Source of the DNA: Deltaproteobacteria bacterium RIFCSPHIGHO2_02_FULL_43_33
GTDB lineage: Bacteria; Desulfobacterota; GWC2-55-46; UBA9637
Direction of reading: 5' to 3'
Assembly: GCA_001798165.1 (NCBI GenBank)
Contig: MGRL01000050.1
Span: forward strand, 1-51,280
DNA length: 51,280 nucleotides
Shown: one piece after another, positions 1 to 51,280 of the stretch
Numbering within the stretch: position 1 is the first letter of the stretch
How the letters are laid out: the number at the start of each line of letters is the position of its first letter
The notes under the pieces: generated by a model
Databases searched by the model: none
Told to the model about the DNA's origin: nothing
The model's input: only the letters and a program-made list of their open reading frames with translations
Program-made: the position numbers and the translations under genes

Positions 1-358
1 TAAAAAGGTCTGCCTCATTTTTATTGGCAATGTTAGTCCTTTCATCCAAAGGAATAAATCTGTCGTCTGCCCTGGTAAGTATTACTATGGCATTCGTCTT
101 TTCTGCGAGGAGTTTTTTAAGCCTCATTGCAATTGCAAGGTTTATATCTTTTTCCTTTATCCCAGACGGCCCCACAGCCCCGGTATCTTCTCCGCCGTGG
201 CCGGGGTCTATGACAATAGTTCTTAATACATTACCCTTGACGGTTTGCGTTTCAACAAAGAAGGCAGCAGAAGAGGAAGATGCAAGATGCAGGACGCAGG
301 ATGCAAGAAAAAAACTGCGGACCAAAAACTGAAATGTATGTATCGCGTATGCATTCAT
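1..358 (-). CDS. N-acetylmuramoyl-L-alanine amidase (Amidase_3), 3' part outside window
   Basis: The reverse strand reads an N-terminal fragment of about 119 residues. A hydrophobic leader rich in Phe, Ser and Ala is followed by IVIDPGHGGEDTGAVG, then GIKEKDINLAIA and LTRADD. The GHGG His and the Glu of KEKD are the first two zinc ligands expected in the Amidase_3 (AmiC/CwlD-like) family, which cleaves the bond between MurNAc and the stem peptide in the periplasm. The rest of the catalytic domain lies beyond the left edge. I take ATG 358-356 as start; a second ATG at 354-352 is in another frame. The leader contains a tandem GATGCA-type word (about 279-306) that looks like repeat DNA captured by the reading frame, so the signal peptide may be partly repeat-derived. 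Confidence 0.85.
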   Translation of the reverse strand, partial: MNAYAIHTFQFLVRSFFLASCVLHLASSSSAAFFVETQTVKGNVLRTIVIDPGHGGEDTGAVGPSGIKEKDINLAIAMRLKKLLAEKTNAIVILTRADDRFIPLDERTNIANKNEADLF

Positions 359-384
359 GGCAGAAACTCTGAAATTCTTTTCTT

Positions 385-451
385 GTAGGGTGGGCTATGC
401 CCATAGAAAAATATCAGCAATTTTTGAAATGGTGGGCATAGCCCACCCTAC
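385..451. repeat. palindromic GTAGGG...CCCTAC element, copy 1
   Basis: Two perfect 19-nt inverted arms (385-403 and 433-451) begin GTAGGGTGGGC and enclose a 29-nt A/T-rich centre. The element sits just upstream of the amidase start and just before the small gene at 477. It is the same family as the copy at 861-925, and its ends match the elements inside dprA and purH. No transposase is nearby, so it resembles a REP/MITE-like element moved in trans. Confidence 0.85.
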
Positions 452-476
452 TTACTAATTCAACGAGGAGTTAAGC

Positions 477-674
477 ATGAGCGAAGCGAATAGGCTTGAA
501 CGAGTGGTTAGGAATGATTTGTTATCTCAGGTCATCCGGGAAACATGGGAAGAAATCCATCCTACAAGAGTGGGACAGTTTCCAGATGCACAGCTTTTTG
601 AAGGCAAGTGGTATATAGGGAAATGGGGTTGTGATACATTGCAGCACATGGTTGATATTTTTCATGAAAGATAA
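477..674 (+). CDS. small hypothetical protein (65 aa)
   Basis: A 65-codon frame begins with ATG at 477 and is preceded by GAGGAG at 465-470, a well-placed ribosome binding site. The product is soluble, has no signal peptide or membrane segment, and has a C-terminal half rich in aromatic residues (EGKWYIGKWG, then DTLQHMVDIFHER). I do not recognise a family. It stands alone between two GTAGGG elements and reads against both its neighbours, the amidase and topA. It could be a remnant of a longer gene; the DNA from 675 to 860 that follows holds nothing I can assign. The good Shine-Dalgarno is the main support. Confidence 0.4.
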   Translation: MSEANRLERVVRNDLLSQVIRETWEEIHPTRVGQFPDAQLFEGKWYIGKWGCDTLQHMVDIFHER

Positions 675-860
675 CCAGCTATTATCTGAACAGAAACTAT
701 CACAGGTTTTATGTTCCGCCAATAAAAAGACTTGAGGTATCTGATGGATCTTATTACACTTTCTTCGGGATTAATATGCAAAATTGAATGATAGTCCCTG
801 CGTGTGATCCGCCTATGCGATTGGATTCCAGCCGATATTGGGAAGCAAACCCATAAGTTT

Positions 861-925
861 GTAGGGTGGGCTGTGCCCACCATTTTGTTTTGCCGATATT
901 TTTTGGTGGGCACAGCCCACCCTAC
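861..925. repeat. palindromic GTAGGG...CCCTAC element, copy 2
   Basis: Perfect 22-nt inverted arms (861-882 and 904-925) flank a 21-nt T-rich centre. The arms start GTAGGGTGGGCTGTGCCCA and differ from copy 1 by one base plus an extension. It lies 18 nt beyond the topA stop codon and would form a strong hairpin in the topA 3' UTR, so it may act as a transcript end even though no long T-run follows it. Confidence 0.85.
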
Positions 926-942
926 TTACTGTGTCGCAACAC

Positions 943-3489
943 TTACCCCGCCTTGCGTGTTTTTGCCTTTCTGCTTTTTGCTTTTCCCTTCGCGCCAGCG
1001 GCCTTCGGCTTTTTCGCTTCTTCTTTTAATCCCGCTATGGCAAGACATTCATCCACCGTAAGCTCCTCCGGCTTTGTGCCGGCAGGGATGCGGAAGAACT
1101 TTTTTCCGGACTGAATGCATGGGCCGTATCTGCCGTTTACCACGCGCACCCGTGCGTCCACATCCCACGCTTGGATTATCTTTTCCTGCTCTTTCTTCTC
1201 CTTTGCGGTCGCCAGTTCAATGGCGCGCTCCAGAGTTACGCTGAACGGGTCTTCGTCTTTTTTCAATGACGCAAAGATGTTTTTGTATTTTACATAAGGC
1301 CCAAATCTCCCCTTTGCCACGCTGATGTCTTCTCCCTGAAACTTGCCCAAAACCTTTGGCAGGCGGGGGCCGTTTAAAATTTCCTTGACCCTTTCCAGCG
1401 AAATCGTGTAAGGGTCTTCACCTTTGGGAAGGGATATATAACCATCCTGATATTTTATATACGGGCCGAAACGGCCGATGTTCACAACCACCTCATCGCC
1501 TTCATGCGTCCCGAGGTTGCGGGGGAGTTTGAAAAGCTCCATGGCCTGTTCAAAGGTGATGGTATCCATGCGCTGATCATTGCGAAGCGAGGCGTAACGC
1601 GGCTTTTCCGCATCATCCGGATGCCCTATCTGAACTATGGGCCCGAACTTTCCGAGCCTCACGATTACCTGTTTTCCTGTCTTAGGGTCTTTGCCGAGCA
1701 GCCGTTCGCCGCTCTGACGCACTGATGTTTCCGTTGTATGCTCTACGGTTGCATGGAACGGCTTGTAAAAGCGAGCAAGCATCTTTGTCCATACTAATTT
1801 CCCTTGGGCAATTTCGTCAAACTCCTCCTCCACCGTTGCCGTAAAATTATAGTCCATAATATCGTTAAAGTTTTGCATCAGAAAATCGTTCACCACCATG
1901 CCGATGTCCGTGGGAAAGAGTTTTGATTTTTCGGCGCCGGTGTTTTCGGATTTGATTTCTTCGGTGGTCTGTTTATCCTTCAAAGTGAGACAACTGAAAT
2001 TCCTTTTCACCCCTTCACGGTCTTCCTTGACCACATAGTTTCTCTTTTGAATGGTGGAGATGGTAGGCGCATAGGTAGAAGGCCGTCCGATGCCGAGTTC
2101 CTCCAGTTTGCGCACCAGTGTGGCTTCGGTGTATCGCGGCGGGTGATGGGTAAACCGTTCCGTAGCAATTATTTCTCTGCTTATAAGCTTTTCTCCGACC
2201 TTCAAAGGAGGCAGGATGCCTTCGGTATTTTCCTCGTCTTCCTCGTCTTTTCCTTCGAGGTAAACCTTCAGAAATCCTTCAAACTTAAGCACCTCGCCTT
2301 GCGCAACAAATTTCTCTTCGACTGTTCCCCCGATAGATACATTCGGGGGCAGGGATATGTTGATTGTGGCTGTGGTTTTTTCCAACAGCGCATCGCTCAT
2401 CTGCGAGGCAATTGTCCTTTTCCATATCAGCTCATAGATGCGCTGCGCCTGGCCGTCGCCTGCAATTGTCTGAGCGCCGAGATCAGTCGGGCGGATGGCC
2501 TCGTGCGCCTCCTGTGCGCCTTTGCTCTTTGTTTTATAGCGCCGGATATTCACAAACTCCTTGCCGTATAATTGTTCAACCGCCGTTTTTGCCTGAGCCA
2601 GCGCGGTCTCGGAGAGATTCACCGAATCCGTGCGCATGTAGGTTATCTTTCCGTCTTCGTAAAGCCCCTGCGCTATCCTCATGGTTTGCGCAACCGAGTA
2701 TCCGAATTTTCTTGACGCCTCCTGCTGGAGCGTTGATGTGGTGAACGGTGCGGATGGGGATTTCTTTGCGGGTTTTGTCTCTATATCTGTGATGGAGAAT
2801 TCCGCACCCTTGCATTTTTCCAGAAATGTCTTTGCCTCTTCTTTGGTTTGAAACTTTTTCGGCAAATCGGCCTTTACGATTTCGTTTTTCCCGTTCAGAA
2901 AAACCGCCGACACCTTATACGAAGAAACAGATTTGAAATTATGTATTTCCCTTTCCCGCTCCACGATGAGCCGCACGGCCACGCTCTGCACCCTTCCTGC
3001 GGAAAGCGCGGGCTTCACCTTTCTCCAGAGTATGGGCGAAATCTCATAGCCGACTAATCTGTCCAAGACCCTGCGCGCCTGCTGAGCGTCAACTAAATTT
3101 TTGTCAATCGTCCTCGGATGTTCAATCGCATTTTGAATAGCCTCTTTGGTAATTTCAGAGTAAGTGATCCGTTTGGTTTTCTCCGGCTTCAACTCCAGCG
3201 CCTCAGACAAATGCCATGCGATGGCCTCGCCTTCACGGTCTTCGTCTGTTGCAAGCCACACTGTGTCAACGGCCTTCACAGACTTTTTTAAGTCCGCGAC
3301 CACTTTTCTTTTCTCTGCGGGAACCTCATAATTGGGCCGGAAATTGTTTTCCACATCCACGCCAGTGTTTCCATCCGCCAGATCGCGGATATGTCCTATG
3401 GAAGACTTCACCGTGAAATCCTTGCCGAGAAATTTCTCAATGGTTTTTGCCTTTGCAGGCGACTCTACGATGACGAGTGATTTTGGCAT
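943..3489 (-). CDS. topA: DNA topoisomerase I (type IA)
   Basis: This 848-residue protein relaxes negatively supercoiled DNA by passing a strand through a transient 5'-phosphotyrosine break. The N-terminal Toprim domain opens with SLVIVESPAKAKTIEKFLG and carries the acidic motif ATDEDREGEAIAWH near residue 80. The active-site tyrosine is Tyr284 in KITYMRTDS. The core is canonical up to about residue 590. The C-terminus has no Cys4 zinc fingers; it carries several repeats with GKFGPIVQ, GRFGPYIKY and GRYGPCIQ, then a Lys/Ala/Arg-rich tail of the kind that binds DNA non-specifically. This zinc-free arrangement occurs in many non-enterobacterial TopA proteins. dprA lies upstream on the same strand across a paired-word hairpin, so the two may share transcription. 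Confidence 0.97.
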   Translation of the reverse strand: MPKSLVIVESPAKAKTIEKFLGKDFTVKSSIGHIRDLADGNTGVDVENNFRPNYEVPAEKRKVVADLKKSVKAVDTVWLATDEDREGEAIAWHLSEALELKPEKTKRITYSEITKEAIQNAIEHPRTIDKNLVDAQQARRVLDRLVGYEISPILWRKVKPALSAGRVQSVAVRLIVEREREIHNFKSVSSYKVSAVFLNGKNEIVKADLPKKFQTKEEAKTFLEKCKGAEFSITDIETKPAKKSPSAPFTTSTLQQEASRKFGYSVAQTMRIAQGLYEDGKITYMRTDSVNLSETALAQAKTAVEQLYGKEFVNIRRYKTKSKGAQEAHEAIRPTDLGAQTIAGDGQAQRIYELIWKRTIASQMSDALLEKTTATINISLPPNVSIGGTVEEKFVAQGEVLKFEGFLKVYLEGKDEEDEENTEGILPPLKVGEKLISREIIATERFTHHPPRYTEATLVRKLEELGIGRPSTYAPTISTIQKRNYVVKEDREGVKRNFSCLTLKDKQTTEEIKSENTGAEKSKLFPTDIGMVVNDFLMQNFNDIMDYNFTATVEEEFDEIAQGKLVWTKMLARFYKPFHATVEHTTETSVRQSGERLLGKDPKTGKQVIVRLGKFGPIVQIGHPDDAEKPRYASLRNDQRMDTITFEQAMELFKLPRNLGTHEGDEVVVNIGRFGPYIKYQDGYISLPKGEDPYTISLERVKEILNGPRLPKVLGKFQGEDISVAKGRFGPYVKYKNIFASLKKDEDPFSVTLERAIELATAKEKKEQEKIIQAWDVDARVRVVNGRYGPCIQSGKKFFRIPAGTKPEELTVDECLAIAGLKEEAKKPKAAGAKGKAKSRKAKTRKAG

Positions 3490-3498
3490 AATGATATT

Positions 3499-3581
3499 GA
3501 TTACACAGATTTTTGAAATAAGATTACATGGATTTAAAAGCAGCTTTTATCGTGTAATCTGTTTTTATAATCTGTGCAATC
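3499..3581. repeat. paired-word hairpin between dprA and topA
   Basis: The word GATTACA(C/T) occurs twice at 3499-3530, and its reverse complement TGTAATC/TGTGCAATC occurs twice at 3551-3581. The outer arms 3499-3511 and 3569-3581 match at 12 of 13 positions; the inner pair 3521-3530 and 3551-3560 at 8 of 10. It fills the whole gap between the two genes and has the architecture of the other word hairpins in the window with different words. Confidence 0.75.
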
Positions 3582-3584
3582 GTC

Positions 3585-4712
3585 TCATCTCCTTAAAAAT
3601 TGTTTTCCAGCCTGCTGCTGAACAAGTCCTTTTAACTCCATGTCTAAAAGCAGCGCTGATGCCTTCTGAGCGGAAAGGCCTGTCTGTTGAATAATAGTGT
3701 CAATCAGACACGGTTCTTCAAGAAGGTTCATAATCTTTTCTTCGTCTGATGAAAGTCGCGGCCGTATCTCATTTGTTGTGCCGGCAGTAGGGCAACCCTC
3801 TATGGTTGCTGCAGGGTTAAAGCCCTGCCCTACGGACATATTCATAGATGTCTCTACCAGAATATCGCTTGCATCTTCAACAAGTTTTGCGCCGTCTTTT
3901 ATGAGTTTATTTGTCCCTTTGCTCTTGCTGGATGTTACACTGCCCGGTAAAGCAAAGACATCTCTTCCATAATCAAGGGCCAAGCGCGCTGTTATTAAAG
4001 AACCGCTCCTAAGAGATGCCTCTGCAACCAGCACCCCCTTTACAAGGCCGCTTATAATCCTGTTTCTCTGGGGAAAATTCTCAGGCAGCGGCGGCGCGCC
4101 TATCGGAAACTCAGAAATTACAGCGCCATTTGAGATAATCTGTTCGTATAGTTTTTTATTTTCTGGCGGATACACTCTATCAACCCCGCATCCAAGCACA
4201 GCGATAGTTCTTCCTTTTGCAGCAAGAGCGCCCCTGTGCGCTGCAGAATCTATGCCACGCGCCATTCCGCTTATGATAGTAATTCCATATACACTTAGCT
4301 CTCTTGCCAATTTTTCCGCTGTTGACAAACCATACAGTGTTGGAAGCCTTGTGCCGACAATTGCTATTGCTCTCTCATCTTCTTTGCAGATTGTGCCTTT
4401 TACATATAGATATGGCGGGGGATCGGGTATTGAAAGCAAGGGATTAGGGTAGTCTGTATCTGTTAGTGTTAGAAATTTAACACCCTGCTTTTTTATAAGG
4501 CCTATTTCTTTTTCTACCCAATCCCATTCCTTAAAATTTTTTATGTTTAAGGCCGTTTTTTTCCCAATTCCCGGAATTTCTTCAAGCCGCTTTATTTGTG
4601 TGTCAAATACAAGGGCAGGCTCCTTAAATTCGTCTATGAGCGCCTTATAGGCAAGCTTGCCTACGCCCTTGACCCTTCCAAGGGCAAGCCAGTATTTTAT
4701 TTCGTGAGCCAT
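3585..4712 (-). CDS. dprA: DNA-processing protein DprA
   Basis: DprA binds incoming single-stranded DNA during natural transformation and loads RecA on it. The 375-residue protein has an N-terminal helix-hairpin-helix part (EIPGIGKKTALNIKNF), the Rossmann-like DNA-binding core with IVGTRLPTLYG, SGMARGIDSAAHRGAL and LVAEASLRSGSLITARLA, and a C-terminal winged-helix (DprA_WH) domain. The linker at about residues 294-309 is not native-looking: it is the translation of a palindromic repeat (3787-3833) and reads VGQGFNPAATIEGCPTAG. The reading frame stays open through it. No other competence gene is in the window, so the role in transformation follows from the family only. Confidence 0.95.
   Translation of the reverse strand: MAHEIKYWLALGRVKGVGKLAYKALIDEFKEPALVFDTQIKRLEEIPGIGKKTALNIKNFKEWDWVEKEIGLIKKQGVKFLTLTDTDYPNPLLSIPDPPPYLYVKGTICKEDERAIAIVGTRLPTLYGLSTAEKLARELSVYGITIISGMARGIDSAAHRGALAAKGRTIAVLGCGVDRVYPPENKKLYEQIISNGAVISEFPIGAPPLPENFPQRNRIISGLVKGVLVAEASLRSGSLITARLALDYGRDVFALPGSVTSSKSKGTNKLIKDGAKLVEDASDILVETSMNMSVGQGFNPAATIEGCPTAGTTNEIRPRLSSDEEKIMNLLEEPCLIDTIIQQTGLSAQKASALLLDMELKGLVQQQAGKQFLRR
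3787..3833. repeat. GTAGGG-ended palindromic element inside dprA
   Basis: A 47-nt segment begins GTAGGGCA and ends TGCCCTAC, with inner CCCTGC and GCAGGG blocks. It has the same termini as the intergenic elements at 385 and 861. It codes in frame for the linker between the Rossmann core and the winged helix of DprA, a position where extra residues should be tolerated. Confidence 0.75.
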
Positions 4713-4723
4713 AAAAAATAATT

Positions 4724-4776
4724 AGGCTATAGACAACAGGCATCCGCCTGAGGCGGATGCCTGTTGTCTATAGCCT
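4724..4776. repeat. perfect 26-bp palindrome with one-base centre
   Basis: The left arm 4724-4749 and right arm 4751-4776 are exact reverse complements around G4750. The outer part is the AGGCTATAGACAACAGG word, the core is GGCATCCGCCTGAGGCGG. It lies between the stop of the LysM gene and the start of dprA and would make a very stable hairpin at the end of the LysM transcript. The outer ATAGGCTAT-type word recurs at 19817-19887 and 47398-47466, and the CCGCCT(G/C)AGGCGG core recurs at 47545. Confidence 0.9.
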
Positions 4777-4779
4777 CTT

Positions 4780-5982
4780 TTATTCTGCTGTCCTTACCCT
4801 GTCTCCCTTATAAATTACCTGTCTGCTGTTTGTAATAAACGCCGTAGCTGTATCATCTTCTACAGCTATGACAACAAGTCTTCCCAGCTCTTTATTGGGC
4901 AGGGTAATTGTCTTTTTCTCTTTAGACATTGGATCATCCACGGTAATAGTCGGTCTGAAGATATCCATGGCATTGCCTACCTCAAGCCCGCTGCTTTTAC
5001 CATTATCAAGATAGACTATATCACGTTCTGCCATTCCTACCTTGCCTCCCAATGATGCGATAATCAAGCCGTCTATTGCCTTTTCAGCCTTTTTTACAAT
5101 CACCTCTTTTACCGGCGGCTCATACGGCTTTAGCTTTGCCCCTTTAAGTATCTCTTTGTAGGATTTTTCTATCTTCGCAGAGATTACGCCATCTTTGTCA
5201 ATCTGTGTAACCAAGAGTATTCCCAAGGTATCAACCATGAAACCTATGGGGTTTTCTGTGACAGGGTGCTTTATCTCTCCGGTGGTTGTAAAGACAGTAA
5301 ACCTATCTCCTTGCTTTATCTCTGTGCCTTTGGCAACTGCGATAAAGACAATATCATTTTCAGACAAAAGAAGTTTCTCTTCTTTAGCGCCTATTATGAC
5401 ACCAATCCCTTCCTTCTCTTTGGCAGATATCAATCCATGCCGTTCCATCATTGAAGAAACAACCTTTACAACCGGCGGCAGGACCGGTATTTCTTCTGCT
5501 GAAGGCGGTGGAGGCGGCAGGGTTTCAACAGCCTCTTCTTTAGGTTTTTGTTCTGTTGCTACAGGGGCTGTTTCCTCTGGTTTTTGCAATTTTTCAACAG
5601 GCAGCCCTTCCGGGACAGTCGGCGCAGCCTCTTTGCCTTTTTCTCCTGCTTCAACAGGTTCATGAGGAAATAATCTGATTTTATTGCCTGGATATATCAG
5701 GTGCGGATTTATAATATACTGATTTTTCTCCCATAGATTTTGCCACCTGAAAGGGTCTTTTAAGAAGCTATTTGATATATCCCAGAGCGTATCCCCTTCC
5801 TTAACCGCATATTCTCCATCTTCCGGAAGCCTGATTACATCTCCACGACGCAGCCATGATTCTTGCTGAGAAGCATTTTCCTTCTCCCCTGCCTTTTTCT
5901 CTCTTTTTTCAGCAAGGGCATTATCGTAAATTAAGGAAAATGATAAACATGCCAATACTGCTAAAATCAGTTTTGCCCTCAT
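4780..5982 (-). CDS. exported LysM-domain protein
   Basis: The 400-residue product has a signal peptide of about 24 residues (hydrophobic core LILAVLACLSFSLIY, cleavage near NALA-EK). One LysM domain follows at about residues 57-107: YAVKEGDTLWDISNSFLKDP, then NPHLIYPGNKIRLFP; LysM binds peptidoglycan glycan chains. A Glu/Pro-rich linker spans about 110-165. The C-terminal 220 residues are predicted beta-rich, with a repeated pattern around FVVFTTT-like and DIVYLDNGKSSGLEVG segments, but I cannot assign a family to them. It is 24 nt downstream of cpoB and probably co-transcribed, so a role in envelope maintenance is likely. The exact function is unknown. Confidence 0.85.
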   Translation of the reverse strand: MRAKLILAVLACLSFSLIYDNALAEKREKKAGEKENASQQESWLRRGDVIRLPEDGEYAVKEGDTLWDISNSFLKDPFRWQNLWEKNQYIINPHLIYPGNKIRLFPHEPVEAGEKGKEAAPTVPEGLPVEKLQKPEETAPVATEQKPKEEAVETLPPPPPSAEEIPVLPPVVKVVSSMMERHGLISAKEKEGIGVIIGAKEEKLLLSENDIVFIAVAKGTEIKQGDRFTVFTTTGEIKHPVTENPIGFMVDTLGILLVTQIDKDGVISAKIEKSYKEILKGAKLKPYEPPVKEVIVKKAEKAIDGLIIASLGGKVGMAERDIVYLDNGKSSGLEVGNAMDIFRPTITVDDPMSKEKKTITLPNKELGRLVVIAVEDDTATAFITNSRQVIYKGDRVRTAE

Positions 5983-6006
5983 GTTTTTACTCCTCCCTTA
6001 ACGAAT

Positions 6007-6750
6007 CTATTTTTGGAGCTCTTGCAGTTTTACCTTTGCCCTTGCTGCGGCCTCTGACGATGGATACCGTTCTACAACCAATTTCAGGGCCTCTAATGCC
6101 CTTTCCTTGCTATTAAGCTCTATATTGGAAAAAGCCGCCTTGAGAAGGGCATCCGGCGCCTTATTTTCATTTGGATAGTTATCAACCACCTTTTGAAACT
6201 CCACTGCCGCCTTTTGATAGTCCTTCTGGGAATAATAAACCTCTCCAATCCAATATTGCGCATTATCTGCCAAAGAATGTTTTGGAAAATGCCGGATAAA
6301 ATTATTAAACTGTTCTGCCGATTCAGACAGCTTTCCGGCCATAAACAGGTTTTGCGCTTCATTATAACGCGCCTCAGGGCTTGGCGCATTTTCTGTTTTT
6401 TTAACTGAAGGCCTTTTTTCAGCCTCCGCTTTTTTTAAAGGTTCCTTTTTTGCCACTCCCTTTGTTTTTTCTGTCTCAAGTTTTATTACCTTCAGCTCTT
6501 CAGGCGGAGCAACGGGAACAGCCATTGCCTTCACCTCTTCAACGCCTTTTTTATTGATTGCAACCTGCTCATGAAGCAGAAGGAATTTATTGTTTAATTC
6601 TTCCAGGCTTGCAGTCGTTTTAGTCTGTCTTTTTTCTAATTCAGACAGTTGTGCTTTGACATCTTTTAAAGTCTGCTCCTGCTGAAGATTTACACAGCCA
6701 GTGAGGCATAAGCTTATTAAGAGGACGTAAAAAACATAAAGTTGTTTCAT
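6007..6750 (-). CDS. cpoB: CpoB/YbgF-like TPR lipoprotein
   Basis: CpoB links Tol-Pal-driven outer membrane constriction to septal peptidoglycan synthesis. The 247-residue protein has a lipobox (SLCLTGC, Cys at about 19), which predicts an acylated N-terminus. A coiled coil at about 25-70 (QEQTLKDVKAQLSELEKRQTK) and a Lys/Glu-rich linker follow. The C-terminal half holds TPR repeats: ARYNEAQNLFMAGKLSESAE, then ADNAQYWIGEVYYSQKDYQK and DALLKAAFSNIELN. Coiled coil plus three TPRs is the YbgF/CpoB layout; most CpoB proteins have a cleaved signal peptide, so the lipobox is a variation. The tol-pal genes themselves are not in the window. Confidence 0.85.
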   Translation of the reverse strand: MKQLYVFYVLLISLCLTGCVNLQQEQTLKDVKAQLSELEKRQTKTTASLEELNNKFLLLHEQVAINKKGVEEVKAMAVPVAPPEELKVIKLETEKTKGVAKKEPLKKAEAEKRPSVKKTENAPSPEARYNEAQNLFMAGKLSESAEQFNNFIRHFPKHSLADNAQYWIGEVYYSQKDYQKAAVEFQKVVDNYPNENKAPDALLKAAFSNIELNSKERALEALKLVVERYPSSEAAARAKVKLQELQK

Positions 6751-7241
6751 AATAAATTCTTACACACCTTTAACAGCATGAATATAACTGCCATAGCCCG
6801 CCGTATGCACAGTCCTGTGCACGGGGATAAAGGCGGACGAATGGAAATTGAGATTTATCTTCCTTTGGCACGTTTAACGTGCCTTTGCAGTCAATAAGCC
6901 CCGCCATCAAGGCAACTATTAACTATTCCATCAAAACTTAATCTCCTTTATGATATTTGTCAAGGAGAATTTAGTAGTGTCTGTTCAAGTTTTCGTGGGA
7001 TTGGAGGGGATTGGAGGGTCAGGTCTTGCTTTTTGCTGTTTCTGTCTCTATTCCTCATGCCAAACCGGCTTATACAGCATCTCATATTCAGATAAATATT
7101 AGCCTTTTGCCCCGAAAATGCGTTTACACCCAGACCCTCCCCCTGAATGATTCTATCAGGGGTGAGGGTGGGGTAAATTTTCATGCTCCTTTGTGAGCCA
7201 AGGCTCGTGAGGGTTTCATCTGTTTAGAGATAGAGATTTCT
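6751..7241. other. 491-nt intergenic stretch with dispersed repeats, no gene
   Basis: I see no protein or RNA gene here. It contains an 18-nt block (6790-6807, GCCATAGCCCGCCGTATG) found in reverse complement at 47564-47581, a tandem GGGATTGGAGG word near 6999-7018, and a palindromic CCCTC...GAGGG element at 7134-7169. It probably also carries the cpoB promoter, but no convincing -35/-10 pair stands out. Confidence 0.6.
7134..7169. repeat. ACCCTC/GAGGGT palindromic element
   Basis: Arms ACCCTCCCCCTGA (7134-7146) and TCAGGGGTGAGGGT (7156-7169) are nearly perfect inverted repeats. The inner CCCCTGA...TCAGGGG hairpin is shared with 35616-35638. The outer ACCCTC...GAGGGT and neighbouring GGGTGGGG resemble the repeat at 51106-51130 that feeds the N-terminus of the DUF559 nuclease. 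Confidence 0.7.
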
Positions 7242-8423
7242 TCATTTTGCAACCTTCTTTGCCACAGCAAATTTTAGATAGCAGGTCTCAGGCATACCAA
7301 GTAAAATCGGATGGTCTTTTGACTGAAAACGATTTTCAACAAGCCGGAGCATGCAGTTTGCATCCGTTGCCGCATTATTTAATATGTTCAGAAATAGGGC
7401 CGGAGAAATATTTTGCGAGCAGGATGAGGTGATAAGATAACCATTGTCGTTTAATAGTTGCAAACCCAACAGATTTATATCTTTGTAGCCTCGCCATGCG
7501 CCGGCCATTGCCTCCTTGCCTTTTACAAATGACGGCGGGTCAAGCATGACGCAGTCAAATCTTTCGCCTTTTTTATATCGCTCCCTGAGCCAATCAAATG
7601 CATCGCCTTTTTCAGGTTTAATAATATTTTCAAAACCATTGAGTTGGATATTCCTGCTTAACATCTCAAAAATTTTGCCTGAATCTTCTAATGCCACAAC
7701 CTCCTTTGCCCCGTATTTAGCGGAATAGACGGCAAATGCGCCTGTATAGGCAAAGCAGTCAAGAACCCTTTTATCTTTTACATACGGCTCTATTATCTTT
7801 CTGTTTTCCTGCTGGTCAAGGTAAAAGCCTGTTTTATGGCCTTCCAAAAGGTCAATCTCAAATTTTAGTCCGTCAAGGGTGATAACAACTTTACTATTTT
7901 CATCTCCATAGAGAAATCCTTTTCTTGGCTGAAGCCCTTCTTTTTTCCTTATTTCAACATCGCTTCGCTCGACAATGGTTTTTGGCTTGAAAATGTCTTC
8001 CACTATTTCAACAACAGCACCTTTCCATTTTTCCATGCCCAACGTCAATATTTGAATAGAAAGCGCATCATCATATTTGTCAACTATAAGGCCCGGAAGC
8101 AAATCACCTTCACTGAATACAACTCTAAAAGAATCCTTTATTGACCAGCCCAACGAAAGGCGATGTTTAAGCGCATCTTCAATCCTCTTTCTAAAAAAAG
8201 ACTGGTTTATGGGTTCATCTTTAAAGGAAAGAAGCCTTATGATTATCTTTGAATTGTCATTGATATATCCGGTACCAATAAATTTGCCTCTATTATCAAC
8301 TACTGCTATAATATCACCGTTGAAATAAGAGCCATCAATCGATTTTATCTCGTTATTAAAAGTCCATAAGTACCCGGATAAAAGTCTTTCAGCACACTTT
8401 TTTGTAACATAAATATTTGTCAA
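7242..8423 (-). CDS. rlmI: class I rRNA methyltransferase, RlmI-like (23S rRNA m5C)
   Basis: RlmI methylates a cytosine of 23S rRNA with S-adenosylmethionine. The 393-residue product has an N-terminal PUA domain (AERLLSGYLWTFNNEI, then GDIIAVVDNRGKFIGTGYIN), the linking beta domain, and a Rossmann methyltransferase core with VLDCFAYTGAFAVYSAKYGA (SAM binding) and the catalytic motif MLDPPSFVKGKEA. The late SSCSQNIS segment carries the family cysteine. The start is TTG at 8423-8421 with AGGTGAAGG just upstream. It stands alone, divergent from the ferredoxin-like gene. Exact target position is assumed from the family. Confidence 0.92.
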   Translation of the reverse strand: MTNIYVTKKCAERLLSGYLWTFNNEIKSIDGSYFNGDIIAVVDNRGKFIGTGYINDNSKIIIRLLSFKDEPINQSFFRKRIEDALKHRLSLGWSIKDSFRVVFSEGDLLPGLIVDKYDDALSIQILTLGMEKWKGAVVEIVEDIFKPKTIVERSDVEIRKKEGLQPRKGFLYGDENSKVVITLDGLKFEIDLLEGHKTGFYLDQQENRKIIEPYVKDKRVLDCFAYTGAFAVYSAKYGAKEVVALEDSGKIFEMLSRNIQLNGFENIIKPEKGDAFDWLRERYKKGERFDCVMLDPPSFVKGKEAMAGAWRGYKDINLLGLQLLNDNGYLITSSCSQNISPALFLNILNNAATDANCMLRLVENRFQSKDHPILLGMPETCYLKFAVAKKVAK

Positions 8424-8539
8424 ACCTTCACCTGTCTGAAGATAAAGCTTTTCTAATTTATTAAGCAGCCTTATATTATCATAGAATATAAAAAATGCCT
8501 CTCAAATCGTTTATCAAATCGTTTATAGAGGATTAAGCG

Positions 8540-9733
8540 ATGTTAAATCTCAACAACATTACAAAACTCATGGTTGTCTGGGGCAAAGCCCCTTTAAAGA
8601 TAAATCCAACCCAATGCCTTCCTCTACGTTATCCTAAATCTGGCTGTAAACTATGTGTAGATAACTGCCCTGCAATGGCTATAGAAATAAAACAAGCCCA
8701 CATCGGTGTTATAGATGATCAATGCACAGGATGCGGTATATGTTTCAACCTCTGCCCAACAGGGGCCTTTGACATGACCAATTTTGATTCTCACACCTTT
8801 ATTGAGCAGGCACAGCAATTTGTTTCCAAAGATAAAAACATTACCATTGAGTGTTCCAAGGTGCCATTTGAATGTTCTTCACACAAATCTTTACGGCTTC
8901 CATGCCTTGCCCACATTATGCCGAGCCTTGTTTTAAAACTTATTTCACTTGGTTCGGATGAGATTACTATAAGGGATGCCGGAATATGCGAGATTTGTGA
9001 GTCAAAGCGTGGAGACAAGATTGCCAAGAATACAATTTCCAAGACTCAAGAGCTTTTGAAAAACCTTGGGCTTAAACAAAAGGTATCAATTATTACAGAT
9101 GGCATTTCAATAAACAACCTTACCTATGAAGGCGAAAGACTCAAGGATTATAAGGGCGAGCCAGATATCTCACGCAGACAAATATTTTCTATGTTCAAGA
9201 AGGAGATTAAAAAGGGCGTTGCAGGCATCGTAAAGAAAGAGCCTCCCTTAAAGATTGACGGCAAGGAGAGGCTTACAAAGGCTCTGCCAAAAGAAAGAGA
9301 GGAATTATTAGAAATATTGAAAGGAGCGAGCTTATCTTTACGGAGAGATCAAGAAAAGAACGTTTCTAAAAAAGGTGTGGTTCTAAATACCAGTATATTT
9401 CCAGGTATAACAATAAGAGATGGATGCGATATGTGCCAACTCTGTTGTCTGTTTTGTCCAACCTACGCCCTTATTTCAGAGTCTACGGAAAAGGGGCAGG
9501 GCATAGTTTTCACCACAGCAGCTTGTACTGCATGTAATATGTGCGTTGATGTGTGTGCACAAAGGGCATTAACACTGAAGGTAAAAGAGACGCTCCTTGA
9601 TGATGTAATTGAAGAAAAGAAAACAAATCTTGTGTGGTTTGACAGAATTTGTTGCAGCAATTGCGGAAGAGTTTTTACTAAAAAAACCACAGAGGATATC
9701 TGTGATATCTGTTTAAAAGAGAAAGAGATATAG
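8540..9733 (+). CDS. multi-cluster ferredoxin-like protein, function unknown
   Basis: This 397-residue soluble protein has two bis-[4Fe-4S] ferredoxin modules separated by about 230 residues. The N-terminal one carries C36-x2-C39-x3-C43 (CKLCVDNCP, with C26 upstream) and CTGCGICFNLCP (C62-C72). The C-terminal one has CDMCQLCCLFCP and CTACNMCVDVCA. A short zinc-ribbon-like tail (CCSNCGRVF, then CDICLKEKE) ends the protein. The central region has a few Cys and a Lys/Glu-rich linker and no recognisable catalytic domain. Two ferredoxin domains plus a zinc ribbon suggest an electron-transfer or assembly partner of a redox enzyme. Neighbours give no partner: rlmI is divergent and queD follows after 84 nt. 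A similar domain order occurs in uncharacterised proteins near respiratory complexes, but I cannot name one. Confidence 0.8.
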   Translation: MLNLNNITKLMVVWGKAPLKINPTQCLPLRYPKSGCKLCVDNCPAMAIEIKQAHIGVIDDQCTGCGICFNLCPTGAFDMTNFDSHTFIEQAQQFVSKDKNITIECSKVPFECSSHKSLRLPCLAHIMPSLVLKLISLGSDEITIRDAGICEICESKRGDKIAKNTISKTQELLKNLGLKQKVSIITDGISINNLTYEGERLKDYKGEPDISRRQIFSMFKKEIKKGVAGIVKKEPPLKIDGKERLTKALPKEREELLEILKGASLSLRRDQEKNVSKKGVVLNTSIFPGITIRDGCDMCQLCCLFCPTYALISESTEKGQGIVFTTAACTACNMCVDVCAQRALTLKVKETLLDDVIEEKKTNLVWFDRICCSNCGRVFTKKTTEDICDICLKEKEI

Positions 9734-9817
9734 CGGCTCGTGATTTTTTTCATTCCGTTAAATTCTCTTATAATTATCATTGAGTCTAAGAAAAACAGAA
9801 AATGACAGGAGCTGTTT

Positions 9818-10186
9818 ATGTACGAACTCACCATAATATCTGATTTTGCGGCAGCCCATAACCTGAGAGGTTATGAAGGAGAATGTGAAAATCTGCACGG
9901 CCACAACTGGAAGGTGGAGGTGACGGTTGCAAACAGGGGGCTCAATAAAATTGGGCTGGCAGTGGATTTTAAGGTTTTAAAGAGGATATTGAAAGATGTT
10001 TTGGGAAATCTTGACCACAAGTATCTGAATGAAATCCCACCCTTTGACAAGGAGAATCCATCATCGGAAAATCTGGCAAGATATATATTCAAGCAATTTA
10101 AGAAGGCAATTAAAGATAAAAATATAAAAGTAGCTAAGGTTAAGGTGTGGGAGTCGGATAACGCTGCTGCAACTTATTATGAATAG
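9818..10186 (+). CDS. queD: 6-carboxy-5,6,7,8-tetrahydropterin synthase QueD
   Basis: QueD converts 7,8-dihydroneopterin triphosphate to 6-carboxytetrahydropterin, the second step of preQ0/queuosine synthesis. The 122-residue protein has the zinc ligands His14, His27 and His29 (AAAHNL and NLHGHNW) and the catalytic Cys23 in GECENLHGHN. A C-terminal KVWESDNAAATYYE holds the substrate-anchoring Glu. Start ATG 9818 follows GACAGGAG. A TATAAT-like hexamer at 9769-9774 may be the -10 of its promoter. The next gene encodes the preceding pathway step (FolE2), so both act together; queC and queE are not in the window. Confidence 0.95.
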   Translation: MYELTIISDFAAAHNLRGYEGECENLHGHNWKVEVTVANRGLNKIGLAVDFKVLKRILKDVLGNLDHKYLNEIPPFDKENPSSENLARYIFKQFKKAIKDKNIKVAKVKVWESDNAAATYYE

Positions 10187-10191
10187 ACATA

Positions 10192-10253
10192 TTTGTAGTT
10201 GCCCAATTTATTGGGTGCACTTAGAATCCGCCGATAAATCGGCAAACTACAAA
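10192..10253. repeat. TTTGTAGTT...AACTACAAA inverted repeat
   Basis: Outer arms TTTGTAGTT (10192-10200) and AACTACAAA (10245-10253) match perfectly. Two nested small hairpins lie within (CCCAA...TTGGG and GCCGAT...ATCGGC). It occupies the queD-folE2 gap and could be a processing or attenuation structure between the two genes. Confidence 0.75.
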
Positions 10254-10262
10254 AAGTAAAAA

Positions 10263-11045
10263 ATGAAAAATATAAAAGACATACAAAGCCAGCCAGACCA
10301 CAGGCAGATAGCCATAGACAAGGTTGGCGTAAAGGATATACGTTACCCCATAGTGGTGCTGGATAAGAAGAATAAGTTTCAGCATACCATCGGCTCTGTG
10401 AATATGTATGTGGCCCTGCCTCACCATTTTAAAGGCACGCACATGAGCAGGTTTGTGGAGATATTGAATGAACATCGCGGAGAAATTACTGTCCAAAACT
10501 TTCCGGAGATTCTGGCAAAGATGAAGGCAAGGTTCAATGCTGAGACTGCCCACATGGAGGTGGAATTCCCTTATTTTATTGAAAAGGCGGCGCCTGTTTC
10601 AAAGGCAAAGGGCTTGATGGAATATAAATGCAGGTTTGCAGGGTCGCTCAGCGCAAAAAAAGACTTTATCCTTGAAGTGAGTGTGCCTGTTACAACACTC
10701 TGCCCTTGCTCCAAAGAAATCAGCAGACGGGGCGCGCATAACCAGCGCGGGACGGTAAAGGTTGCGCTGAGGTTTCACGGTTTTGTCTGGATAGAGGATA
10801 TAATAAAAGCAGTGGAAAATTCTGCATCAAGCCCTGTATATTCACTTTTAAAAAGACCGGATGAAAAATTTGTTACGGAACATGCTTATGACAATCCACG
10901 ATTTGTGGAAGATGTTGTCCGAGAGATTGCATCAAGGCTGAACAAGATAAAGGCCGTCACATGGTTCAGCATAGAGGCTGAAAACTGGGAGAGCATACAC
11001 AACCACAGCGCATATGCTTATCTGGAAAGAAAGGCAAAAGGTTAG
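10263..11045 (+). CDS. folE2: GTP cyclohydrolase FolE2 (type IB)
   Basis: FolE2 opens GTP to 7,8-dihydroneopterin triphosphate, feeding QueD (queuosine) and folate. The 260-residue protein has the T-fold core and the conserved VPVTTLCPCSKEIS segment whose Cys147 is the expected metal-binding catalytic residue, followed by RRGAHNQRG. The C-terminal HAYDNPRFVEDVVREIA block is also typical. FolE2 is the metal-promiscuous alternative to zinc-dependent FolE1, often used when zinc is scarce, although no Zur site is visible. Its start is 77 nt after queD, so the two are likely one operon. Confidence 0.95.
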   Translation: MKNIKDIQSQPDHRQIAIDKVGVKDIRYPIVVLDKKNKFQHTIGSVNMYVALPHHFKGTHMSRFVEILNEHRGEITVQNFPEILAKMKARFNAETAHMEVEFPYFIEKAAPVSKAKGLMEYKCRFAGSLSAKKDFILEVSVPVTTLCPCSKEISRRGAHNQRGTVKVALRFHGFVWIEDIIKAVENSASSPVYSLLKRPDEKFVTEHAYDNPRFVEDVVREIASRLNKIKAVTWFSIEAENWESIHNHSAYAYLERKAKG

Positions 11046-11060
11046 GATGACTTTACATAA

Positions 11061-11156
11061 GCCGAAGTCGTGGTAGTATTTGACACTAATATCTTCATAT
11101 CTGCCGTTATCTTGCCATGCAGTTCTGCTCTCAAAAAACTTTACTCTCTCCGGTGA
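11061..11156 (+). pseudogene. PIN-domain toxin fragment (N-terminal piece only)
   Basis: Between in-frame stops the sequence reads VVVFDTNIFISAVI, the classic first strand and Asp-containing loop of PIN ribonucleases, then about 15 further residues before a TGA at 11154-11156. The rest of the domain, including the other acidic residues, is missing. It is the oldest-looking piece of the toxin-antitoxin island that follows. Confidence 0.65.
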
Positions 11157-11233
11157 TTTTGTTAGCATTAAATCAAAAGGTAATATATACGGCAATATTT
11201 AATATTACTGCCATATTTGAAGGAGGTGTTATT

Positions 11234-11467
11234 ATGCTAAAAACATCAGTTTCAGGTTTAAATGAAATTAAAAAAGCAGTTAAAAGTTTGCCATTGGCAA
11301 AAAAGATAGAGGTGTTGACAATGCTGGAAAAAGAACTCTTTGCAGCGAGGTTTAAAAGTCTTCTGAAAGAGTTCAGGGAGTCTGCCCGAAAATATCCTAT
11401 AACAATAGAGGAGATTACCGGAGAGGTAGAATCTGTCAGGCAAAGGCGATATGAAAATCGTAATTGA
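11234..11467 (+). CDS. probable antitoxin of a PIN toxin pair (77 aa)
   Basis: Start ATG 11234 has an excellent ribosome site (AGGAGG at 11221-11226). The helical product starts MLKTSVSGLNEIKKAV and contains KIEVLTMLEKELFAARFKSL and a basic C-terminus (SVRQRRYENRN). It overlaps the following PIN gene by 17 nt, the usual antitoxin-then-toxin coupling. Such proteins pair with PIN toxins through their helical C-terminus. No named family is certain. The partner toxin is damaged, so this antitoxin may be an orphan. Confidence 0.65.
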   Translation: MLKTSVSGLNEIKKAVKSLPLAKKIEVLTMLEKELFAARFKSLLKEFRESARKYPITIEEITGEVESVRQRRYENRN

Positions 11468-11821
11468 TACGAATATATGGATCAGTTATTTGCTTGGAAG
11501 CCTTTTGCAGGATATAGATAAGAAACTCATTTTGAAAGAGATAAAGGTTGTTGTATCAGATGAGATGCTTAAAGAACTAAGTGAAGTTTCAGGCCGTCCC
11601 AAATTTAAAACCATTTTTACCGCCAAAAGAATCAAAGAACTCTTTTCGCTTCTTGACAGCTATGCAATAGTAGTTTTGCCATGTGAAAAGGTTGATGTTT
11701 GCAGGGATTGGAAGGAAAAGCCGATTATCTTATTACAGGAGATGAAGACATTCTTGTATTAGGTTCATTCCATAATACAAAAATTATAAGACCCAAAGAT
11801 TTTGAAGCAATGCTTAAATAA
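11451..11821 (+). pseudogene. PIN-domain ribonuclease toxin, frameshifted
   Basis: The first frame gives MKIVIDTNIWISYLL (Asp6 of the PIN active site) and VVVSDEMLKELSEV, up to VDVCRDW near 11703-11712. The C-terminal part of the domain then continues in another frame: LEGKADYLITGDEDILVL, then NTKIIRPKDFEAML to a TAA at 11819-11821. The usual segment between CRD and LEGKADY (roughly a dozen residues) is missing, so this is an internal deletion that also changes frame. The acidic TGDED residues are lost from the encoded 103-residue protein, which should be inactive as a nuclease. Confidence 0.8.
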
Positions 11822-11979
11822 ATCTGTCCCCTTTGCTCCTCCCTTTGCTCCTCCAACAAACCATCTTCCCATTCAATACCTCCAAACGGCTTAATGGAAT
11901 CCTCTTGGGCAAAAGCAAATCCTGCTAAAAATAAAGACAATACTGCCGTTAGCAAAGATAAACGAATTTGTTTTATCAT
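11725..11979 (-). CDS. short exported protein, probably truncated (84 aa)
   Basis: The start ATG (11979-11977) has a GGGAGGG ribosome site 5 nt upstream. The N-terminus is a clear signal peptide (IRLSLLTAVLSLFLAG, then FAFAQE). After about 45 residues the frame runs through a tandem GGAGCAAAGG word and then antisense to the end of the PIN pseudogene, so its C-terminus is unlikely to be native. I infer the 5' end of an exported protein gene cut by the junction of the toxin island. Mature sequence starts DSIKPFGGIEWEDG; no family recognised. Confidence 0.4.
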   Translation of the reverse strand: MIKQIRLSLLTAVLSLFLAGFAFAQEDSIKPFGGIEWEDGLLEEQREEQRGQIYLSIASKSLGLIIFVLWNEPNTRMSSSPVIR

Positions 11980-12054
11980 AATGACCCTCCCTATCTTAAG
12001 AACTGATAGAAATTACAACCTCTATTCATTTCTCCACCGTTGTTTCTCCCATAA

Positions 12055-12125
12055 ATTAGTCTGTCGGATATAGTAAAGAGTTAGATATTAATTCAATAGG
12101 CTTATGCTTATCTCAACAGACTAAT
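12055..12125. repeat. 10-bp inverted repeat ATTAGTCTGT...ACAGACTAAT
   Basis: Perfect 10-nt arms at 12055-12064 and 12116-12125 enclose 51 nt of A/T-rich DNA. It lies between the divergent short exported-protein gene and the XRE regulator gene. It could hold regulator binding sites or mark an excision scar; sequence alone does not decide. Confidence 0.5.
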
Positions 12126-12158
12126 AATGTCAAGAAAATTTAGTTCATTGAGATATAC

Positions 12159-12201
12159 ACCTCCTCGCCGTGAAGAGGCATTATTACAATCACGAGGAGG
12201 T
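12159..12201 (+). promoter_or_regulatory. hairpin sequestering the XRE gene ribosome site
   Basis: ACCTCCTCG (12159-12167) is the exact reverse complement of CGAGGAGGT (12193-12201). The right arm contains the GAGGAGG Shine-Dalgarno of the regulator gene that starts at 12207. In RNA the ribosome site would be paired in a 9-bp stem with a 25-nt loop. It could lower translation or respond to a ligand, RNA or protein. As DNA it could also be an operator for the regulator itself. Confidence 0.6.
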
Positions 12202-12206
12202 ATAGG

Positions 12207-12526
12207 ATGGAGGCTGTAAAAAAACTTATCGGCGCCAGAATAAAGAGTATAAGGGAAGCAAAAGAGTTGACTCAAGAATCACTTGCAGAAAAATGGATAT
12301 AAATACAGTCTATTTAAGCAATATTGAACGAGGAAGGGCAAACCCCACCCTCAATATGCTTATCAAATTCGTTGATGCATTAGGAGTTGAGATGTGGGAG
12401 ATATTTGATTTTGGCCATGAGGCAAGTATAAAGGAACTACGGGAGGCTATGAACAGGCTTTTGAAAGAATCTGGTGAGGAAAAACTGCGTCTGGCTGTTA
12501 AAATCATGCGGGCTGTGGCGCGGTGA
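12207..12526 (+). pseudogene. XRE-family HTH regulator, -1 frameshift at an A-run
   Basis: The first frame from ATG 12207 reads MEAVKKLIGARIKSIREAKE, then LTQESLAEKWI and stops. The second half of the helix-turn-helix continues in another frame: MDINTVYLSNIERGRANPTL, then a short helical tail to 12526. Adding one A to the A5 run at about 12289-12293 joins them into EKMDINTVYLSNIERG and gives a normal protein of about 106 residues. So this is a one-base loss in a homopolymer: assembly error, phase variation or decay. The internal ATG at 12293 lacks a ribosome site. The gene has a very good ribosome site buried in a hairpin. Confidence 0.8.
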
Positions 12527-12605
12527 AAAGAATTGACAATTCATACTTTATCGCTGTATCTTAATATTAAAGCAAAGAGAGTTTGTAGATAGAAAAAGGG
12601 GGTAA

Positions 12606-12821
12606 ATGGCTATGAAGGCTGCAACCAAGAAAAAGAATCCTGAAATTGTTCTAAAAAATGGGAGGCCAGCGGCAGTTATTTTAGATATAGATACCTATAA
12701 GGAAATGTTAAAGCAACTTGAAGATATGGAGGATTTAAGGACGCTTGAAGATATGAGAAAAAAGCCTCTCAAGTTCAGAAAACTGGACGATTTCCTGAAG
12801 GAGTATAACCCTGGTGTATGA
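12606..12821 (+). CDS. Phd/RelB-like antitoxin (71 aa)
   Basis: The core EIVLKNGRPAAVILDIDTYKEM matches the Phd/YefM fold segment (xNGRPAAVLLxxxxYExL), followed by an acidic helical toxin-binding tail (LEDMEDLRTLEDMRK) that ends in DDFLKEYNPGV. The N-terminus is about 10-15 residues shorter than usual for Phd, so the DNA-binding part may be reduced. GGGGG precedes the start by a few bases; a second Met is at codon 3. It overlaps the toxin gene by 8 nt, and antitoxins of this type repress their own operon. Confidence 0.85.
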   Translation: MAMKAATKKKNPEIVLKNGRPAAVILDIDTYKEMLKQLEDMEDLRTLEDMRKKPLKFRKLDDFLKEYNPGV

Positions 12822-13071
12822 GGTTTATCTTGAGAGGTCTGCCGAGCGTGACCTGAAAAGACTTTCCGCAGAAGATTACCGCCGCATCATCCCGCATATC
12901 AAAGCCTTGAGCAATAACCCAAGACCTTCGGGCTGCCGTAAGATCACCAGTTCAGAAAGTGATTGGCGTATACGGGTTGGAGATTATAGGGTTATTTATG
13001 AAATAGCCGAGAAGGCGAAATTGGTAAAGGTGATGAAAATCAGGCACAGACGCGAAGTATATCGCAAGTAA
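12814..13071 (+). CDS. RelE/ParE-family toxin (85 aa)
   Basis: The protein has the RelE fold pattern: YEVYLERSAERDLKRL, IIPHIKALSNNPRPSGCRKI, DWRIRVGDYRVIYEI and the terminal MKIRHRREVYRK with Arg, His and Tyr expected for mRNA cleavage at the ribosome A site. Length (85 residues) is normal and the frame is intact, so this appears to be the only complete toxin-antitoxin pair of the island. It is coupled to the antitoxin by an 8-nt overlap. The leftward phoH-like gene ends 54 nt beyond. Confidence 0.92.
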   Translation: MYEVYLERSAERDLKRLSAEDYRRIIPHIKALSNNPRPSGCRKITSSESDWRIRVGDYRVIYEIAEKAKLVKVMKIRHRREVYRK

Positions 13072-13125
13072 AAATTCTGCAAGGATGGTCCATGGATAAA
13101 TGGCGCTTCCCTGTTTTAATGCCGG

Positions 13126-14439
13126 TCACAGCAGATTCGCCGCAGTCTCCGCCAGGTCGGAACGTTCGCCTTTCAAAAGGGTTATATGCCCTGCAATTGT
13201 TTCATTCTTGAGCCGCTCTGCCACATAGGATAAGCCGTTGCTGGATGAGTCTATGTAGGGATTGTCAATCTGATAAGGGTCTCCGGTCAGGACAATCTTG
13301 GTATTATCCCCTGCCCTGGTGATGATTGTTTTTATTTCATGCGGCGTAAGGTTCTGCGCCTCATCAACAATCATATACTGATTTGGAATGCTCCTGCCTC
13401 TGATGTAAGTCAACGGCTCAATCTGTAAAATTCCTTGGGTCATAAGCTCTCTATAGCCGTGTTGCTTTCCCTTATGCTTTCTTTCAACGCCAAAGATCAG
13501 CTCCAGATTGTCAAAAATAGGCTGCATCCACGGGGTAAGTTTTTCCTCTATCTCTCCCGGCAGATACCCTATGTCTTTTCCCAGCGGGAATATGGGGCGT
13601 GAAACAAGCAGCCTGATAAAGACCTCTTCATCAGCAGTCTTTTTTAGGCCGGCGGCAATGGCAAGCAGGGTTTTTCCGGTGCCGGCCTTGCCGGCCAGAG
13701 AAACAAGTTTGACAGAGTCGTCAAGAAGAAGGCTCATGGCGAATCTCTGCTCTACATTCTTAGGATGAATTCCCCAGACTCCATCCTTTGGAATATTAAG
13801 CGGCACAAGGAGCCCCTTGTCCTTGTCAAATCTGGCCAATGCGGTATGTTTCGGATTCCCCTCTTCAACGAGGATGACCCCTTCATGCGGATGCAAATTG
13901 TTTGCAGGAGGTTTCAAACTTGCATCGGCATAATAGCTATCTATAATATCCTTTGAAACCTGGAATGTCCTGAAGCCTTGATATAACTCGCTTATCTCTA
14001 CCTTATCCGATTCATAATCTTTGGCAGTCAACCCCAGGGAATCCGCCTTTATCCTCAGGTTTGTGTCTTTTGTTACCAGACAGACCGGCTTATCTCCCTT
14101 TTCTTTAAGTTCCATTGCAACAGAGAGGATTTGATTGTCAGCCTTATTAAATATCAATTCTGACGGAAGATGATTGCCCTTGCTTGATGGAATGAAGACC
14201 CTGAGCGTTCCTCCGCTTTCAAGATTTATCCCTTTATAGAGCGGCCCCTGAGACCTCAGCTTGTCAAGCAGCCTGGAAACCTGTCTTGCATTGCGGCCTA
14301 TCTCGTTCAGGTCTTTTTTAAACCTGTCAAGCTCCTCAATGGCAACCATAGGAATTACAATGTCATTATCCCCAAAGGCAAAAAGAGAGTTGACATCGTG
14401 AAGAAGAACATTGGTGTCTAATACGAAGTATTTTTTCAT
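13126..14439 (-). CDS. PIN-PhoH fusion ATPase (YlaK/PhoH2 type)
   Basis: The 437-residue protein joins an N-terminal PIN ribonuclease domain (YFVLDTNVLLHDVNSLF, then VIPMVAIEELDRF) to a C-terminal PhoH P-loop ATPase. The Walker A motif is LAGKAGTGKTLLAIAAG near residue 255, Walker B is YMIVDEAQNLTPHE and a sensor-like KIVLTGDPYQIDNPY follows. Characterised PhoH2 proteins unwind and cleave RNA. Here the gene is single and leftward, next to the toxin-antitoxin island but with no obvious antitoxin of its own. It is a chromosomal house-keeping version found widely in this group; the substrate is not known. Confidence 0.93.
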   Translation of the reverse strand: MKKYFVLDTNVLLHDVNSLFAFGDNDIVIPMVAIEELDRFKKDLNEIGRNARQVSRLLDKLRSQGPLYKGINLESGGTLRVFIPSSKGNHLPSELIFNKADNQILSVAMELKEKGDKPVCLVTKDTNLRIKADSLGLTAKDYESDKVEISELYQGFRTFQVSKDIIDSYYADASLKPPANNLHPHEGVILVEEGNPKHTALARFDKDKGLLVPLNIPKDGVWGIHPKNVEQRFAMSLLLDDSVKLVSLAGKAGTGKTLLAIAAGLKKTADEEVFIRLLVSRPIFPLGKDIGYLPGEIEEKLTPWMQPIFDNLELIFGVERKHKGKQHGYRELMTQGILQIEPLTYIRGRSIPNQYMIVDEAQNLTPHEIKTIITRAGDNTKIVLTGDPYQIDNPYIDSSSNGLSYVAERLKNETIAGHITLLKGERSDLAETAANLL

Positions 14440-14501
14440 AGTGATATTTTAACCTCTGCTTTCCGGACACAAATGCAAGATTTAAGCCAAAGAATAAGGT
14501 G

Positions 14502-14560
14502 AAGGTTGAGGTCAAGGTTAAGAATAACTATTTCTCAACCTCAGCCTTAACCTCAACCTT
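14502..14560. repeat. paired-word hairpin upstream of phoH-like gene
   Basis: The word AAGGTTGAGG/CAAGGTTAAG is repeated at 14502-14522 and appears reverse-complemented as CTCAACC, CTTAACC and TCAACCTT at 14534-14560. It lies 5 nt beyond the purH stop, where it can end the purH transcript. The same word appears unpaired at 44781-44812 next to rsmG. Confidence 0.75.
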
Positions 14561-14564
14561 TATT

Positions 14565-16148
14565 TCAATGCCTGAAATGCCTTATGCCCGTAAATACCAT
14601 TGCAATCTTGTGTTCATCCGCAGCCTTGATTACCTCTTCGTCTTTTACAGAGCCGCCGGGCTGGATAATGGCGGCAACGCCTGCCTCTGCCGCCTTATCA
14701 ACATTATCTCTGAACGGAAAAAATGCGTCTGACGCCATGACGCTGCCTTTTACCTCCAGGCCTGCATCTTTCGCCTTCATAATTCCCAATCTTGTTGAAT
14801 CAATCCTCGACATCTGCCCAGCGCCAATGCCGATGGTCTGGGTATTTTTTGCAAAGATAATGGCATTACTCTTTACATGCTTGCCTACATTCCATGCAAA
14901 AAGCAAATCCTCAAGCTGTGCATCTGTAGGCTCCAGCTTTGTTGCGGTTTTCAAGTCTTGGGCACACTCGATATCCGATGTCTGGACAAGCAGGCCGCCG
15001 TTGACCTTCTTTAAATCATATTCGGTGGGCAATGCCCACCCTACAGTATGGGCTTTAAATTCCGGTATTTCAAGAAGCCTTAAGTTTTTCTTATCCTTTA
15101 ATATCTTGAGCGCATCCGCATCAAATCCCGGCGCTGCAATCGCTTCAAGAAAGAGATGGCTCATCTCTTTTGCAGCCTCTGCATTAACCTTTCTGTTGAA
15201 GGCAATAATGCCGCCGAATGCAGACACCTTATCGCATGACAGGGCCTTTTGATAGGCATCCAAAAGACCTTTCTTTGACATGGCAACGCCGCAGGGGTTG
15301 TTGTGCTTTATTATTACACAGCTCGGCTCATGAAATTCCTTTGCAAGTTCAATTGCTGCATTCAAATCTAAAATATTATTAAACGAAAGCCCTTTGCCGT
15401 GCAGTTGCTTTGCATTTGCTATGCAAGGCTCTTTTCTGTCATGGCTTTTCTCCCTGTAAAATGCAGCCTGCTGATGAGGGTTTTCTCCATATCTCAAATC
15501 CTGAACCTTTTCAACCTGCATGGTGAAGGTGTCGGAAAAATCTTTCTTCACAGCGCCATCTTCTATCCTGCCGAGATAATTGGATATTGTCGCATCGTAT
15601 CGCGCAGTGAGTTGGAATACCTTTTTGGCAAGCTCAAATCTGGTTTGAGGAGACAGACTGCCGCCGCTCTTTTTAATCTCATCAAGAATATTTTGATAGT
15701 CTGAAGGGTCTACCACCACGGTTACATCCTTGTGATTCTTTGCGGCAGCCCTTATCATTGTCGGCCCGCCTATGTCTATATTCTCAATCGCCTCTTCAAG
15801 GGAGCAGCCTTTTGCAATCGTATCTTCAAAGGCATAGAGGTTTACAACCACCATATCTATCGGCAGGATGCCATGTTCCTCCATTTGCTTTGCATGCTCT
15901 GTCTTCTCCCTTTGCCCGAGTATGCCGCCGTGAATCTTTGGATGAAGCGTTTTGAGCCTGCCGTCCAGCATTTCTGGGAAACCGGTATAGTTGGATATGC
16001 CGATAACAGGTATGCCCGCTTTCTTAAGAATCTCAGCCGTTCCTCCTGTGGATATGATTTCTACACCGAGACTCGATAGGTCTTTTGCAAATGCCTCAAC
16101 CCCGTTTTTGTCCGTAACGCTGACTATCGCCCTGCGAATCTTTCTCAC
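14565..16148 (-). CDS. purH: bifunctional AICAR formyltransferase / IMP cyclohydrolase PurH
   Basis: PurH performs the last two steps of IMP synthesis. The 527-residue protein has the N-terminal cyclohydrolase (MGS-like) domain (RRAIVSVTDKNGVEAFAKDL, ISTGGTAEILKKAGIPV) and the C-terminal formyltransferase with the LRYGENPHQQAAFY and CVIIKHNNPCGVA motifs; Lys and His of KHNNPCG are catalytic. Residues about 369-375 read HTVGWALPTE and are the translation of a palindromic repeat fragment (15023-15044). A ribosome site GGAGG is at 16160-16164. purD and purE are in the window 32 kb away, so the pathway is scattered. Confidence 0.97.
   Translation of the reverse strand: MRKIRRAIVSVTDKNGVEAFAKDLSSLGVEIISTGGTAEILKKAGIPVIGISNYTGFPEMLDGRLKTLHPKIHGGILGQREKTEHAKQMEEHGILPIDMVVVNLYAFEDTIAKGCSLEEAIENIDIGGPTMIRAAAKNHKDVTVVVDPSDYQNILDEIKKSGGSLSPQTRFELAKKVFQLTARYDATISNYLGRIEDGAVKKDFSDTFTMQVEKVQDLRYGENPHQQAAFYREKSHDRKEPCIANAKQLHGKGLSFNNILDLNAAIELAKEFHEPSCVIIKHNNPCGVAMSKKGLLDAYQKALSCDKVSAFGGIIAFNRKVNAEAAKEMSHLFLEAIAAPGFDADALKILKDKKNLRLLEIPEFKAHTVGWALPTEYDLKKVNGGLLVQTSDIECAQDLKTATKLEPTDAQLEDLLFAWNVGKHVKSNAIIFAKNTQTIGIGAGQMSRIDSTRLGIMKAKDAGLEVKGSVMASDAFFPFRDNVDKAAEAGVAAIIQPGGSVKDEEVIKAADEHKIAMVFTGIRHFRH
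15023..15044. repeat. GTAGGGTGGGC element fragment inside purH
   Basis: On the coding strand the DNA reads GTAGGGTGGGCATTGCCCAC, one arm of the family seen at 385 and 861, itself a short palindrome. It encodes VGWALPT in frame in a surface-loop-like position of PurH. About 7-8 residues are added relative to what I expect for the family. Confidence 0.75.
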
Positions 16149-16180
16149 CCTTATCTAACCTCCTGAACAGACTCAGATTC

Positions 16181-16246
16181 AAAGAGTCAGAGAATCATAG
16201 AGTCAAAGTTTTTACTCTGATACTCTGACACTATGACTCTTTGACA
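16181..16246. repeat. paired-word hairpin (AGAGTCAG / CTGACTCT words)
   Basis: AGAGTCA-type words occur at 16184, 16190 and 16199 and their complements (ACTCTGA, ACTCTGAC, ATGACTCT) fill 16214-16246 after a T-rich loop. It fills the gap between purH and the ASKHA gene. The same octamer has invaded the ASKHA coding sequence 430 bp away (16667-16698). Confidence 0.8.
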
Positions 16247-16253
16247 CTTTTAT

Positions 16254-17537
16254 TTAACCTGGGAATTCCATCCCCTTCATAAATTCTTTTTGAAAGTGCC
16301 GGCTGCCTGATAACGATACATGCTTGGTCTCTCCGGCAATATCCTCTGCTTCTTTTCTCTTTTTTTCTGAGCAAAGCGCAAGCTTTGCGCCGTCAAGGGC
16401 TGCGTCGCCGACAAACACAACTTTATCTATCCATTCTTTTTCAAGCACGCCTATTCGCATAAGACTTTCTCTTTTTATGTTGCTGCCGAATGCGCCTGCT
16501 ATAAATACCTTATCAATCTTATCAGCGCCTATTTGAGCCTTTTTTAAAAGAAGCCTTATGCCTGCCTGAATTGCAGCCTTTGCAAGCTGTAATTCACGGA
16601 CATCATTTTGCGTAATGGTTATCTCTTTCTTTGCGGCTTTATACAACACAAATTCATTGCCATCTTCTGACTCTCTGACTCTCTGACTCTCTGACTCTTT
16701 TATCCTGTTCGCAATATTGCCTTCCACTTCATTCCTATTTTTTATCCTGCCTGTTGGGTCAATGACGCCGGCATTTAATAATTTCGCAATTATATCTATT
16801 ATGCCTGAGCCGCAGATACCTTCTGGATTTACATTTCCAATAACATCTAATATTAACCTGTCATTCTCAATCTTTATGCCCTGAATCGCACCGTCTTTTG
16901 CTATCATTCCGCATTTTACTGAACCGCCCTCAAATGCCGGGCCTGCGGCAGCGGATGCGGAGTAAAGTTTGTTGTTGGAACATAATACAATCTCGCTATT
17001 TGTACCAATATCAATTGCTAAAGAAGTATCCTTTGCTTTATGGATATTGGCAGCTAAGATAACAGCCACAGTGTCCCCCCCTATAAAACCGCCTATAAGA
17101 GGGAATGTATAAAGTTCTGCGCACGGCAGTTCGGGAAAACCACTATCCTTTGCTGATAGCTCTTTGGCATCCTTGAAAGCGGGTCGATAAGGCACCCTGG
17201 CCAAAGCAACTGGAGATACGCCGAGGAGGATATGCTCCATAACAGAATTGCCAACAGCCACAACTATTTTTATATCATCCGGTAAGAGACGAGGTGTCTG
17301 CTTTATGATAGATTTGATAATATTGCCGCACGCTGTTACCGCATCCTGCTGAAGGGCTGTTAATTTTGCGGCATCCTCAATTATCCAATTGACCCTTGAA
17401 AGTATGTCCTTTCCAAATCTTGCCTGCGGATTCGGCAGCGACTCAACGCCAATCTCTTTGCCTGTATTCAGGTCTACTAAAGAACCTACTATCGTTGTTG
17501 TGCCTATATCAAAGGCAATGCCAAGCCTGTATTTCAA
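16254..17537 (-). CDS. ASKHA-domain ATPase, RACo/RamA C-terminal type
   Basis: The 427-residue protein matches the ASKHA (actin/sugar kinase/Hsp70) domain of reductive activators of corrinoid proteins. The phosphate-binding motifs are GIAFDIGTTTIVGSLVDL near residue 6 and LAIDIGTNSEIVL near residue 174; EGICGSGIIDIIA and VFIAGAFGSNIKRESLMRIG complete the fold. Typical RACo proteins (about 600 residues) start with a [2Fe-2S] domain; it is absent here. The gene starts 19 nt after mlaD, so it is probably in the mla operon, which is odd for a corrinoid activator. Residues around 280 (ESESQRVRESE) come from a 4x tandem octamer. No corrinoid protein is in the window, so the partner is unknown. Confidence 0.85.
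   Translation of the reverse strand: MKYRLGIAFDIGTTTIVGSLVDLNTGKEIGVESLPNPQARFGKDILSRVNWIIEDAAKLTALQQDAVTACGNIIKSIIKQTPRLLPDDIKIVVAVGNSVMEHILLGVSPVALARVPYRPAFKDAKELSAKDSGFPELPCAELYTFPLIGGFIGGDTVAVILAANIHKAKDTSLAIDIGTNSEIVLCSNNKLYSASAAAGPAFEGGSVKCGMIAKDGAIQGIKIENDRLILDVIGNVNPEGICGSGIIDIIAKLLNAGVIDPTGRIKNRNEVEGNIANRIKESESQRVRESEDGNEFVLYKAAKKEITITQNDVRELQLAKAAIQAGIRLLLKKAQIGADKIDKVFIAGAFGSNIKRESLMRIGVLEKEWIDKVVFVGDAALDGAKLALCSEKKRKEAEDIAGETKHVSLSGSRHFQKEFMKGMEFPG
16667..16698. repeat. four perfect tandem copies of CTGACTCT within the ASKHA gene
   Basis: The octamer occurs four times without interruption and is read in the coding strand as Glu/Ser/Gln/Arg/Val residues. Its unit of 8 is not a multiple of 3, but the total of 32 bases plus flanks keeps the frame open. 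It is the same word as the hairpin at 16181-16246. Confidence 0.85.
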
Positions 17538-17556
17538 GTTGCGGCCTTTGCCTCCT

Positions 17557-19062
17557 TTACTGTTTCGGTATGGCTGAGGATGCGCTGCTCAGGAGATATT
17601 TTATATCTTCATCCTCAAAGTGGAAGCCGATGCCGAGATAAGGGGAGGCAAGTTTCAGCTTGCTCACAAAATCATCATAACCGCCTGTAATAAAAAAGTA
17701 TTTGTTGAGGCTGAATCTCAATCCTGCCTTTAAATGCGGATTCCTCTTTTTGTCAAAATCAAAGGCCTCAAAGGTAAATCTGAGGCGGTCTTTAAACATA
17801 TAGTAATCCATTCCCACGCCGCCCGTTGATTCTATAATGCCTCCACGGAGAGCTAAATCCTTAAACCGTTTTGCCACCTGCACGCTGAATTTAAGGCTAT
17901 CCGATGTTTTTACCTCTTTTGTTGTTGTCGTAGTTCCTGCTACAGCTGTGTCAGTAGTCGTAGTCGTCTTCTTGCCCCTTGGGTCATCTATTATCTCCAA
18001 AAGATAATACTTGTCTGCCTTTGGCTGAAGCGTAAGAGAGAGATAACTCTTTGTATCACTTGCATCAAAAAGATATTCGCCCCTGTAGCCGATAAATGTC
18101 TTAAACGACTCGACCTTGCCGAGGTAGCTGTTTATGCCTGTCAAGGTCTTATTAAAATTGTCATGGACTGTTGTGTCGTTTACAAGTTTACCAAGGGTCC
18201 CCTCTCCCTTATCTATCTTTTTTACAATACTGTTTATGCCATTCACTGATTCATCTATCTTAGGCTCAACATTTTTGGCAAGCTTATTGATAGTATCCAT
18301 AGTATCGCCAAGTTTGGCTGTCGCTGCCTTAAGATTGCCGAAACCATCTTTAAGCGTATCCCTGTTTTCTGCAATTACTTCATTGAGATTATCTGATACA
18401 GCCTGCAGGCCGTCGGTTATCTCAGGCCCCTTCTCTTTGAGAAGCACAGAAAAGGCCTCGAAATTTGTCATTATCGTTCCAAATTTCTCGTCATTGGTCT
18501 TTACAATATTATCGAGCCTTTCGGTAATATCTTCTATATTAGTCACGATATTTTTGAGACTTGCCTCGCCTTCCGTGCCCCCCAGCACATTTGCAAGGGA
18601 TCCGCTTACTTTCTTAATATCAACGGCAACATCATTTAGGATAGTTATAAGCTTATCCATGTCTGTATATGTGGTTATCCTGGTCAGCTCTCCGCCTGGC
18701 TCTATTGATGGGGCATTGGGAGAACCAGGGACAAGTTCAACATACCGTTCACCCAAAAGGCCCTTCGTCTTCAGCACTGCGGTAAAATCCCTTCCTATTT
18801 TTACATCTGCGCTTATTCTTAATACTACCTTTGCCTTATTATTCTGTAAGGTAATTCCCTGCACCCTTCCCACCTCCACGCCGGCCACCCGGACAGATGC
18901 GTCTTTGTCAAGGCCTGCCACAGAATCAAATTTTATGAATATCTCATAACCCTCCTGCCTGCCAAACTGTATGCCGCCGACCCGCAGAGACATATAGACA
19001 AGCAATATTATCCCTATAAGAACGAAAATACCTACCTTTGCCTCTGGAGAAAGTTTCAGCAT
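17557..19062 (-). CDS. mlaD: MlaD-family MCE protein with long C-terminal beta domain
   Basis: MCE proteins form hexameric rings that carry phospholipids between membranes. The 501-residue product has one N-terminal transmembrane anchor (KVGIFVLIGIILLVYMSLRV), an MCE domain at about 37-115 (FDSVAGLDKDASVRVAGVEVG, then KGLLGERYVELVPG) and a long helical section at about 140-310. The last 190 residues differ from E. coli MlaD (about 180 aa in all): they consist of alternating beta strands with aromatic ends (FIGYRGEYLFDAS, LRFTFEAFDFD, LKAGLRFSLNKYFFITGGYDD, ASPYLGIGFHF) and look like part of an outer-membrane beta barrel. It follows mlaF by 1 nt in the order mlaE-mlaF-mlaD. Confidence 0.92.
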   Translation of the reverse strand: MLKLSPEAKVGIFVLIGIILLVYMSLRVGGIQFGRQEGYEIFIKFDSVAGLDKDASVRVAGVEVGRVQGITLQNNKAKVVLRISADVKIGRDFTAVLKTKGLLGERYVELVPGSPNAPSIEPGGELTRITTYTDMDKLITILNDVAVDIKKVSGSLANVLGGTEGEASLKNIVTNIEDITERLDNIVKTNDEKFGTIMTNFEAFSVLLKEKGPEITDGLQAVSDNLNEVIAENRDTLKDGFGNLKAATAKLGDTMDTINKLAKNVEPKIDESVNGINSIVKKIDKGEGTLGKLVNDTTVHDNFNKTLTGINSYLGKVESFKTFIGYRGEYLFDASDTKSYLSLTLQPKADKYYLLEIIDDPRGKKTTTTTDTAVAGTTTTTKEVKTSDSLKFSVQVAKRFKDLALRGGIIESTGGVGMDYYMFKDRLRFTFEAFDFDKKRNPHLKAGLRFSLNKYFFITGGYDDFVSKLKLASPYLGIGFHFEDEDIKYLLSSASSAIPKQ

Positions 19063-19063
19063 A

Positions 19064-19810
19064 TTAGAGCACCTTTATAGGGCCTTCTGACCTGCCTTCT
19101 AAAAACTGTCTTAATATCGGATTTGGGCTGCTTTTCATATAATCCACATCGCCCTGCTCCACAATCCTTCCTTCATGCAGCATGGCAATCTTATCAGCTA
19201 TCTTATAGGTTAACGGTATATCATGGGTTATGACAATATAGGTTGTTTTCAAATCCCTCTGTGTATCAAGAATAAGGGTTGCAATATTATCAGACATAAC
19301 CGGATCCAGACCTGTTGTAGGCTCATCAAAAAGCACTATCTCAGGGTCCATTGCAATCGCCCTGGCAAGGCCGACCCTCTTTTTCATGCCGCCGCTTAAA
19401 TCCGCAGGCATCATATTCTCAACATTTTTCAGTCCAACCTTTCTCAACTTTTCTATTATGATATTTTTGAGGTCATTCTCCGGCATCTCTGTATGCTCCC
19501 TTAAGGGGAAAGCCACATTTTCCCCAACTGTCATGGAATCAAATAGTGCCGCACCCTGAAAGAGCATACCAAATCTTCGATGTACCTCGTTCAATTCTCT
19601 TTCAGTCATTTTGGTAATATCCTGTCCATCCAAGAATATCTCTCCGAAGTCTGGCTTCAAAAGGCCAATTATATGCTTTATCAAAACGCTCTTTCCCTCG
19701 CCGCTTCTGCCGATGATAACCGTTATCTTGCCTTTCTCTATTTCAAGATTAACTCCGTCAAGAACTTTTTTGCTATTAAAATATTTTTTAAGGTCAATTA
19801 TTTTTATCAT
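19064..19810 (-). CDS. mlaF: phospholipid ABC transporter ATPase MlaF
   Basis: This 248-residue ATPase drives the Mla phospholipid transporter at the inner membrane. Walker A is VIIGRSGEGKSVLIKHIIG, the signature is DLSGGMKKRVGLARAIA, Walker B is EIVLFDEPTTGLDP, and the switch His is in VITHDIPLTYKI. The GRSGEGKSV form of Walker A and the QGAALFDSMTVGENVAFPL segment are typical of the MlaF/Mkl branch. It sits between mlaE and mlaD with only 1 nt to the latter. Confidence 0.96.
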   Translation of the reverse strand: MIKIIDLKKYFNSKKVLDGVNLEIEKGKITVIIGRSGEGKSVLIKHIIGLLKPDFGEIFLDGQDITKMTERELNEVHRRFGMLFQGAALFDSMTVGENVAFPLREHTEMPENDLKNIIIEKLRKVGLKNVENMMPADLSGGMKKRVGLARAIAMDPEIVLFDEPTTGLDPVMSDNIATLILDTQRDLKTTYIVITHDIPLTYKIADKIAMLHEGRIVEQGDVDYMKSSPNPILRQFLEGRSEGPIKVL

Positions 19811-19816
19811 ATAATT

Positions 19817-19887
19817 ACAGACAATAGGCTATGGGCGATGGGCTATAAAACTTTTCCATCACCCATTGCCTATAGCCTCTCGCCTGT
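19817..19887. repeat. paired-word hairpin between mlaE and mlaF
   Basis: ATAGGCTATGGGCGATGGGC words (19824-19843) reappear inverted as CCATCACCCATTGCCTATAG (19856-19875). The hairpin is inside an operon that must be co-transcribed, so it cannot simply be a strong terminator. The word matches those at 4724 and 47398. Confidence 0.8.
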
Positions 19888-19891
19888 AGTT

Positions 19892-20662
19892 TCAAAACAT
19901 CACCGATGTCAGGAAGTAATCGGCAACTAATATCAACACACTTCCAAGCACAACAGATTTTGTAGCTGCTTCCCCCACGCCTGCTGCGCCGCCCGCGGTA
20001 TTAAAACCATGATAACAGGCAACTAAAGATAAAATGAGGCCAAAGACAGATGCCTTGATAAGGCCGTCAAATATATCCTGAGGTTTTACAAAATCTACAG
20101 TCCTTCCTATATAGACGCCTGAATTTACACCAAGCATCTTCACAGCCACAAAATAACCTCCAAGCACGCCGACAAAATCGGTGATAATGGCAAGCACAGG
20201 CATCATAAGCACCCCTGATAAGATTCTGGGAGATACGAGATATTTCACAGGGTTTACCGCCATGGTATAAAGGGCATCTATCTGTTCCGTAACCCTCATG
20301 GTACCAAGCTCCGTAGCCATTGCAGAGCCTGCCCTGCCTGTTACCATAAGACCTGTGAGCACAGGGCCCAACTCCCTTGCCATACTGAGAGCCACGGTGG
20401 GACCAACAAGGCTTTCTGCTCCAAACCTCTTTAAGGCATTATAGCTCTGGAGCGCCAGAACAGCTCCGGTAAATGCGCCTGTAAGTATAACCACAAACAA
20501 ACTCTTTACACCAACAAATTCCATCTGCCTAAATGTATTTCTTAATTTTAAAGGAGGAACAAACAACCATAATATAGCCTGAAACAACATAAGGGCCATT
20601 CCGCCGGCAGCGCTTACTACCCTTCCTGCCCATTTGCCTATATTTTCAAAAAGCTCTCTCAT
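19892..20662 (-). CDS. mlaE: phospholipid ABC transporter permease MlaE
   Basis: The 256-residue protein is the membrane subunit of the Mla transporter. Hydrophobic segments are visible at about 18-40, 50-75, 140-170, 195-215 and 230-250. Family motifs are FVGVKSLFVVILTGAFTGAV, LGPVLTGLMVTGRAGSAMAT and ELGTMRVTEQIDALYTMAV (the EQ loop). It is the first gene of mlaEFD. The start ATG is 20662-20660. Periplasmic MlaC and lipoprotein MlaA are not in the window. Confidence 0.96.
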   Translation of the reverse strand: MRELFENIGKWAGRVVSAAGGMALMLFQAILWLFVPPLKLRNTFRQMEFVGVKSLFVVILTGAFTGAVLALQSYNALKRFGAESLVGPTVALSMARELGPVLTGLMVTGRAGSAMATELGTMRVTEQIDALYTMAVNPVKYLVSPRILSGVLMMPVLAIITDFVGVLGGYFVAVKMLGVNSGVYIGRTVDFVKPQDIFDGLIKASVFGLILSLVACYHGFNTAGGAAGVGEAATKSVVLGSVLILVADYFLTSVMF

Positions 20663-20714
20663 ACATAAACCCCGTTAGAAATCTTGCAAACTTATAATTT
20701 TATGGTGGAGAGTC

Positions 20715-20745
20715 CGTAAGCCCCGCCCACAGGGCGGGGCTTACG
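20715..20745. terminator. GC-rich 14-bp hairpin between alr and mlaE
   Basis: CGTAAGCCCCGCCC (20715-20728) and GGGCGGGGCTTACG (20732-20745) pair perfectly around a 3-nt loop. It lies downstream of the leftward alr gene. There is no T-run on that strand, so it could be a strong RNA end-protecting hairpin instead of a true intrinsic terminator. The bases after it (20743-20762) belong to a dispersed repeat found at 47567. Confidence 0.55.
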
Positions 20746-20776
20746 GCGAGCTATGGCGGTTATACTCATTTGCCTC

Positions 20777-20803
20777 GTTAGAAATCTTTTAAAAATTTCT
20801 AAC
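20777..20803. repeat. GTTAGAAAT...ATTTCTAAC hairpin overlapping the alr 3' end
   Basis: Perfect 9-bp arms at 20777-20785 and 20795-20803. The right arm encodes the last residues of Alr (PVRNF and stop). A related GTTAGAAATC occurs at 20670-20679, and the peptide NPVRSS in the L,D-transpeptidase comes from similar DNA. Confidence 0.65.
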
Positions 20804-21934
20804 AGGGTAAACCCTCGGAATCCTGCTTGTGATACCGCAGAGTATCTCGTAAGGAATCGTACCTGCCTTTTCTGCAAGCTCATCAACTTTTATCTCATCA
20901 TTTCCCTGCTTTCCTATGATTACTGCCTCGTCTCCAACGCTTACGCCCTTTATGTGGGTAACATCTAACATGGTAATATCCATGCAAATCGTGCCGGCCA
21001 CCCTTACCCTTTTACCCCGCACCAGAACCTCTCCTTTGCCAGAGAGACTGCGCGGATAGCCGTCTCCATAGCCTATTGGTATTGCAGCTATAATACTCCT
21101 TTTCTTAGCAACATATTTTCTTCCATAGCTTACGGAAAAACCCTTTGGCATATCCTTGAGCTGGACAATATTTGTAACTAATCTCATAACCGGCTTAAGT
21201 CTTATTTGTTCCTTCATCCGTAGGGCTGGATATGCACCGTAAAGCATTATGCCTGGCCTCACCATATTAAAGTGAGACGGATTATACTCTAAAAGGGCAG
21301 CGCTGTTTGCAATATGCTGAAACCGCGGCTTAAATCCCAATCTCTGAATAACCTTTATCGCCTTCAGAAAAATGGCTAACTGCTTTTTTGAAAAACCCTT
21401 ATCCTCTTCATCTGCCTCTGCAAAATGAGAAAGGATGCCTTCTACCTCAAGATTTGCAAGCCCTTTCAACTTATTAAAAAATGGTTCTATCTCTTCAGGA
21501 AGCAATCCCAACCTGCCCATGCCTGTATCTATCTTTATATGAACCTTTATTTTCTTATCTGCTTTTTTTAAAAAATTATTTAATATGCGGGCAGTCTCTC
21601 CATCAAATATTACAGGCGTAAGATTATATTTTATAATCTCTCTTGTTTGATTCGGATAAACCCCGCCTAAAACAATGATTGACGACTTAATCCCTGCCTT
21701 TCTTAATTCAACACCCTCTTCGCATATAGCAACACCAAAAAATCTGCATCCTGACTGCTCCAGGGTTTTTGCAGTCTCTACAGCCCCATGACCATAGGCA
21801 TTGGCCTTGACTACTGCAAGGATATCTACACCCTTGTCTACATTTTTTTTTATTTGTAAAAAATTTGACCTGATAGCAACCCTGTCTATAATTGCAAATG
21901 TTGGCCTGCCAGTGAAGCGCATCTTTGTTTCCAA
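20789..21934 (-). CDS. alr: alanine racemase
   Basis: Alr makes D-alanine for peptidoglycan with pyridoxal phosphate. In this 381-residue protein the PLP lysine is Lys43 in AVVKANAYGHG. The barrel contains HIKIDTGMGRLGLLPEE, the second catalytic Tyr lies in MVRPGIMLYGAYP / AIPIGYGDGYPRSLSG, and VAGTICMDITMLDVT is the usual C-terminal beta domain motif. The C-terminal five residues are encoded by a repeat hairpin, so the natural end has probably been replaced. Leftward, upstream of the mla operon. Confidence 0.96.
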   Translation of the reverse strand: METKMRFTGRPTFAIIDRVAIRSNFLQIKKNVDKGVDILAVVKANAYGHGAVETAKTLEQSGCRFFGVAICEEGVELRKAGIKSSIIVLGGVYPNQTREIIKYNLTPVIFDGETARILNNFLKKADKKIKVHIKIDTGMGRLGLLPEEIEPFFNKLKGLANLEVEGILSHFAEADEEDKGFSKKQLAIFLKAIKVIQRLGFKPRFQHIANSAALLEYNPSHFNMVRPGIMLYGAYPALRMKEQIRLKPVMRLVTNIVQLKDMPKGFSVSYGRKYVAKKRSIIAAIPIGYGDGYPRSLSGKGEVLVRGKRVRVAGTICMDITMLDVTHIKGVSVGDEAVIIGKQGNDEIKVDELAEKAGTIPYEILCGITSRIPRVYPVRNF

Positions 21935-22134
21935 GATTATATAAACCCTTTCTTACATCCTTTGGTTAATCAAAATACCGCTCTCTCCTCAAGTTACAAC
22001 TTTAGGGACGGGAAATACCTATTAACGCACATATTTAATACATCATTTGGGGGGTAGTGTAAAGGAAAAATTATTGCAATTTGATGGGATAAAGAAAGGT
22101 AAATAGCCTACTTATGACTTACTATCTACAGTTT

Positions 22135-22986
22135 TTAGAGATTACTTGCCAATGCCTTAAGGCCTTTTAATTGTCTCAGCTTTTTCAATGCCTGTTCTTC
22201 TATCTGCCTAACCCTTTCCCTTGATACACCAAGCTTGTTTCCTATATCCTGTAATGTCAAGGTAGGCTCTGCCATCATTCTGCTTTCAATGACATAACGC
22301 TCTTTTTCATTTAACATCTGAAGGGCATTTGACACCTCAGCCTTTATAATCCCCTGCTCTTCAGCCACTGCAATAGCATCTTCCTGATTCTGTGATACAT
22401 CAGGAAGTATGTCCAGATATGTGGTTTCTTCATCTCCAATCTCATTATTCAAGGATACATCGCGATAGTCGGTATCGGTGTTAGAGGTTTGAGGCGAGAG
22501 GTTTGAGGCAAAAGCTTCTGCCTCCATCCCCCATCCTCCATCCTCTAACCTTCCACCTTCATTGCCATTATCTCTGTTCAGTTGATAAAAGAGTTTCTTT
22601 CTAAGGGCAGCAGTTCCTTTATTTACAAGGCTCCAATTTTTTAATATAAAAGCCTGAATATGAGACCGTATCCACCAAACTGCATAGGTGATAAGACGAT
22701 AACCTTTGTATGGGTCAAACTTCTTAACTGCCTTCATCAGGCCGATATTCCCCTCCTGGATAAGGTCAGCCATTCTTAGCCCATAATTTCTGTATTCCAT
22801 TGCAACCTTCACAACGAATCTCAGATTAGCGGTTATGAGCTTATGGGCAGCATTTAGATCATTGTGCTTTTTAAGGCACACAGCAAGCTCAAATTCCTCG
22901 CCTGCTGACAGAAGAGGAAACCTGTTTGCCTGCGCCAAATATGATTGAAGAGCGTTTGATAATACAAGTTGTGTCATAAAATGCAA
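22135..22986 (-). CDS. rpoH: RNA polymerase sigma-32-like factor RpoH
   Basis: The 283-residue sigma-70 family protein has region 2 (AAHKLITANLRFVVKVAMEY, DLIQEGNIGLMKAVKKFDP, YAVWWIRSHIQAFI) and region 4 (LNEKERYVIESRMM, TLQDIGNKLGVSRERVRQIE). The segment TAALRKKLFYQLNRD resembles the RpoH box that distinguishes heat-shock sigma factors. Region 1.1 is absent, as expected. Between regions 2 and 3 there is an insertion of about 28 residues (142-169) made wholly of a paired-word hairpin in the DNA. The start is ambiguous between codons 1 and 4 (MHFM). Confidence 0.88.
   Translation of the reverse strand: MHFMTQLVLSNALQSYLAQANRFPLLSAGEEFELAVCLKKHNDLNAAHKLITANLRFVVKVAMEYRNYGLRMADLIQEGNIGLMKAVKKFDPYKGYRLITYAVWWIRSHIQAFILKNWSLVNKGTAALRKKLFYQLNRDNGNEGGRLEDGGWGMEAEAFASNLSPQTSNTDTDYRDVSLNNEIGDEETTYLDILPDVSQNQEDAIAVAEEQGIIKAEVSNALQMLNEKERYVIESRMMAEPTLTLQDIGNKLGVSRERVRQIEEQALKKLRQLKGLKALASNL
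22481..22548. repeat. paired-word hairpin inside rpoH
   Basis: Two 29-nt arms, 22481-22509 (TTAGAGGTTTGAGGC...) and 22520-22548 (GCCTCC...CTCTAA), are imperfect inverted repeats around a 10-nt centre. Each arm is itself a doubled word: GAGGTTTGAGGC twice on the left and CATCCTC/CATCCCC on the right. The frame is open through it and adds Gly/Glu/Ser-rich residues to the sigma factor. Confidence 0.85.
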
Positions 22987-22990
22987 AATA

Positions 22991-23040
22991 CAGGGGTTAG
23001 AGGTTGGGGATTAGGGGTTATCTAATCCCTAATCCCCGTC
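22991..23040. repeat. paired-word hairpin between atpE and rpoH
   Basis: GGGGATTAGGGGTTA (23006-23020) and TAATCCCTAATCCCC (23023-23037) match at 14 of 15 positions, and an extra GGGGTTAGAGG word precedes them. It is 5 nt after the atpE stop and can end the atp transcript. Confidence 0.8.
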
Positions 23041-23044
23041 TCTA

Positions 23045-23404
23045 TTACCCTACTACATACTTTATAAGCGGGTTGGCATAGAGCAGAATCAATGCAACAA
23101 CAAGGACATAAATAGCCAGAGACTCTATCATTGCCAGTCCGACCAGCATTGTGGTCAGTATCTTTCCTGATGCCCCTGGATTCCTTGCTATACCGTCCAT
23201 AGCACCCCTGACGGCATTCCCTTGGGCAAAAGCGGCTCCAATGGCGCCGAAGGCCATTCCAAATCCTGCAGCTATGGCAACCACTGAAAAGAATAGAACA
23301 TTGCCGCTGGATTGTTTTGCCCCTTCTTCAGCGGCCATTGCAACTGGAGCATAGCTTGCCAGAAGAGCAACTGCTATGATGACAGTCAGTAATAATTTTT
23401 TCAT
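23045..23404 (-). CDS. atpE: ATP synthase F0 subunit c with N-terminal signal-like extension
   Basis: The 119-residue protein forms the rotor ring. After a signal-peptide-like leader (about 1-24, ending AMAAEE) the two helices are [19 protein letters not shown] and [20 protein letters not shown], joined by the polar loop ARNPGASGK. The ion-binding Glu94 is followed by Ser95; Gln61 in helix 1 and Tyr99 complete a pattern close to sodium-type c subunits, although the Thr after Ser is Leu. Leaders on c subunits occur in several bacterial lineages. It is the last gene of atpZ-atpI-atpB-atpE. Confidence 0.95.
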
Positions 23405-23424
23405 TCTTGCCTCCTTTTTTAAAT

Positions 23425-23480
23425 ACTGTAAACTGTTAACTGTTCGTTTTTTTACAGTTCACTGTTCACAGTTTACTGTC
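23425..23480. repeat. paired-word hairpin between atpB and atpE
   Basis: ACTGTAAACTGTTAACTGT (23425-23443) and ACAGTTCACTGTTCACAG...ACTGT (23454-23479) are three-fold ACTGT words in opposite orientation around a T-rich loop. It lies inside an operon, where differential expression of the multi-copy c subunit is useful. Confidence 0.85.
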
Positions 23481-23487
23481 TATAATT

Positions 23488-24144
23488 TTAATGCTCCTCT
23501 TCTATGGCTCCTCCGATATACATCGTTGCGAGCAGGGAGAAGATGAACGCCTGGATAAAGCTCACGAGGATACCCAGCATCTGGACGGGGACAGGCACAA
23601 AGAGCGGGGCCAACAGCAGGAGTATTCCTATAATCAATTCGTGTCCCATCATATTCCCGAAAAGACGCAGAGATAATGACACAGGCCTGAACAGATGGCC
23701 AAGGACCTCAATGGGTATCATAAGCGGTGCAAGCCACCACACTGGACCCATAAAACGTTTGAGATACTTCAGCCCATGCTCTTTGATGCCGATTATGTGT
23801 GTTGCAAAAAAAACAACCAATGCCAATCCTGCCGTAGTGTTGAGATTCGCTGTGGGCGGCACCAGACCCGGTATCAAACCTATGAGGTTCGAAATGAGGA
23901 TATACAAACCCAGCGTTGCAATAAAAGGAAAATATTTTTTGCCGTGATGCCCCATTGTCTCTTCCACTAAATTTTTAATGCCTTCAACCAAAAGCTCCAC
24001 AATGCTCTGAGCAGTATTGTTCGGAACCAGAGTTAATCTTTTTGAGACAAAATAGCTGAACAGACCAAGACATAAAATGATATAAAGCATTACTCCTGTA
24101 TGAGGCGGCAAGCCGAACAAGGGAAGTATGATTTGCGGATGCAT
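23488..24144 (-). CDS. atpB: ATP synthase F0 subunit a
   Basis: The 218-residue membrane protein provides the ion half-channels. About six hydrophobic segments are visible. The essential arginine is in [20 protein letters not shown], and the last helix pair ends [23 protein letters not shown], as in the family. It follows atpI with one base between them. The gene order atpZ-atpI-atpB-atpE separate from the F1 genes is common in Desulfobacterota and neighbours. Confidence 0.96.
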
Positions 24145-24145
24145 A

Positions 24146-24550
24146 TCAGGCTGCCTCCTTTGTTGAAAAATATATCGCAGATGTCAGCGTAGTTATCATT
24201 ATTATGGTAAAACCGATTATAAGCCCCACAGGGTGCGCGAGATTTTGTGAAACCAGTATGCCTACAATAAACATGGTCGCAATAAGCTTTATATAGTACC
24301 TTTTCATAATAAACCGTTGGGCATTGTCAGGCTTGAATAAAAAACCGCTTTTTACAGTTCTTGCCAATAAAGAAAGATTTATGGCGCCAATCACGCTGCC
24401 CATAAGGATACTCAGAACTACAAAAGCAGAAGCAACTGTTGCGCTTATGATAACGGCTATTGCCGAGGCAACTACATTCGTTGCTCCGACCTTGACCAGC
24501 AATGGGTGGAGCATATTAAACTTAACCTGCGGTATACTTCTAAAAGCCAT
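24146..24550 (-). CDS. atpI: ATP synthase subunit I
   Basis: This 134-residue protein has four predicted transmembrane helices (for example [20 protein letters not shown] and [19 protein letters not shown]). In other bacteria AtpI helps assemble the c ring and binds Mg2+. Its start overlaps the end of the preceding AtpZ gene by 11 nt. Sequence conservation in this family is low, so the call rests on hydropathy, size and position. Confidence 0.85.
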
Positions 24551-24755
24551 ATTTCTTTATCACGGTGTAGATATTCCTAAAACCAGCTATTATCCCGATT
24601 ATCAAAAATATTATCGTAAGCCACGGTTTGGTAGAAAATTTATCGTCAAGATAAATACCTATGTAAAGCCCCACAAAGGTGGCAAGCACCATGGATATGC
24701 CAAGAGACGACATCCATACCATCCTCTTAAGGAAGCCCTTATTATCTTCTCCCAT
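24540..24755 (-). CDS. atpZ: AtpZ/AtpI-family small membrane protein
   Basis: The 71-residue protein has two transmembrane helices (SLGISMVLATFVGLYIGIYL and LTIIFLIIGIIAGFRNIYTV) with the family GxYIGxxLD...K pattern between them. AtpZ works with AtpI as a small Mg2+/Ca2+ transporter or assembly factor of F-type ATP synthases. It is the first gene of the cluster. Confidence 0.88.
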   Translation of the reverse strand: MGEDNKGFLKRMVWMSSLGISMVLATFVGLYIGIYLDDKFSTKPWLTIIFLIIGIIAGFRNIYTVIKKYGF

Positions 24756-24860
24756 GCCAGCCTAAAAAGAATGTCGCTTATAGCATGTATCAAAATTTAA
24801 GTCAATACTTTTTTACCTGTATAATTTGCTATAACGATTGTTAGTTTTTCAATATTTTTA

Positions 24861-24947
24861 TGGTGCCGGAGGTCGGAATCGAACCGACATGGGGTTGCCC
24901 CCGCGGGATTTTGAGTCCCGTGCGTCTACCAGTTTCACCACTCCGGC
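24861..24947 (-). tRNA. tRNA-Leu (anticodon CAA)
   Basis: The reverse strand starts GCCGGAGTGGTGAAACTGG with a D-arm AGACGCACGGG region, an anticodon loop CTCAAAA (anticodon CAA), a long variable arm (class II, GCGGGGGCAACCCC) and a T-loop GGTTCGATTCC. The 3' CCA is encoded (24861-24863). At 87 nt with a long variable arm it is a leucine tRNA that reads UUG. Confidence 0.97.
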
Positions 24948-25091
24948 ATCCTTAAAGAGTGTTTTTCAAACTAACATAAGGCTGTTTTAGCTGTCAAGAA
25001 CAAACCATTCACCTTACCCCCTTGACAATTTAAAAAACTGTGCTTGACTTATAGCATGATTTTTTAAGGTTACACATTTATCAAGAAAGAA

Positions 25092-25111
25092 GAGATACCG
25101 GTGGGTATCTC
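25092..25111 (+). promoter_or_regulatory. GAGATACC-GGTG-GGTATCTC hairpin in the leader of the oxidoreductase operon
   Basis: A perfect 8-bp inverted repeat with a 4-nt loop lies 26 nt upstream of the first gene's start and 15 nt before its AAAGGAGG ribosome site. TTGACA-like hexamers occur at 25022 and 25044, but no well-spaced -10 is evident. The symmetry and position fit an operator or a leader hairpin; no protein can be named. Confidence 0.5.
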
Positions 25112-25137
25112 GGGTCTATTAAAGAAAGGAGGTCTCT

Positions 25138-25863
25138 ATGTCAGAACGTTCTTTTGGACTACAGGCACCGCCTTCATTGGACGTGCCTGGAAAAAAGCGG
25201 TATGCAATGGTAATAGATTTAAGGCGGTGCATAGGCTGTATGGCCTGTGTGCTTGCTGACAAAGCCGAGTTTGAGGTTCCTTTGGGGGTATGGAGGACAT
25301 GGGTTCAAAATGAGGAATACGGCACATACCCAAATGTAAGAAGGCAGTTCCTATCAAGGCTATGCAACCACTGCGATGACCCGCCCTGCGTCAAGGCCTG
25401 TCCTGTAGAGGCAACCTACAAACATGAGGAAGGTTTTGTGCTGCAGCGCTACGAACGGTGCATTGGATGCAGGGCGTGTATGGCTGCCTGTCCCTATAAT
25501 GCGCGGCACATCCTTCCTGCAAAGAGAGGCAATCCGAACCTCCCCACAAAGGTGGTTGATAAATGCACATTCTGCTTCCACAGGGTGAGCCAGGGTTTAG
25601 TGCCGGCATGCGCGCAAACCTGTATCGGAAGGGTAAGAATATTTGGAGATATCAATGACCCGAACTCAGAGGTAAGAAAACTTGTTGATACACATCCGAC
25701 TGTGGTCTTAAAACCTGAAAAAGGCACCAAACCTCAAATTTATTATATCCTTGCAAACAGGTCCGGCCTTGAACCTGTAAAGGTATTTAAGAATCTGAAT
25801 GTCCAGCAAAAAGAGGATTTAAAAGACCATCAGGAACATTTTGAAAATTATGTAGGGAGGTGA
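25138..25863 (+). CDS. 4Fe-4S ferredoxin subunit of a molybdopterin oxidoreductase (DmsB/PsrB/NrfC type)
   Basis: The 241-residue subunit carries electrons between the membrane subunit and the molybdenum subunit. Four cysteine motifs are visible: CIGCMACVLAD (C31, C34, C37), CNHCDDPPCVKACP, CIGCRACMAACP and CTFCFHRVSQGLVPACAQTC. In the first motif the usual fourth Cys (C-x2-C-x2-C-x3-C) is Asp41. It has no Tat signal, so it should be exported as a hitchhiker with the catalytic subunit. Start ATG 25138 is preceded by AAAGGAGG. The NrfD-like gene begins 4 nt after the stop. Confidence 0.93.
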   Translation: MSERSFGLQAPPSLDVPGKKRYAMVIDLRRCIGCMACVLADKAEFEVPLGVWRTWVQNEEYGTYPNVRRQFLSRLCNHCDDPPCVKACPVEATYKHEEGFVLQRYERCIGCRACMAACPYNARHILPAKRGNPNLPTKVVDKCTFCFHRVSQGLVPACAQTCIGRVRIFGDINDPNSEVRKLVDTHPTVVLKPEKGTKPQIYYILANRSGLEPVKVFKNLNVQQKEDLKDHQEHFENYVGR

Positions 25864-25867
25864 AATT

Positions 25868-26758
25868 ATGGAAACAGTGGTTAACTACACAGTCTTTCAC
25901 GTAATGCCATGGGGGCCTGCATATGCCCTCTACTTTTTCCTTATCGGCATGAGCGCAGGCGCGTTTATCTTGTCAATGCTTCCTCATGTATGCCCTCACG
26001 AAGAGAAATATATGCCATTAAGCAAAACTGCGTGGCTTATATCCTTTGTCCTTCTTTTAATAACAGGGCCGATACTTATACTTGACCTTACACAGCCGGC
26101 AAGATTTATACATCTCTTTTTCCCGAATTATATGCACATATCTTCACCGCTTATGTGGGGAACATTATTACTCCTTGGCATGGGATTATTCAGTATTCTC
26201 TATGGATGGGCATTATTCACAAAAAGTAAACAGGTAAGGCTCTTTGGCATGATAGGCGGCCTCTTTGCCCTCGGCCTTCCCCTATATTCAGGCTTTGATA
26301 TGGCGGTTCAGCCGGGGAGGCCTATATGGCACAGCGCTGTTATATCGCCATTATTTCTCATTCTTTCCTTATCATCCGGCGTAGGATTTGTAAGCCTTAT
26401 TGCATATTTAATAAATAAAGAGTCTCTTAACAATGAGCTATTGGAGGGAATAAAAAATATCCTCTTATTCTCTGCGGTAGCCACCTTTATGCTTCTCCTT
26501 TCCCAGTCTGTGGTGCTTGCGTATGGAGACAGTGAGGAATATGCCTCTCTTATGCTCATATATTCTCATTACGGCTTCCTTTACTGGGGTCTTGGCTGGC
26601 TCCTTGGCGCTATTGTACCGCTTGTCATACTTTTATCTCCAAGGTTTGGCGCCACTATTAATGGCATTGCCATAGCCTCTGCCCTTTTAGTGCTGGGCGC
26701 ATATAGCTTAAGGCATGTGATTCTCATATCAGGGCAGATTATACAGCAGGTTTTCTGA
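25868..26758 (+). CDS. NrfD/PsrC-type membrane anchor subunit
   Basis: The 296-residue protein has about eight transmembrane helices, among them AYALYFFLIGMSAGAFILSM, LLLLGMGLFSILYGWALF, GVGFVSLIAYLI and LGWLLGAIVPLVILL. NrfD/PsrC proteins have no haem; they exchange electrons with the quinone pool and anchor the complex to the membrane. TQPARFIHLFFPNYMHISSP after the second helix is a family-like segment. It sits between the ferredoxin and catalytic genes in the order B-C-A. Confidence 0.92.
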   Translation: METVVNYTVFHVMPWGPAYALYFFLIGMSAGAFILSMLPHVCPHEEKYMPLSKTAWLISFVLLLITGPILILDLTQPARFIHLFFPNYMHISSPLMWGTLLLLGMGLFSILYGWALFTKSKQVRLFGMIGGLFALGLPLYSGFDMAVQPGRPIWHSAVISPLFLILSLSSGVGFVSLIAYLINKESLNNELLEGIKNILLFSAVATFMLLLSQSVVLAYGDSEEYASLMLIYSHYGFLYWGLGWLLGAIVPLVILLSPRFGATINGIAIASALLVLGAYSLRHVILISGQIIQQVF

Positions 26759-26806
26759 AGTATGGCAAGCCCTGCATTATGAAACACCTTTTACAGGAGG
26801 TTAAAA

Positions 26807-29383
26807 ATGAAGATAAATAGGCGAAGCTTTTTAAAGCTTGGCGCTGCATCCGGCGCTGCTATGGCTGTGGCTCCGAATATATTAAAGGCCATGGAAACAG
26901 AATTAGGCGGTAAAGATTTTTCAGCTGCAACATTAACCGAGAGAACTTCAGTTCCCTATACGTGCCTGGTTTGCAATATAGAAGATGGAGGTATGGCATT
27001 TATAGAAGACGGCAGGATTGTAAAACTTGAAGGCAATCCGAAGCATGTTTCAACAAGAGGCAGGCTCTGCGCAAAAGGCAACTCCGGGATGTGGCATGTC
27101 TACGACCCTGATAGGATTTTATATCCTCTGCGAAGGACAGGGCCAAGGGGGAGCGGGCAGTGGAAAAGGATTTCCTGGGATGAGGCAATAGCAGAGGTTG
27201 CTGAAAAGATAAAGGTTGTTCTTGATAAAGGGCATCCCAATGAGATTATGTTCAAATGGGGGAGGGACAGGAGCGGCGGCGCCACAGGAAGATTCATGGC
27301 AACCCTTGGTACCAATACAGGCGTCAATCACACGTCCATCTGCGAGTCCAGCAAAAAGATAGGCATGCAGCCCACATGGGGGCCTGATATCGAAACACCT
27401 GACTTTGCCAAAACAAAATATATCTTGAACTTCGGCAGCAATATCCTTGAGGCAGCATATTTTCACAACCCGTATTCTCAAAGGATTTCAGAGGGGGTTG
27501 CAGAAAACATGGCAAAGCTTGTGACCTTTGATGTCCGACTCTCCAATACCGCAGGCCGTTCAGATGAGTGGTTCCCCATATTCCCGGCTACCGACGGCAT
27601 TGTTGCCTTAGCAATGGCAAATGTGATTATGCAGGAAGGCTTGGCAGACACGAATTTTATCAATGACTGGACAAACTACTCAGCAGATAAGCTATCTGCC
27701 TATCTAAAACAATACACGGCTGCAATGGCTGAAAAATACTCAGGCGTGCCTGCAAAGGATATCAGGAGAATTGCCATTGAATTTGCCTCTACAAAACCCG
27801 CAACTACCTACACTTATAGAGGGCCTGCAATGCACCTCTATGGCTCATACAATGAGAGGTGTATCATGCTCCTGCCAATAATTACAGGCAATATTGAGGT
27901 AAAGGGAGGTTACTGTCTTCCGAGGGGCATGGGATATGCCCAGCCCCAGCCTGCGCCGGAAGGCGGCAAAGAACCGAGTTATCTTTCCACGCCGCCTGAT
28001 TATCCATTGGCAGAGCATAAGGTAAGCCATCTTGTGCCGTTCTGGATAAAAGAGGGGAAACAGAAGATAAGCGTTTATTTCAGTTATATGCACTGTGAGG
28101 CATTTACCAATCCTGCTGCAAGTGTGTGGAGGGAGATGCTTCTGGATGAAAAGCTCATCCCGTTCAGCGTTACATTCTCCAATCAAATGAATGAGACAAC
28201 AAATATCATGGATATGGTTCTGCCTGACTGCAGCTACCTTGAAAGGCACGACCCGGAGAGTATGCCATCAAGCCTCTGGCCATGGCTCGGTATCAGACAA
28301 CCTGTCATAAAACCATTAGGAGAAGCAGTAGAATTTAGAGAGGTCTTAAAGAAGATAATCCACAAGATAGATCCTAACGGCAGCAAGGGCATGAAAAAAT
28401 ACTGGGAGTTTAAAGATGGAGAAGATTATCTCAAGAAACAGTTTGACAATATCCCCGGGCTTAAAGAGGCAGGCGGCTATAACTTCTTAAAGAAAAATGG
28501 CGTATGGCCCATATACGGCAAACTTGACCCTGCTACAGGGAAGATTGTAGGCAAGGACGGCATGGAGATAAAGCCGGAATACGGCCTCTACAAAAAAGAA
28601 GACAGCAATGGCAAGGTTGTGCTCCGCGGTAAAAAGTATAAGGGATTTGGGACTCCGGATGGAAAAATCAACCTTTATGCGCCAAGCTACGAAAAATATG
28701 GCTTTAACCCTTTGCCTACATTTAAAGCGCATCCCTGGCACTGGAATAAGGATGGCTCATCAAAATTAAAGAACGGTGAGATGATTATGACCACCTTTAA
28801 ATGGAATGTGCACACTCAAAGCAGAACCACAAATATAAAGTGGCTTAATGAGATAGTGCATTCTAACCCTGCATGGATAAATCCAAAGACAGCAGCGGAA
28901 AAAGGCATAAAGGATGGAGACTTAGTCAGAGTGACGAGCCCTGTGGGCTATATGGTGACGAAGGTGCGGGTGACAGAGGGTATACATCCAAAGGTTATTG
29001 CTGTTTCCAACACGTTGGGCATGAAATTCGGCAGGGTTGCTACAGCAAAGCCAAGAGACCCTGCGCCAATGTGGGAAGGCGTGCAAGACCAGGATGTTAA
29101 TGGAAATCTCTGGTGGAAGAGTACCGGCGTAAATCCAAATGACATTATCCCTGTTTCTGCAGACCCGATAGGCGGCGGCCAGGGGTGGTATGATACAGTT
29201 GTCATGGTTACCCCTGTACTGCCAGGAGATAAATTCGGCGATATACAGGCTGACAATAAGAAACATTATGAATTTTACAAAGAAACCATGCTATATGCTT
29301 ATACAGGCGATAAGCACAGGGAGATGCACCCGGAGGTAAAGGCAGGCAAACTTCCTCCGCCTGAACTCAAGAAAGGACATTAA
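26807..29383 (+). CDS. molybdopterin oxidoreductase catalytic subunit (PsrA/TtrA/ArrA/SrdA-related)
   Basis: The 858-residue protein has a Tat signal (RRSFLKLGAASGAAMAVAP), an Fe-S site, and the bis-MGD domains of the DMSO reductase family. The Fe-S motif is C53-x2-C56-x3-D60-x27-C88: Asp stands exactly where the third Cys is expected. NHTSICESSKK (Cys179) is the likely Mo-ligand segment, and ADEW-like DEWFPIFPATDGIVALAMANV and the C-terminal MIMTTFKWNVHTQSR / GDLVRVTSPVGYM follow the family. Sequence flavour is nearest to the polysulfide/tetrathionate/arsenate/selenate reductase branch. The substrate cannot be read from the sequence. It is periplasmic and should receive electrons from quinol via the B and C subunits. 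Confidence 0.9.
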   Translation: MKINRRSFLKLGAASGAAMAVAPNILKAMETELGGKDFSAATLTERTSVPYTCLVCNIEDGGMAFIEDGRIVKLEGNPKHVSTRGRLCAKGNSGMWHVYDPDRILYPLRRTGPRGSGQWKRISWDEAIAEVAEKIKVVLDKGHPNEIMFKWGRDRSGGATGRFMATLGTNTGVNHTSICESSKKIGMQPTWGPDIETPDFAKTKYILNFGSNILEAAYFHNPYSQRISEGVAENMAKLVTFDVRLSNTAGRSDEWFPIFPATDGIVALAMANVIMQEGLADTNFINDWTNYSADKLSAYLKQYTAAMAEKYSGVPAKDIRRIAIEFASTKPATTYTYRGPAMHLYGSYNERCIMLLPIITGNIEVKGGYCLPRGMGYAQPQPAPEGGKEPSYLSTPPDYPLAEHKVSHLVPFWIKEGKQKISVYFSYMHCEAFTNPAASVWREMLLDEKLIPFSVTFSNQMNETTNIMDMVLPDCSYLERHDPESMPSSLWPWLGIRQPVIKPLGEAVEFREVLKKIIHKIDPNGSKGMKKYWEFKDGEDYLKKQFDNIPGLKEAGGYNFLKKNGVWPIYGKLDPATGKIVGKDGMEIKPEYGLYKKEDSNGKVVLRGKKYKGFGTPDGKINLYAPSYEKYGFNPLPTFKAHPWHWNKDGSSKLKNGEMIMTTFKWNVHTQSRTTNIKWLNEIVHSNPAWINPKTAAEKGIKDGDLVRVTSPVGYMVTKVRVTEGIHPKVIAVSNTLGMKFGRVATAKPRDPAPMWEGVQDQDVNGNLWWKSTGVNPNDIIPVSADPIGGGQGWYDTVVMVTPVLPGDKFGDIQADNKKHYEFYKETMLYAYTGDKHREMHPEVKAGKLPPPELKKGH

Positions 29384-29413
29384 CCCAAAAATAGACTTTG
29401 ATTTTTGGGGAAA

Positions 29414-29531
29414 CCTGCAAGTTGCCTGCCAGACGAGGCAGAGGCCATTTTTGCGACGAGCCGTATATCACCACTACGGTGAGAAGCAAAAATGCGCCGA
29501 TAACGAAGTATGGCAGGCAAATCGCAGGCTT
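29414..29531. repeat. 118-nt imperfect hairpin after the catalytic gene
   Basis: Paired blocks include CCTGC/GCAGG, TTGCCTGCCA/TGGCAGGCAA, and CATTTTTGC/GCAAAAATG, with CCGTA/TACGG at the tip (29461-29478). A second, separate perfect 11-bp hairpin follows at 29533-29563 (TAAAATAGCGA...TCGCTATTTTA). Together they fill the first 180 nt beyond the operon's third gene. Confidence 0.75.
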
Positions 29532-29532
29532 G

Positions 29533-29563
29533 TAAAATAGCGAGGTTTTTAATCGCTATTTTA
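29533..29563. repeat. perfect 11-bp hairpin TAAAATAGCGA/TCGCTATTTTA
   Basis: Arms at 29533-29543 and 29553-29563 with a 9-nt T-rich loop. It follows the large hairpin and precedes the terminator-like structure at 29602. Confidence 0.7.
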
Positions 29564-29601
29564 CGGATTAACTTAAAGTTTTTTATCAAGTAGTCTGCAC
29601 A

Positions 29602-29640
29602 CAATGGGAGGCCTTAGAAAAGCCTCCCATTGTATTTGTA
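29602..29640 (+). terminator. terminator-like hairpin after the oxidoreductase genes
   Basis: CAATGGGAGGC (29602-29612) and GCCTCCCATTG (29622-29632) are perfect 11-bp arms with a 9-nt loop, followed by TATTTGTATT. The T-tract is interrupted, so termination may be partial, allowing some read-through into the downstream chaperone and regulator genes. Confidence 0.65.
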
Positions 29641-29686
29641 TTGCTTTAATATCGCCCATGAAATATAATGTTCCAAGAGGCAACAC

Positions 29687-29956
29687 ATGAAATATTTGCT
29701 TATTTTTTTAACCATGATAAGCCTTTCTGCCAGCAGTTACGCAGTGGGGGGCATGGGCAGCTCAAAGACCGTGAAAGATAAAAAAGGCGGCGCCGCAGTT
29801 GTTGAAAAACAATCCGGTGAATCAACAAAATCGGATAAACCAAAAGAGCGCCAAACCACGGCAGATGATTTATATTTTTCAGATTACCCAAAGTCGTTTG
29901 TTGTTCCAAAAGGCGTCTGTGAAACAAAAGAACCGGTAATGGTAATCGGCAAATGA
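29687..29956 (+). CDS. small exported protein upstream of TorD (89 aa)
   Basis: The product has a signal peptide (KYLLIFLTMISLSASSYA) and a mature part of about 70 residues that is rich in Lys, Ser and Gly, then DLYFSDYPKSFVVPKGVCETKEP. One Cys is present. No family is recognised. The stop codon overlaps the TorD start (ATGA), so they are translationally coupled and the protein is probably a periplasmic accessory of the oxidoreductase. GAGGCAAC lies just upstream of the ATG. Confidence 0.7.
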   Translation: MKYLLIFLTMISLSASSYAVGGMGSSKTVKDKKGGAAVVEKQSGESTKSDKPKERQTTADDLYFSDYPKSFVVPKGVCETKEPVMVIGK

Positions 29957-30615
29957 TAATGTCTGTCCAGACAATACAAGAGATGATAGAATACGCAAAT
30001 GCAAGAAGCGCTATTTATAAACTCCTTTCCACTACATTTACCAAAGAGCTTTCAAAAGAATCCTTAGAAATATTTCGTGGAAACAAATTAGCAGAAACCT
30101 TGAGAGATTTAGGCATAGATTTTGGAAATAATTTTTATACATGCGATGCAGAGGAATTAGTTAAAAAATTATCTGAAGAATATGCCGCATTATTCATCCT
30201 CCCAGGCGGTATAAATCCCACCGAGAGCGTTGCACGGTCCGGTCTTTATATGCAAGCCTTTGCCGGACAGACGCTGAAATTCTATAAGCAGTGCGGTTTT
30301 ATTTTATCGGATGATTTCAAAGGCTTTCCAGACCATATCGGCATTGAGCTTGAGTTTATGAGCCATCTATCCAAAAACGAGGCCATTACCTATAAAAATG
30401 GGGCAGAGGACGAAGCTAAGAAATGGAGTGCGCATCAAAAAATGTTTTTAGAAGAGCATCTTTCTCACTGGGCTATGGACCTTGCTAAAAATGTAGCTGC
30501 ATATACACAACAATCATTCTATAGAGAAATAGCGCATTTCTTATATGAATTTATTGGTGAAGAGACAAAAGAATTTGCAAGAGGAGCGGGGTATTCTGAT
30601 GGACAAACGGCTTGA
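29953..30615 (+). CDS. TorD/DmsD-family molybdoenzyme chaperone
   Basis: This 220-residue, all-helical protein should bind the Tat signal of the catalytic subunit and hold it until cofactor is inserted. Visible family features are the N-terminal ARSAIYKLLSTTFTKEL, the central ESVARSGLYMQAFAGQTLKFY and the DHIGIELEFMSHLSKNEA motif (the ExxPDHIxxELxF-like signature of TorD), then HLSHWAMDLAKNV. The alternative start at 29959 removes two residues. It overlaps the small exported protein by 4 nt and the Crp/Fnr gene by 17 nt. Confidence 0.92.
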   Translation: MIMSVQTIQEMIEYANARSAIYKLLSTTFTKELSKESLEIFRGNKLAETLRDLGIDFGNNFYTCDAEELVKKLSEEYAALFILPGGINPTESVARSGLYMQAFAGQTLKFYKQCGFILSDDFKGFPDHIGIELEFMSHLSKNEAITYKNGAEDEAKKWSAHQKMFLEEHLSHWAMDLAKNVAAYTQQSFYREIAHFLYEFIGEETKEFARGAGYSDGQTA

Positions 30616-31348
30616 TGCATCTCAAAAAATTAAACATAATCTGCCTTTACCTCAAGCATCAGTTTGCCTTTTATGTCATTGCCGAATCCAGGAAAACACC
30701 CTTTTTTCAGACCTTACAGATGAACAACTTGAGCTGTTTCAAGGGGTTGTTGCTACCTCACTTTATAAGAAAAGAGATGTAGTATTTGTTGAAGGCGAGC
30801 CATGCCCTGGTTTTTATGTTGTAAAGAGCGGCAGGATAAAACTCGTAAAAACCTCAAGGGATGGCAAGGAGCAGATTATAAAAATACTTCAGCCTGGCGA
30901 GCTTCTTGGCATGGAGACATTCTATAATGGCAAGAGCTATGCGAATACAGCAATGGCAATGGATGATTGCGAACTCTGCTTTATAGAAAAAGGGGCGTTT
31001 TTCAGGATAATTGAGGGACATCCTTCAATTGCAAAAAAGATAATCATCGCCTTAAGCAAAGAACTTGACCATGCCTATTCAAAGATAGGCAGCATGGGTC
31101 TGATGACCGCAAGGGAGAAGATGGGGCATCTCCTGTATACCCTTGCAACTGAATATGGGGTTAAAGAAGACAGCAAGATAAAATTAAATCTTTCTCTTTC
31201 ACGGCTTGAAATAGCAGAGCTTCTGGGGATAACGCAGGAGACAGCCATTAGGCTTTTAAAAAGCTTTAAAGATGAAGACATTATTGAAATAAAGCGGAAA
31301 GAGATTATAATTAAATCTCTTCCAAAACTGCAGGCATTGGGCGAGTAA
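30599..31348 (+). CDS. Crp/Fnr-family transcription regulator with N-terminal Cys cluster
   Basis: The 249-residue protein has a cyclic-nucleotide-binding-like sensor domain (about 38-150: VVFVEGEPCPGFYVVKSGRI, LQPGELLGMETFYNG) and a C-terminal HTH_Crp domain (LNLSLSRLEIAELLGITQET, AIRLLKSFKDEDIIEIK). The N-terminal CLLCHC (Cys23, 26, 28) and Cys70 could hold an Fe-S cluster as in FNR, although spacing differs from E. coli FNR. Start ATG 30599 follows GAGGAGCGGGG. Position behind the chaperone gene suggests it controls the oxidoreductase operon, likely in response to oxygen or redox state. Confidence 0.9.
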   Translation: MDKRLDASQKIKHNLPLPQASVCLLCHCRIQENTLFSDLTDEQLELFQGVVATSLYKKRDVVFVEGEPCPGFYVVKSGRIKLVKTSRDGKEQIIKILQPGELLGMETFYNGKSYANTAMAMDDCELCFIEKGAFFRIIEGHPSIAKKIIIALSKELDHAYSKIGSMGLMTAREKMGHLLYTLATEYGVKEDSKIKLNLSLSRLEIAELLGITQETAIRLLKSFKDEDIIEIKRKEIIIKSLPKLQALGE

Positions 31349-31464
31349 TACAGTGGCCAGTGACCGGTAAATAGCGATTAGTCAATGAAAAGAAAGAAAC
31401 TATTTCCCTCCCTCCCATCTTTTTAACTAACCACTAAAAACTCAAATTTTACATTGCAAAATTT

Positions 31465-31483
31465 TTTGGCGCACCTGAGAGGA
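31465..31483 (-). other. partial copy of the tRNA-Arg(CCG) 3' end
   Basis: TTTGGCGCACCTGAGAGGA matches 33131-33149 (3' acceptor arm, CCA and part of the T arm of tRNA-Arg CCG) at 18 of 19 positions and in the same orientation. A displaced tRNA 3' end downstream of an intact tRNA is the mark of an integrated element (att site). The 1.65 kb between the two copies holds the PQQ-propeller gene and repeats. No integrase gene remains. Confidence 0.5.
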
Positions 31484-31513
31484 GAGACCTTTGAAAAATT
31501 CAGTTTCTGCGCC

Positions 31514-31643
31514 ATTCCCGCGAAGCTTGTCCCTGCGGGTTATAAGCAGGGAGCGGGAATCCAGAAGTTTTTATTTTTTAAGAACAATGGGTTCCCCGTT
31601 CAAGCATTCCCTCGAAGGTTGTTATCGAGGGTTAGGAGAATGA
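31514..31643. repeat. two nested palindromes (ATTCCCGC...GCGGGAAT and CCCTCGA...TCGAGGG)
   Basis: Outer arms ATTCCCGC (31514-31521) and GCGGGAAT (31553-31560) enclose TCCCTGC...GCAGGGA. A second unit pairs CCCTCGA (31609-31615) with TCGAGGG (31625-31631). The style matches the common CATTCCCGCGAA-type dispersed repeats of many proteobacterial genomes. The stretch 31349-31757 holds no gene apart from these and the tRNA fragment. Confidence 0.75.
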
Positions 31644-31706
31644 CAAACCTACGGGTTTTTCAAAGGTCACGAAATAGACTTTCAACGCATGAATACATGA
31701 GTCCAT

Positions 31707-31740
31707 AAAAAAATGCCCGGACCCAAAAGGGTTCGGGCAT
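31707..31740 (-). terminator. intrinsic terminator of the PQQ-propeller gene
   Basis: On the reverse strand ATGCCCGAACCC and GGGTCCGGGCAT form a 12-bp stem (one G-U type mismatch) with a TTTT loop, followed directly by seven T. This is a textbook intrinsic terminator 17-50 nt beyond the stop of the gene at 31758. Confidence 0.9.
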
Positions 31741-31757
31741 GAAGTTCCGCGAGGGCG

Positions 31758-32996
31758 CTATTGCCCTATGGAATAGAGATAAGAAGTACTTTTAATATAC
31801 AGCCTGCCATCGTTACCCAGCGCTGGAGAGTTTCCCCAGAAATAATTCGCGTTAGATGGTATCACGCTCCATCTTAACGCCCCACCAGAAGTAAAACTAT
31901 AGACAGTGCCTTCATCGCTGCCAACATAAATATTTTCATTGGCATCTATGGCAGGGCCGTTATTCTGGCAATTATCGTTTATCGTATATGTCCATTTAAG
32001 CCCTCCCCGGCTATCAAGCTTGTATATCTTTGCTGTGTCAGTTAAAGCATCTCCTATAAGAAAATAGATATTTCCATTTTTGGAAACAGAAGGGACTAAT
32101 GTAGCCCTATAATAAGGCCCATCTGTCGCGAATCTCCACTTTTCGGTTCCTGAAGGAGTGACAGCAGAGAGATATACTATATTATCCCATATACTATGTG
32201 CATAGATTGTCCCATTATCGGCGACCGCGATAGGGTTGTGAAATCGGATACCATAGCCGCGTTCACCAAGTGGGAGGTTCCATAAGGTGCCGCCAATTGA
32301 ATTCAGCGCAAGCAGACTCGTAGAATCCCAATCAATTACGGTATATATGGCGTCTCCTTTCGGCGACATGGCGATTGAACTGCAATAGTTGCAGTAGTAC
32401 ACCCACTTTATGGTGCCGTCAGGGTTTACTGCTGTTAATTCAGTACCTGGCACATATATTGTCCCTTCTTTTCCGACAGTTATTGTAGAAACTGGAAGTG
32501 GAGTTCCCCCCAAAAAGGTCTGCCATAAAATCTCTCCAGACGGACTTACTGCGTGAAGATACCAAGTTAAAGATGCACTTGAATAAGTAGTCACATAAAT
32601 CGTACCTGTAGAACTTATAGCCGGGGTAGAATCGTAAGAGGAGACAGTGTTGTTGTATAACAGAGATTGCCATTTTAAAGTGCCATCCGGGTTATACGCT
32701 GCCAAGAAGTCATCTACCACTAGTGTTACAGTGTTATAAATATGGCCGGCAACGTATACTATCTTATCCTGGCCGATAACCACACTATTTGAGCCGTTAC
32801 TTCGCATTCCAGTATCAACCTCCCACTTGACCGTCCCTGCACTTGGCCCAAGATAACTACTCTGGCCTGTGTGCTGGGGGTTATTTCCAAACATGGGCCA
32901 CGGGGCAGTGGGCTGCGTAGTACCTCCACCCTTGCCAGCAAGCGCAATGCTTGGCAGAAACAGAATGATGCTCAAAATTAAGAGAAGTCTTTTCAT
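31758..32996 (-). CDS. exported PQQ-type beta-propeller protein
   Basis: The 412-residue protein has a signal peptide (MKRLLLILSIILFLPSIALA) and then about eight repeats of the pyrrolo-quinoline-quinone-like blade: VYVAGHIYNTVTLV...YNPDGTLKWQ, IYVTTYSSASLTWYLHAVSP, IYVPGTELTAVNPDGTIKWV, IYFLIGDALTDTAKIYKLDSRG, NIYVGSDEGTVYSFTSGGAL. No enzyme active site is visible, and the cofactor residues of true quinoproteins are not evident, so it is probably a structural or binding protein like BamB relatives. It is single, ends at a strong terminator, and lies between a tRNA gene and the displaced tRNA fragment, so it may have arrived by integration. Confidence 0.85.
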   Translation of the reverse strand: MKRLLLILSIILFLPSIALAGKGGGTTQPTAPWPMFGNNPQHTGQSSYLGPSAGTVKWEVDTGMRSNGSNSVVIGQDKIVYVAGHIYNTVTLVVDDFLAAYNPDGTLKWQSLLYNNTVSSYDSTPAISSTGTIYVTTYSSASLTWYLHAVSPSGEILWQTFLGGTPLPVSTITVGKEGTIYVPGTELTAVNPDGTIKWVYYCNYCSSIAMSPKGDAIYTVIDWDSTSLLALNSIGGTLWNLPLGERGYGIRFHNPIAVADNGTIYAHSIWDNIVYLSAVTPSGTEKWRFATDGPYYRATLVPSVSKNGNIYFLIGDALTDTAKIYKLDSRGGLKWTYTINDNCQNNGPAIDANENIYVGSDEGTVYSFTSGGALRWSVIPSNANYFWGNSPALGNDGRLYIKSTSYLYSIGQ

Positions 32997-33132
32997 ACGG
33001 TTACCTCCTTTATTTTTTGCACATTGTTATCATACACGGGGGGGAAGTCAAGACAATTTTAATGTAGTTCTAAGAAATAACTGAAGAGGAGATGAGTTCT
33101 TTTGGCTCAACATGGAATTGACAAAGATTCTT

Positions 33133-33208
33133 TGGCGCGCCTGAGAGGATTTGAACCTCTGGCCCTCAGCTCCGGAGGCTGATGCTCTATCCACTGAGCT
33201 ACAGGCGC
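33133..33208 (-). tRNA. tRNA-Arg (anticodon CCG)
   Basis: The cloverleaf reads GCGCCTGTAGCTCAGTGGAT, anticodon loop CTCCGGA, T-loop GTTCAAATC and acceptor CAGGCGC with discriminator G and encoded CCA. All stems pair. It is the last gene of the five-tRNA leftward cluster. Confidence 0.97.
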
Positions 33209-33214
33209 AAAACG

Positions 33215-33288
33215 CGCGCCCGGCAGGATTCGAACCTGCGACCTTCGGATTCGAAGTCCGTCGCTCTATCCAGCTGAGCTACGGGCGC
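33215..33288 (-). tRNA. tRNA-Arg (anticodon TCG)
   Basis: The gene reads GCGCCCGTAGCTCAGCTGGA, anticodon loop CTTCGAA (TCG) and T-loop GGTTCGAATCC. CCA is not encoded; the base after discriminator G is C then GTT. Only 6 nt separate it from tRNA-Arg(CCG), so the two must be processed from one transcript. Confidence 0.96.
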
Positions 33289-33299
33289 ACTTTTAAAAC

Positions 33300-33378
33300 C
33301 AGTATACAGTAGGCAGTAAGCAGTATGCAGTCAGCCTTTCGGTCTTTGCTGCTTACTCCATACTCCTTACTGCTTACT
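33300..33378. repeat. paired-word hairpin between tRNA-Arg(TCG) and tRNA-His
   Basis: Words AGTATACAGTAGGCAGTAAG and CAGTATGCAGTCAG (33301-33334) pair with GCTGCTTACTCCATACTCC and TTACTGCTTACTAT (33349-33380) around CTTTCGG. Three to four copies of a CAGTA-like word are present on each side. Confidence 0.85.
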
Positions 33379-33388
33379 ATAATTTTTT

Positions 33389-33464
33389 TGGGGTGGACGA
33401 GGGGATTTGAACCCCCGGCCCTCGGAGCCACAGTCCGATGCTCTAACCGCTGAGCTACGCCCAC
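33389..33464 (-). tRNA. tRNA-His (anticodon GTG)
   Basis: The gene reads GTGGGCGTAGCTCAGCGGTT, anticodon loop CTGTGGC (GTG), T-arm GGGGGTTCAAATCCCC and acceptor CGTCCAC with discriminator C and encoded CCA. A G at the -1 position (complement at 33465) is present, as required for histidyl-tRNA synthetase. Confidence 0.96.
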
Positions 33465-33470
33465 CATTGT

Positions 33471-33560
33471 TAAGCGTATAGCGTTGTGCGTTATAGCGCT
33501 TGTGGCTGCTTTTATATTTTATCGCAATAACACAATAAACGCTATAACCCTTTAACACTT
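33471..33560. repeat. paired-word hairpin between tRNA-His and tRNA-Arg(TCT)
   Basis: TAAGCGTATAGCGTTGTGCG and TTATAGCGCTTG (33471-33502) face CACAATAAACGCTATAACCC and TTAACACTTA (33531-33561). The word is GCGTTATAGC-like. The loop is long and T-rich. Confidence 0.75.
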
Positions 33561-33563
33561 ATT

Positions 33564-33640
33564 TGGCGCGCCCGAAGGGAGTCGAACCCCTGACCAACTG
33601 CTTAGAAGGCAGTTGCTCTATCCATCTGAGCTACGGGCGC
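33564..33640 (-). tRNA. tRNA-Arg (anticodon TCT)
   Basis: The gene reads GCGCCCGTAGCTCAGATGGA, anticodon loop CTTCTAA (TCT), T-arm GGGGTTCGACTCCC and acceptor CGGGCGC with discriminator G and encoded CCA. It reads AGA codons. Confidence 0.97.
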
Positions 33641-33654
33641 ACTTTAAGACAGCA

Positions 33655-33730
33655 AGAGTCAAAAGTCATGAGTCGGAAGTAAAAAACGGCTTTTTATACT
33701 CTTGACTTCTGACTTTTCACTTTTCACTTT
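33655..33730. repeat. paired-word hairpin between tRNA-Arg(TCT) and tRNA-Pro
   Basis: AGAGTCAAAAGTCATGAGTC and GGAAGT (33655-33680) face ATACTCTTGACTTCTGACTT and TTCACTTTTCACTTT (33696-33730). The word is AAAGTCA-like, again different from the other two spacers of the same tRNA cluster. Confidence 0.85.
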
Positions 33731-33737
33731 CTTTGTA

Positions 33738-33814
<77 letters not shown>

Positions 33815-33977
33815 TCCTGTTTAGAATCATGTTCCGTGAAATTTATTTTGTAACACATTAAACACTTACTTTGCAAGATTTTTCTCATGCTCACAAAGAG
33901 AGATTGCCAAAAAATAGTTTTTATTATTTCTGAATTTATGGAAATGGACGCTCATTTTGTGATAGAAGGGTTACACT

Positions 33978-34709
33978 GTGCAAACCAATCCTATCGTTGA
34001 GGTAAAGGGTCTAACAAAAATCTTTAATAGCCTCAAGGCTGTGGACAATATCTCATTTGAGATGTATCCGGGTGAGATACTCGGCCTTTTAGGCCCAAAT
34101 GGGGCCGGTAAAACCACAACCCTACAGATGCTATTGGCCCTGACAACCCCTACATCAGGAGATATTAAGATTTTTGGATTAGACCTTCAATATCATAGAG
34201 AAAAAATCCTCCAATCTGTAAATTTTTCATCAAGCTATGTTGCTATGCCATATTCCCTTACTGTTATGGAAAACCTTATGGTCTTCGCAAGGCTTTATAA
34301 TGTAAAGAATCCGCAATCAAAGATATTAGAGCTTCTCAAAGACTTTGAGAGTGAATATCTAAAAGACAGGGCAGTGAGAAACCTTTCATCAGGCCAGATA
34401 ACCAGAGTCTGTCTTATAAAGGCGCTGTTAAGCGACCCCAAAATCTTATTCCTTGATGAGCCGACAGCAAGTCTTGACCCGGATATTTCAGATAAGACCA
34501 GAAGGCTTTTAAAAAAGATAAAAAAGGAAAAGGATATATCAATCCTCTATTCATCTCATAATATGAAAGAGATGGAGGAGATGAGCGACAGGATTATATT
34601 TCTGGATAAAGGGAGAATTATTGCTAAGGGCAGACCCGAAGAAGTGAGGGCTCAGTTTAAAGGGGCAAGCCTGGAAGATGTGTTCCTCAAGATAGCGAGG
34701 GGGATATGA
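33978..34709 (+). CDS. ABC transporter ATPase (ABC-2 type exporter)
   Basis: The 243-residue ATPase has Walker A LLGPNGAGKTTTLQMLLALT, the signature NLSSGQITRVCLIKALL, Walker B ILFLDEPTASLDP and switch LYSSHNMKEMEEM. The signature LSSGQ instead of LSGGQ is usual in CcmA/NatA-like exporters. Start is GTG at 33978 with AGAAGGG upstream. It overlaps the permease gene by 4 nt. The substrate is unknown; similar pairs export drugs, lipids or polysaccharides. The permease is broken (see next entry), so the system may not work. Confidence 0.93.
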   Translation: MQTNPIVEVKGLTKIFNSLKAVDNISFEMYPGEILGLLGPNGAGKTTTLQMLLALTTPTSGDIKIFGLDLQYHREKILQSVNFSSSYVAMPYSLTVMENLMVFARLYNVKNPQSKILELLKDFESEYLKDRAVRNLSSGQITRVCLIKALLSDPKILFLDEPTASLDPDISDKTRRLLKKIKKEKDISILYSSHNMKEMEEMSDRIIFLDKGRIIAKGRPEEVRAQFKGASLEDVFLKIARGI

Positions 34710-35496
34710 AAATACACAGGATTGTGGCGCTTGTCATCCGTCATCTCTATCTCTATAAAAGAAGCATTCCACGATTAATGGAGGTGTTCTATTGGCCGTT
34801 TTTGGATTTAGTGGTCTGGGGTTTTATAACCATCTATCTTAGTAAGTTTAAAGAGACATTACCGAGCTTTATAGCCTTTTTGCTCGGGGCATTGATTTTA
34901 TGGGATATCCTGTTCAGATCTCAGCAAGGATTATCCGTATCCTTTTTGGAAGATATGTGGGCAAGGAATCTCCTGAATATCTTTGTAAGCCCTATCAGTC
35001 CCATTGAATACATATTTGCATTGATGCTTGTAAGCATTGTAAAGCTTTTACTTGCAAGCGTTGTCATGGTTTTATTGCATGGCTCTTTTATTCCTTCAAT
35101 ATTTTTTTAATCGGCATTGCCCTCATACCGCTGATAATCAACCTGGTGATTATGGGGTGGGCAATGGGGGTTGTTACTATGGCCTTAATCTTGAGGTTGG
35201 GTCAGGAGGCCGAAGTTCTGGCTTGGGCGGTTGCCTTTCTTTTCCAGCCGGTATCGGCGGTATTTTACCCGGTGTCTGTGCTTCCCCCTTTTCTTAAGAC
35301 AATTGCCCGATACATACCATCATCCCATATCTTTGAAGGTATGAGGGGAGTGGTTGCCGGCGGCGGCTTTCCAGCCACTGAACTTGTTTGGGCAACCTCA
35401 TTGAATATGCTATACCTGACAGGGGCGTTGATATTTTTTTATTGGAATTTTGGAGTTGTCAGGAAAAAGGGGCTTTTGGCAAAGGTGGGGGAATAG
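34706..35496 (+). pseudogene. ABC-2 type permease, -1 frameshift at a T-run
   Basis: The first frame (34706-35110) encodes four to five helices (FLDLVVWGFITIYL, FIAFLLGALILWDILF, FALMLVSIVKLLLAS) and stops in the T7 run at 35102-35108. Adding one T continues as IFFLIGIALIPLIINLVIMG and then WAMGVVTMALILRLGQEAEV, FYPVSVLPPFLKTIARYIPS and a last helix to 35496, giving a normal permease of 263 residues. So a single base is missing in a homopolymer. It may be an assembly error, transcriptional slippage correction, or a recent inactivating mutation. Confidence 0.85.
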
Positions 35497-35587
35497 ACCA
35501 CAAGAGTCTTTGGAAATTTCACTATAACCGTTAAAGCTGTTTTTTCTCATGTTAAAGAAGTTGAGTAGATATTTTTATGTTTTTAAT

Positions 35588-35649
35588 ACAAACGCAAGAT
35601 TTGAGTCAGAGCCTGCCCCTGAAAGTTTATATCAGGGGATTGCGTTTGT
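35588..35649. repeat. composite hairpin between converging genes
   Basis: Outer arms ACAAACGCAA (35588-35597) and TTGCGTTTGT (35640-35649) are perfect; the inner CCCCTGA (35616-35622) and TCAGGGG (35632-35638) form a second stem shared with the repeat at 7134. It lies between the converging permease and ilvE genes, where a bidirectional transcript end is expected. Confidence 0.8.
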
Positions 35650-35653
35650 AGAT

Positions 35654-36568
35654 TTACACATACGTCAGCCACCCCTCGTATTTCTTCTCTCTCCCCTTCA
35701 CAATATTAAAAAATGTCTCTTGAATCGTTTTGGTCACAGGCCCCGGTTTACCTTCTCCAATCTTTCTTTTATCCGCCTCCCGTATTGGCGTTATCTCTGC
35801 CGCCGTTCCTGTGAAGAATGCCTCGTCTGCGATGTAAAGCTCATCCCGCGTGAACCGTTCCTCTTTCACTTCAAAACCCTTGTCTCTTGCAATCTGCATC
35901 ACGGAATCCCGCGTGATGCCCTTGAGGTTTGAGGTGAGCGGCGTAGTTTTCAGGAGATTACTTTTTATGATGAAGATATTTTCCCCGCTCCCCTCGGACA
36001 CATATCCTTCGGTGTCCAACAGCAGCGCCTCGTCATAGCCGTCTGCAATGGCCTCTCTCTTGGCAAGGATTGAATTGACATAGTGGCCGGTAACCTTTGC
36101 CTTAGTCATCATGCTGTTCACATGGTGACGGCAATAGGTGGAAACTTTTATCCTGATGCCGTTTTTAAGCGCCTCTTCTCCGAGATATGCGCCCCACGGC
36201 CATGCGGCTATGGCGACACGCACGGGATTATTTTTCGGCAGCACGCCCATAGAGCCATCTCCGAGAAAAACGATGGGACGAATGTAGCCTTCTTTCATGT
36301 CATTAACTTTAAGGATTTCAAGGGCGGCCTTGTTTATCGCATCCCGTGTAAAGGGGATTTCCATGAGCATGATGTGCGCGGATTCAAAAAGCCTATCCGT
36401 ATGCTCCTTGAGCCTGAATATGGCCGACCTGCCGTCATCGCATTTGTAGCACCGTATGCCTTCAAACACGCCCATGCCGTAATGCAGGCTGTGCGTGAGG
36501 ATATGCACATTGGCATCGTCCCAATTTAAAAATTTTCCGTCCATCCAGATTTTTTTTGTCTTTTCCAC
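35654..36568 (-). CDS. ilvE: branched-chain amino acid aminotransferase
   Basis: IlvE transfers the amino group in the last step of valine, leucine and isoleucine synthesis. The 304-residue PLP fold-type IV protein has the N-terminal [31 protein letters not shown], the PLP lysine in [18 protein letters not shown] and the phosphate-binding [29 protein letters not shown] and [16 protein letters not shown] finish the domain. Single gene, leftward, converging with the ABC operon. Confidence 0.96.
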
Positions 36569-36585
36569 AGAATGCTCCTCCTAAA

Positions 36586-36632
36586 TGCAATTACGAATTA
36601 AAAATTAGGAATTAGGATTAAAATCATTAATT
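36586..36632. repeat. word hairpin between the M99 gene and ilvE
   Basis: AATTACGAATTAAAAATTAG and GAATTAGGATT (36589-36620) face ATTAATTCTTAATT (36626-36640 region). The AATTAGGA-like word is repeated three times and inverted once or twice. It ends in the stop region of the M99 gene. Confidence 0.65.
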
Positions 36633-36633
36633 C

Positions 36634-38418
36634 TTAATTATTTTCTTTTGCTGCCACCGACTCTCCAATCTGTATTATTGCCTCTCCAATAACTATTCCT
36701 TCTCTTATTACTAATATAGCATTTTTGTCCGCATTTGTTGACCGTTTATTAAAAGTTATAATTTTATTTTCACTGTCCAATTCATCTCCAGAAACATTTA
36801 CCTTTACACCAACATTTCCGTTGACATTGGTTTTTACATCTATAATCTCCAAAGTATCCTTTGGAGTGACAGATATAATGTCTCCGTTGGCATACCACCG
36901 CTGGCCCCCCTGACTGTGTTTCACCACGATGTAGTTGAGCTTTGGTTCTTCTATATCTACAAATATTTCATCAATCCTCTTACCTATATAATTTATTGCA
37001 ACGGGATACTGTGAGCCTTTCCCATCTTTTGAATATTTTATCCACATATCCTTTGCCGTATTTATAGTATAGCCTCTGTCTTCTCCTGTGTTATTCATTT
37101 TGTTGCCTACAAAACCGAGAAAATTTACCGCAATGTCTCTTGCGTTAACACCCTCTGCGACAACATCTAAAAGCTTTAATTTATCGCCTTTTATAATCTT
37201 GAGATGCTCTTCATGAGTAAGCACCTGTCTGGAGCCGTTTACTTCTAATATGAGATATATAAATCTTGGAGATTTTGCAGGTGGTTGGAGGTTTGTTTTC
37301 ATTGCATCATTGTCATGCGATTCTGCTATGGAAATGCTTACCTCGCCGCACTTAAAGCTGTCTTTTCGCACCACAGCCTTTGTTGGTATGTTTATCTCAA
37401 ATTCTTTTTGAAAATCATTTGCAGTTCCCATACCCAGAATATCAATACTTAAACCGCGCTCATAATTTGCCTCAATCTGGACGACCTTTAACCGGTCCCC
37501 TTTTTTAACTTTGATATCCTCGCCGTCTCTGATTATAATGTTTTGTGAACCATTGAGTGATACTACCAGATATTTTAATCTCGGCGTATCCAGAGCCACT
37601 TTTGGATTTTCAGGCATGATGCCGAATTCATCCATAAATGCGTTGATGACCATAGTCTGCATCCTGACCTTGGCCTCAATATCCTTTATCTCTTTGGATG
37701 TCTCTATGCCGAATGCGGGTATGTCGTAAGTGGCAAGGGCGTAAAAGCTGGCAGATTTTCTCTGGTCAGCGTGGGGTGTGTTATTTTCAAATGTCCGGTG
37801 ATTGTTGAACCGGAAATGATAGTCCTGATTGTCTAACTTTTCATTGACGCGGCTTGCTATTTTTCTCGCCAAATCTCCGAGATGAATATCCGCGCCTTTC
37901 TCTTCTGAATAATAAACATCCGCGTCCGCAATAATGGATTGTCCGAAACGCATGGGATTTTTCATATCGCTCTCCCGTGTTTCCCGGAAAAAACCGGAAC
38001 CCTCGTGCAGATTCAGAAAAAAATCGCTCTGCGCCATCAACCCCTTGAGTATCTCTACAATTTTATCTTCATAATATTCCTTGCTGTTTATTGCAAACCG
38101 CCGGTTCATATCCCAGTTGATGGCCCTTTTATGCTCAATGATGGATAGAAAATTTGCCCGCGGCACAACAATCAAATTCCCCTTGCGCAGAGCCATATCT
38201 GCATACAGGTCTGCGGAGAGATACCCGCCCGGTTCATCGCCCTGTATGCCGCCGATGATTATCAAGGTTTTGCCCTTTTCCGCGCCATATATTTTATAGA
38301 CATTCAACTCGTAGTCTGTGTCTTTAAAATAGACATCGTGAACGGTTTTGCAAAAACCTTGAGATGAAAATGTAAGGAGGAATGCTGTAGCGAGAATGAT
38401 ATAGAGTTTTTTTCTCAT
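36634..38418 (-). CDS. M99-family (Csd4-like) carboxypeptidase with three C-terminal repeat domains
   Basis: The 594-residue exported protein (signal peptide about 1-23) has an M14-like zinc carboxypeptidase domain. The metal motif is GGIQGDEPGG: Gln59 and Glu62, with His138 in FFLNLHEGSGFF. Gln in place of the first His is the hallmark of family M99, whose founder, Helicobacter Csd4, trims peptidoglycan tripeptides to dipeptides and sets helical cell shape. After residue about 290 come three tandem beta domains, each beginning P(R/K)LxYxVV/IxxNGS (RLKYLVVSLNGSQN, RFIYLILEVNGSRQ, KLNYIVVKHSQGGQ). They may bind the cell wall or partner proteins. It is the last gene of the bactofilin operon and overlaps the preceding gene by 1 nt. 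Confidence 0.85.
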   Translation of the reverse strand: MRKKLYIILATAFLLTFSSQGFCKTVHDVYFKDTDYELNVYKIYGAEKGKTLIIIGGIQGDEPGGYLSADLYADMALRKGNLIVVPRANFLSIIEHKRAINWDMNRRFAINSKEYYEDKIVEILKGLMAQSDFFLNLHEGSGFFRETRESDMKNPMRFGQSIIADADVYYSEEKGADIHLGDLARKIASRVNEKLDNQDYHFRFNNHRTFENNTPHADQRKSASFYALATYDIPAFGIETSKEIKDIEAKVRMQTMVINAFMDEFGIMPENPKVALDTPRLKYLVVSLNGSQNIIIRDGEDIKVKKGDRLKVVQIEANYERGLSIDILGMGTANDFQKEFEINIPTKAVVRKDSFKCGEVSISIAESHDNDAMKTNLQPPAKSPRFIYLILEVNGSRQVLTHEEHLKIIKGDKLKLLDVVAEGVNARDIAVNFLGFVGNKMNNTGEDRGYTINTAKDMWIKYSKDGKGSQYPVAINYIGKRIDEIFVDIEEPKLNYIVVKHSQGGQRWYANGDIISVTPKDTLEIIDVKTNVNGNVGVKVNVSGDELDSENKIITFNKRSTNADKNAILVIREGIVIGEAIIQIGESVAAKENN

Positions 38419-39143
38419 TACAGGTCCACCTCTTTCTTTATAAGGAGGTTTCCACTTGCAGAATACACAAATGTAATTACCTTGTTTATTGGGTTATTCA
38501 TGGAATATGGCAACGTGTATTCCATACGCTTATGCCATTTTATAGAAAATCTGCTGCCCTTTTTAAAATCAAGAGGCGCTCCGTCTTTTATCCCCGCGTC
38601 TTCAGGAAAACAAAAGTATGTTCCTCCATAGTCTCCAACTATTAGAACATACCCATTTACAATTGTGCCGGAAGTATCTTCTTTAACAATATCAAAGGAA
38701 ATAATAAGCCGACTATGGTCATCTGTATTCTTGGCCTGAAAGCCTTGGAGAGAAATATGTTCAATATCTTTTATTTCTTCGCGATTGGTAACATCTTCAT
38801 TTTTTGCCACAGGTTTCACTTCAAGAAAATCCTTCCTGCTTGTTTGTGATTTTACCGTACTATCTATTGCAGACCTGGAAGTTGCTTCGGGTTTGATGGT
38901 TGTTTCTAACCCTTTCAGTTTTCCTTCTAACGCCTCCTTTTCCACGGTGAGAGAGACAAAGTCTTTTGTCAATCTATCGCGGTCAAAGTAAAGTTTTATA
39001 GAAAAGATTGTGGATATTAGGGCAACAAATATGAGAATAGAAATGGCGGCTATTAATAATTTTAGGCTTGTTATAGAAAATTCCAGTGTGTTTATCTTTC
39101 CGGTGCTATCCTTAAAATACATTACATTTATAGTTCGCTTCAT
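38418..39143 (-). CDS. single-pass membrane protein with coiled coil and shared C-terminal domain
   Basis: The 241-residue protein has a short cytoplasmic N-terminus, one transmembrane helix (LLIAAISILIFVALISTIFS at about 30-50), a coiled coil (LTVEKEALEGKLKGLETTI) and a periplasmic C-terminal domain at about 130-241. That domain (GAPLDFKKGSRFSIKWHK, then KVITFVYSASGNLLIKKEVD) is clearly homologous to the C-terminus of the L,D-transpeptidase encoded next. Overlaps of 4 nt upstream and 1 nt downstream couple it to its neighbours. I see no enzyme motif. By topology and context it could be a scaffold linking cytoplasmic bactofilin to periplasmic enzymes, a role like that proposed for Helicobacter Csd5/Csd7. 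Confidence 0.75.
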   Translation of the reverse strand: MKRTINVMYFKDSTGKINTLEFSITSLKLLIAAISILIFVALISTIFSIKLYFDRDRLTKDFVSLTVEKEALEGKLKGLETTIKPEATSRSAIDSTVKSQTSRKDFLEVKPVAKNEDVTNREEIKDIEHISLQGFQAKNTDDHSRLIISFDIVKEDTSGTIVNGYVLIVGDYGGTYFCFPEDAGIKDGAPLDFKKGSRFSIKWHKRMEYTLPYSMNNPINKVITFVYSASGNLLIKKEVDL

Positions 39144-40858
39144 TGTTTTGTTTGTATTGGGAATTTTTTATTGAGCAGCAAATCGCCCTCTTTTGAATAA
39201 ACCAGCACAGTAACAATATCAGCTCCCTTTTCTTCAAAGCCGCCCTTTACTATCTTAAAGCGCCTTATGGAGAACCATTCTCCTTTTCTAAAATCCTTTG
39301 GAACACCCTGCTTAATAGTCATCGGTGGATATGTGCTGTAGCGAACCTCGTTATCACCTTTATTTTCTGCTATGATTGCCAACCGTCCTGAAATCTTATA
39401 TCTCTCGCCAATTTTATTTACCAATTTGAATTTGACCTTGTTAGCGCTATTGCCTCCATCTATTGTAAAATCTTCTATATCTATTGCTGCTGTCTTTGAT
39501 GGAGAAGCAGACTCTTCTTGACCCTGCTGAGGAGGGTGGCCATTTACCCCCTTAGAAGCTTCCTCCGTTGAGGATGAATTATTATTGATAGAAACATCTG
39601 AGCTTCTAACGGGGTTTACAAAGCTCTGGGTTGTTTGTGGCAGCCTGTCTGCTTTTGCCAGAGACAGATGAGAAGATGCCTGGCTTTCAAATTTAGCCTG
39701 CTGCACGGGAAGGTTGTTGATGCTATTCTGCTCAGAAGAAGTTTCAACCTTTGCCAAAGTTGGTTTTCTATACGCAGCATATCTCTGCGCGATATTGGAC
39801 GGTTTTTGTGCGGGGAGAGGGGCCCACTCCTCTCCAACAATCTCCCAACGTTCATCCTCTTTAATCAGATATAACCTTTTTATTCCTACACTTGCCAGAT
39901 TATTATTTTTATAACGTTGTATAAATGAAGCAACAACATGATTAGTGTGACGCAGGATTCTGATATCAGAGAGAGAAACATTGATATATGAATATTGATG
40001 GTTCAGCGTATTTTTATATTTTTTCCATCCACGCCAATCCATGCCATTAGCTCTAAAACTCTTGGAGTAACTGTCCATATAGTTTTCTAAATCTTTCCCT
40101 TCCCAGCTTGTCTGCCATTTTTCAACAAACCGAGCTATTTCTTGACGAGTGGCTTTAATTTTTTCAAGCGAATCGTGCTCAATCTTATCCACAATTACCA
40201 TAGGCGTTGTCTGAAGCTTTATATATTCTGCAAGCTCCACAATATCTTCATTGGCAGCTACAACACACCCTCTCGTATCATAAGGCTTCAACGGCCGTGT
40301 CGGCTGATTGGTCGCATGAAGCCATATTCCATTTCCATTTTTGTGAGAAATTGCATCTATGAAGTTCGGATAATTTATAGGCAGAGCCATTACACCATAT
40401 TCAGGAAGAAGTTCTCTGTCATCCTTGACGAGCGTAAAGAAATAAATGCCTTCAGGAGTTTTACGGTCTCCCTGGGCTGTCTTGTTTCCTTGGCGCTGGC
40501 CTGTAGTAACATGAAAGGTTTTTATTAACTTATAATCTCCGTCATAGAGGTATAGTTTTTGAGAGGATTTTTCTACTATAATGGCATAATCTCCAAGACC
40601 TATCAACGAAGCAGGGGCAGTGGATTGTGATAGCAAGTCAGAGACGTTCTTATCAGCAAAATTATTATTTTCTAATTTTGCCTGAATTTCTCCTGAGAAG
40701 GCAGGGCCGTCAAGCGCTATAAGCCGACACAGGAAAAAAATTGATGCCGATCCTATGAGAAGTTTTAAATTTATGAGCTTGGCAAGATTATCTACCGGTT
40801 TAGCAAGCCATAATCTATAAAGTATTCTTTTTAAACAGTGAGCAAACAACAGCTTCAT
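39140..40858 (-). CDS. L,D-transpeptidase/carboxypeptidase, YkuD + NTF2-like (Csd6 type)
   Basis: The 572-residue protein has an N-terminal membrane segment (about 30-50). The YkuD catalytic domain spans about 88-226 with IIVEKSSQKLYLYDGDYKLI, ISHKNGNGIWLHATNQP (His181) and RPLKPYDTRGCVVAANEDI (Cys198). An NTF2-like domain follows (about 236-345: FVEKWQTSWEGKDLENYMDS, RWEIVGEEW), an arrangement known from Helicobacter Csd6. A low-complexity linker (about 350-455) includes VNPVRSS and GHPPQQGQE, both repeat-like. The last 115 residues (KDFRKGEWFSIRRFKIV, IVTVLVYSKEGDLLLNKKFP) match the neighbouring membrane protein. It follows the bactofilin gene by 6 nt. Confidence 0.85.
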   Translation of the reverse strand: MKLLFAHCLKRILYRLWLAKPVDNLAKLINLKLLIGSASIFFLCRLIALDGPAFSGEIQAKLENNNFADKNVSDLLSQSTAPASLIGLGDYAIIVEKSSQKLYLYDGDYKLIKTFHVTTGQRQGNKTAQGDRKTPEGIYFFTLVKDDRELLPEYGVMALPINYPNFIDAISHKNGNGIWLHATNQPTRPLKPYDTRGCVVAANEDIVELAEYIKLQTTPMVIVDKIEHDSLEKIKATRQEIARFVEKWQTSWEGKDLENYMDSYSKSFRANGMDWRGWKKYKNTLNHQYSYINVSLSDIRILRHTNHVVASFIQRYKNNNLASVGIKRLYLIKEDERWEIVGEEWAPLPAQKPSNIAQRYAAYRKPTLAKVETSSEQNSINNLPVQQAKFESQASSHLSLAKADRLPQTTQSFVNPVRSSDVSINNNSSSTEEASKGVNGHPPQQGQEESASPSKTAAIDIEDFTIDGGNSANKVKFKLVNKIGERYKISGRLAIIAENKGDNEVRYSTYPPMTIKQGVPKDFRKGEWFSIRRFKIVKGGFEEKGADIVTVLVYSKEGDLLLNKKFPIQTKQ

Positions 40859-40864
40859 GTATCT

Positions 40865-41281
40865 TTATAATACCTCCATCTTTTTACCCTCGGCCTCCTT
40901 TAAAAAGCCGCTGGTGCTTGCTTTTCTCTCGCCTCCCATCTCGCAGGTTCCTTCAAATATTACACCCTCGCCAATAATAAGATTTGTTGTTTTAATATTT
41001 CCATACATCTTGGCAGGCGCCCTTAATTCTATTCTGCTTTTTCCCTCTATCTCTCCCCTGAATTCTCCGCTTACAACAGCAATATCAACATGAACCTTTC
41101 CCTCCATAACAGCGCCTTCGCCAACGATAAGGGTGCCGCTTATTGCGTCAATTTCGCCATTAAACCCCCCGTCAACTCTGACAGAGCCTTCAAAGCCCAA
41201 TTTTCCGGTAATGGTCACGCCTTTTCCAATAAATCCATTCATCTGAGTAGAATCTCCTCTTTTTTTATCCTTTTCAAACAT
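40865..41281 (-). CDS. bactofilin
   Basis: The 138-residue protein has the bactofilin beta-helix core: GFIGKGVTITGKLGFEGSVR, VDGGFNGEIDAISGTLIVGE, GKVHVDIAVVSGEFRGEIEG and KMYGNIKTTNLIIGEGVIFE, a six-residue periodicity of hydrophobic positions with Gly turns. Short disordered ends flank it (EKDKKRGDSTQM and ERKASTSGF). Bactofilins form nucleotide-free filaments on the inner membrane and recruit cell-wall enzymes; Helicobacter CcmA is the best-known shape-determining case. It is the first gene of a four-gene operon with cell-wall hydrolases, which supports that role. Confidence 0.94.
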   Translation of the reverse strand: MFEKDKKRGDSTQMNGFIGKGVTITGKLGFEGSVRVDGGFNGEIDAISGTLIVGEGAVMEGKVHVDIAVVSGEFRGEIEGKSRIELRAPAKMYGNIKTTNLIIGEGVIFEGTCEMGGERKASTSGFLKEAEGKKMEVL

Positions 41282-41316
41282 GCTGCCTCCTTTTATTTTT
41301 AGACGGCCTCAATTTC

Positions 41317-42348
41317 TCAAACCGCTTTTGGTATTTTAGCTTTATATAGTCTCTTATACTTTGCTTGCTTCTCAAATATTCTCAATTGTTTTTCCGCGCC
41401 TATGGCATCATACGGGACTGTATCTTCTTCCAACGAGTTGAGCCTTGTCTTCGCTATCGCAATGTATTCCTTATTTATATCAATGCCGATAAATTTTCTC
41501 CCTAATTTTTTTGCCGCAACCAAAGTGGTGCCGCTGCCGGCAAAGGGATCAAGCACAACCGATTCAGGCGAATAGGTTGTTAAATTGATAATGTATTCGC
41601 ACAAACTTAACGGCTTCACGGTTCTGTGCGCGTTAAAATCCCCTTTTTCTTTTTTATCCGGCTTTGAAATCAAGAAACATTTATCAACCACTTCATTTAT
41701 TGCGTCTGTTGAAACCACATTGGCTGGAAACATATCCTGACCTATTTTTACCTGCGTATTTAACAAGCCCACATGATATTTTCTGAAATTCTCCAAAAAT
41801 GTCCCTTCCGGCTCTTTTTGCGCCATGACAATCGGCTCGAAGCAAGACTTGATTTGCGGCGTTTTCCAGCCGTTCAGTTGTTTTTTTAAATTTGTTTTCG
41901 CTCGTTCACTCTCGTTCAATTTATCAATAAAATGATTCAGGCTCATTGCTTTGGGCTGATTTTGCGTGTAAAGCCAGATAAAGCAATCTCGTATCAAAAA
42001 TCCTGCGTCATCAATGGCAGAAACCATCCTATGATATAATCTTGGACTAGAAAAGGAAAAGAAGAACCCGCCGGGTTTCAAAACCCTTAAGACCTGTTTT
42101 GAAATCTTGTAATACCACTCGTAAAAGTTTTTCCCTTGTTCCCTGTCAAATTTCATTCCAGCAGGCAATGATTTGACAACATGATGATATTTCGTGCTTG
42201 CAACCTTCTTTTCATCCCATCCATTATCCATCTTGTCCAGAAAATACGGCGGGTCGGTCAAAACCAAATCAATACTGTTATCGTCAAATCCTGACAATAT
42301 TTGCAACGAATCGCCGTGAATGATTTTATTCAGATGCTCACCATTCAT
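41317..42348 (-). CDS. DNA methyltransferase (beta-class, N6-adenine or N4-cytosine)
   Basis: The 343-residue enzyme has catalytic motif IV DLVLTDPPYFLDKM (residues 28-40) before the SAM-binding motif LDPFAGSGTTLVAAKKLGRK near residue 265, the order of beta-class enzymes. GKNFYEWYYKISKQVLRVL and PGGFFFSFSSPRLYHRMV follow motif IV. The central 130 residues should hold the target recognition region. It overlaps the HNH nuclease gene by 11 nt. The target sequence is unknown. Confidence 0.92.
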   Translation of the reverse strand: MNGEHLNKIIHGDSLQILSGFDDNSIDLVLTDPPYFLDKMDNGWDEKKVASTKYHHVVKSLPAGMKFDREQGKNFYEWYYKISKQVLRVLKPGGFFFSFSSPRLYHRMVSAIDDAGFLIRDCFIWLYTQNQPKAMSLNHFIDKLNESERAKTNLKKQLNGWKTPQIKSCFEPIVMAQKEPEGTFLENFRKYHVGLLNTQVKIGQDMFPANVVSTDAINEVVDKCFLISKPDKKEKGDFNAHRTVKPLSLCEYIINLTTYSPESVVLDPFAGSGTTLVAAKKLGRKFIGIDINKEYIAIAKTRLNSLEEDTVPYDAIGAEKQLRIFEKQAKYKRLYKAKIPKAV

Positions 42349-43051
42349 TGGGGTCTTGTCCTTTGAATTCGTTGTAGAGAATTTTGTAAATTCCTCTTTT
42401 TACTTTTTCGCTGCACTTCTTAATGATTGCCGGTTTCGCAATCCCTCTCACCCGTCCTCTTTCATCAAATACCCAAAAATCTCTGTATGCGCGATTGCAT
42501 TTTTGACACTGAGGGATAATGTTTCCTTCAGCCAAAGGTTTTGATGAGTCAATATGCGCTTTTTGCAGTTTTGTTATGGTGTTCGGATAGTGGATATTTT
42601 TCTTTCCTTCTTCAGAGCCGCAGGTGGCGCAGCGGTTTCCATATTGCTGCTTTATGTTATCCCAATTTCCGGTTGCTTCAATTCTGTGCCCTTTGAAATG
42701 AGGATACGGTCTTTCCAGAGTAATCAACCGGTATTCTCCGCTTTTCTTCACATGAACATTGTCTCTGCCGCCTGCTGAAATAAACCATCCCTTTTGCGCT
42801 CCGAGATGTCTTGCCTGTTGAACATCATTGATTTTGGGATAAAATTTTCTGATGAATTCCGTGAGTTCGTCTTTCATCACAGAAACCGTGCTTGGATAAA
42901 ACCTCGCAAGATAAACCAGCACAAGGGCATCCTTAACATAATTTCCATCAACATCGTTCAGCTTTGGCAGCTTAACTCCATGTTTGCTTAGATATTTTTC
43001 ATGATAGTCTTTAACGATTTGATATACTTCTTCAATTTCTCTATCTGTCAT
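42338..43051 (-). CDS. HNH endonuclease, probable restriction enzyme of a type II system
   Basis: The 237-residue protein has an N-terminal helical part (SKHGVKLPKLNDVDGNYVKD) and a C-terminal HNH domain with zinc-binding CATCGSEEGK and CQKCNRAYRD, and catalytic AHIDSSKPL and NIIPQCQKCN. Overlap with the methyltransferase gene and the same strand make it the likely cognate restriction enzyme. I cannot assign the recognition sequence. The pair could also protect or guide a mobile segment. It is 12 nt from the parB start on the same strand, so the pair may be inserted into the parB 3' side. Confidence 0.8.
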   Translation of the reverse strand: MTDREIEEVYQIVKDYHEKYLSKHGVKLPKLNDVDGNYVKDALVLVYLARFYPSTVSVMKDELTEFIRKFYPKINDVQQARHLGAQKGWFISAGGRDNVHVKKSGEYRLITLERPYPHFKGHRIEATGNWDNIKQQYGNRCATCGSEEGKKNIHYPNTITKLQKAHIDSSKPLAEGNIIPQCQKCNRAYRDFWVFDERGRVRGIAKPAIIKKCSEKVKRGIYKILYNEFKGQDPNEW

Positions 43052-43063
43052 ATAAAGTCCTTA

Positions 43064-43918
43064 TTATGCCTTGATATTCCTCAACATCTCCAATATCCGC
43101 TCCAACTCCTCATAAGAGTAAAACTCTACCTCAACCCGGCCTTTCCCCTTTTTATCCTTTACTAAAACCCTTGTTCCAAATATATTTCTTAATTCATCCT
43201 CAAGAGATTTTATATGAGCATTCTTTTTTTGGCTGGAGCTGCTGCTCTTTTTATCGCCCTTTGTGTAATATTTAGCTATTTCTTCGGTCTCTCTAACTGA
43301 TAATTCTTTTTGTATTATCCTTCTGCATATCTCCCTTTGCGTTGCATGACCGTCAAGGCTAAGCAACACCTTTGCATGGCCCATTGAAATTGCGCCATTT
43401 TTTAATTCCTCCTTTACCTCTGGCGGGAGTTTGAGCAGTCTTAAATAATTTGCAACAGTAGCCCTTTCCTTGCCGACCCTTTTTGCCGTCTCATCCTGGG
43501 AAAGCCCAAATCTATCTATAAGATTTTTATACGCCTCTGCCTCTTCCATTGCGTTTAAATCTGCCCTTTGGATATTTTCTATAATTGCCAACTCAAGGCT
43601 TTCTTCATCTGTAGCATCCCTTACAACAACAGGAACTTCCTTAAGGCCTGCAAGTTTTGCTGCCCTCCATCTTCGCTCACCCGCTATAAGCTCATAGCCA
43701 TTCCCTGATCTTCTGACCAGAAGAGGCTCTATAACACCTTTTTCTTTTATTGAGTCAGCAAGTTCCTGCAGGTGTTGCTCATTAAAGTCTTTTCTTGGCT
43801 GAACAATGCTTGGAGTTATTTCATTGATAGAGCATTGAAGATAGTTATCCCCTATTTTTTCAGGAGTCTGAATCAATGCGCTCAGGCCTTTGCCGAGGGC
43901 CTTTCTCTTTGCTAACAT
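43064..43918 (-). CDS. parB: chromosome partitioning protein ParB
   Basis: This 284-residue ParB/Spo0J protein loads on parS as a CTP-dependent DNA clamp. The CTPase domain has QPRKDFNEQHLQELADSIKE and the GERRWRAAKLAGL motif; the helix-turn-helix is LSQDETAKRVGKERATVANY, then LRLLKLPPEVKEEL. The C-terminal dimer domain (RVEVEFYSYEELERILEML) is preceded by a Ser/Lys linker. It is 10 nt after parA, and two parS sites lie within 3.5 kb. Confidence 0.97.
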   Translation of the reverse strand: MLAKRKALGKGLSALIQTPEKIGDNYLQCSINEITPSIVQPRKDFNEQHLQELADSIKEKGVIEPLLVRRSGNGYELIAGERRWRAAKLAGLKEVPVVVRDATDEESLELAIIENIQRADLNAMEEAEAYKNLIDRFGLSQDETAKRVGKERATVANYLRLLKLPPEVKEELKNGAISMGHAKVLLSLDGHATQREICRRIIQKELSVRETEEIAKYYTKGDKKSSSSSQKKNAHIKSLEDELRNIFGTRVLVKDKKGKGRVEVEFYSYEELERILEMLRNIKA

Positions 43919-43928
43919 AGCTAACCCC

Positions 43929-44690
43929 TTAATTTTTCAATAGAATTTCTTTTGCCAGCTCAATATAGCTTAATGCGCCCTTAGATGTTACATCGTAAAG
44001 TATTACAGGTTTGCCAAAGCTTGGGCTTTCGCTTAATCTTACATTCCTTGGTATTACTGTCTTAAAAACCTTTTCGGCAAAATGTGCCTTTACCTCTTCT
44101 GCCACCTGATGGGCAAGGTTATTCCTTGGGTCAAACATGGTAAGCAATATGCCTTCTATCTCAAGACCTGGGTTAAGATTTTTCTTTATAAGGCCAACGG
44201 TCTTCATAAGTTGAGATAATCCTTCCAGCGCATAATATTCACACTGCATGGGGATAAGAACTGAATCTGCTGCGGTCAAGGCGTTTACTGTTAAAAGGCT
44301 TAATGAAGGCGGGCAATCAATAAGGATATAATCATAATCATTCGCTACTTCTTTCAAGGCATCTTTTAACCTTATCTCTCTTGTCGGATCATCTATCAAC
44401 TCTACCTCGGCGCCGATGAGGTCTATAGTGGAAGGGGCTGTCCTAAGAAATGAAATCTCCGTATCTTTAATAACTTCTTTTAGTCCTTTATGCTGGATTA
44501 TTGCCTGATATATGCTGGCTTTTGAGCCGTTCTTTGCAATGCCCACACCGCTGGTGGTATTGCCCTGAGGGTCAAAATCAACAAGGAGAACCCTCTTCTC
44601 TGCTACAGCGAGAGAGGCAGAAAGATTTACAGCTGTGGTTGTTTTGCCCACGCCGCCTTTTTGATTTGCTATGCTAATTATTTTTGCCAT
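43929..44690 (-). CDS. parA: chromosome partitioning ATPase ParA (Soj)
   Basis: The 253-residue Walker-type ATPase begins MAKIISIANQKGGVGKTTTA, with the deviant Walker A KGGVGKTT, LLVDFDPQGNTTSGVG and YILIDCPPSLSLLTVNAL. ParA moves ParB-parS complexes along the nucleoid. The start chosen is ATG 44690-44688 because the conserved sequence begins there; a TTG 13 codons upstream (44729) adds residues not seen in the family. Upstream, parS site 1 lies in the probable promoter region, which fits autoregulation. Confidence 0.97.
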   Translation of the reverse strand: MAKIISIANQKGGVGKTTTAVNLSASLAVAEKRVLLVDFDPQGNTTSGVGIAKNGSKASIYQAIIQHKGLKEVIKDTEISFLRTAPSTIDLIGAEVELIDDPTREIRLKDALKEVANDYDYILIDCPPSLSLLTVNALTAADSVLIPMQCEYYALEGLSQLMKTVGLIKKNLNPGLEIEGILLTMFDPRNNLAHQVAEEVKAHFAEKVFKTVIPRNVRLSESPSFGKPVILYDVTSKGALSYIELAKEILLKN

Positions 44691-44755
44691 CTTTTGGAGG
44701 CAGTTTATCACACCATTTTTGTTTTTCAAGGAAAAAATTGACTGAAGAGATTAAA

Positions 44756-44771
44756 TGTTCCACGTGGAACA
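44756..44771. other. parS site 1
   Basis: TGTTCCACGTGGAACA, a perfect 16-bp palindrome extended to 20 bp (44754-44773), matches the consensus parS site recognised by ParB. It lies 65 nt upstream of the parA start and 28 nt beyond the rsmG stop. Confidence 0.95.
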
Positions 44772-44798
44772 TTCATCAGGTTGAGGTAGCGGTAAAGG

Positions 44799-45494
44799 TT
44801 AAGGTTGAGAAGAGACTTTCTTAAAACTCAAAATAGTAGTCACAGCATCTGAAAAAGGCAATTTTATCTCTTTGATCTGTACGGATTCTATGTTCTTTGA
44901 ATCTTTTAGTTTTTTTAATTCATCTAACCCTTTTGGACCTTTGACTGCCAAAAGAATTCCAGTCCTTTTTGCGTAAGGGGCGGCTATATCTACAAACGTG
45001 CCGAGATCTGCGAATGCCCTTGATGTGACAACATCAAAACTTGATTCAAACTTTTTTATAATACCAGTATCTTCTGCTCTTCCTTGGATAGCCTCTATAT
45101 CTTTCAGTCCAAGCGTCCTTATAATATGTCGCATGAATATAACCTTTTTATTAACAGAATCCATGAGCATTACCTTTAAATCAGGAAGGGCAATTTTAAG
45201 AGGAATGCCGGGAAAGCCGGCGCCAGAGCCTATATCAAGAATGGTTTTTTTATCTGTAAGGAATGAAACCAATGTTAACGAATCAAGGAAATGCTTTATT
45301 ATGATATCTCTATCATCTGTAATGGATGTTAGGTTTATCTTTTTATTCCATTCTTTTAGTTCGGTAAGATAATGTAAGAAAAGAGCGGCTTCTTTATCTC
45401 CGACAGTAATTCCAAGTTCCGCCGCACCGGTTTTGAGTAATTTTTTTATTTCTTCTTGCCCCTTGCCCCCTGCCCCTTGCCCCTCTTTTTTCAT
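44799..45494 (-). CDS. rsmG: 16S rRNA (guanine527-N7)-methyltransferase RsmG
   Basis: The 231-residue protein has the RsmG SAM-binding fold: [40 protein letters not shown] and [17 protein letters not shown], with [17 protein letters not shown]. It methylates G527 of 16S rRNA. The first 15 residues ([14 protein letters not shown]) are encoded by a tandem CCCCTTG word, so the true start may be later; the 5' overlap with mnmG is 4 nt. It is in the classical gidA-gidB order. Confidence 0.94.
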
Positions 45495-47362
45495 ATATGT
45501 CCTATCTTTTTCAAATGAATGAGAAGCATAGACAGGGCAGCCGGTGTAACACCGGATACCCTTGCAGCCTGGCCGATAGATTCGGGCTTTATTGAAACAA
45601 GCTTCTCTCGTACTTCCTTGGAAAGACCGCTTACTTCATCAAAGGATATGTGCTGCGGTATTTTAATCTCCTCCATTTTCTTAAATCTCTCCACCTGTTC
45701 AAGCTGCTGTTTTATATATCCTTCATATTTAACCATTATCTCTATCTGCTCTATAATCTTTGGTTCATGTATATCTTTCCATCTCATAAGTTTATATACG
45801 GTTGGTAAATAGACCCATGGTCTCCTGAGCAGTTCTTTAAGGGTTGTAGATTTCTTAATGTCATCCAGGCCAAAGGTCTTGAGCGTATTGTTTATATCTT
45901 CAGTCGGCGCAATCTTTGTGTTTTCTAATTTTTTAAGCTCGTCTTCAATTGTATTCTTTTTGACTTTAAATATCCCATAATCTGCATCGTTTACTAATCC
46001 TGCCTCATAACCTTTTTCCCTCAATCTTAAATCTGCATTGTCTTCCCTTAAAAGAAGCCTGTATTCTGCCCGAGATGTAAACATCCTGTAAGGTTCTTTT
46101 GTGCCTTTGGTTACAAGGTCATCGATCATTACACCAAGGTAGGCCTCAGACCTGTCAATTATGAGAGGTGGTTTGTTTTTTATCTTTAATCCTGCATTTA
46201 TCCCTGCAATAAGCCCCTGGGCTGCTGCCTCTTCATAGCCTGATGTGCCGTTTATCTGGCCTGCAAGATATAGACCTTGAATTGCCTTTGTCTCAAGGGT
46301 TGGTTTTAGCTGGGTTGGTTCAACATAATCGTATTCAATTGCATATCCGGGCCTTAGTATTTCAACTCCCTCCAATCCCTCAATAGTTCTTAAAAACTTT
46401 AGCTGCACATCGATAGGAAGGCTTGTAGAAAGCCCATTTGGGTAAATTTCTTTTGTATCGTATCCCTCTGGCTCAAGAAATACCTGATGTCTCTCTTTAT
46501 CAGAAAATCGGACAACCTTATCCTCAATAGATGGGCAATATCTGGGGCCTGCCCCCTTAATTACACCGCTGTAAAGCGGAGACCTGTCAAGGTTTTTTTT
46601 TATCACATTATGGGTTTTAATATTTGTGTATGTGATATAACAGGGAATCTGTTTATTTGTGATTACTTTTGTTGAAAAAGAGAACGGCGGCGGCGCTTCA
46701 TCGCTGCCATGGGTCTCTAATTTTGAAAAATCTATTGTCTTTGCATCCAGTCTTGGGCATGTGCCTGTTTTGAGCCGCCCCATCTTAAAACCAAGCTCCT
46801 TAAGGGAAAGAGAAAGGTTCACGGATGGCATATCTCCTGCCCTTCCTCCGGGAAAGTTGGCAAGTCCAATATGGATTAAACCCCTTAAAAAAGTGCCTGT
46901 TGTTATAATAACAGCTCTGCTGGTGAATATTTCTCCGATATTTGTCTCAATGCCTGCTACAGAGCCATCTTTTACCAGAATTTTTTCTGTCAGCGCCTGT
47001 CTTATGTGAAGATTTTCCTGCGATTCAATGACTGATTTCATCCTGAGACGATATAATTGTCTATCTGCCTGCGCCCTTGTTGCCCTTACAGCCGGGCCTT
47101 TACTCATATTCAACGTCCTGAATTGAATACCGGTGGCATCAATATTCTTTGCCATCTCGCCGCCGAGGGCATCTATCTCTTTAACAAGATGTCCCTTTGC
47201 AATTCCACCTATTGCCGGGTTGCAGGACATGAGGCCTATGGTATCAAGATTCATAGTAAGGACAAGTGTTGACAATCCCATCCTCGCGCAGGCCAAAGCT
47301 GCTTCACAACCGGCATGACCAGCGCCTATAACTATCACATCATATTGATTCTCTTTTGACAT
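45491..47362 (-). CDS. mnmG: tRNA uridine-5-carboxymethylaminomethyl synthase subunit MnmG
   Basis: MnmG, with MnmE, modifies the wobble uridine of several tRNAs. The 623-residue FAD protein has [21 protein letters not shown] at its N-terminus, [20 protein letters not shown] with the family cysteine and glycine motif, and [20 protein letters not shown], plus [19 protein letters not shown] and a C-terminal helical domain that binds MnmE. A parS site lies just upstream. mnmE is not in the window. Position next to rsmG and parAB is typical of the origin region. Confidence 0.97.
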
Positions 47363-47375
47363 AGCTTAACTGAAA

Positions 47376-47391
47376 TGTTCCACGTGGAACA
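47376..47391. other. parS site 2
   Basis: A second perfect copy of TGTTCCACGTGGAACA, 14 nt upstream of the mnmG start. With site 1 it brackets mnmG-rsmG, 2.6 kb apart. Two perfect sites so close together fit the origin-proximal parS clusters of many bacteria. Confidence 0.95.
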
Positions 47392-47397
47392 ATAAAG

Positions 47398-47466
47398 GCA
47401 GGCTATAAGCAATAGGCTATGGGTTATAGATTTTTTACCTATCGTCTCTTGTCCGTCGCCTACCTT
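47398..47466. repeat. degenerate paired-word hairpin upstream of mnmG
   Basis: GGCTATAAGCAATAGGCTAT and GGGTTATAG (47401-47429) face ACCTATCGTCTCTTGTCCGT and CGCCTACC (47437-47464) across TTTTTT. The CTATAGGC-like word is the one seen at 4724 and 19817. The arms have many mismatches. Confidence 0.65.
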
Positions 47467-47540
47467 TATCTTTTTCTTATGATAACAAAGGTTTTGTTGA
47501 AACGCAATTTTTGATTAAATAATATAGTTAATAATCCCGC

Positions 47541-47581
47541 CCATCCGCCTCAGGCGGACATGACATACGGCGGGCTATGGC
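47541..47581. repeat. CCGCCTCAGGCGG hairpin plus dispersed CATACGGCGGGCTATGG block
   Basis: CCGCCTCAGGCGG at 47545-47557 is a compact palindrome whose relative is in the core of the 4724-4776 element. It is followed by CATACGGCGGGCTATGGC (47564-47581), an exact reverse complement of 6790-6807 and nearly identical to 20743-20762. Confidence 0.8.
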
Positions 47582-47633
47582 GGTTAAAATACCTTGACAG
47601 GCAGAGGAGATACAGGTTATATGAATTACTGTC

Positions 47634-48278
47634 ATGGCAGAGCAAAAAAAGGCTGTTGAAATAGAATGTCCAAAATGCAAAATAAGGTTCCGCCTATGGA
47701 TTCCTCAATATATTTTTTCTCAATGGAAGGATGGGGCAGAGATAGGCTGCATAAAGTGCAGGACAAGTATCAAGCTCAAGAAAGAGAATGATAATTTCCG
47801 AGTCTCTGCTGAACAGCCCATTGAGAAAATAGTATTAGAAGCTGCGCCTGGTAAAACTGCCTCAGTTGGTAAAACCATGGGTGAATCAATTCTTATTGTT
47901 GATGATGACGCTGTTATCAGGAAAATGGCAGAGGATACGCTTATAAAAAACAAGTTCACGCCGTTGACTGCCAAGAACGGTGCAGAGGCATTAACTGTTT
48001 TGGAAAAAAAACAGGTGGCAGTTGTGGTGGTTGACCTGCACCTTAAAAATTTAAAAGACCCTCAGGCCACTATGAATGGGGAGGATTTTTTACAAAGACT
48101 CGCAGATTTAGGAAAGAAGATACCGGCAATAGTAACTACAGGCAAAGACCTTATAGATGATATAATCCTTGAACCAAAATGGTACGACATGCGGGTTATG
48201 GCCTTTATTCAAAAGGGCAGCCCATTCTGGACAGATGAGTTAATAACGAAGATAAAAGAAATACTTAAAAAAGATTAG
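47634..48278 (+). CDS. response regulator with N-terminal zinc ribbon
   Basis: The 214-residue protein begins with a zinc-ribbon-like domain (C12-x2-C15 in IECPKCKIRF and C39-x2-C42 in GCIKCRTS). A linker leads to a receiver domain at about 85-214: ILIVDDDAVIRKMAEDTL (Asp90-92), phosphoacceptor Asp134 in VVVVDLHLKNL and a Lys near AFIQKGSPFW. There is no DNA-binding output domain, so it probably acts by protein contact. No histidine kinase gene is nearby. The upstream 240 nt holds repeats and no clear promoter. Confidence 0.85.
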   Translation: MAEQKKAVEIECPKCKIRFRLWIPQYIFSQWKDGAEIGCIKCRTSIKLKKENDNFRVSAEQPIEKIVLEAAPGKTASVGKTMGESILIVDDDAVIRKMAEDTLIKNKFTPLTAKNGAEALTVLEKKQVAVVVVDLHLKNLKDPQATMNGEDFLQRLADLGKKIPAIVTTGKDLIDDIILEPKWYDMRVMAFIQKGSPFWTDELITKIKEILKKD

Positions 48279-48320
48279 GCCAATTTATTTAATTGCTGAG
48301 AGAAAACCCCTGAAAGTCAA

Positions 48321-48339
48321 CCCTGAACTTGTTTCAGGG
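48321..48339. repeat. CCCTGA...TCAGGG hairpin
   Basis: CCCTGAACTTGTTTCAGGG folds with a 6-bp stem and 7-nt loop; flanking AAGTCAACC and GTTCAGC words suggest a relic of a common dispersed repeat. It lies between the response regulator gene and purD and may help end the first transcript. Confidence 0.6.
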
Positions 48340-48435
48340 TCTCATAATAGATATTGAATCAAGTTCAGCATGTCAGACAAGGCGGATTTATTATTTTTCA
48401 GCAGCCTGTTAAATCGTTGTTTGGAGATATATGTA

Positions 48436-49704
48436 ATGAATATATTAGTTATTGGAAGCGGCGGCCGTGAACATGCCCTTGTATGGAAAATAGCCAAAAG
48501 CCGCAAAATAAAAAAAATCTTCTGCGCGCCTGGGAACCCCGGAATTGCACAGCTGGCTGAGTGTGTAGATATAAAGGCAGATGATATAAAGGGCCTGAGA
48601 GAATTTGCAATTAAGGAAAAGATAGACCTCATGGTTGTTGGCCCGGAACTACCTCTGACATTAGGCATAATAGATTTCTTTGAAGAAAAGGGGCTTAAGG
48701 TTTTCGGTCCTTCAAAAAAGGCGGCAGAGATAGAGGGAAGCAAGGTCTTTGCTAAAAATCTGATGCAGAAATATAGCATACCAACAGCTGCTTATAAAGT
48801 ATTTAAAGACCTAAGAAATGCAAAAGATTATATAAAGGAACATAACTTTCCTTTGGTAGTAAAGGCAGACGGCCTTGCAGCAGGCAAGGGGGTAATAATC
48901 TGCAAAACAAGGGAAGATGCCATTGATGCAATAAAGCTTATAATGGAAAAAAAGGCATTTGGCAGGGCTGGGGATAGGGTTATAATTGAAGAGTTTTTAA
49001 AAGGCGAAGAGGCATCTTTCTTAGCTATAACAGATGGGAAAACAGTTATTCCCTTACCTCCCTGTCAGGATCACAAGGCAATATTTGACGGAGATAAAGG
49101 CCCAAATACAGGTGGTATGGGCGCTTATTCTCCGACACCAATCATAACTGCAAAGCTAAAAGAAGAAATAATAGACAGCATAATGATGCCGACTGTTAAG
49201 GCAATGGAAAAAGAGGGGAGGCCGTATAAAGGTGTTCTTTATGCAGGACTTATGATTACAGAAGATGGCCCGAAGGTCTTAGAATATAATTGCAGATTTG
49301 GCGACCCAGAAACACAGCCGATAATGATGCGGCTTAGAAATGATCTGGTAGATGTTCTTTCAGCAGCAGTTGAAGGTAAACTTAATAAGGTTAAACTCAA
49401 TTGCGATAATAAGCTTGCCTTATGTGTTGTCATGACATCAAAGGGTTATCCGGGAGATTACGAAAAAGGTAAAGAAATAAAGGGGATTGAAGATGCAGCA
49501 AGATTAAAAGATGTTGTTATCTTCCATGCCGGCACCGCGCTGAATGATACCAAACTTGTCACAGCAGGCGGCAGGGTCCTTGGCGTAACAGCCATGGGCG
49601 TAGGCGTAAAAAGGGCTATAAACAAGGCATATGAGGCAGTGTCAAGGATAAAATGGGAAGGGGCGCATTATAGGAAGGATATTGGGAAAAAGGCAATAAA
49701 ATAG
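48436..49704 (+). CDS. purD: phosphoribosylamine-glycine ligase PurD
   Basis: PurD joins glycine to phosphoribosylamine with ATP (GAR synthetase). The 422-residue protein has MNILVIGSGGREHALVWKIA, the ATP-grasp motifs FPLVVKADGLAAGKGVIICK, GPNTGGMGAYSPTPII and LEYNCRFGDPETQPIMMRL. I choose ATG 48436 because the family begins there; the frame is open for 22 more codons upstream without support. GGAG at 48423 is the ribosome site. purE follows after a long hairpin. Confidence 0.97.
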   Translation: MNILVIGSGGREHALVWKIAKSRKIKKIFCAPGNPGIAQLAECVDIKADDIKGLREFAIKEKIDLMVVGPELPLTLGIIDFFEEKGLKVFGPSKKAAEIEGSKVFAKNLMQKYSIPTAAYKVFKDLRNAKDYIKEHNFPLVVKADGLAAGKGVIICKTREDAIDAIKLIMEKKAFGRAGDRVIIEEFLKGEEASFLAITDGKTVIPLPPCQDHKAIFDGDKGPNTGGMGAYSPTPIITAKLKEEIIDSIMMPTVKAMEKEGRPYKGVLYAGLMITEDGPKVLEYNCRFGDPETQPIMMRLRNDLVDVLSAAVEGKLNKVKLNCDNKLALCVVMTSKGYPGDYEKGKEIKGIEDAARLKDVVIFHAGTALNDTKLVTAGGRVLGVTAMGVGVKRAINKAYEAVSRIKWEGAHYRKDIGKKAIK

Positions 49705-49707
49705 TTA

Positions 49708-49832
49708 TTCACGCTGAAAAATGCCCATCTGCTGTGTTGTCGCTGCGGCTTCTGCGCTCAGCATACTACAAATAAGTATGCCTCGCTTGAAGCCTTGCGC
49801 CGCCTTGCATCTGGGCGATTTTTGAGCGTGAA
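49708..49832. repeat. 125-nt imperfect hairpin between purD and purE
   Basis: TTCACGCT (49708-49715) pairs with AGCGTGAA (49825-49832); GAAAAATGCCCATCTGC and GCATCTGGGCGATTTTTGAG form the stem base; CTGCGGCTTC/GAAGCCTTGCG and GCATACT/AGTATGC lead to the tip at about 49770. It fills most of the gap between the genes. Its length and compensating arms recall an RNA structure or a MITE. Confidence 0.85.
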
Positions 49833-49879
49833 CTAAAGAGCTAAGATATAAACTTATGAGATGAAAGAGGGGGCGACTT

Positions 49880-50374
49880 ATGCTAAAATCACTGGTCGGC
49901 ATTCTTATGGGGAGCGATTCAGACCTTCCGATAATGGAAGAGGCTGCAAAGATATTAAAAGATTTTGATATACCGTATGAAATGACAATTTCCTCAGCCC
50001 ATCGTTCGCCGAAAAGGACATCGGATTATGCAAAAAGCGCGGCAGACAGGGGTATCAAAGTGATTATTGCAGGAGCAGGCTCTGCAGCTCATCTTGCAGG
50101 CTTTATAGCTGCTGAAACAATATTGCCTGTTATCGGCGTGCCCATAGATTCATCTTCATTAAAAGGCATGGATGCGCTTCTTTCAACAGTGCAGATGCCG
50201 GGCGGCGTGCCGGTTGCAGCAATGGCAATAGGCAAGGCAGGCGCAAAAAATGCCGGTATACTTGCTGTACAGATAATTGCTTTAGCAGATAAAAAACTTC
50301 AGGCAAAACTCAAGGCGTATAAGGAAAAGCAAGCTAAGGATGTAGAGGAAAAAGCTAAGAAAATTAGCGTATGA
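49880..50374 (+). CDS. purE: N5-carboxyaminoimidazole ribonucleotide mutase PurE
   Basis: PurE moves the carboxyl group of N5-CAIR to give CAIR. The 164-residue protein has GILMGSDSDLPIMEEAAKIL, the SSAHRSPKRTSDYAKSA motif with catalytic His, AGAGSAAHLAGFIAAETILP and LLSTVQMPGGVPVAAMAIGK. A class I PurE normally works with PurK, which is not in the window. The start follows GAGGGGGCG. It overlaps the next gene by 4 nt. Confidence 0.97.
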   Translation: MLKSLVGILMGSDSDLPIMEEAAKILKDFDIPYEMTISSAHRSPKRTSDYAKSAADRGIKVIIAGAGSAAHLAGFIAAETILPVIGVPIDSSSLKGMDALLSTVQMPGGVPVAAMAIGKAGAKNAGILAVQIIALADKKLQAKLKAYKEKQAKDVEEKAKKISV

Positions 50375-51003
50375 CAACCCTTCTTAAGGCAGAGACGCTT
50401 TCGGGTTCAGACTGGAAGCGGGTTCGTGATATTTTTAAAAAAGGCGGAATTATCGCCTATCCAACAGAAACATTCTACGGTCTTGGGGTTGATCCTTTCA
50501 ATGAAGCTGCGATAAAAAAGCTGTTTGAATTAAAAGGCCGAGGCTCCGATAAACCGGTATCAATTCTAATTAAAGATAAGAAGATGTTGTTGGAAGTCGC
50601 AGAAGAAATCCCGCTGTTAGCGGAAAAATTGATTAAAAAATTCTGGCCCGGGCCGTTGACGATTATATTCAAGGCAAAAAAGTCAATTCCCTCTCTACTC
50701 ACAGGAGGCACTGGCAAGATAGGCGTAAGAATATCCAGCAATCCCATAACTCAAAAACTTCTTGAGGAAATAGATTCTCCTATTACAGCAACCAGCGCAA
50801 ATCCATCCGGCAAAAAAAGCCCTGTAACAGCAAAAGAGGTTATGGATTATTTTGGAGATAAGATAGACCTGCTCATTGACGGCGGAGTGTTATCCGGCAA
50901 ACTCGGCTCAACCATTTTGGATGCAACGGAACAGGAATTGAAGGTAATAAGAGAAGGGGAAATCCCGGCAAAAGACGTGTTTGAAGCAATCATGGGAAGA
51001 TGA
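50371..51003 (+). CDS. threonylcarbamoyl-AMP synthase, Sua5/YrdC/YciO family
   Basis: The 210-residue protein has the YrdC fold motifs GGIIAYPTETFYGLGVDPFN, RGSDKPVSILIKDKKMLLE, KFWPGPLTIIFKAKKSIPSL and SPITATSANPSGKKSPVTA. TsaC makes threonylcarbamoyl-adenylate for the t6A modification of tRNAs that read ANN codons. The KPVS and SANPSG motifs favour a real TsaC over YciO. Coupling to purE is unexpected in function and probably just transcriptional. Confidence 0.9.
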   Translation: MTTLLKAETLSGSDWKRVRDIFKKGGIIAYPTETFYGLGVDPFNEAAIKKLFELKGRGSDKPVSILIKDKKMLLEVAEEIPLLAEKLIKKFWPGPLTIIFKAKKSIPSLLTGGTGKIGVRISSNPITQKLLEEIDSPITATSANPSGKKSPVTAKEVMDYFGDKIDLLIDGGVLSGKLGSTILDATEQELKVIREGEIPAKDVFEAIMGR

Positions 51004-51085
51004 CCGGAAACTTGATAAGCAGAAGGATAGAGGTTCTTTCTCATAATGAATGAATGAGTGAGTAAATAATATTCCCTCCCCTTTG

Positions 51086-51280
51086 ATGAGGGAGGCAAAC
51101 AATTTACCCTCCCCCTTGACGGGGGAGGGTAAGGGTGGGGGTGATTCTACGGCAGACAGAATAACAACATTGGGGAAAGCCCTCAGGAAAAGAACTACAG
51201 ATGCAGAACGACTGCTCTGGAGCCGCTTGAGGATGAAGCAGATGGAAGGGTTGAAATTCAGGAGGCAACAGCCCATAGAC
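51086..51280 (+). CDS. DUF559 (Vsr-like) endonuclease-domain protein, 3' part outside window
   Basis: From ATG 51086 the frame reads MREANNLPSPLTGEGKGGGD, then ALRKRTTDAERLLWSRLRMK and QMEGLKFRRQQPID up to the window edge. TDAERLLWSRLR...GLKFRRQQPI is the start of the DUF559 domain, which is related to very-short-patch-repair endonucleases. The first 20 residues are encoded by the palindromic repeat at 51106-51130 and its flanks, so the true start may be later; TTG at 51170 is an option. No ribosome site is evident at 51086. The catalytic residues lie outside the window. Confidence 0.8.
   Translation, partial: MREANNLPSPLTGEGKGGGDSTADRITTLGKALRKRTTDAERLLWSRLRMKQMEGLKFRRQQPID
51106..51130. 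repeat. ACCCTCCCCC-TTGAC-GGGGGAGGGT palindrome
   Basis: Perfect 10-bp arms (51106-51115, 51121-51130) with a 5-nt loop, preceded by a CCCTCC...GGAGG pair at 51074-51095. It is downstream of the tsaC-like gene and inside the beginning of the DUF559 reading frame. Related to 7134-7169. Confidence 0.85.

What the first reader, a model, noticed from the sequence alone, without database searches (positions are those of the whole stretch)
36634..41281. Compact cell-shape operon: bactofilin, Csd6-like, membrane coiled coil, Csd4-like M99
Four overlapping or adjacent genes encode a bactofilin, a YkuD+NTF2 enzyme like Helicobacter Csd6, a single-pass coiled-coil protein and an M99 carboxypeptidase with the Csd4-type Gln/Glu/His zinc site (Gln59, Glu62, His138). 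In Helicobacter these parts are scattered; here they are one operon with translational coupling. It suggests a cell-curvature or helical-shape module in a non-Helicobacter lineage, with the membrane protein as the missing connector between filament and enzymes.
Basis: partly seen in the sequence, partly recalled or inferred. Interest (0 to 1): 0.65.

Follow-up and report, generated by a model that had tools for sequence, protein, structure and literature searches.

The report
Bactofilin operon trimming cell-wall peptides
Four co-expressed genes encode a cytoskeletal filament protein, two enzymes that shorten cell-wall peptides step by step, and an unnamed membrane protein that probably fastens the filament to them; this set recurs in many uncultured bacteria and may be a portable way of bending cells.

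Summary
Window 36634-41281 (minus strand) carries bactofilin, a YkuD+NTF2 enzyme, a one-pass coiled-coil membrane protein (here CONN) and an M99 carboxypeptidase, with ATGA/TAATG overlaps. The enzyme is closest to Bd1075, the Bdellovibrio curvature LD-carboxypeptidase, not Csd6. M99 keeps all six Csd4 active-site residues checked.

Enzyme-CONN-M99 occurs in about 45 loci, mostly in the window's phylum, also in Nitrospirota. Bactofilin lies upstream, downstream, or beside CONN where M99 is absent. All 55 genomes in which I counted a CONN gene have a bactofilin, against 192 of 339 others.

CONN belongs to no Pfam or NCBIfam family. Its N-terminal beta-hairpin+TM matches that of M23 peptidases, some bactofilin-linked (permutation control 0/100). 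In Rhodospirillum LmdC the equivalent hairpin is needed for bactofilin-dependent recruitment. CONN's C-terminal beta-sandwich also ends the enzyme in this lineage and one Nitrospirota genome, and is not an SH3 domain as in Csd5.

Best reading: CONN is a new adaptor linking bactofilin filaments to tetra->tri->dipeptide trimming. The adaptor role is a prediction; curvature is inferred and host morphology unknown. Hairpin-type M23s also occur in two draft genomes without detected bactofilin, so the hairpin alone proves nothing.

The parts
40865..41281 (-). Bactofilin, 138 aa, begins MFEKDKK (Phe2, Lys4, Lys7 as in the BacA membrane-targeting peptide)
   Evidence: Pfam Bactofilin 3.5e-24; sequence; BacA residues from PMC12448750; the only bactofilin in this genome
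39140..40858 (-). LD-carboxypeptidase-like enzyme, 572 aa: N-terminal hydrophobic segment, YkuD domain (about 90-222; His181, Cys198), NTF2 domain (241-344; Trp345 and Tyr316 match Bd1075 Trp303 and Tyr274), disordered linker (372-454), CONN-like beta-sandwich (459-567)
   Evidence: residue matching to Bd1075 from the alignment and PMC8938487
38418..39143 (-). CONN, 241 aa: beta-hairpin (4-10/17-23), one long helix 24-82 (TM plus coiled coil), disordered linker (88-117), C-terminal beta-sandwich (about 120-240)
   Evidence: AlphaFold2 pLDDT about 84-97 for the folded parts; no Pfam or NCBIfam family
39158..39490 (-). C-terminal beta-sandwich of the YkuD enzyme, homologous to the CONN C-terminal domain
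   Evidence: BLASTP E 2e-6; CONN profile hits this stretch at 8e-27 in the genome search (the profile's own rows include the close relatives); same strand order in both models
36634..38418 (-). M99 carboxypeptidase, 594 aa: signal peptide, catalytic domain (about 42-266; Q59, E62, R98, R106, H138, E239), then what read as three beta-rich domains
   Evidence: the three-domain reading of the C-terminal half is from the sequence, not modelled
39140..39143 (-). ATGA overlap of the enzyme stop and CONN start (translational coupling expected)
   Evidence: sequence; short overlaps at this junction in most triads, although ORF starts were taken mechanically
38416..38420 (-). TAATG overlap of the CONN stop and M99 start
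   Evidence: sequence
43064..44729 (-). parB and parA, upstream neighbours (parB directly precedes bactofilin in G002 and G003)

Best explanation
The operon encodes a bactofilin-guided peptidoglycan-trimming module. Bactofilin polymerises on the inner face of the membrane. CONN spans the membrane; its cytoplasmic beta-hairpin binds the filament, and its periplasmic coiled coil and beta-sandwich concentrate the two periplasmic enzymes at that patch. The Bd1075-like enzyme removes D-Ala4 (tetrapeptide to tripeptide) and M99 then removes mDAP (tripeptide to dipeptide). Local loss of cross-linkable stems changes wall growth on one side and curves the cell. Shown computationally: gene content, conserved linkage, catalytic residues, the hairpin-TM-sandwich architecture and its sharing with M23 peptidases, and the restriction of CONN genes to genomes with bactofilin. 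Inferred: the binding partners, the order of catalysis and the effect on shape.
For: Enzyme-CONN-M99 on one strand in about 45 loci with different flanks (parB-bactofilin, purB, ruvB). CONN and M99 co-occur across 394 genomes of the phylum (p about 1e-16). Bactofilin lies within a few genes of CONN in 23 genomes and on either side, including CONN-bactofilin pairs without M99 (L186, L194, L188) and five-gene sets with an M23 peptidase (L079, L166). 55/55 genomes counted as having a CONN gene have bactofilin against 192/339 others (p 5e-13). CONN hairpin profile matches hairpin-type M23 peptidases: hhalign P 4.7e-5 for the hairpin alone, 94% with the TM, nothing without the hairpin; 0 of 100 column permutations reach the score. 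The CONN profile itself pulled out M23 peptidases through the hairpin-TM stretch. The LmdC cytoplasmic region binds BacA in Hyphomonas, and the Rhodospirillum LmdC hairpin is needed for recruitment (PMC10945521). All six Csd4 residues checked are kept in 70 triad-type M99s except Gln in 67/70; YkuD His and Cys in 65/67.
Against: No physical interaction or phenotype was tested. Hairpin-type M23s occur in G005 and G006, draft genomes in which no bactofilin was found, so the hairpin alone does not imply bactofilin binding. CONN is missing in G004 and G008 although bactofilin, enzyme and M99 remain adjacent, and in G010 (short contig), so trimming does not always need it. More than half of the triads have no bactofilin gene in the fetched stretch. 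The 394 genomes are related by descent, so the p-values overstate independence; the presence counts rest on profile hits that were only partly inspected.
Confidence: 0.57

Rival explanations
1. CONN is a membrane adaptor for the two carboxypeptidases, but its hairpin binds something other than bactofilin (for example a part of the elongation machinery); bactofilin is a frequent but indirect neighbour.
For: Hairpin-type M23s occur in two draft genomes without a detected bactofilin; many triads have no adjacent bactofilin.
Against: 55/55 genomes with a counted CONN gene have bactofilin, and direct CONN-bactofilin pairs occur without the enzymes. LmdC precedent for a bactofilin-recruited hairpin.
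Confidence: 0.2
2. The trimming pair serves general wall maintenance, recycling or protection from cross-linking, with no effect on shape.
For: No morphology is known for any host; the triad often stands beside housekeeping genes (purB, ruvB).
Against: The solved homologues of both enzymes (Bd1075, Csd6, Pgp2, Csd4) are all shape determinants, and bactofilin linkage recurs.
Confidence: 0.13
3. The YkuD protein is an L,D-transpeptidase or a YafK/DpaA-like amidase rather than an LD-carboxypeptidase.
For: YkuD domains have several activities; a weak NCBIfam hit to DpaA/YafK (9e-5, far below cut-off).
Against: Full-length YkuD+NTF2 match to Bd1075 (TM 0.80), an LD-carboxypeptidase (PMC8938487); pairing with a DL-carboxypeptidase that needs tripeptides as substrate.
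Confidence: 0.08
4. The bactofilin belongs to ParABS chromosome organisation, as BacNOP in Myxococcus, and the enzymes are bystanders.
For: parA-parB directly precede bactofilin in G002 and G003.
Against: In other families bactofilin follows M99 or sits beside CONN with no parB seen in the fetched stretch.
Confidence: 0.06

Closest known systems
Bd1075 of Bdellovibrio bacteriovorus (LD-carboxypeptidase, cell curvature; PDB 7O21)
   Same: YkuD+NTF2 architecture, catalytic His/Cys, Val at the Bd1075 Val158 position, Trp and Tyr at the NTF2 positions Trp303 and Tyr274
   Different: Here followed by a linker and a CONN-like beta-sandwich and encoded with bactofilin, CONN and M99; the Bd1075 paper as searched mentions no operon
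Csd4 of Helicobacter pylori (M99 DL-carboxypeptidase)
   Same: Catalytic domain and all six residues checked
   Different: Longer C-terminal half with what looks like an extra beta-rich domain; encoded beside the LD-carboxypeptidase
LmdC (bactofilin-linked M23 endopeptidase of Hyphomonas and Rhodospirillum)
   Same: Cytoplasmic beta-hairpin, single TM, coiled coil, gene next to bactofilin; the hairpin profile of M23 peptidases found here matches CONN
   Different: CONN has no catalytic domain; a beta-sandwich replaces M23 and the enzymes are separate proteins. LmdC's own sequence was not in the comparison
Csd5 of Helicobacter pylori
   Same: Bitopic non-enzymatic protein; its cytoplasmic N-terminus contacts the bactofilin CcmA (PMC9507126)
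   Different: Csd5 has a periplasmic SH3 domain; CONN has an Ig-like beta-sandwich closest to ApaG, and no SH3 structure is among the best matches

Membership tests
Peptidase family M99 (Csd4) | QxxE..H metal site, Arg86/Arg94, Glu222 | tested here: met
   Q59, E62, H138, R98, R106, E239; invariant in 70 triad-type M99s except Q in 67/70
Peptidase family M99 (Csd4) | DL-carboxypeptidase activity on muramyl tripeptide | not testable with these tools
   needs assay
Csd6/Pgp2/Bd1075 LD-carboxypeptidases | YkuD catalytic His/Cys plus NTF2 domain | tested here: met
Csd6/Pgp2/Bd1075 LD-carboxypeptidases | Bd1075-type NTF2 pocket with Trp303 and Tyr274 | tested here: met
   W345 and Y316 here; W/F/Y at the first in 58/67, Y/F at the second in 57/67 homologues
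Csd6/Pgp2/Bd1075 LD-carboxypeptidases | tetrapeptide to tripeptide cleavage | not testable with these tools
   needs assay
Bactofilin | Bactofilin domain (Pfam PF04519) | tested here: met
   PF04519 3.5e-24, above cut-off
LmdC-type bactofilin clients | cytoplasmic beta-hairpin before a single TM | tested here: met
   AlphaFold2; hhalign against hairpin-type M23 peptidases with permutation control
LmdC-type bactofilin clients | M23 peptidase domain | tested here: not met
   C-terminal domain is a beta-sandwich with no M23 match; CONN is not an LmdC
LmdC-type bactofilin clients | direct binding to bactofilin | not testable with these tools
   needs biolayer interferometry or co-localisation
Csd5 connector | periplasmic SH3 domain | tested here: not met
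   best PDB match of the CONN model is ApaG, an Ig-like beta-sandwich; no SH3 domain in the list

The most novel reading that the evidence does not exclude
CONN founds a widespread, unnamed family of bactofilin adaptors: a modular hairpin-TM anchor, shared with M23 peptidases, that plugs different periplasmic payloads (an endopeptidase, or an LD/DL-carboxypeptidase pair recruited through a beta-sandwich) into bactofilin filaments, giving a mobile curvature cassette across several phyla.
Probability: 0.5. Interest if true: 0.72.

Novelty: new variant of a known kind. Interest (0 to 1): 0.6.

Why it matters
How a cytoplasmic bactofilin filament directs periplasmic carboxypeptidases is not settled; in Helicobacter, Csd5 and Csd7 are known contacts, but I found no account of how Csd4 or Csd6 are placed. 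This operon suggests a compact answer: one adaptor, two consecutive trimming enzymes and one filament, probably in one transcript and in many lineages. It gives a specific peptide (CONN 1-24) and a specific domain (the beta-sandwich shared by CONN and the LD-carboxypeptidase) to test.

Tried and rejected
CONN as a local duplication of the enzyme's C-terminal domain: rejected as the sole origin, because CONN occurs widely where the enzyme has a second NTF2 repeat instead of that domain; more likely the enzyme gained the domain. CONN as a Csd5 homologue: no SH3 match, no family hits. CONN as an M23 relative: shares only the hairpin-TM stretch. Five of the 62 genomes hit by the CONN profile match only through the N-terminal half and lack a triad; three were fetched and are M23 peptidases, so all five were removed, as were two (G004, G008) whose hit is the enzyme's C-terminal domain, leaving 55. 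Several other hits cover only the C-terminal half; those fetched (L186, L187, L188, L190, L191, L194) did carry a hairpin-TM N-terminus. Literature searches on Csd4, Csd6, M99 and bactofilin with cluster or taxon terms found no description of this cluster in the held library, which lacks most subscription journals. First M23 motif scan failed through a wrong pattern. Bactofilin-CONN complex prediction was not possible with single-chain folding.

Full report
Observation. Pfam supports all but CONN, which has no Pfam or NCBIfam family. The genome is a 2.19 Mb assembly of 126 contigs with this as its only bactofilin.

Enzymes. The YkuD protein matches Bd1075, the LD-carboxypeptidase that curves Bdellovibrio, at E 1.5e-58 and TM 0.80, well ahead of Csd6 and Pgp2. 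It keeps the catalytic His/Cys and, by my residue matching to the alignment, the Bd1075 NTF2 residues Trp303 and Tyr274; the Bd1075 paper tested this NTF2 pocket as a localisation determinant. M99 keeps the Csd4 metal, arginine and glutamate residues. From the known activities of Bd1075 and Csd4, the pair should convert tetrapeptides to tripeptides and then to dipeptides.

Conservation. The exact four-gene order occurs in the four genomes of this family that carry CONN and in a Magnetobacteriaceae MAG, L079, where a hairpin-type M23 peptidase precedes bactofilin. Enzyme-CONN-M99 occurs in about 45 loci, with CONN-like ORFs in five more recognised only by eye. Flanks differ (parB-bactofilin, purB, ruvB), so the triad is kept through rearrangement. 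Bactofilin is downstream of M99 in several families, is paired directly with CONN where M99 is absent (L186, L188, L194), and sits in five-gene sets with an M23 peptidase (L079, L166). Deferribacteraceae have enzyme-M99 without CONN (L075, L077). A separate, M99-only group has a divergent M99 that scores much closer to the Pfam model; it forms its own clade. In the M99 tree the window's order groups with the two Nitrospirota loci (SH-aLRT 96, quick method), which fits transfer between phyla but does not prove it.

Co-occurrence. Over 394 genomes of the phylum: M99 in 71, CONN profile hits in 62, bactofilin in 247. Five CONN hits match only through the N-terminal half without a triad; three of these were fetched and are M23 peptidases. 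Two more (G004, G008) are the enzyme's C-terminal domain. Without these seven, 55 remain, all in genomes with bactofilin against 192/339 others; 35 also have M99. Five M99 genomes lack bactofilin and all five lack CONN. Genomes are related, so these p-values are guides only; at genus level the uncorrected counts were 42/42 against 115/203.

CONN anatomy. AlphaFold2 (21 aligned rows) gives a beta-hairpin 4-10/17-23, one helix 24-82 covering TM and coiled coil, a disordered linker and a confident beta-sandwich. Best PDB match is ApaG (E 5.8e-4), then GM2-activator, NPC2 and Fn3-like domains. The sandwich is homologous to the end of the enzyme in this order and in L079 (BLASTP 2e-6; profile hits; same strand order). 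Elsewhere the enzyme mostly has a second NTF2 repeat there.

Hairpin. A pre-TM hairpin-like stretch is recognisable in nearly all CONN sequences. Its profile matches the pre-TM stretch of hairpin-type M23 peptidases: P 4.7e-5 alone, 94% probability with the TM, none without the hairpin. None of 100 column permutations reached the real score; for hairpin+TM the permuted maximum was 31.8 against 38.8, for the hairpin alone 9.4 against 21.1. In Hyphomonas the LmdC cytoplasmic region binds BacA, and in Rhodospirillum its hairpin is needed for recruitment (PMC10945521). Against over-reading this: hairpin-type M23s occur in G005 and G006, where no bactofilin was found.

Bactofilin begins MFEKDKK, with Phe2, Lys4 and Lys7 as in the BacA membrane-targeting peptide (PMC12448750).

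Conclusion. A bactofilin-guided trimming module with a probable new adaptor. Architecture, linkage and conservation are shown computationally; filament binding, enzyme recruitment and curvature are inferred. Host morphology could not be tested.

Noticed in passing
window 41317-43051; L020/L064: An N6/N4 DNA methylase and an HNH protein lie between parB and bactofilin here; the same-genus genome has methylase ORFs there and a further insert (methylase-like ORFs) between M99 and ilvE, while G002 and G003 have parB directly followed by bactofilin. Likely restriction-modification islands beside the shape operon.
   Followed up: partly
window 34706-35496: ABC-2 type permease appears split into two ORFs in different frames (34706-35110 and 35146-35496): frameshift or assembly error.
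   Followed up: no
window 25138-31348: FeS protein, NrfD-like, molybdopterin oxidoreductase and TorD-like chaperone genes followed by a Crp-family regulator; from the sequence looks like a sulfur-compound or DMSO-type reductase operon.
   Followed up: no
L110-L127: Family f49 and some other genomes carry a divergent M99 with no enzyme, CONN or bactofilin found in the fetched flanks; it scores far better against the Pfam M99 model (E to 1e-90) and forms its own clade.
   Followed up: partly
L068, L070, L072-L078, L128-L168: The YkuD enzyme in most triads ends in a second NTF2-like repeat where the window's enzyme has the CONN-like beta-sandwich: a domain swap at the same position (second repeat shown for L068-L078; the later loci judged by length only).
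   Followed up: partly
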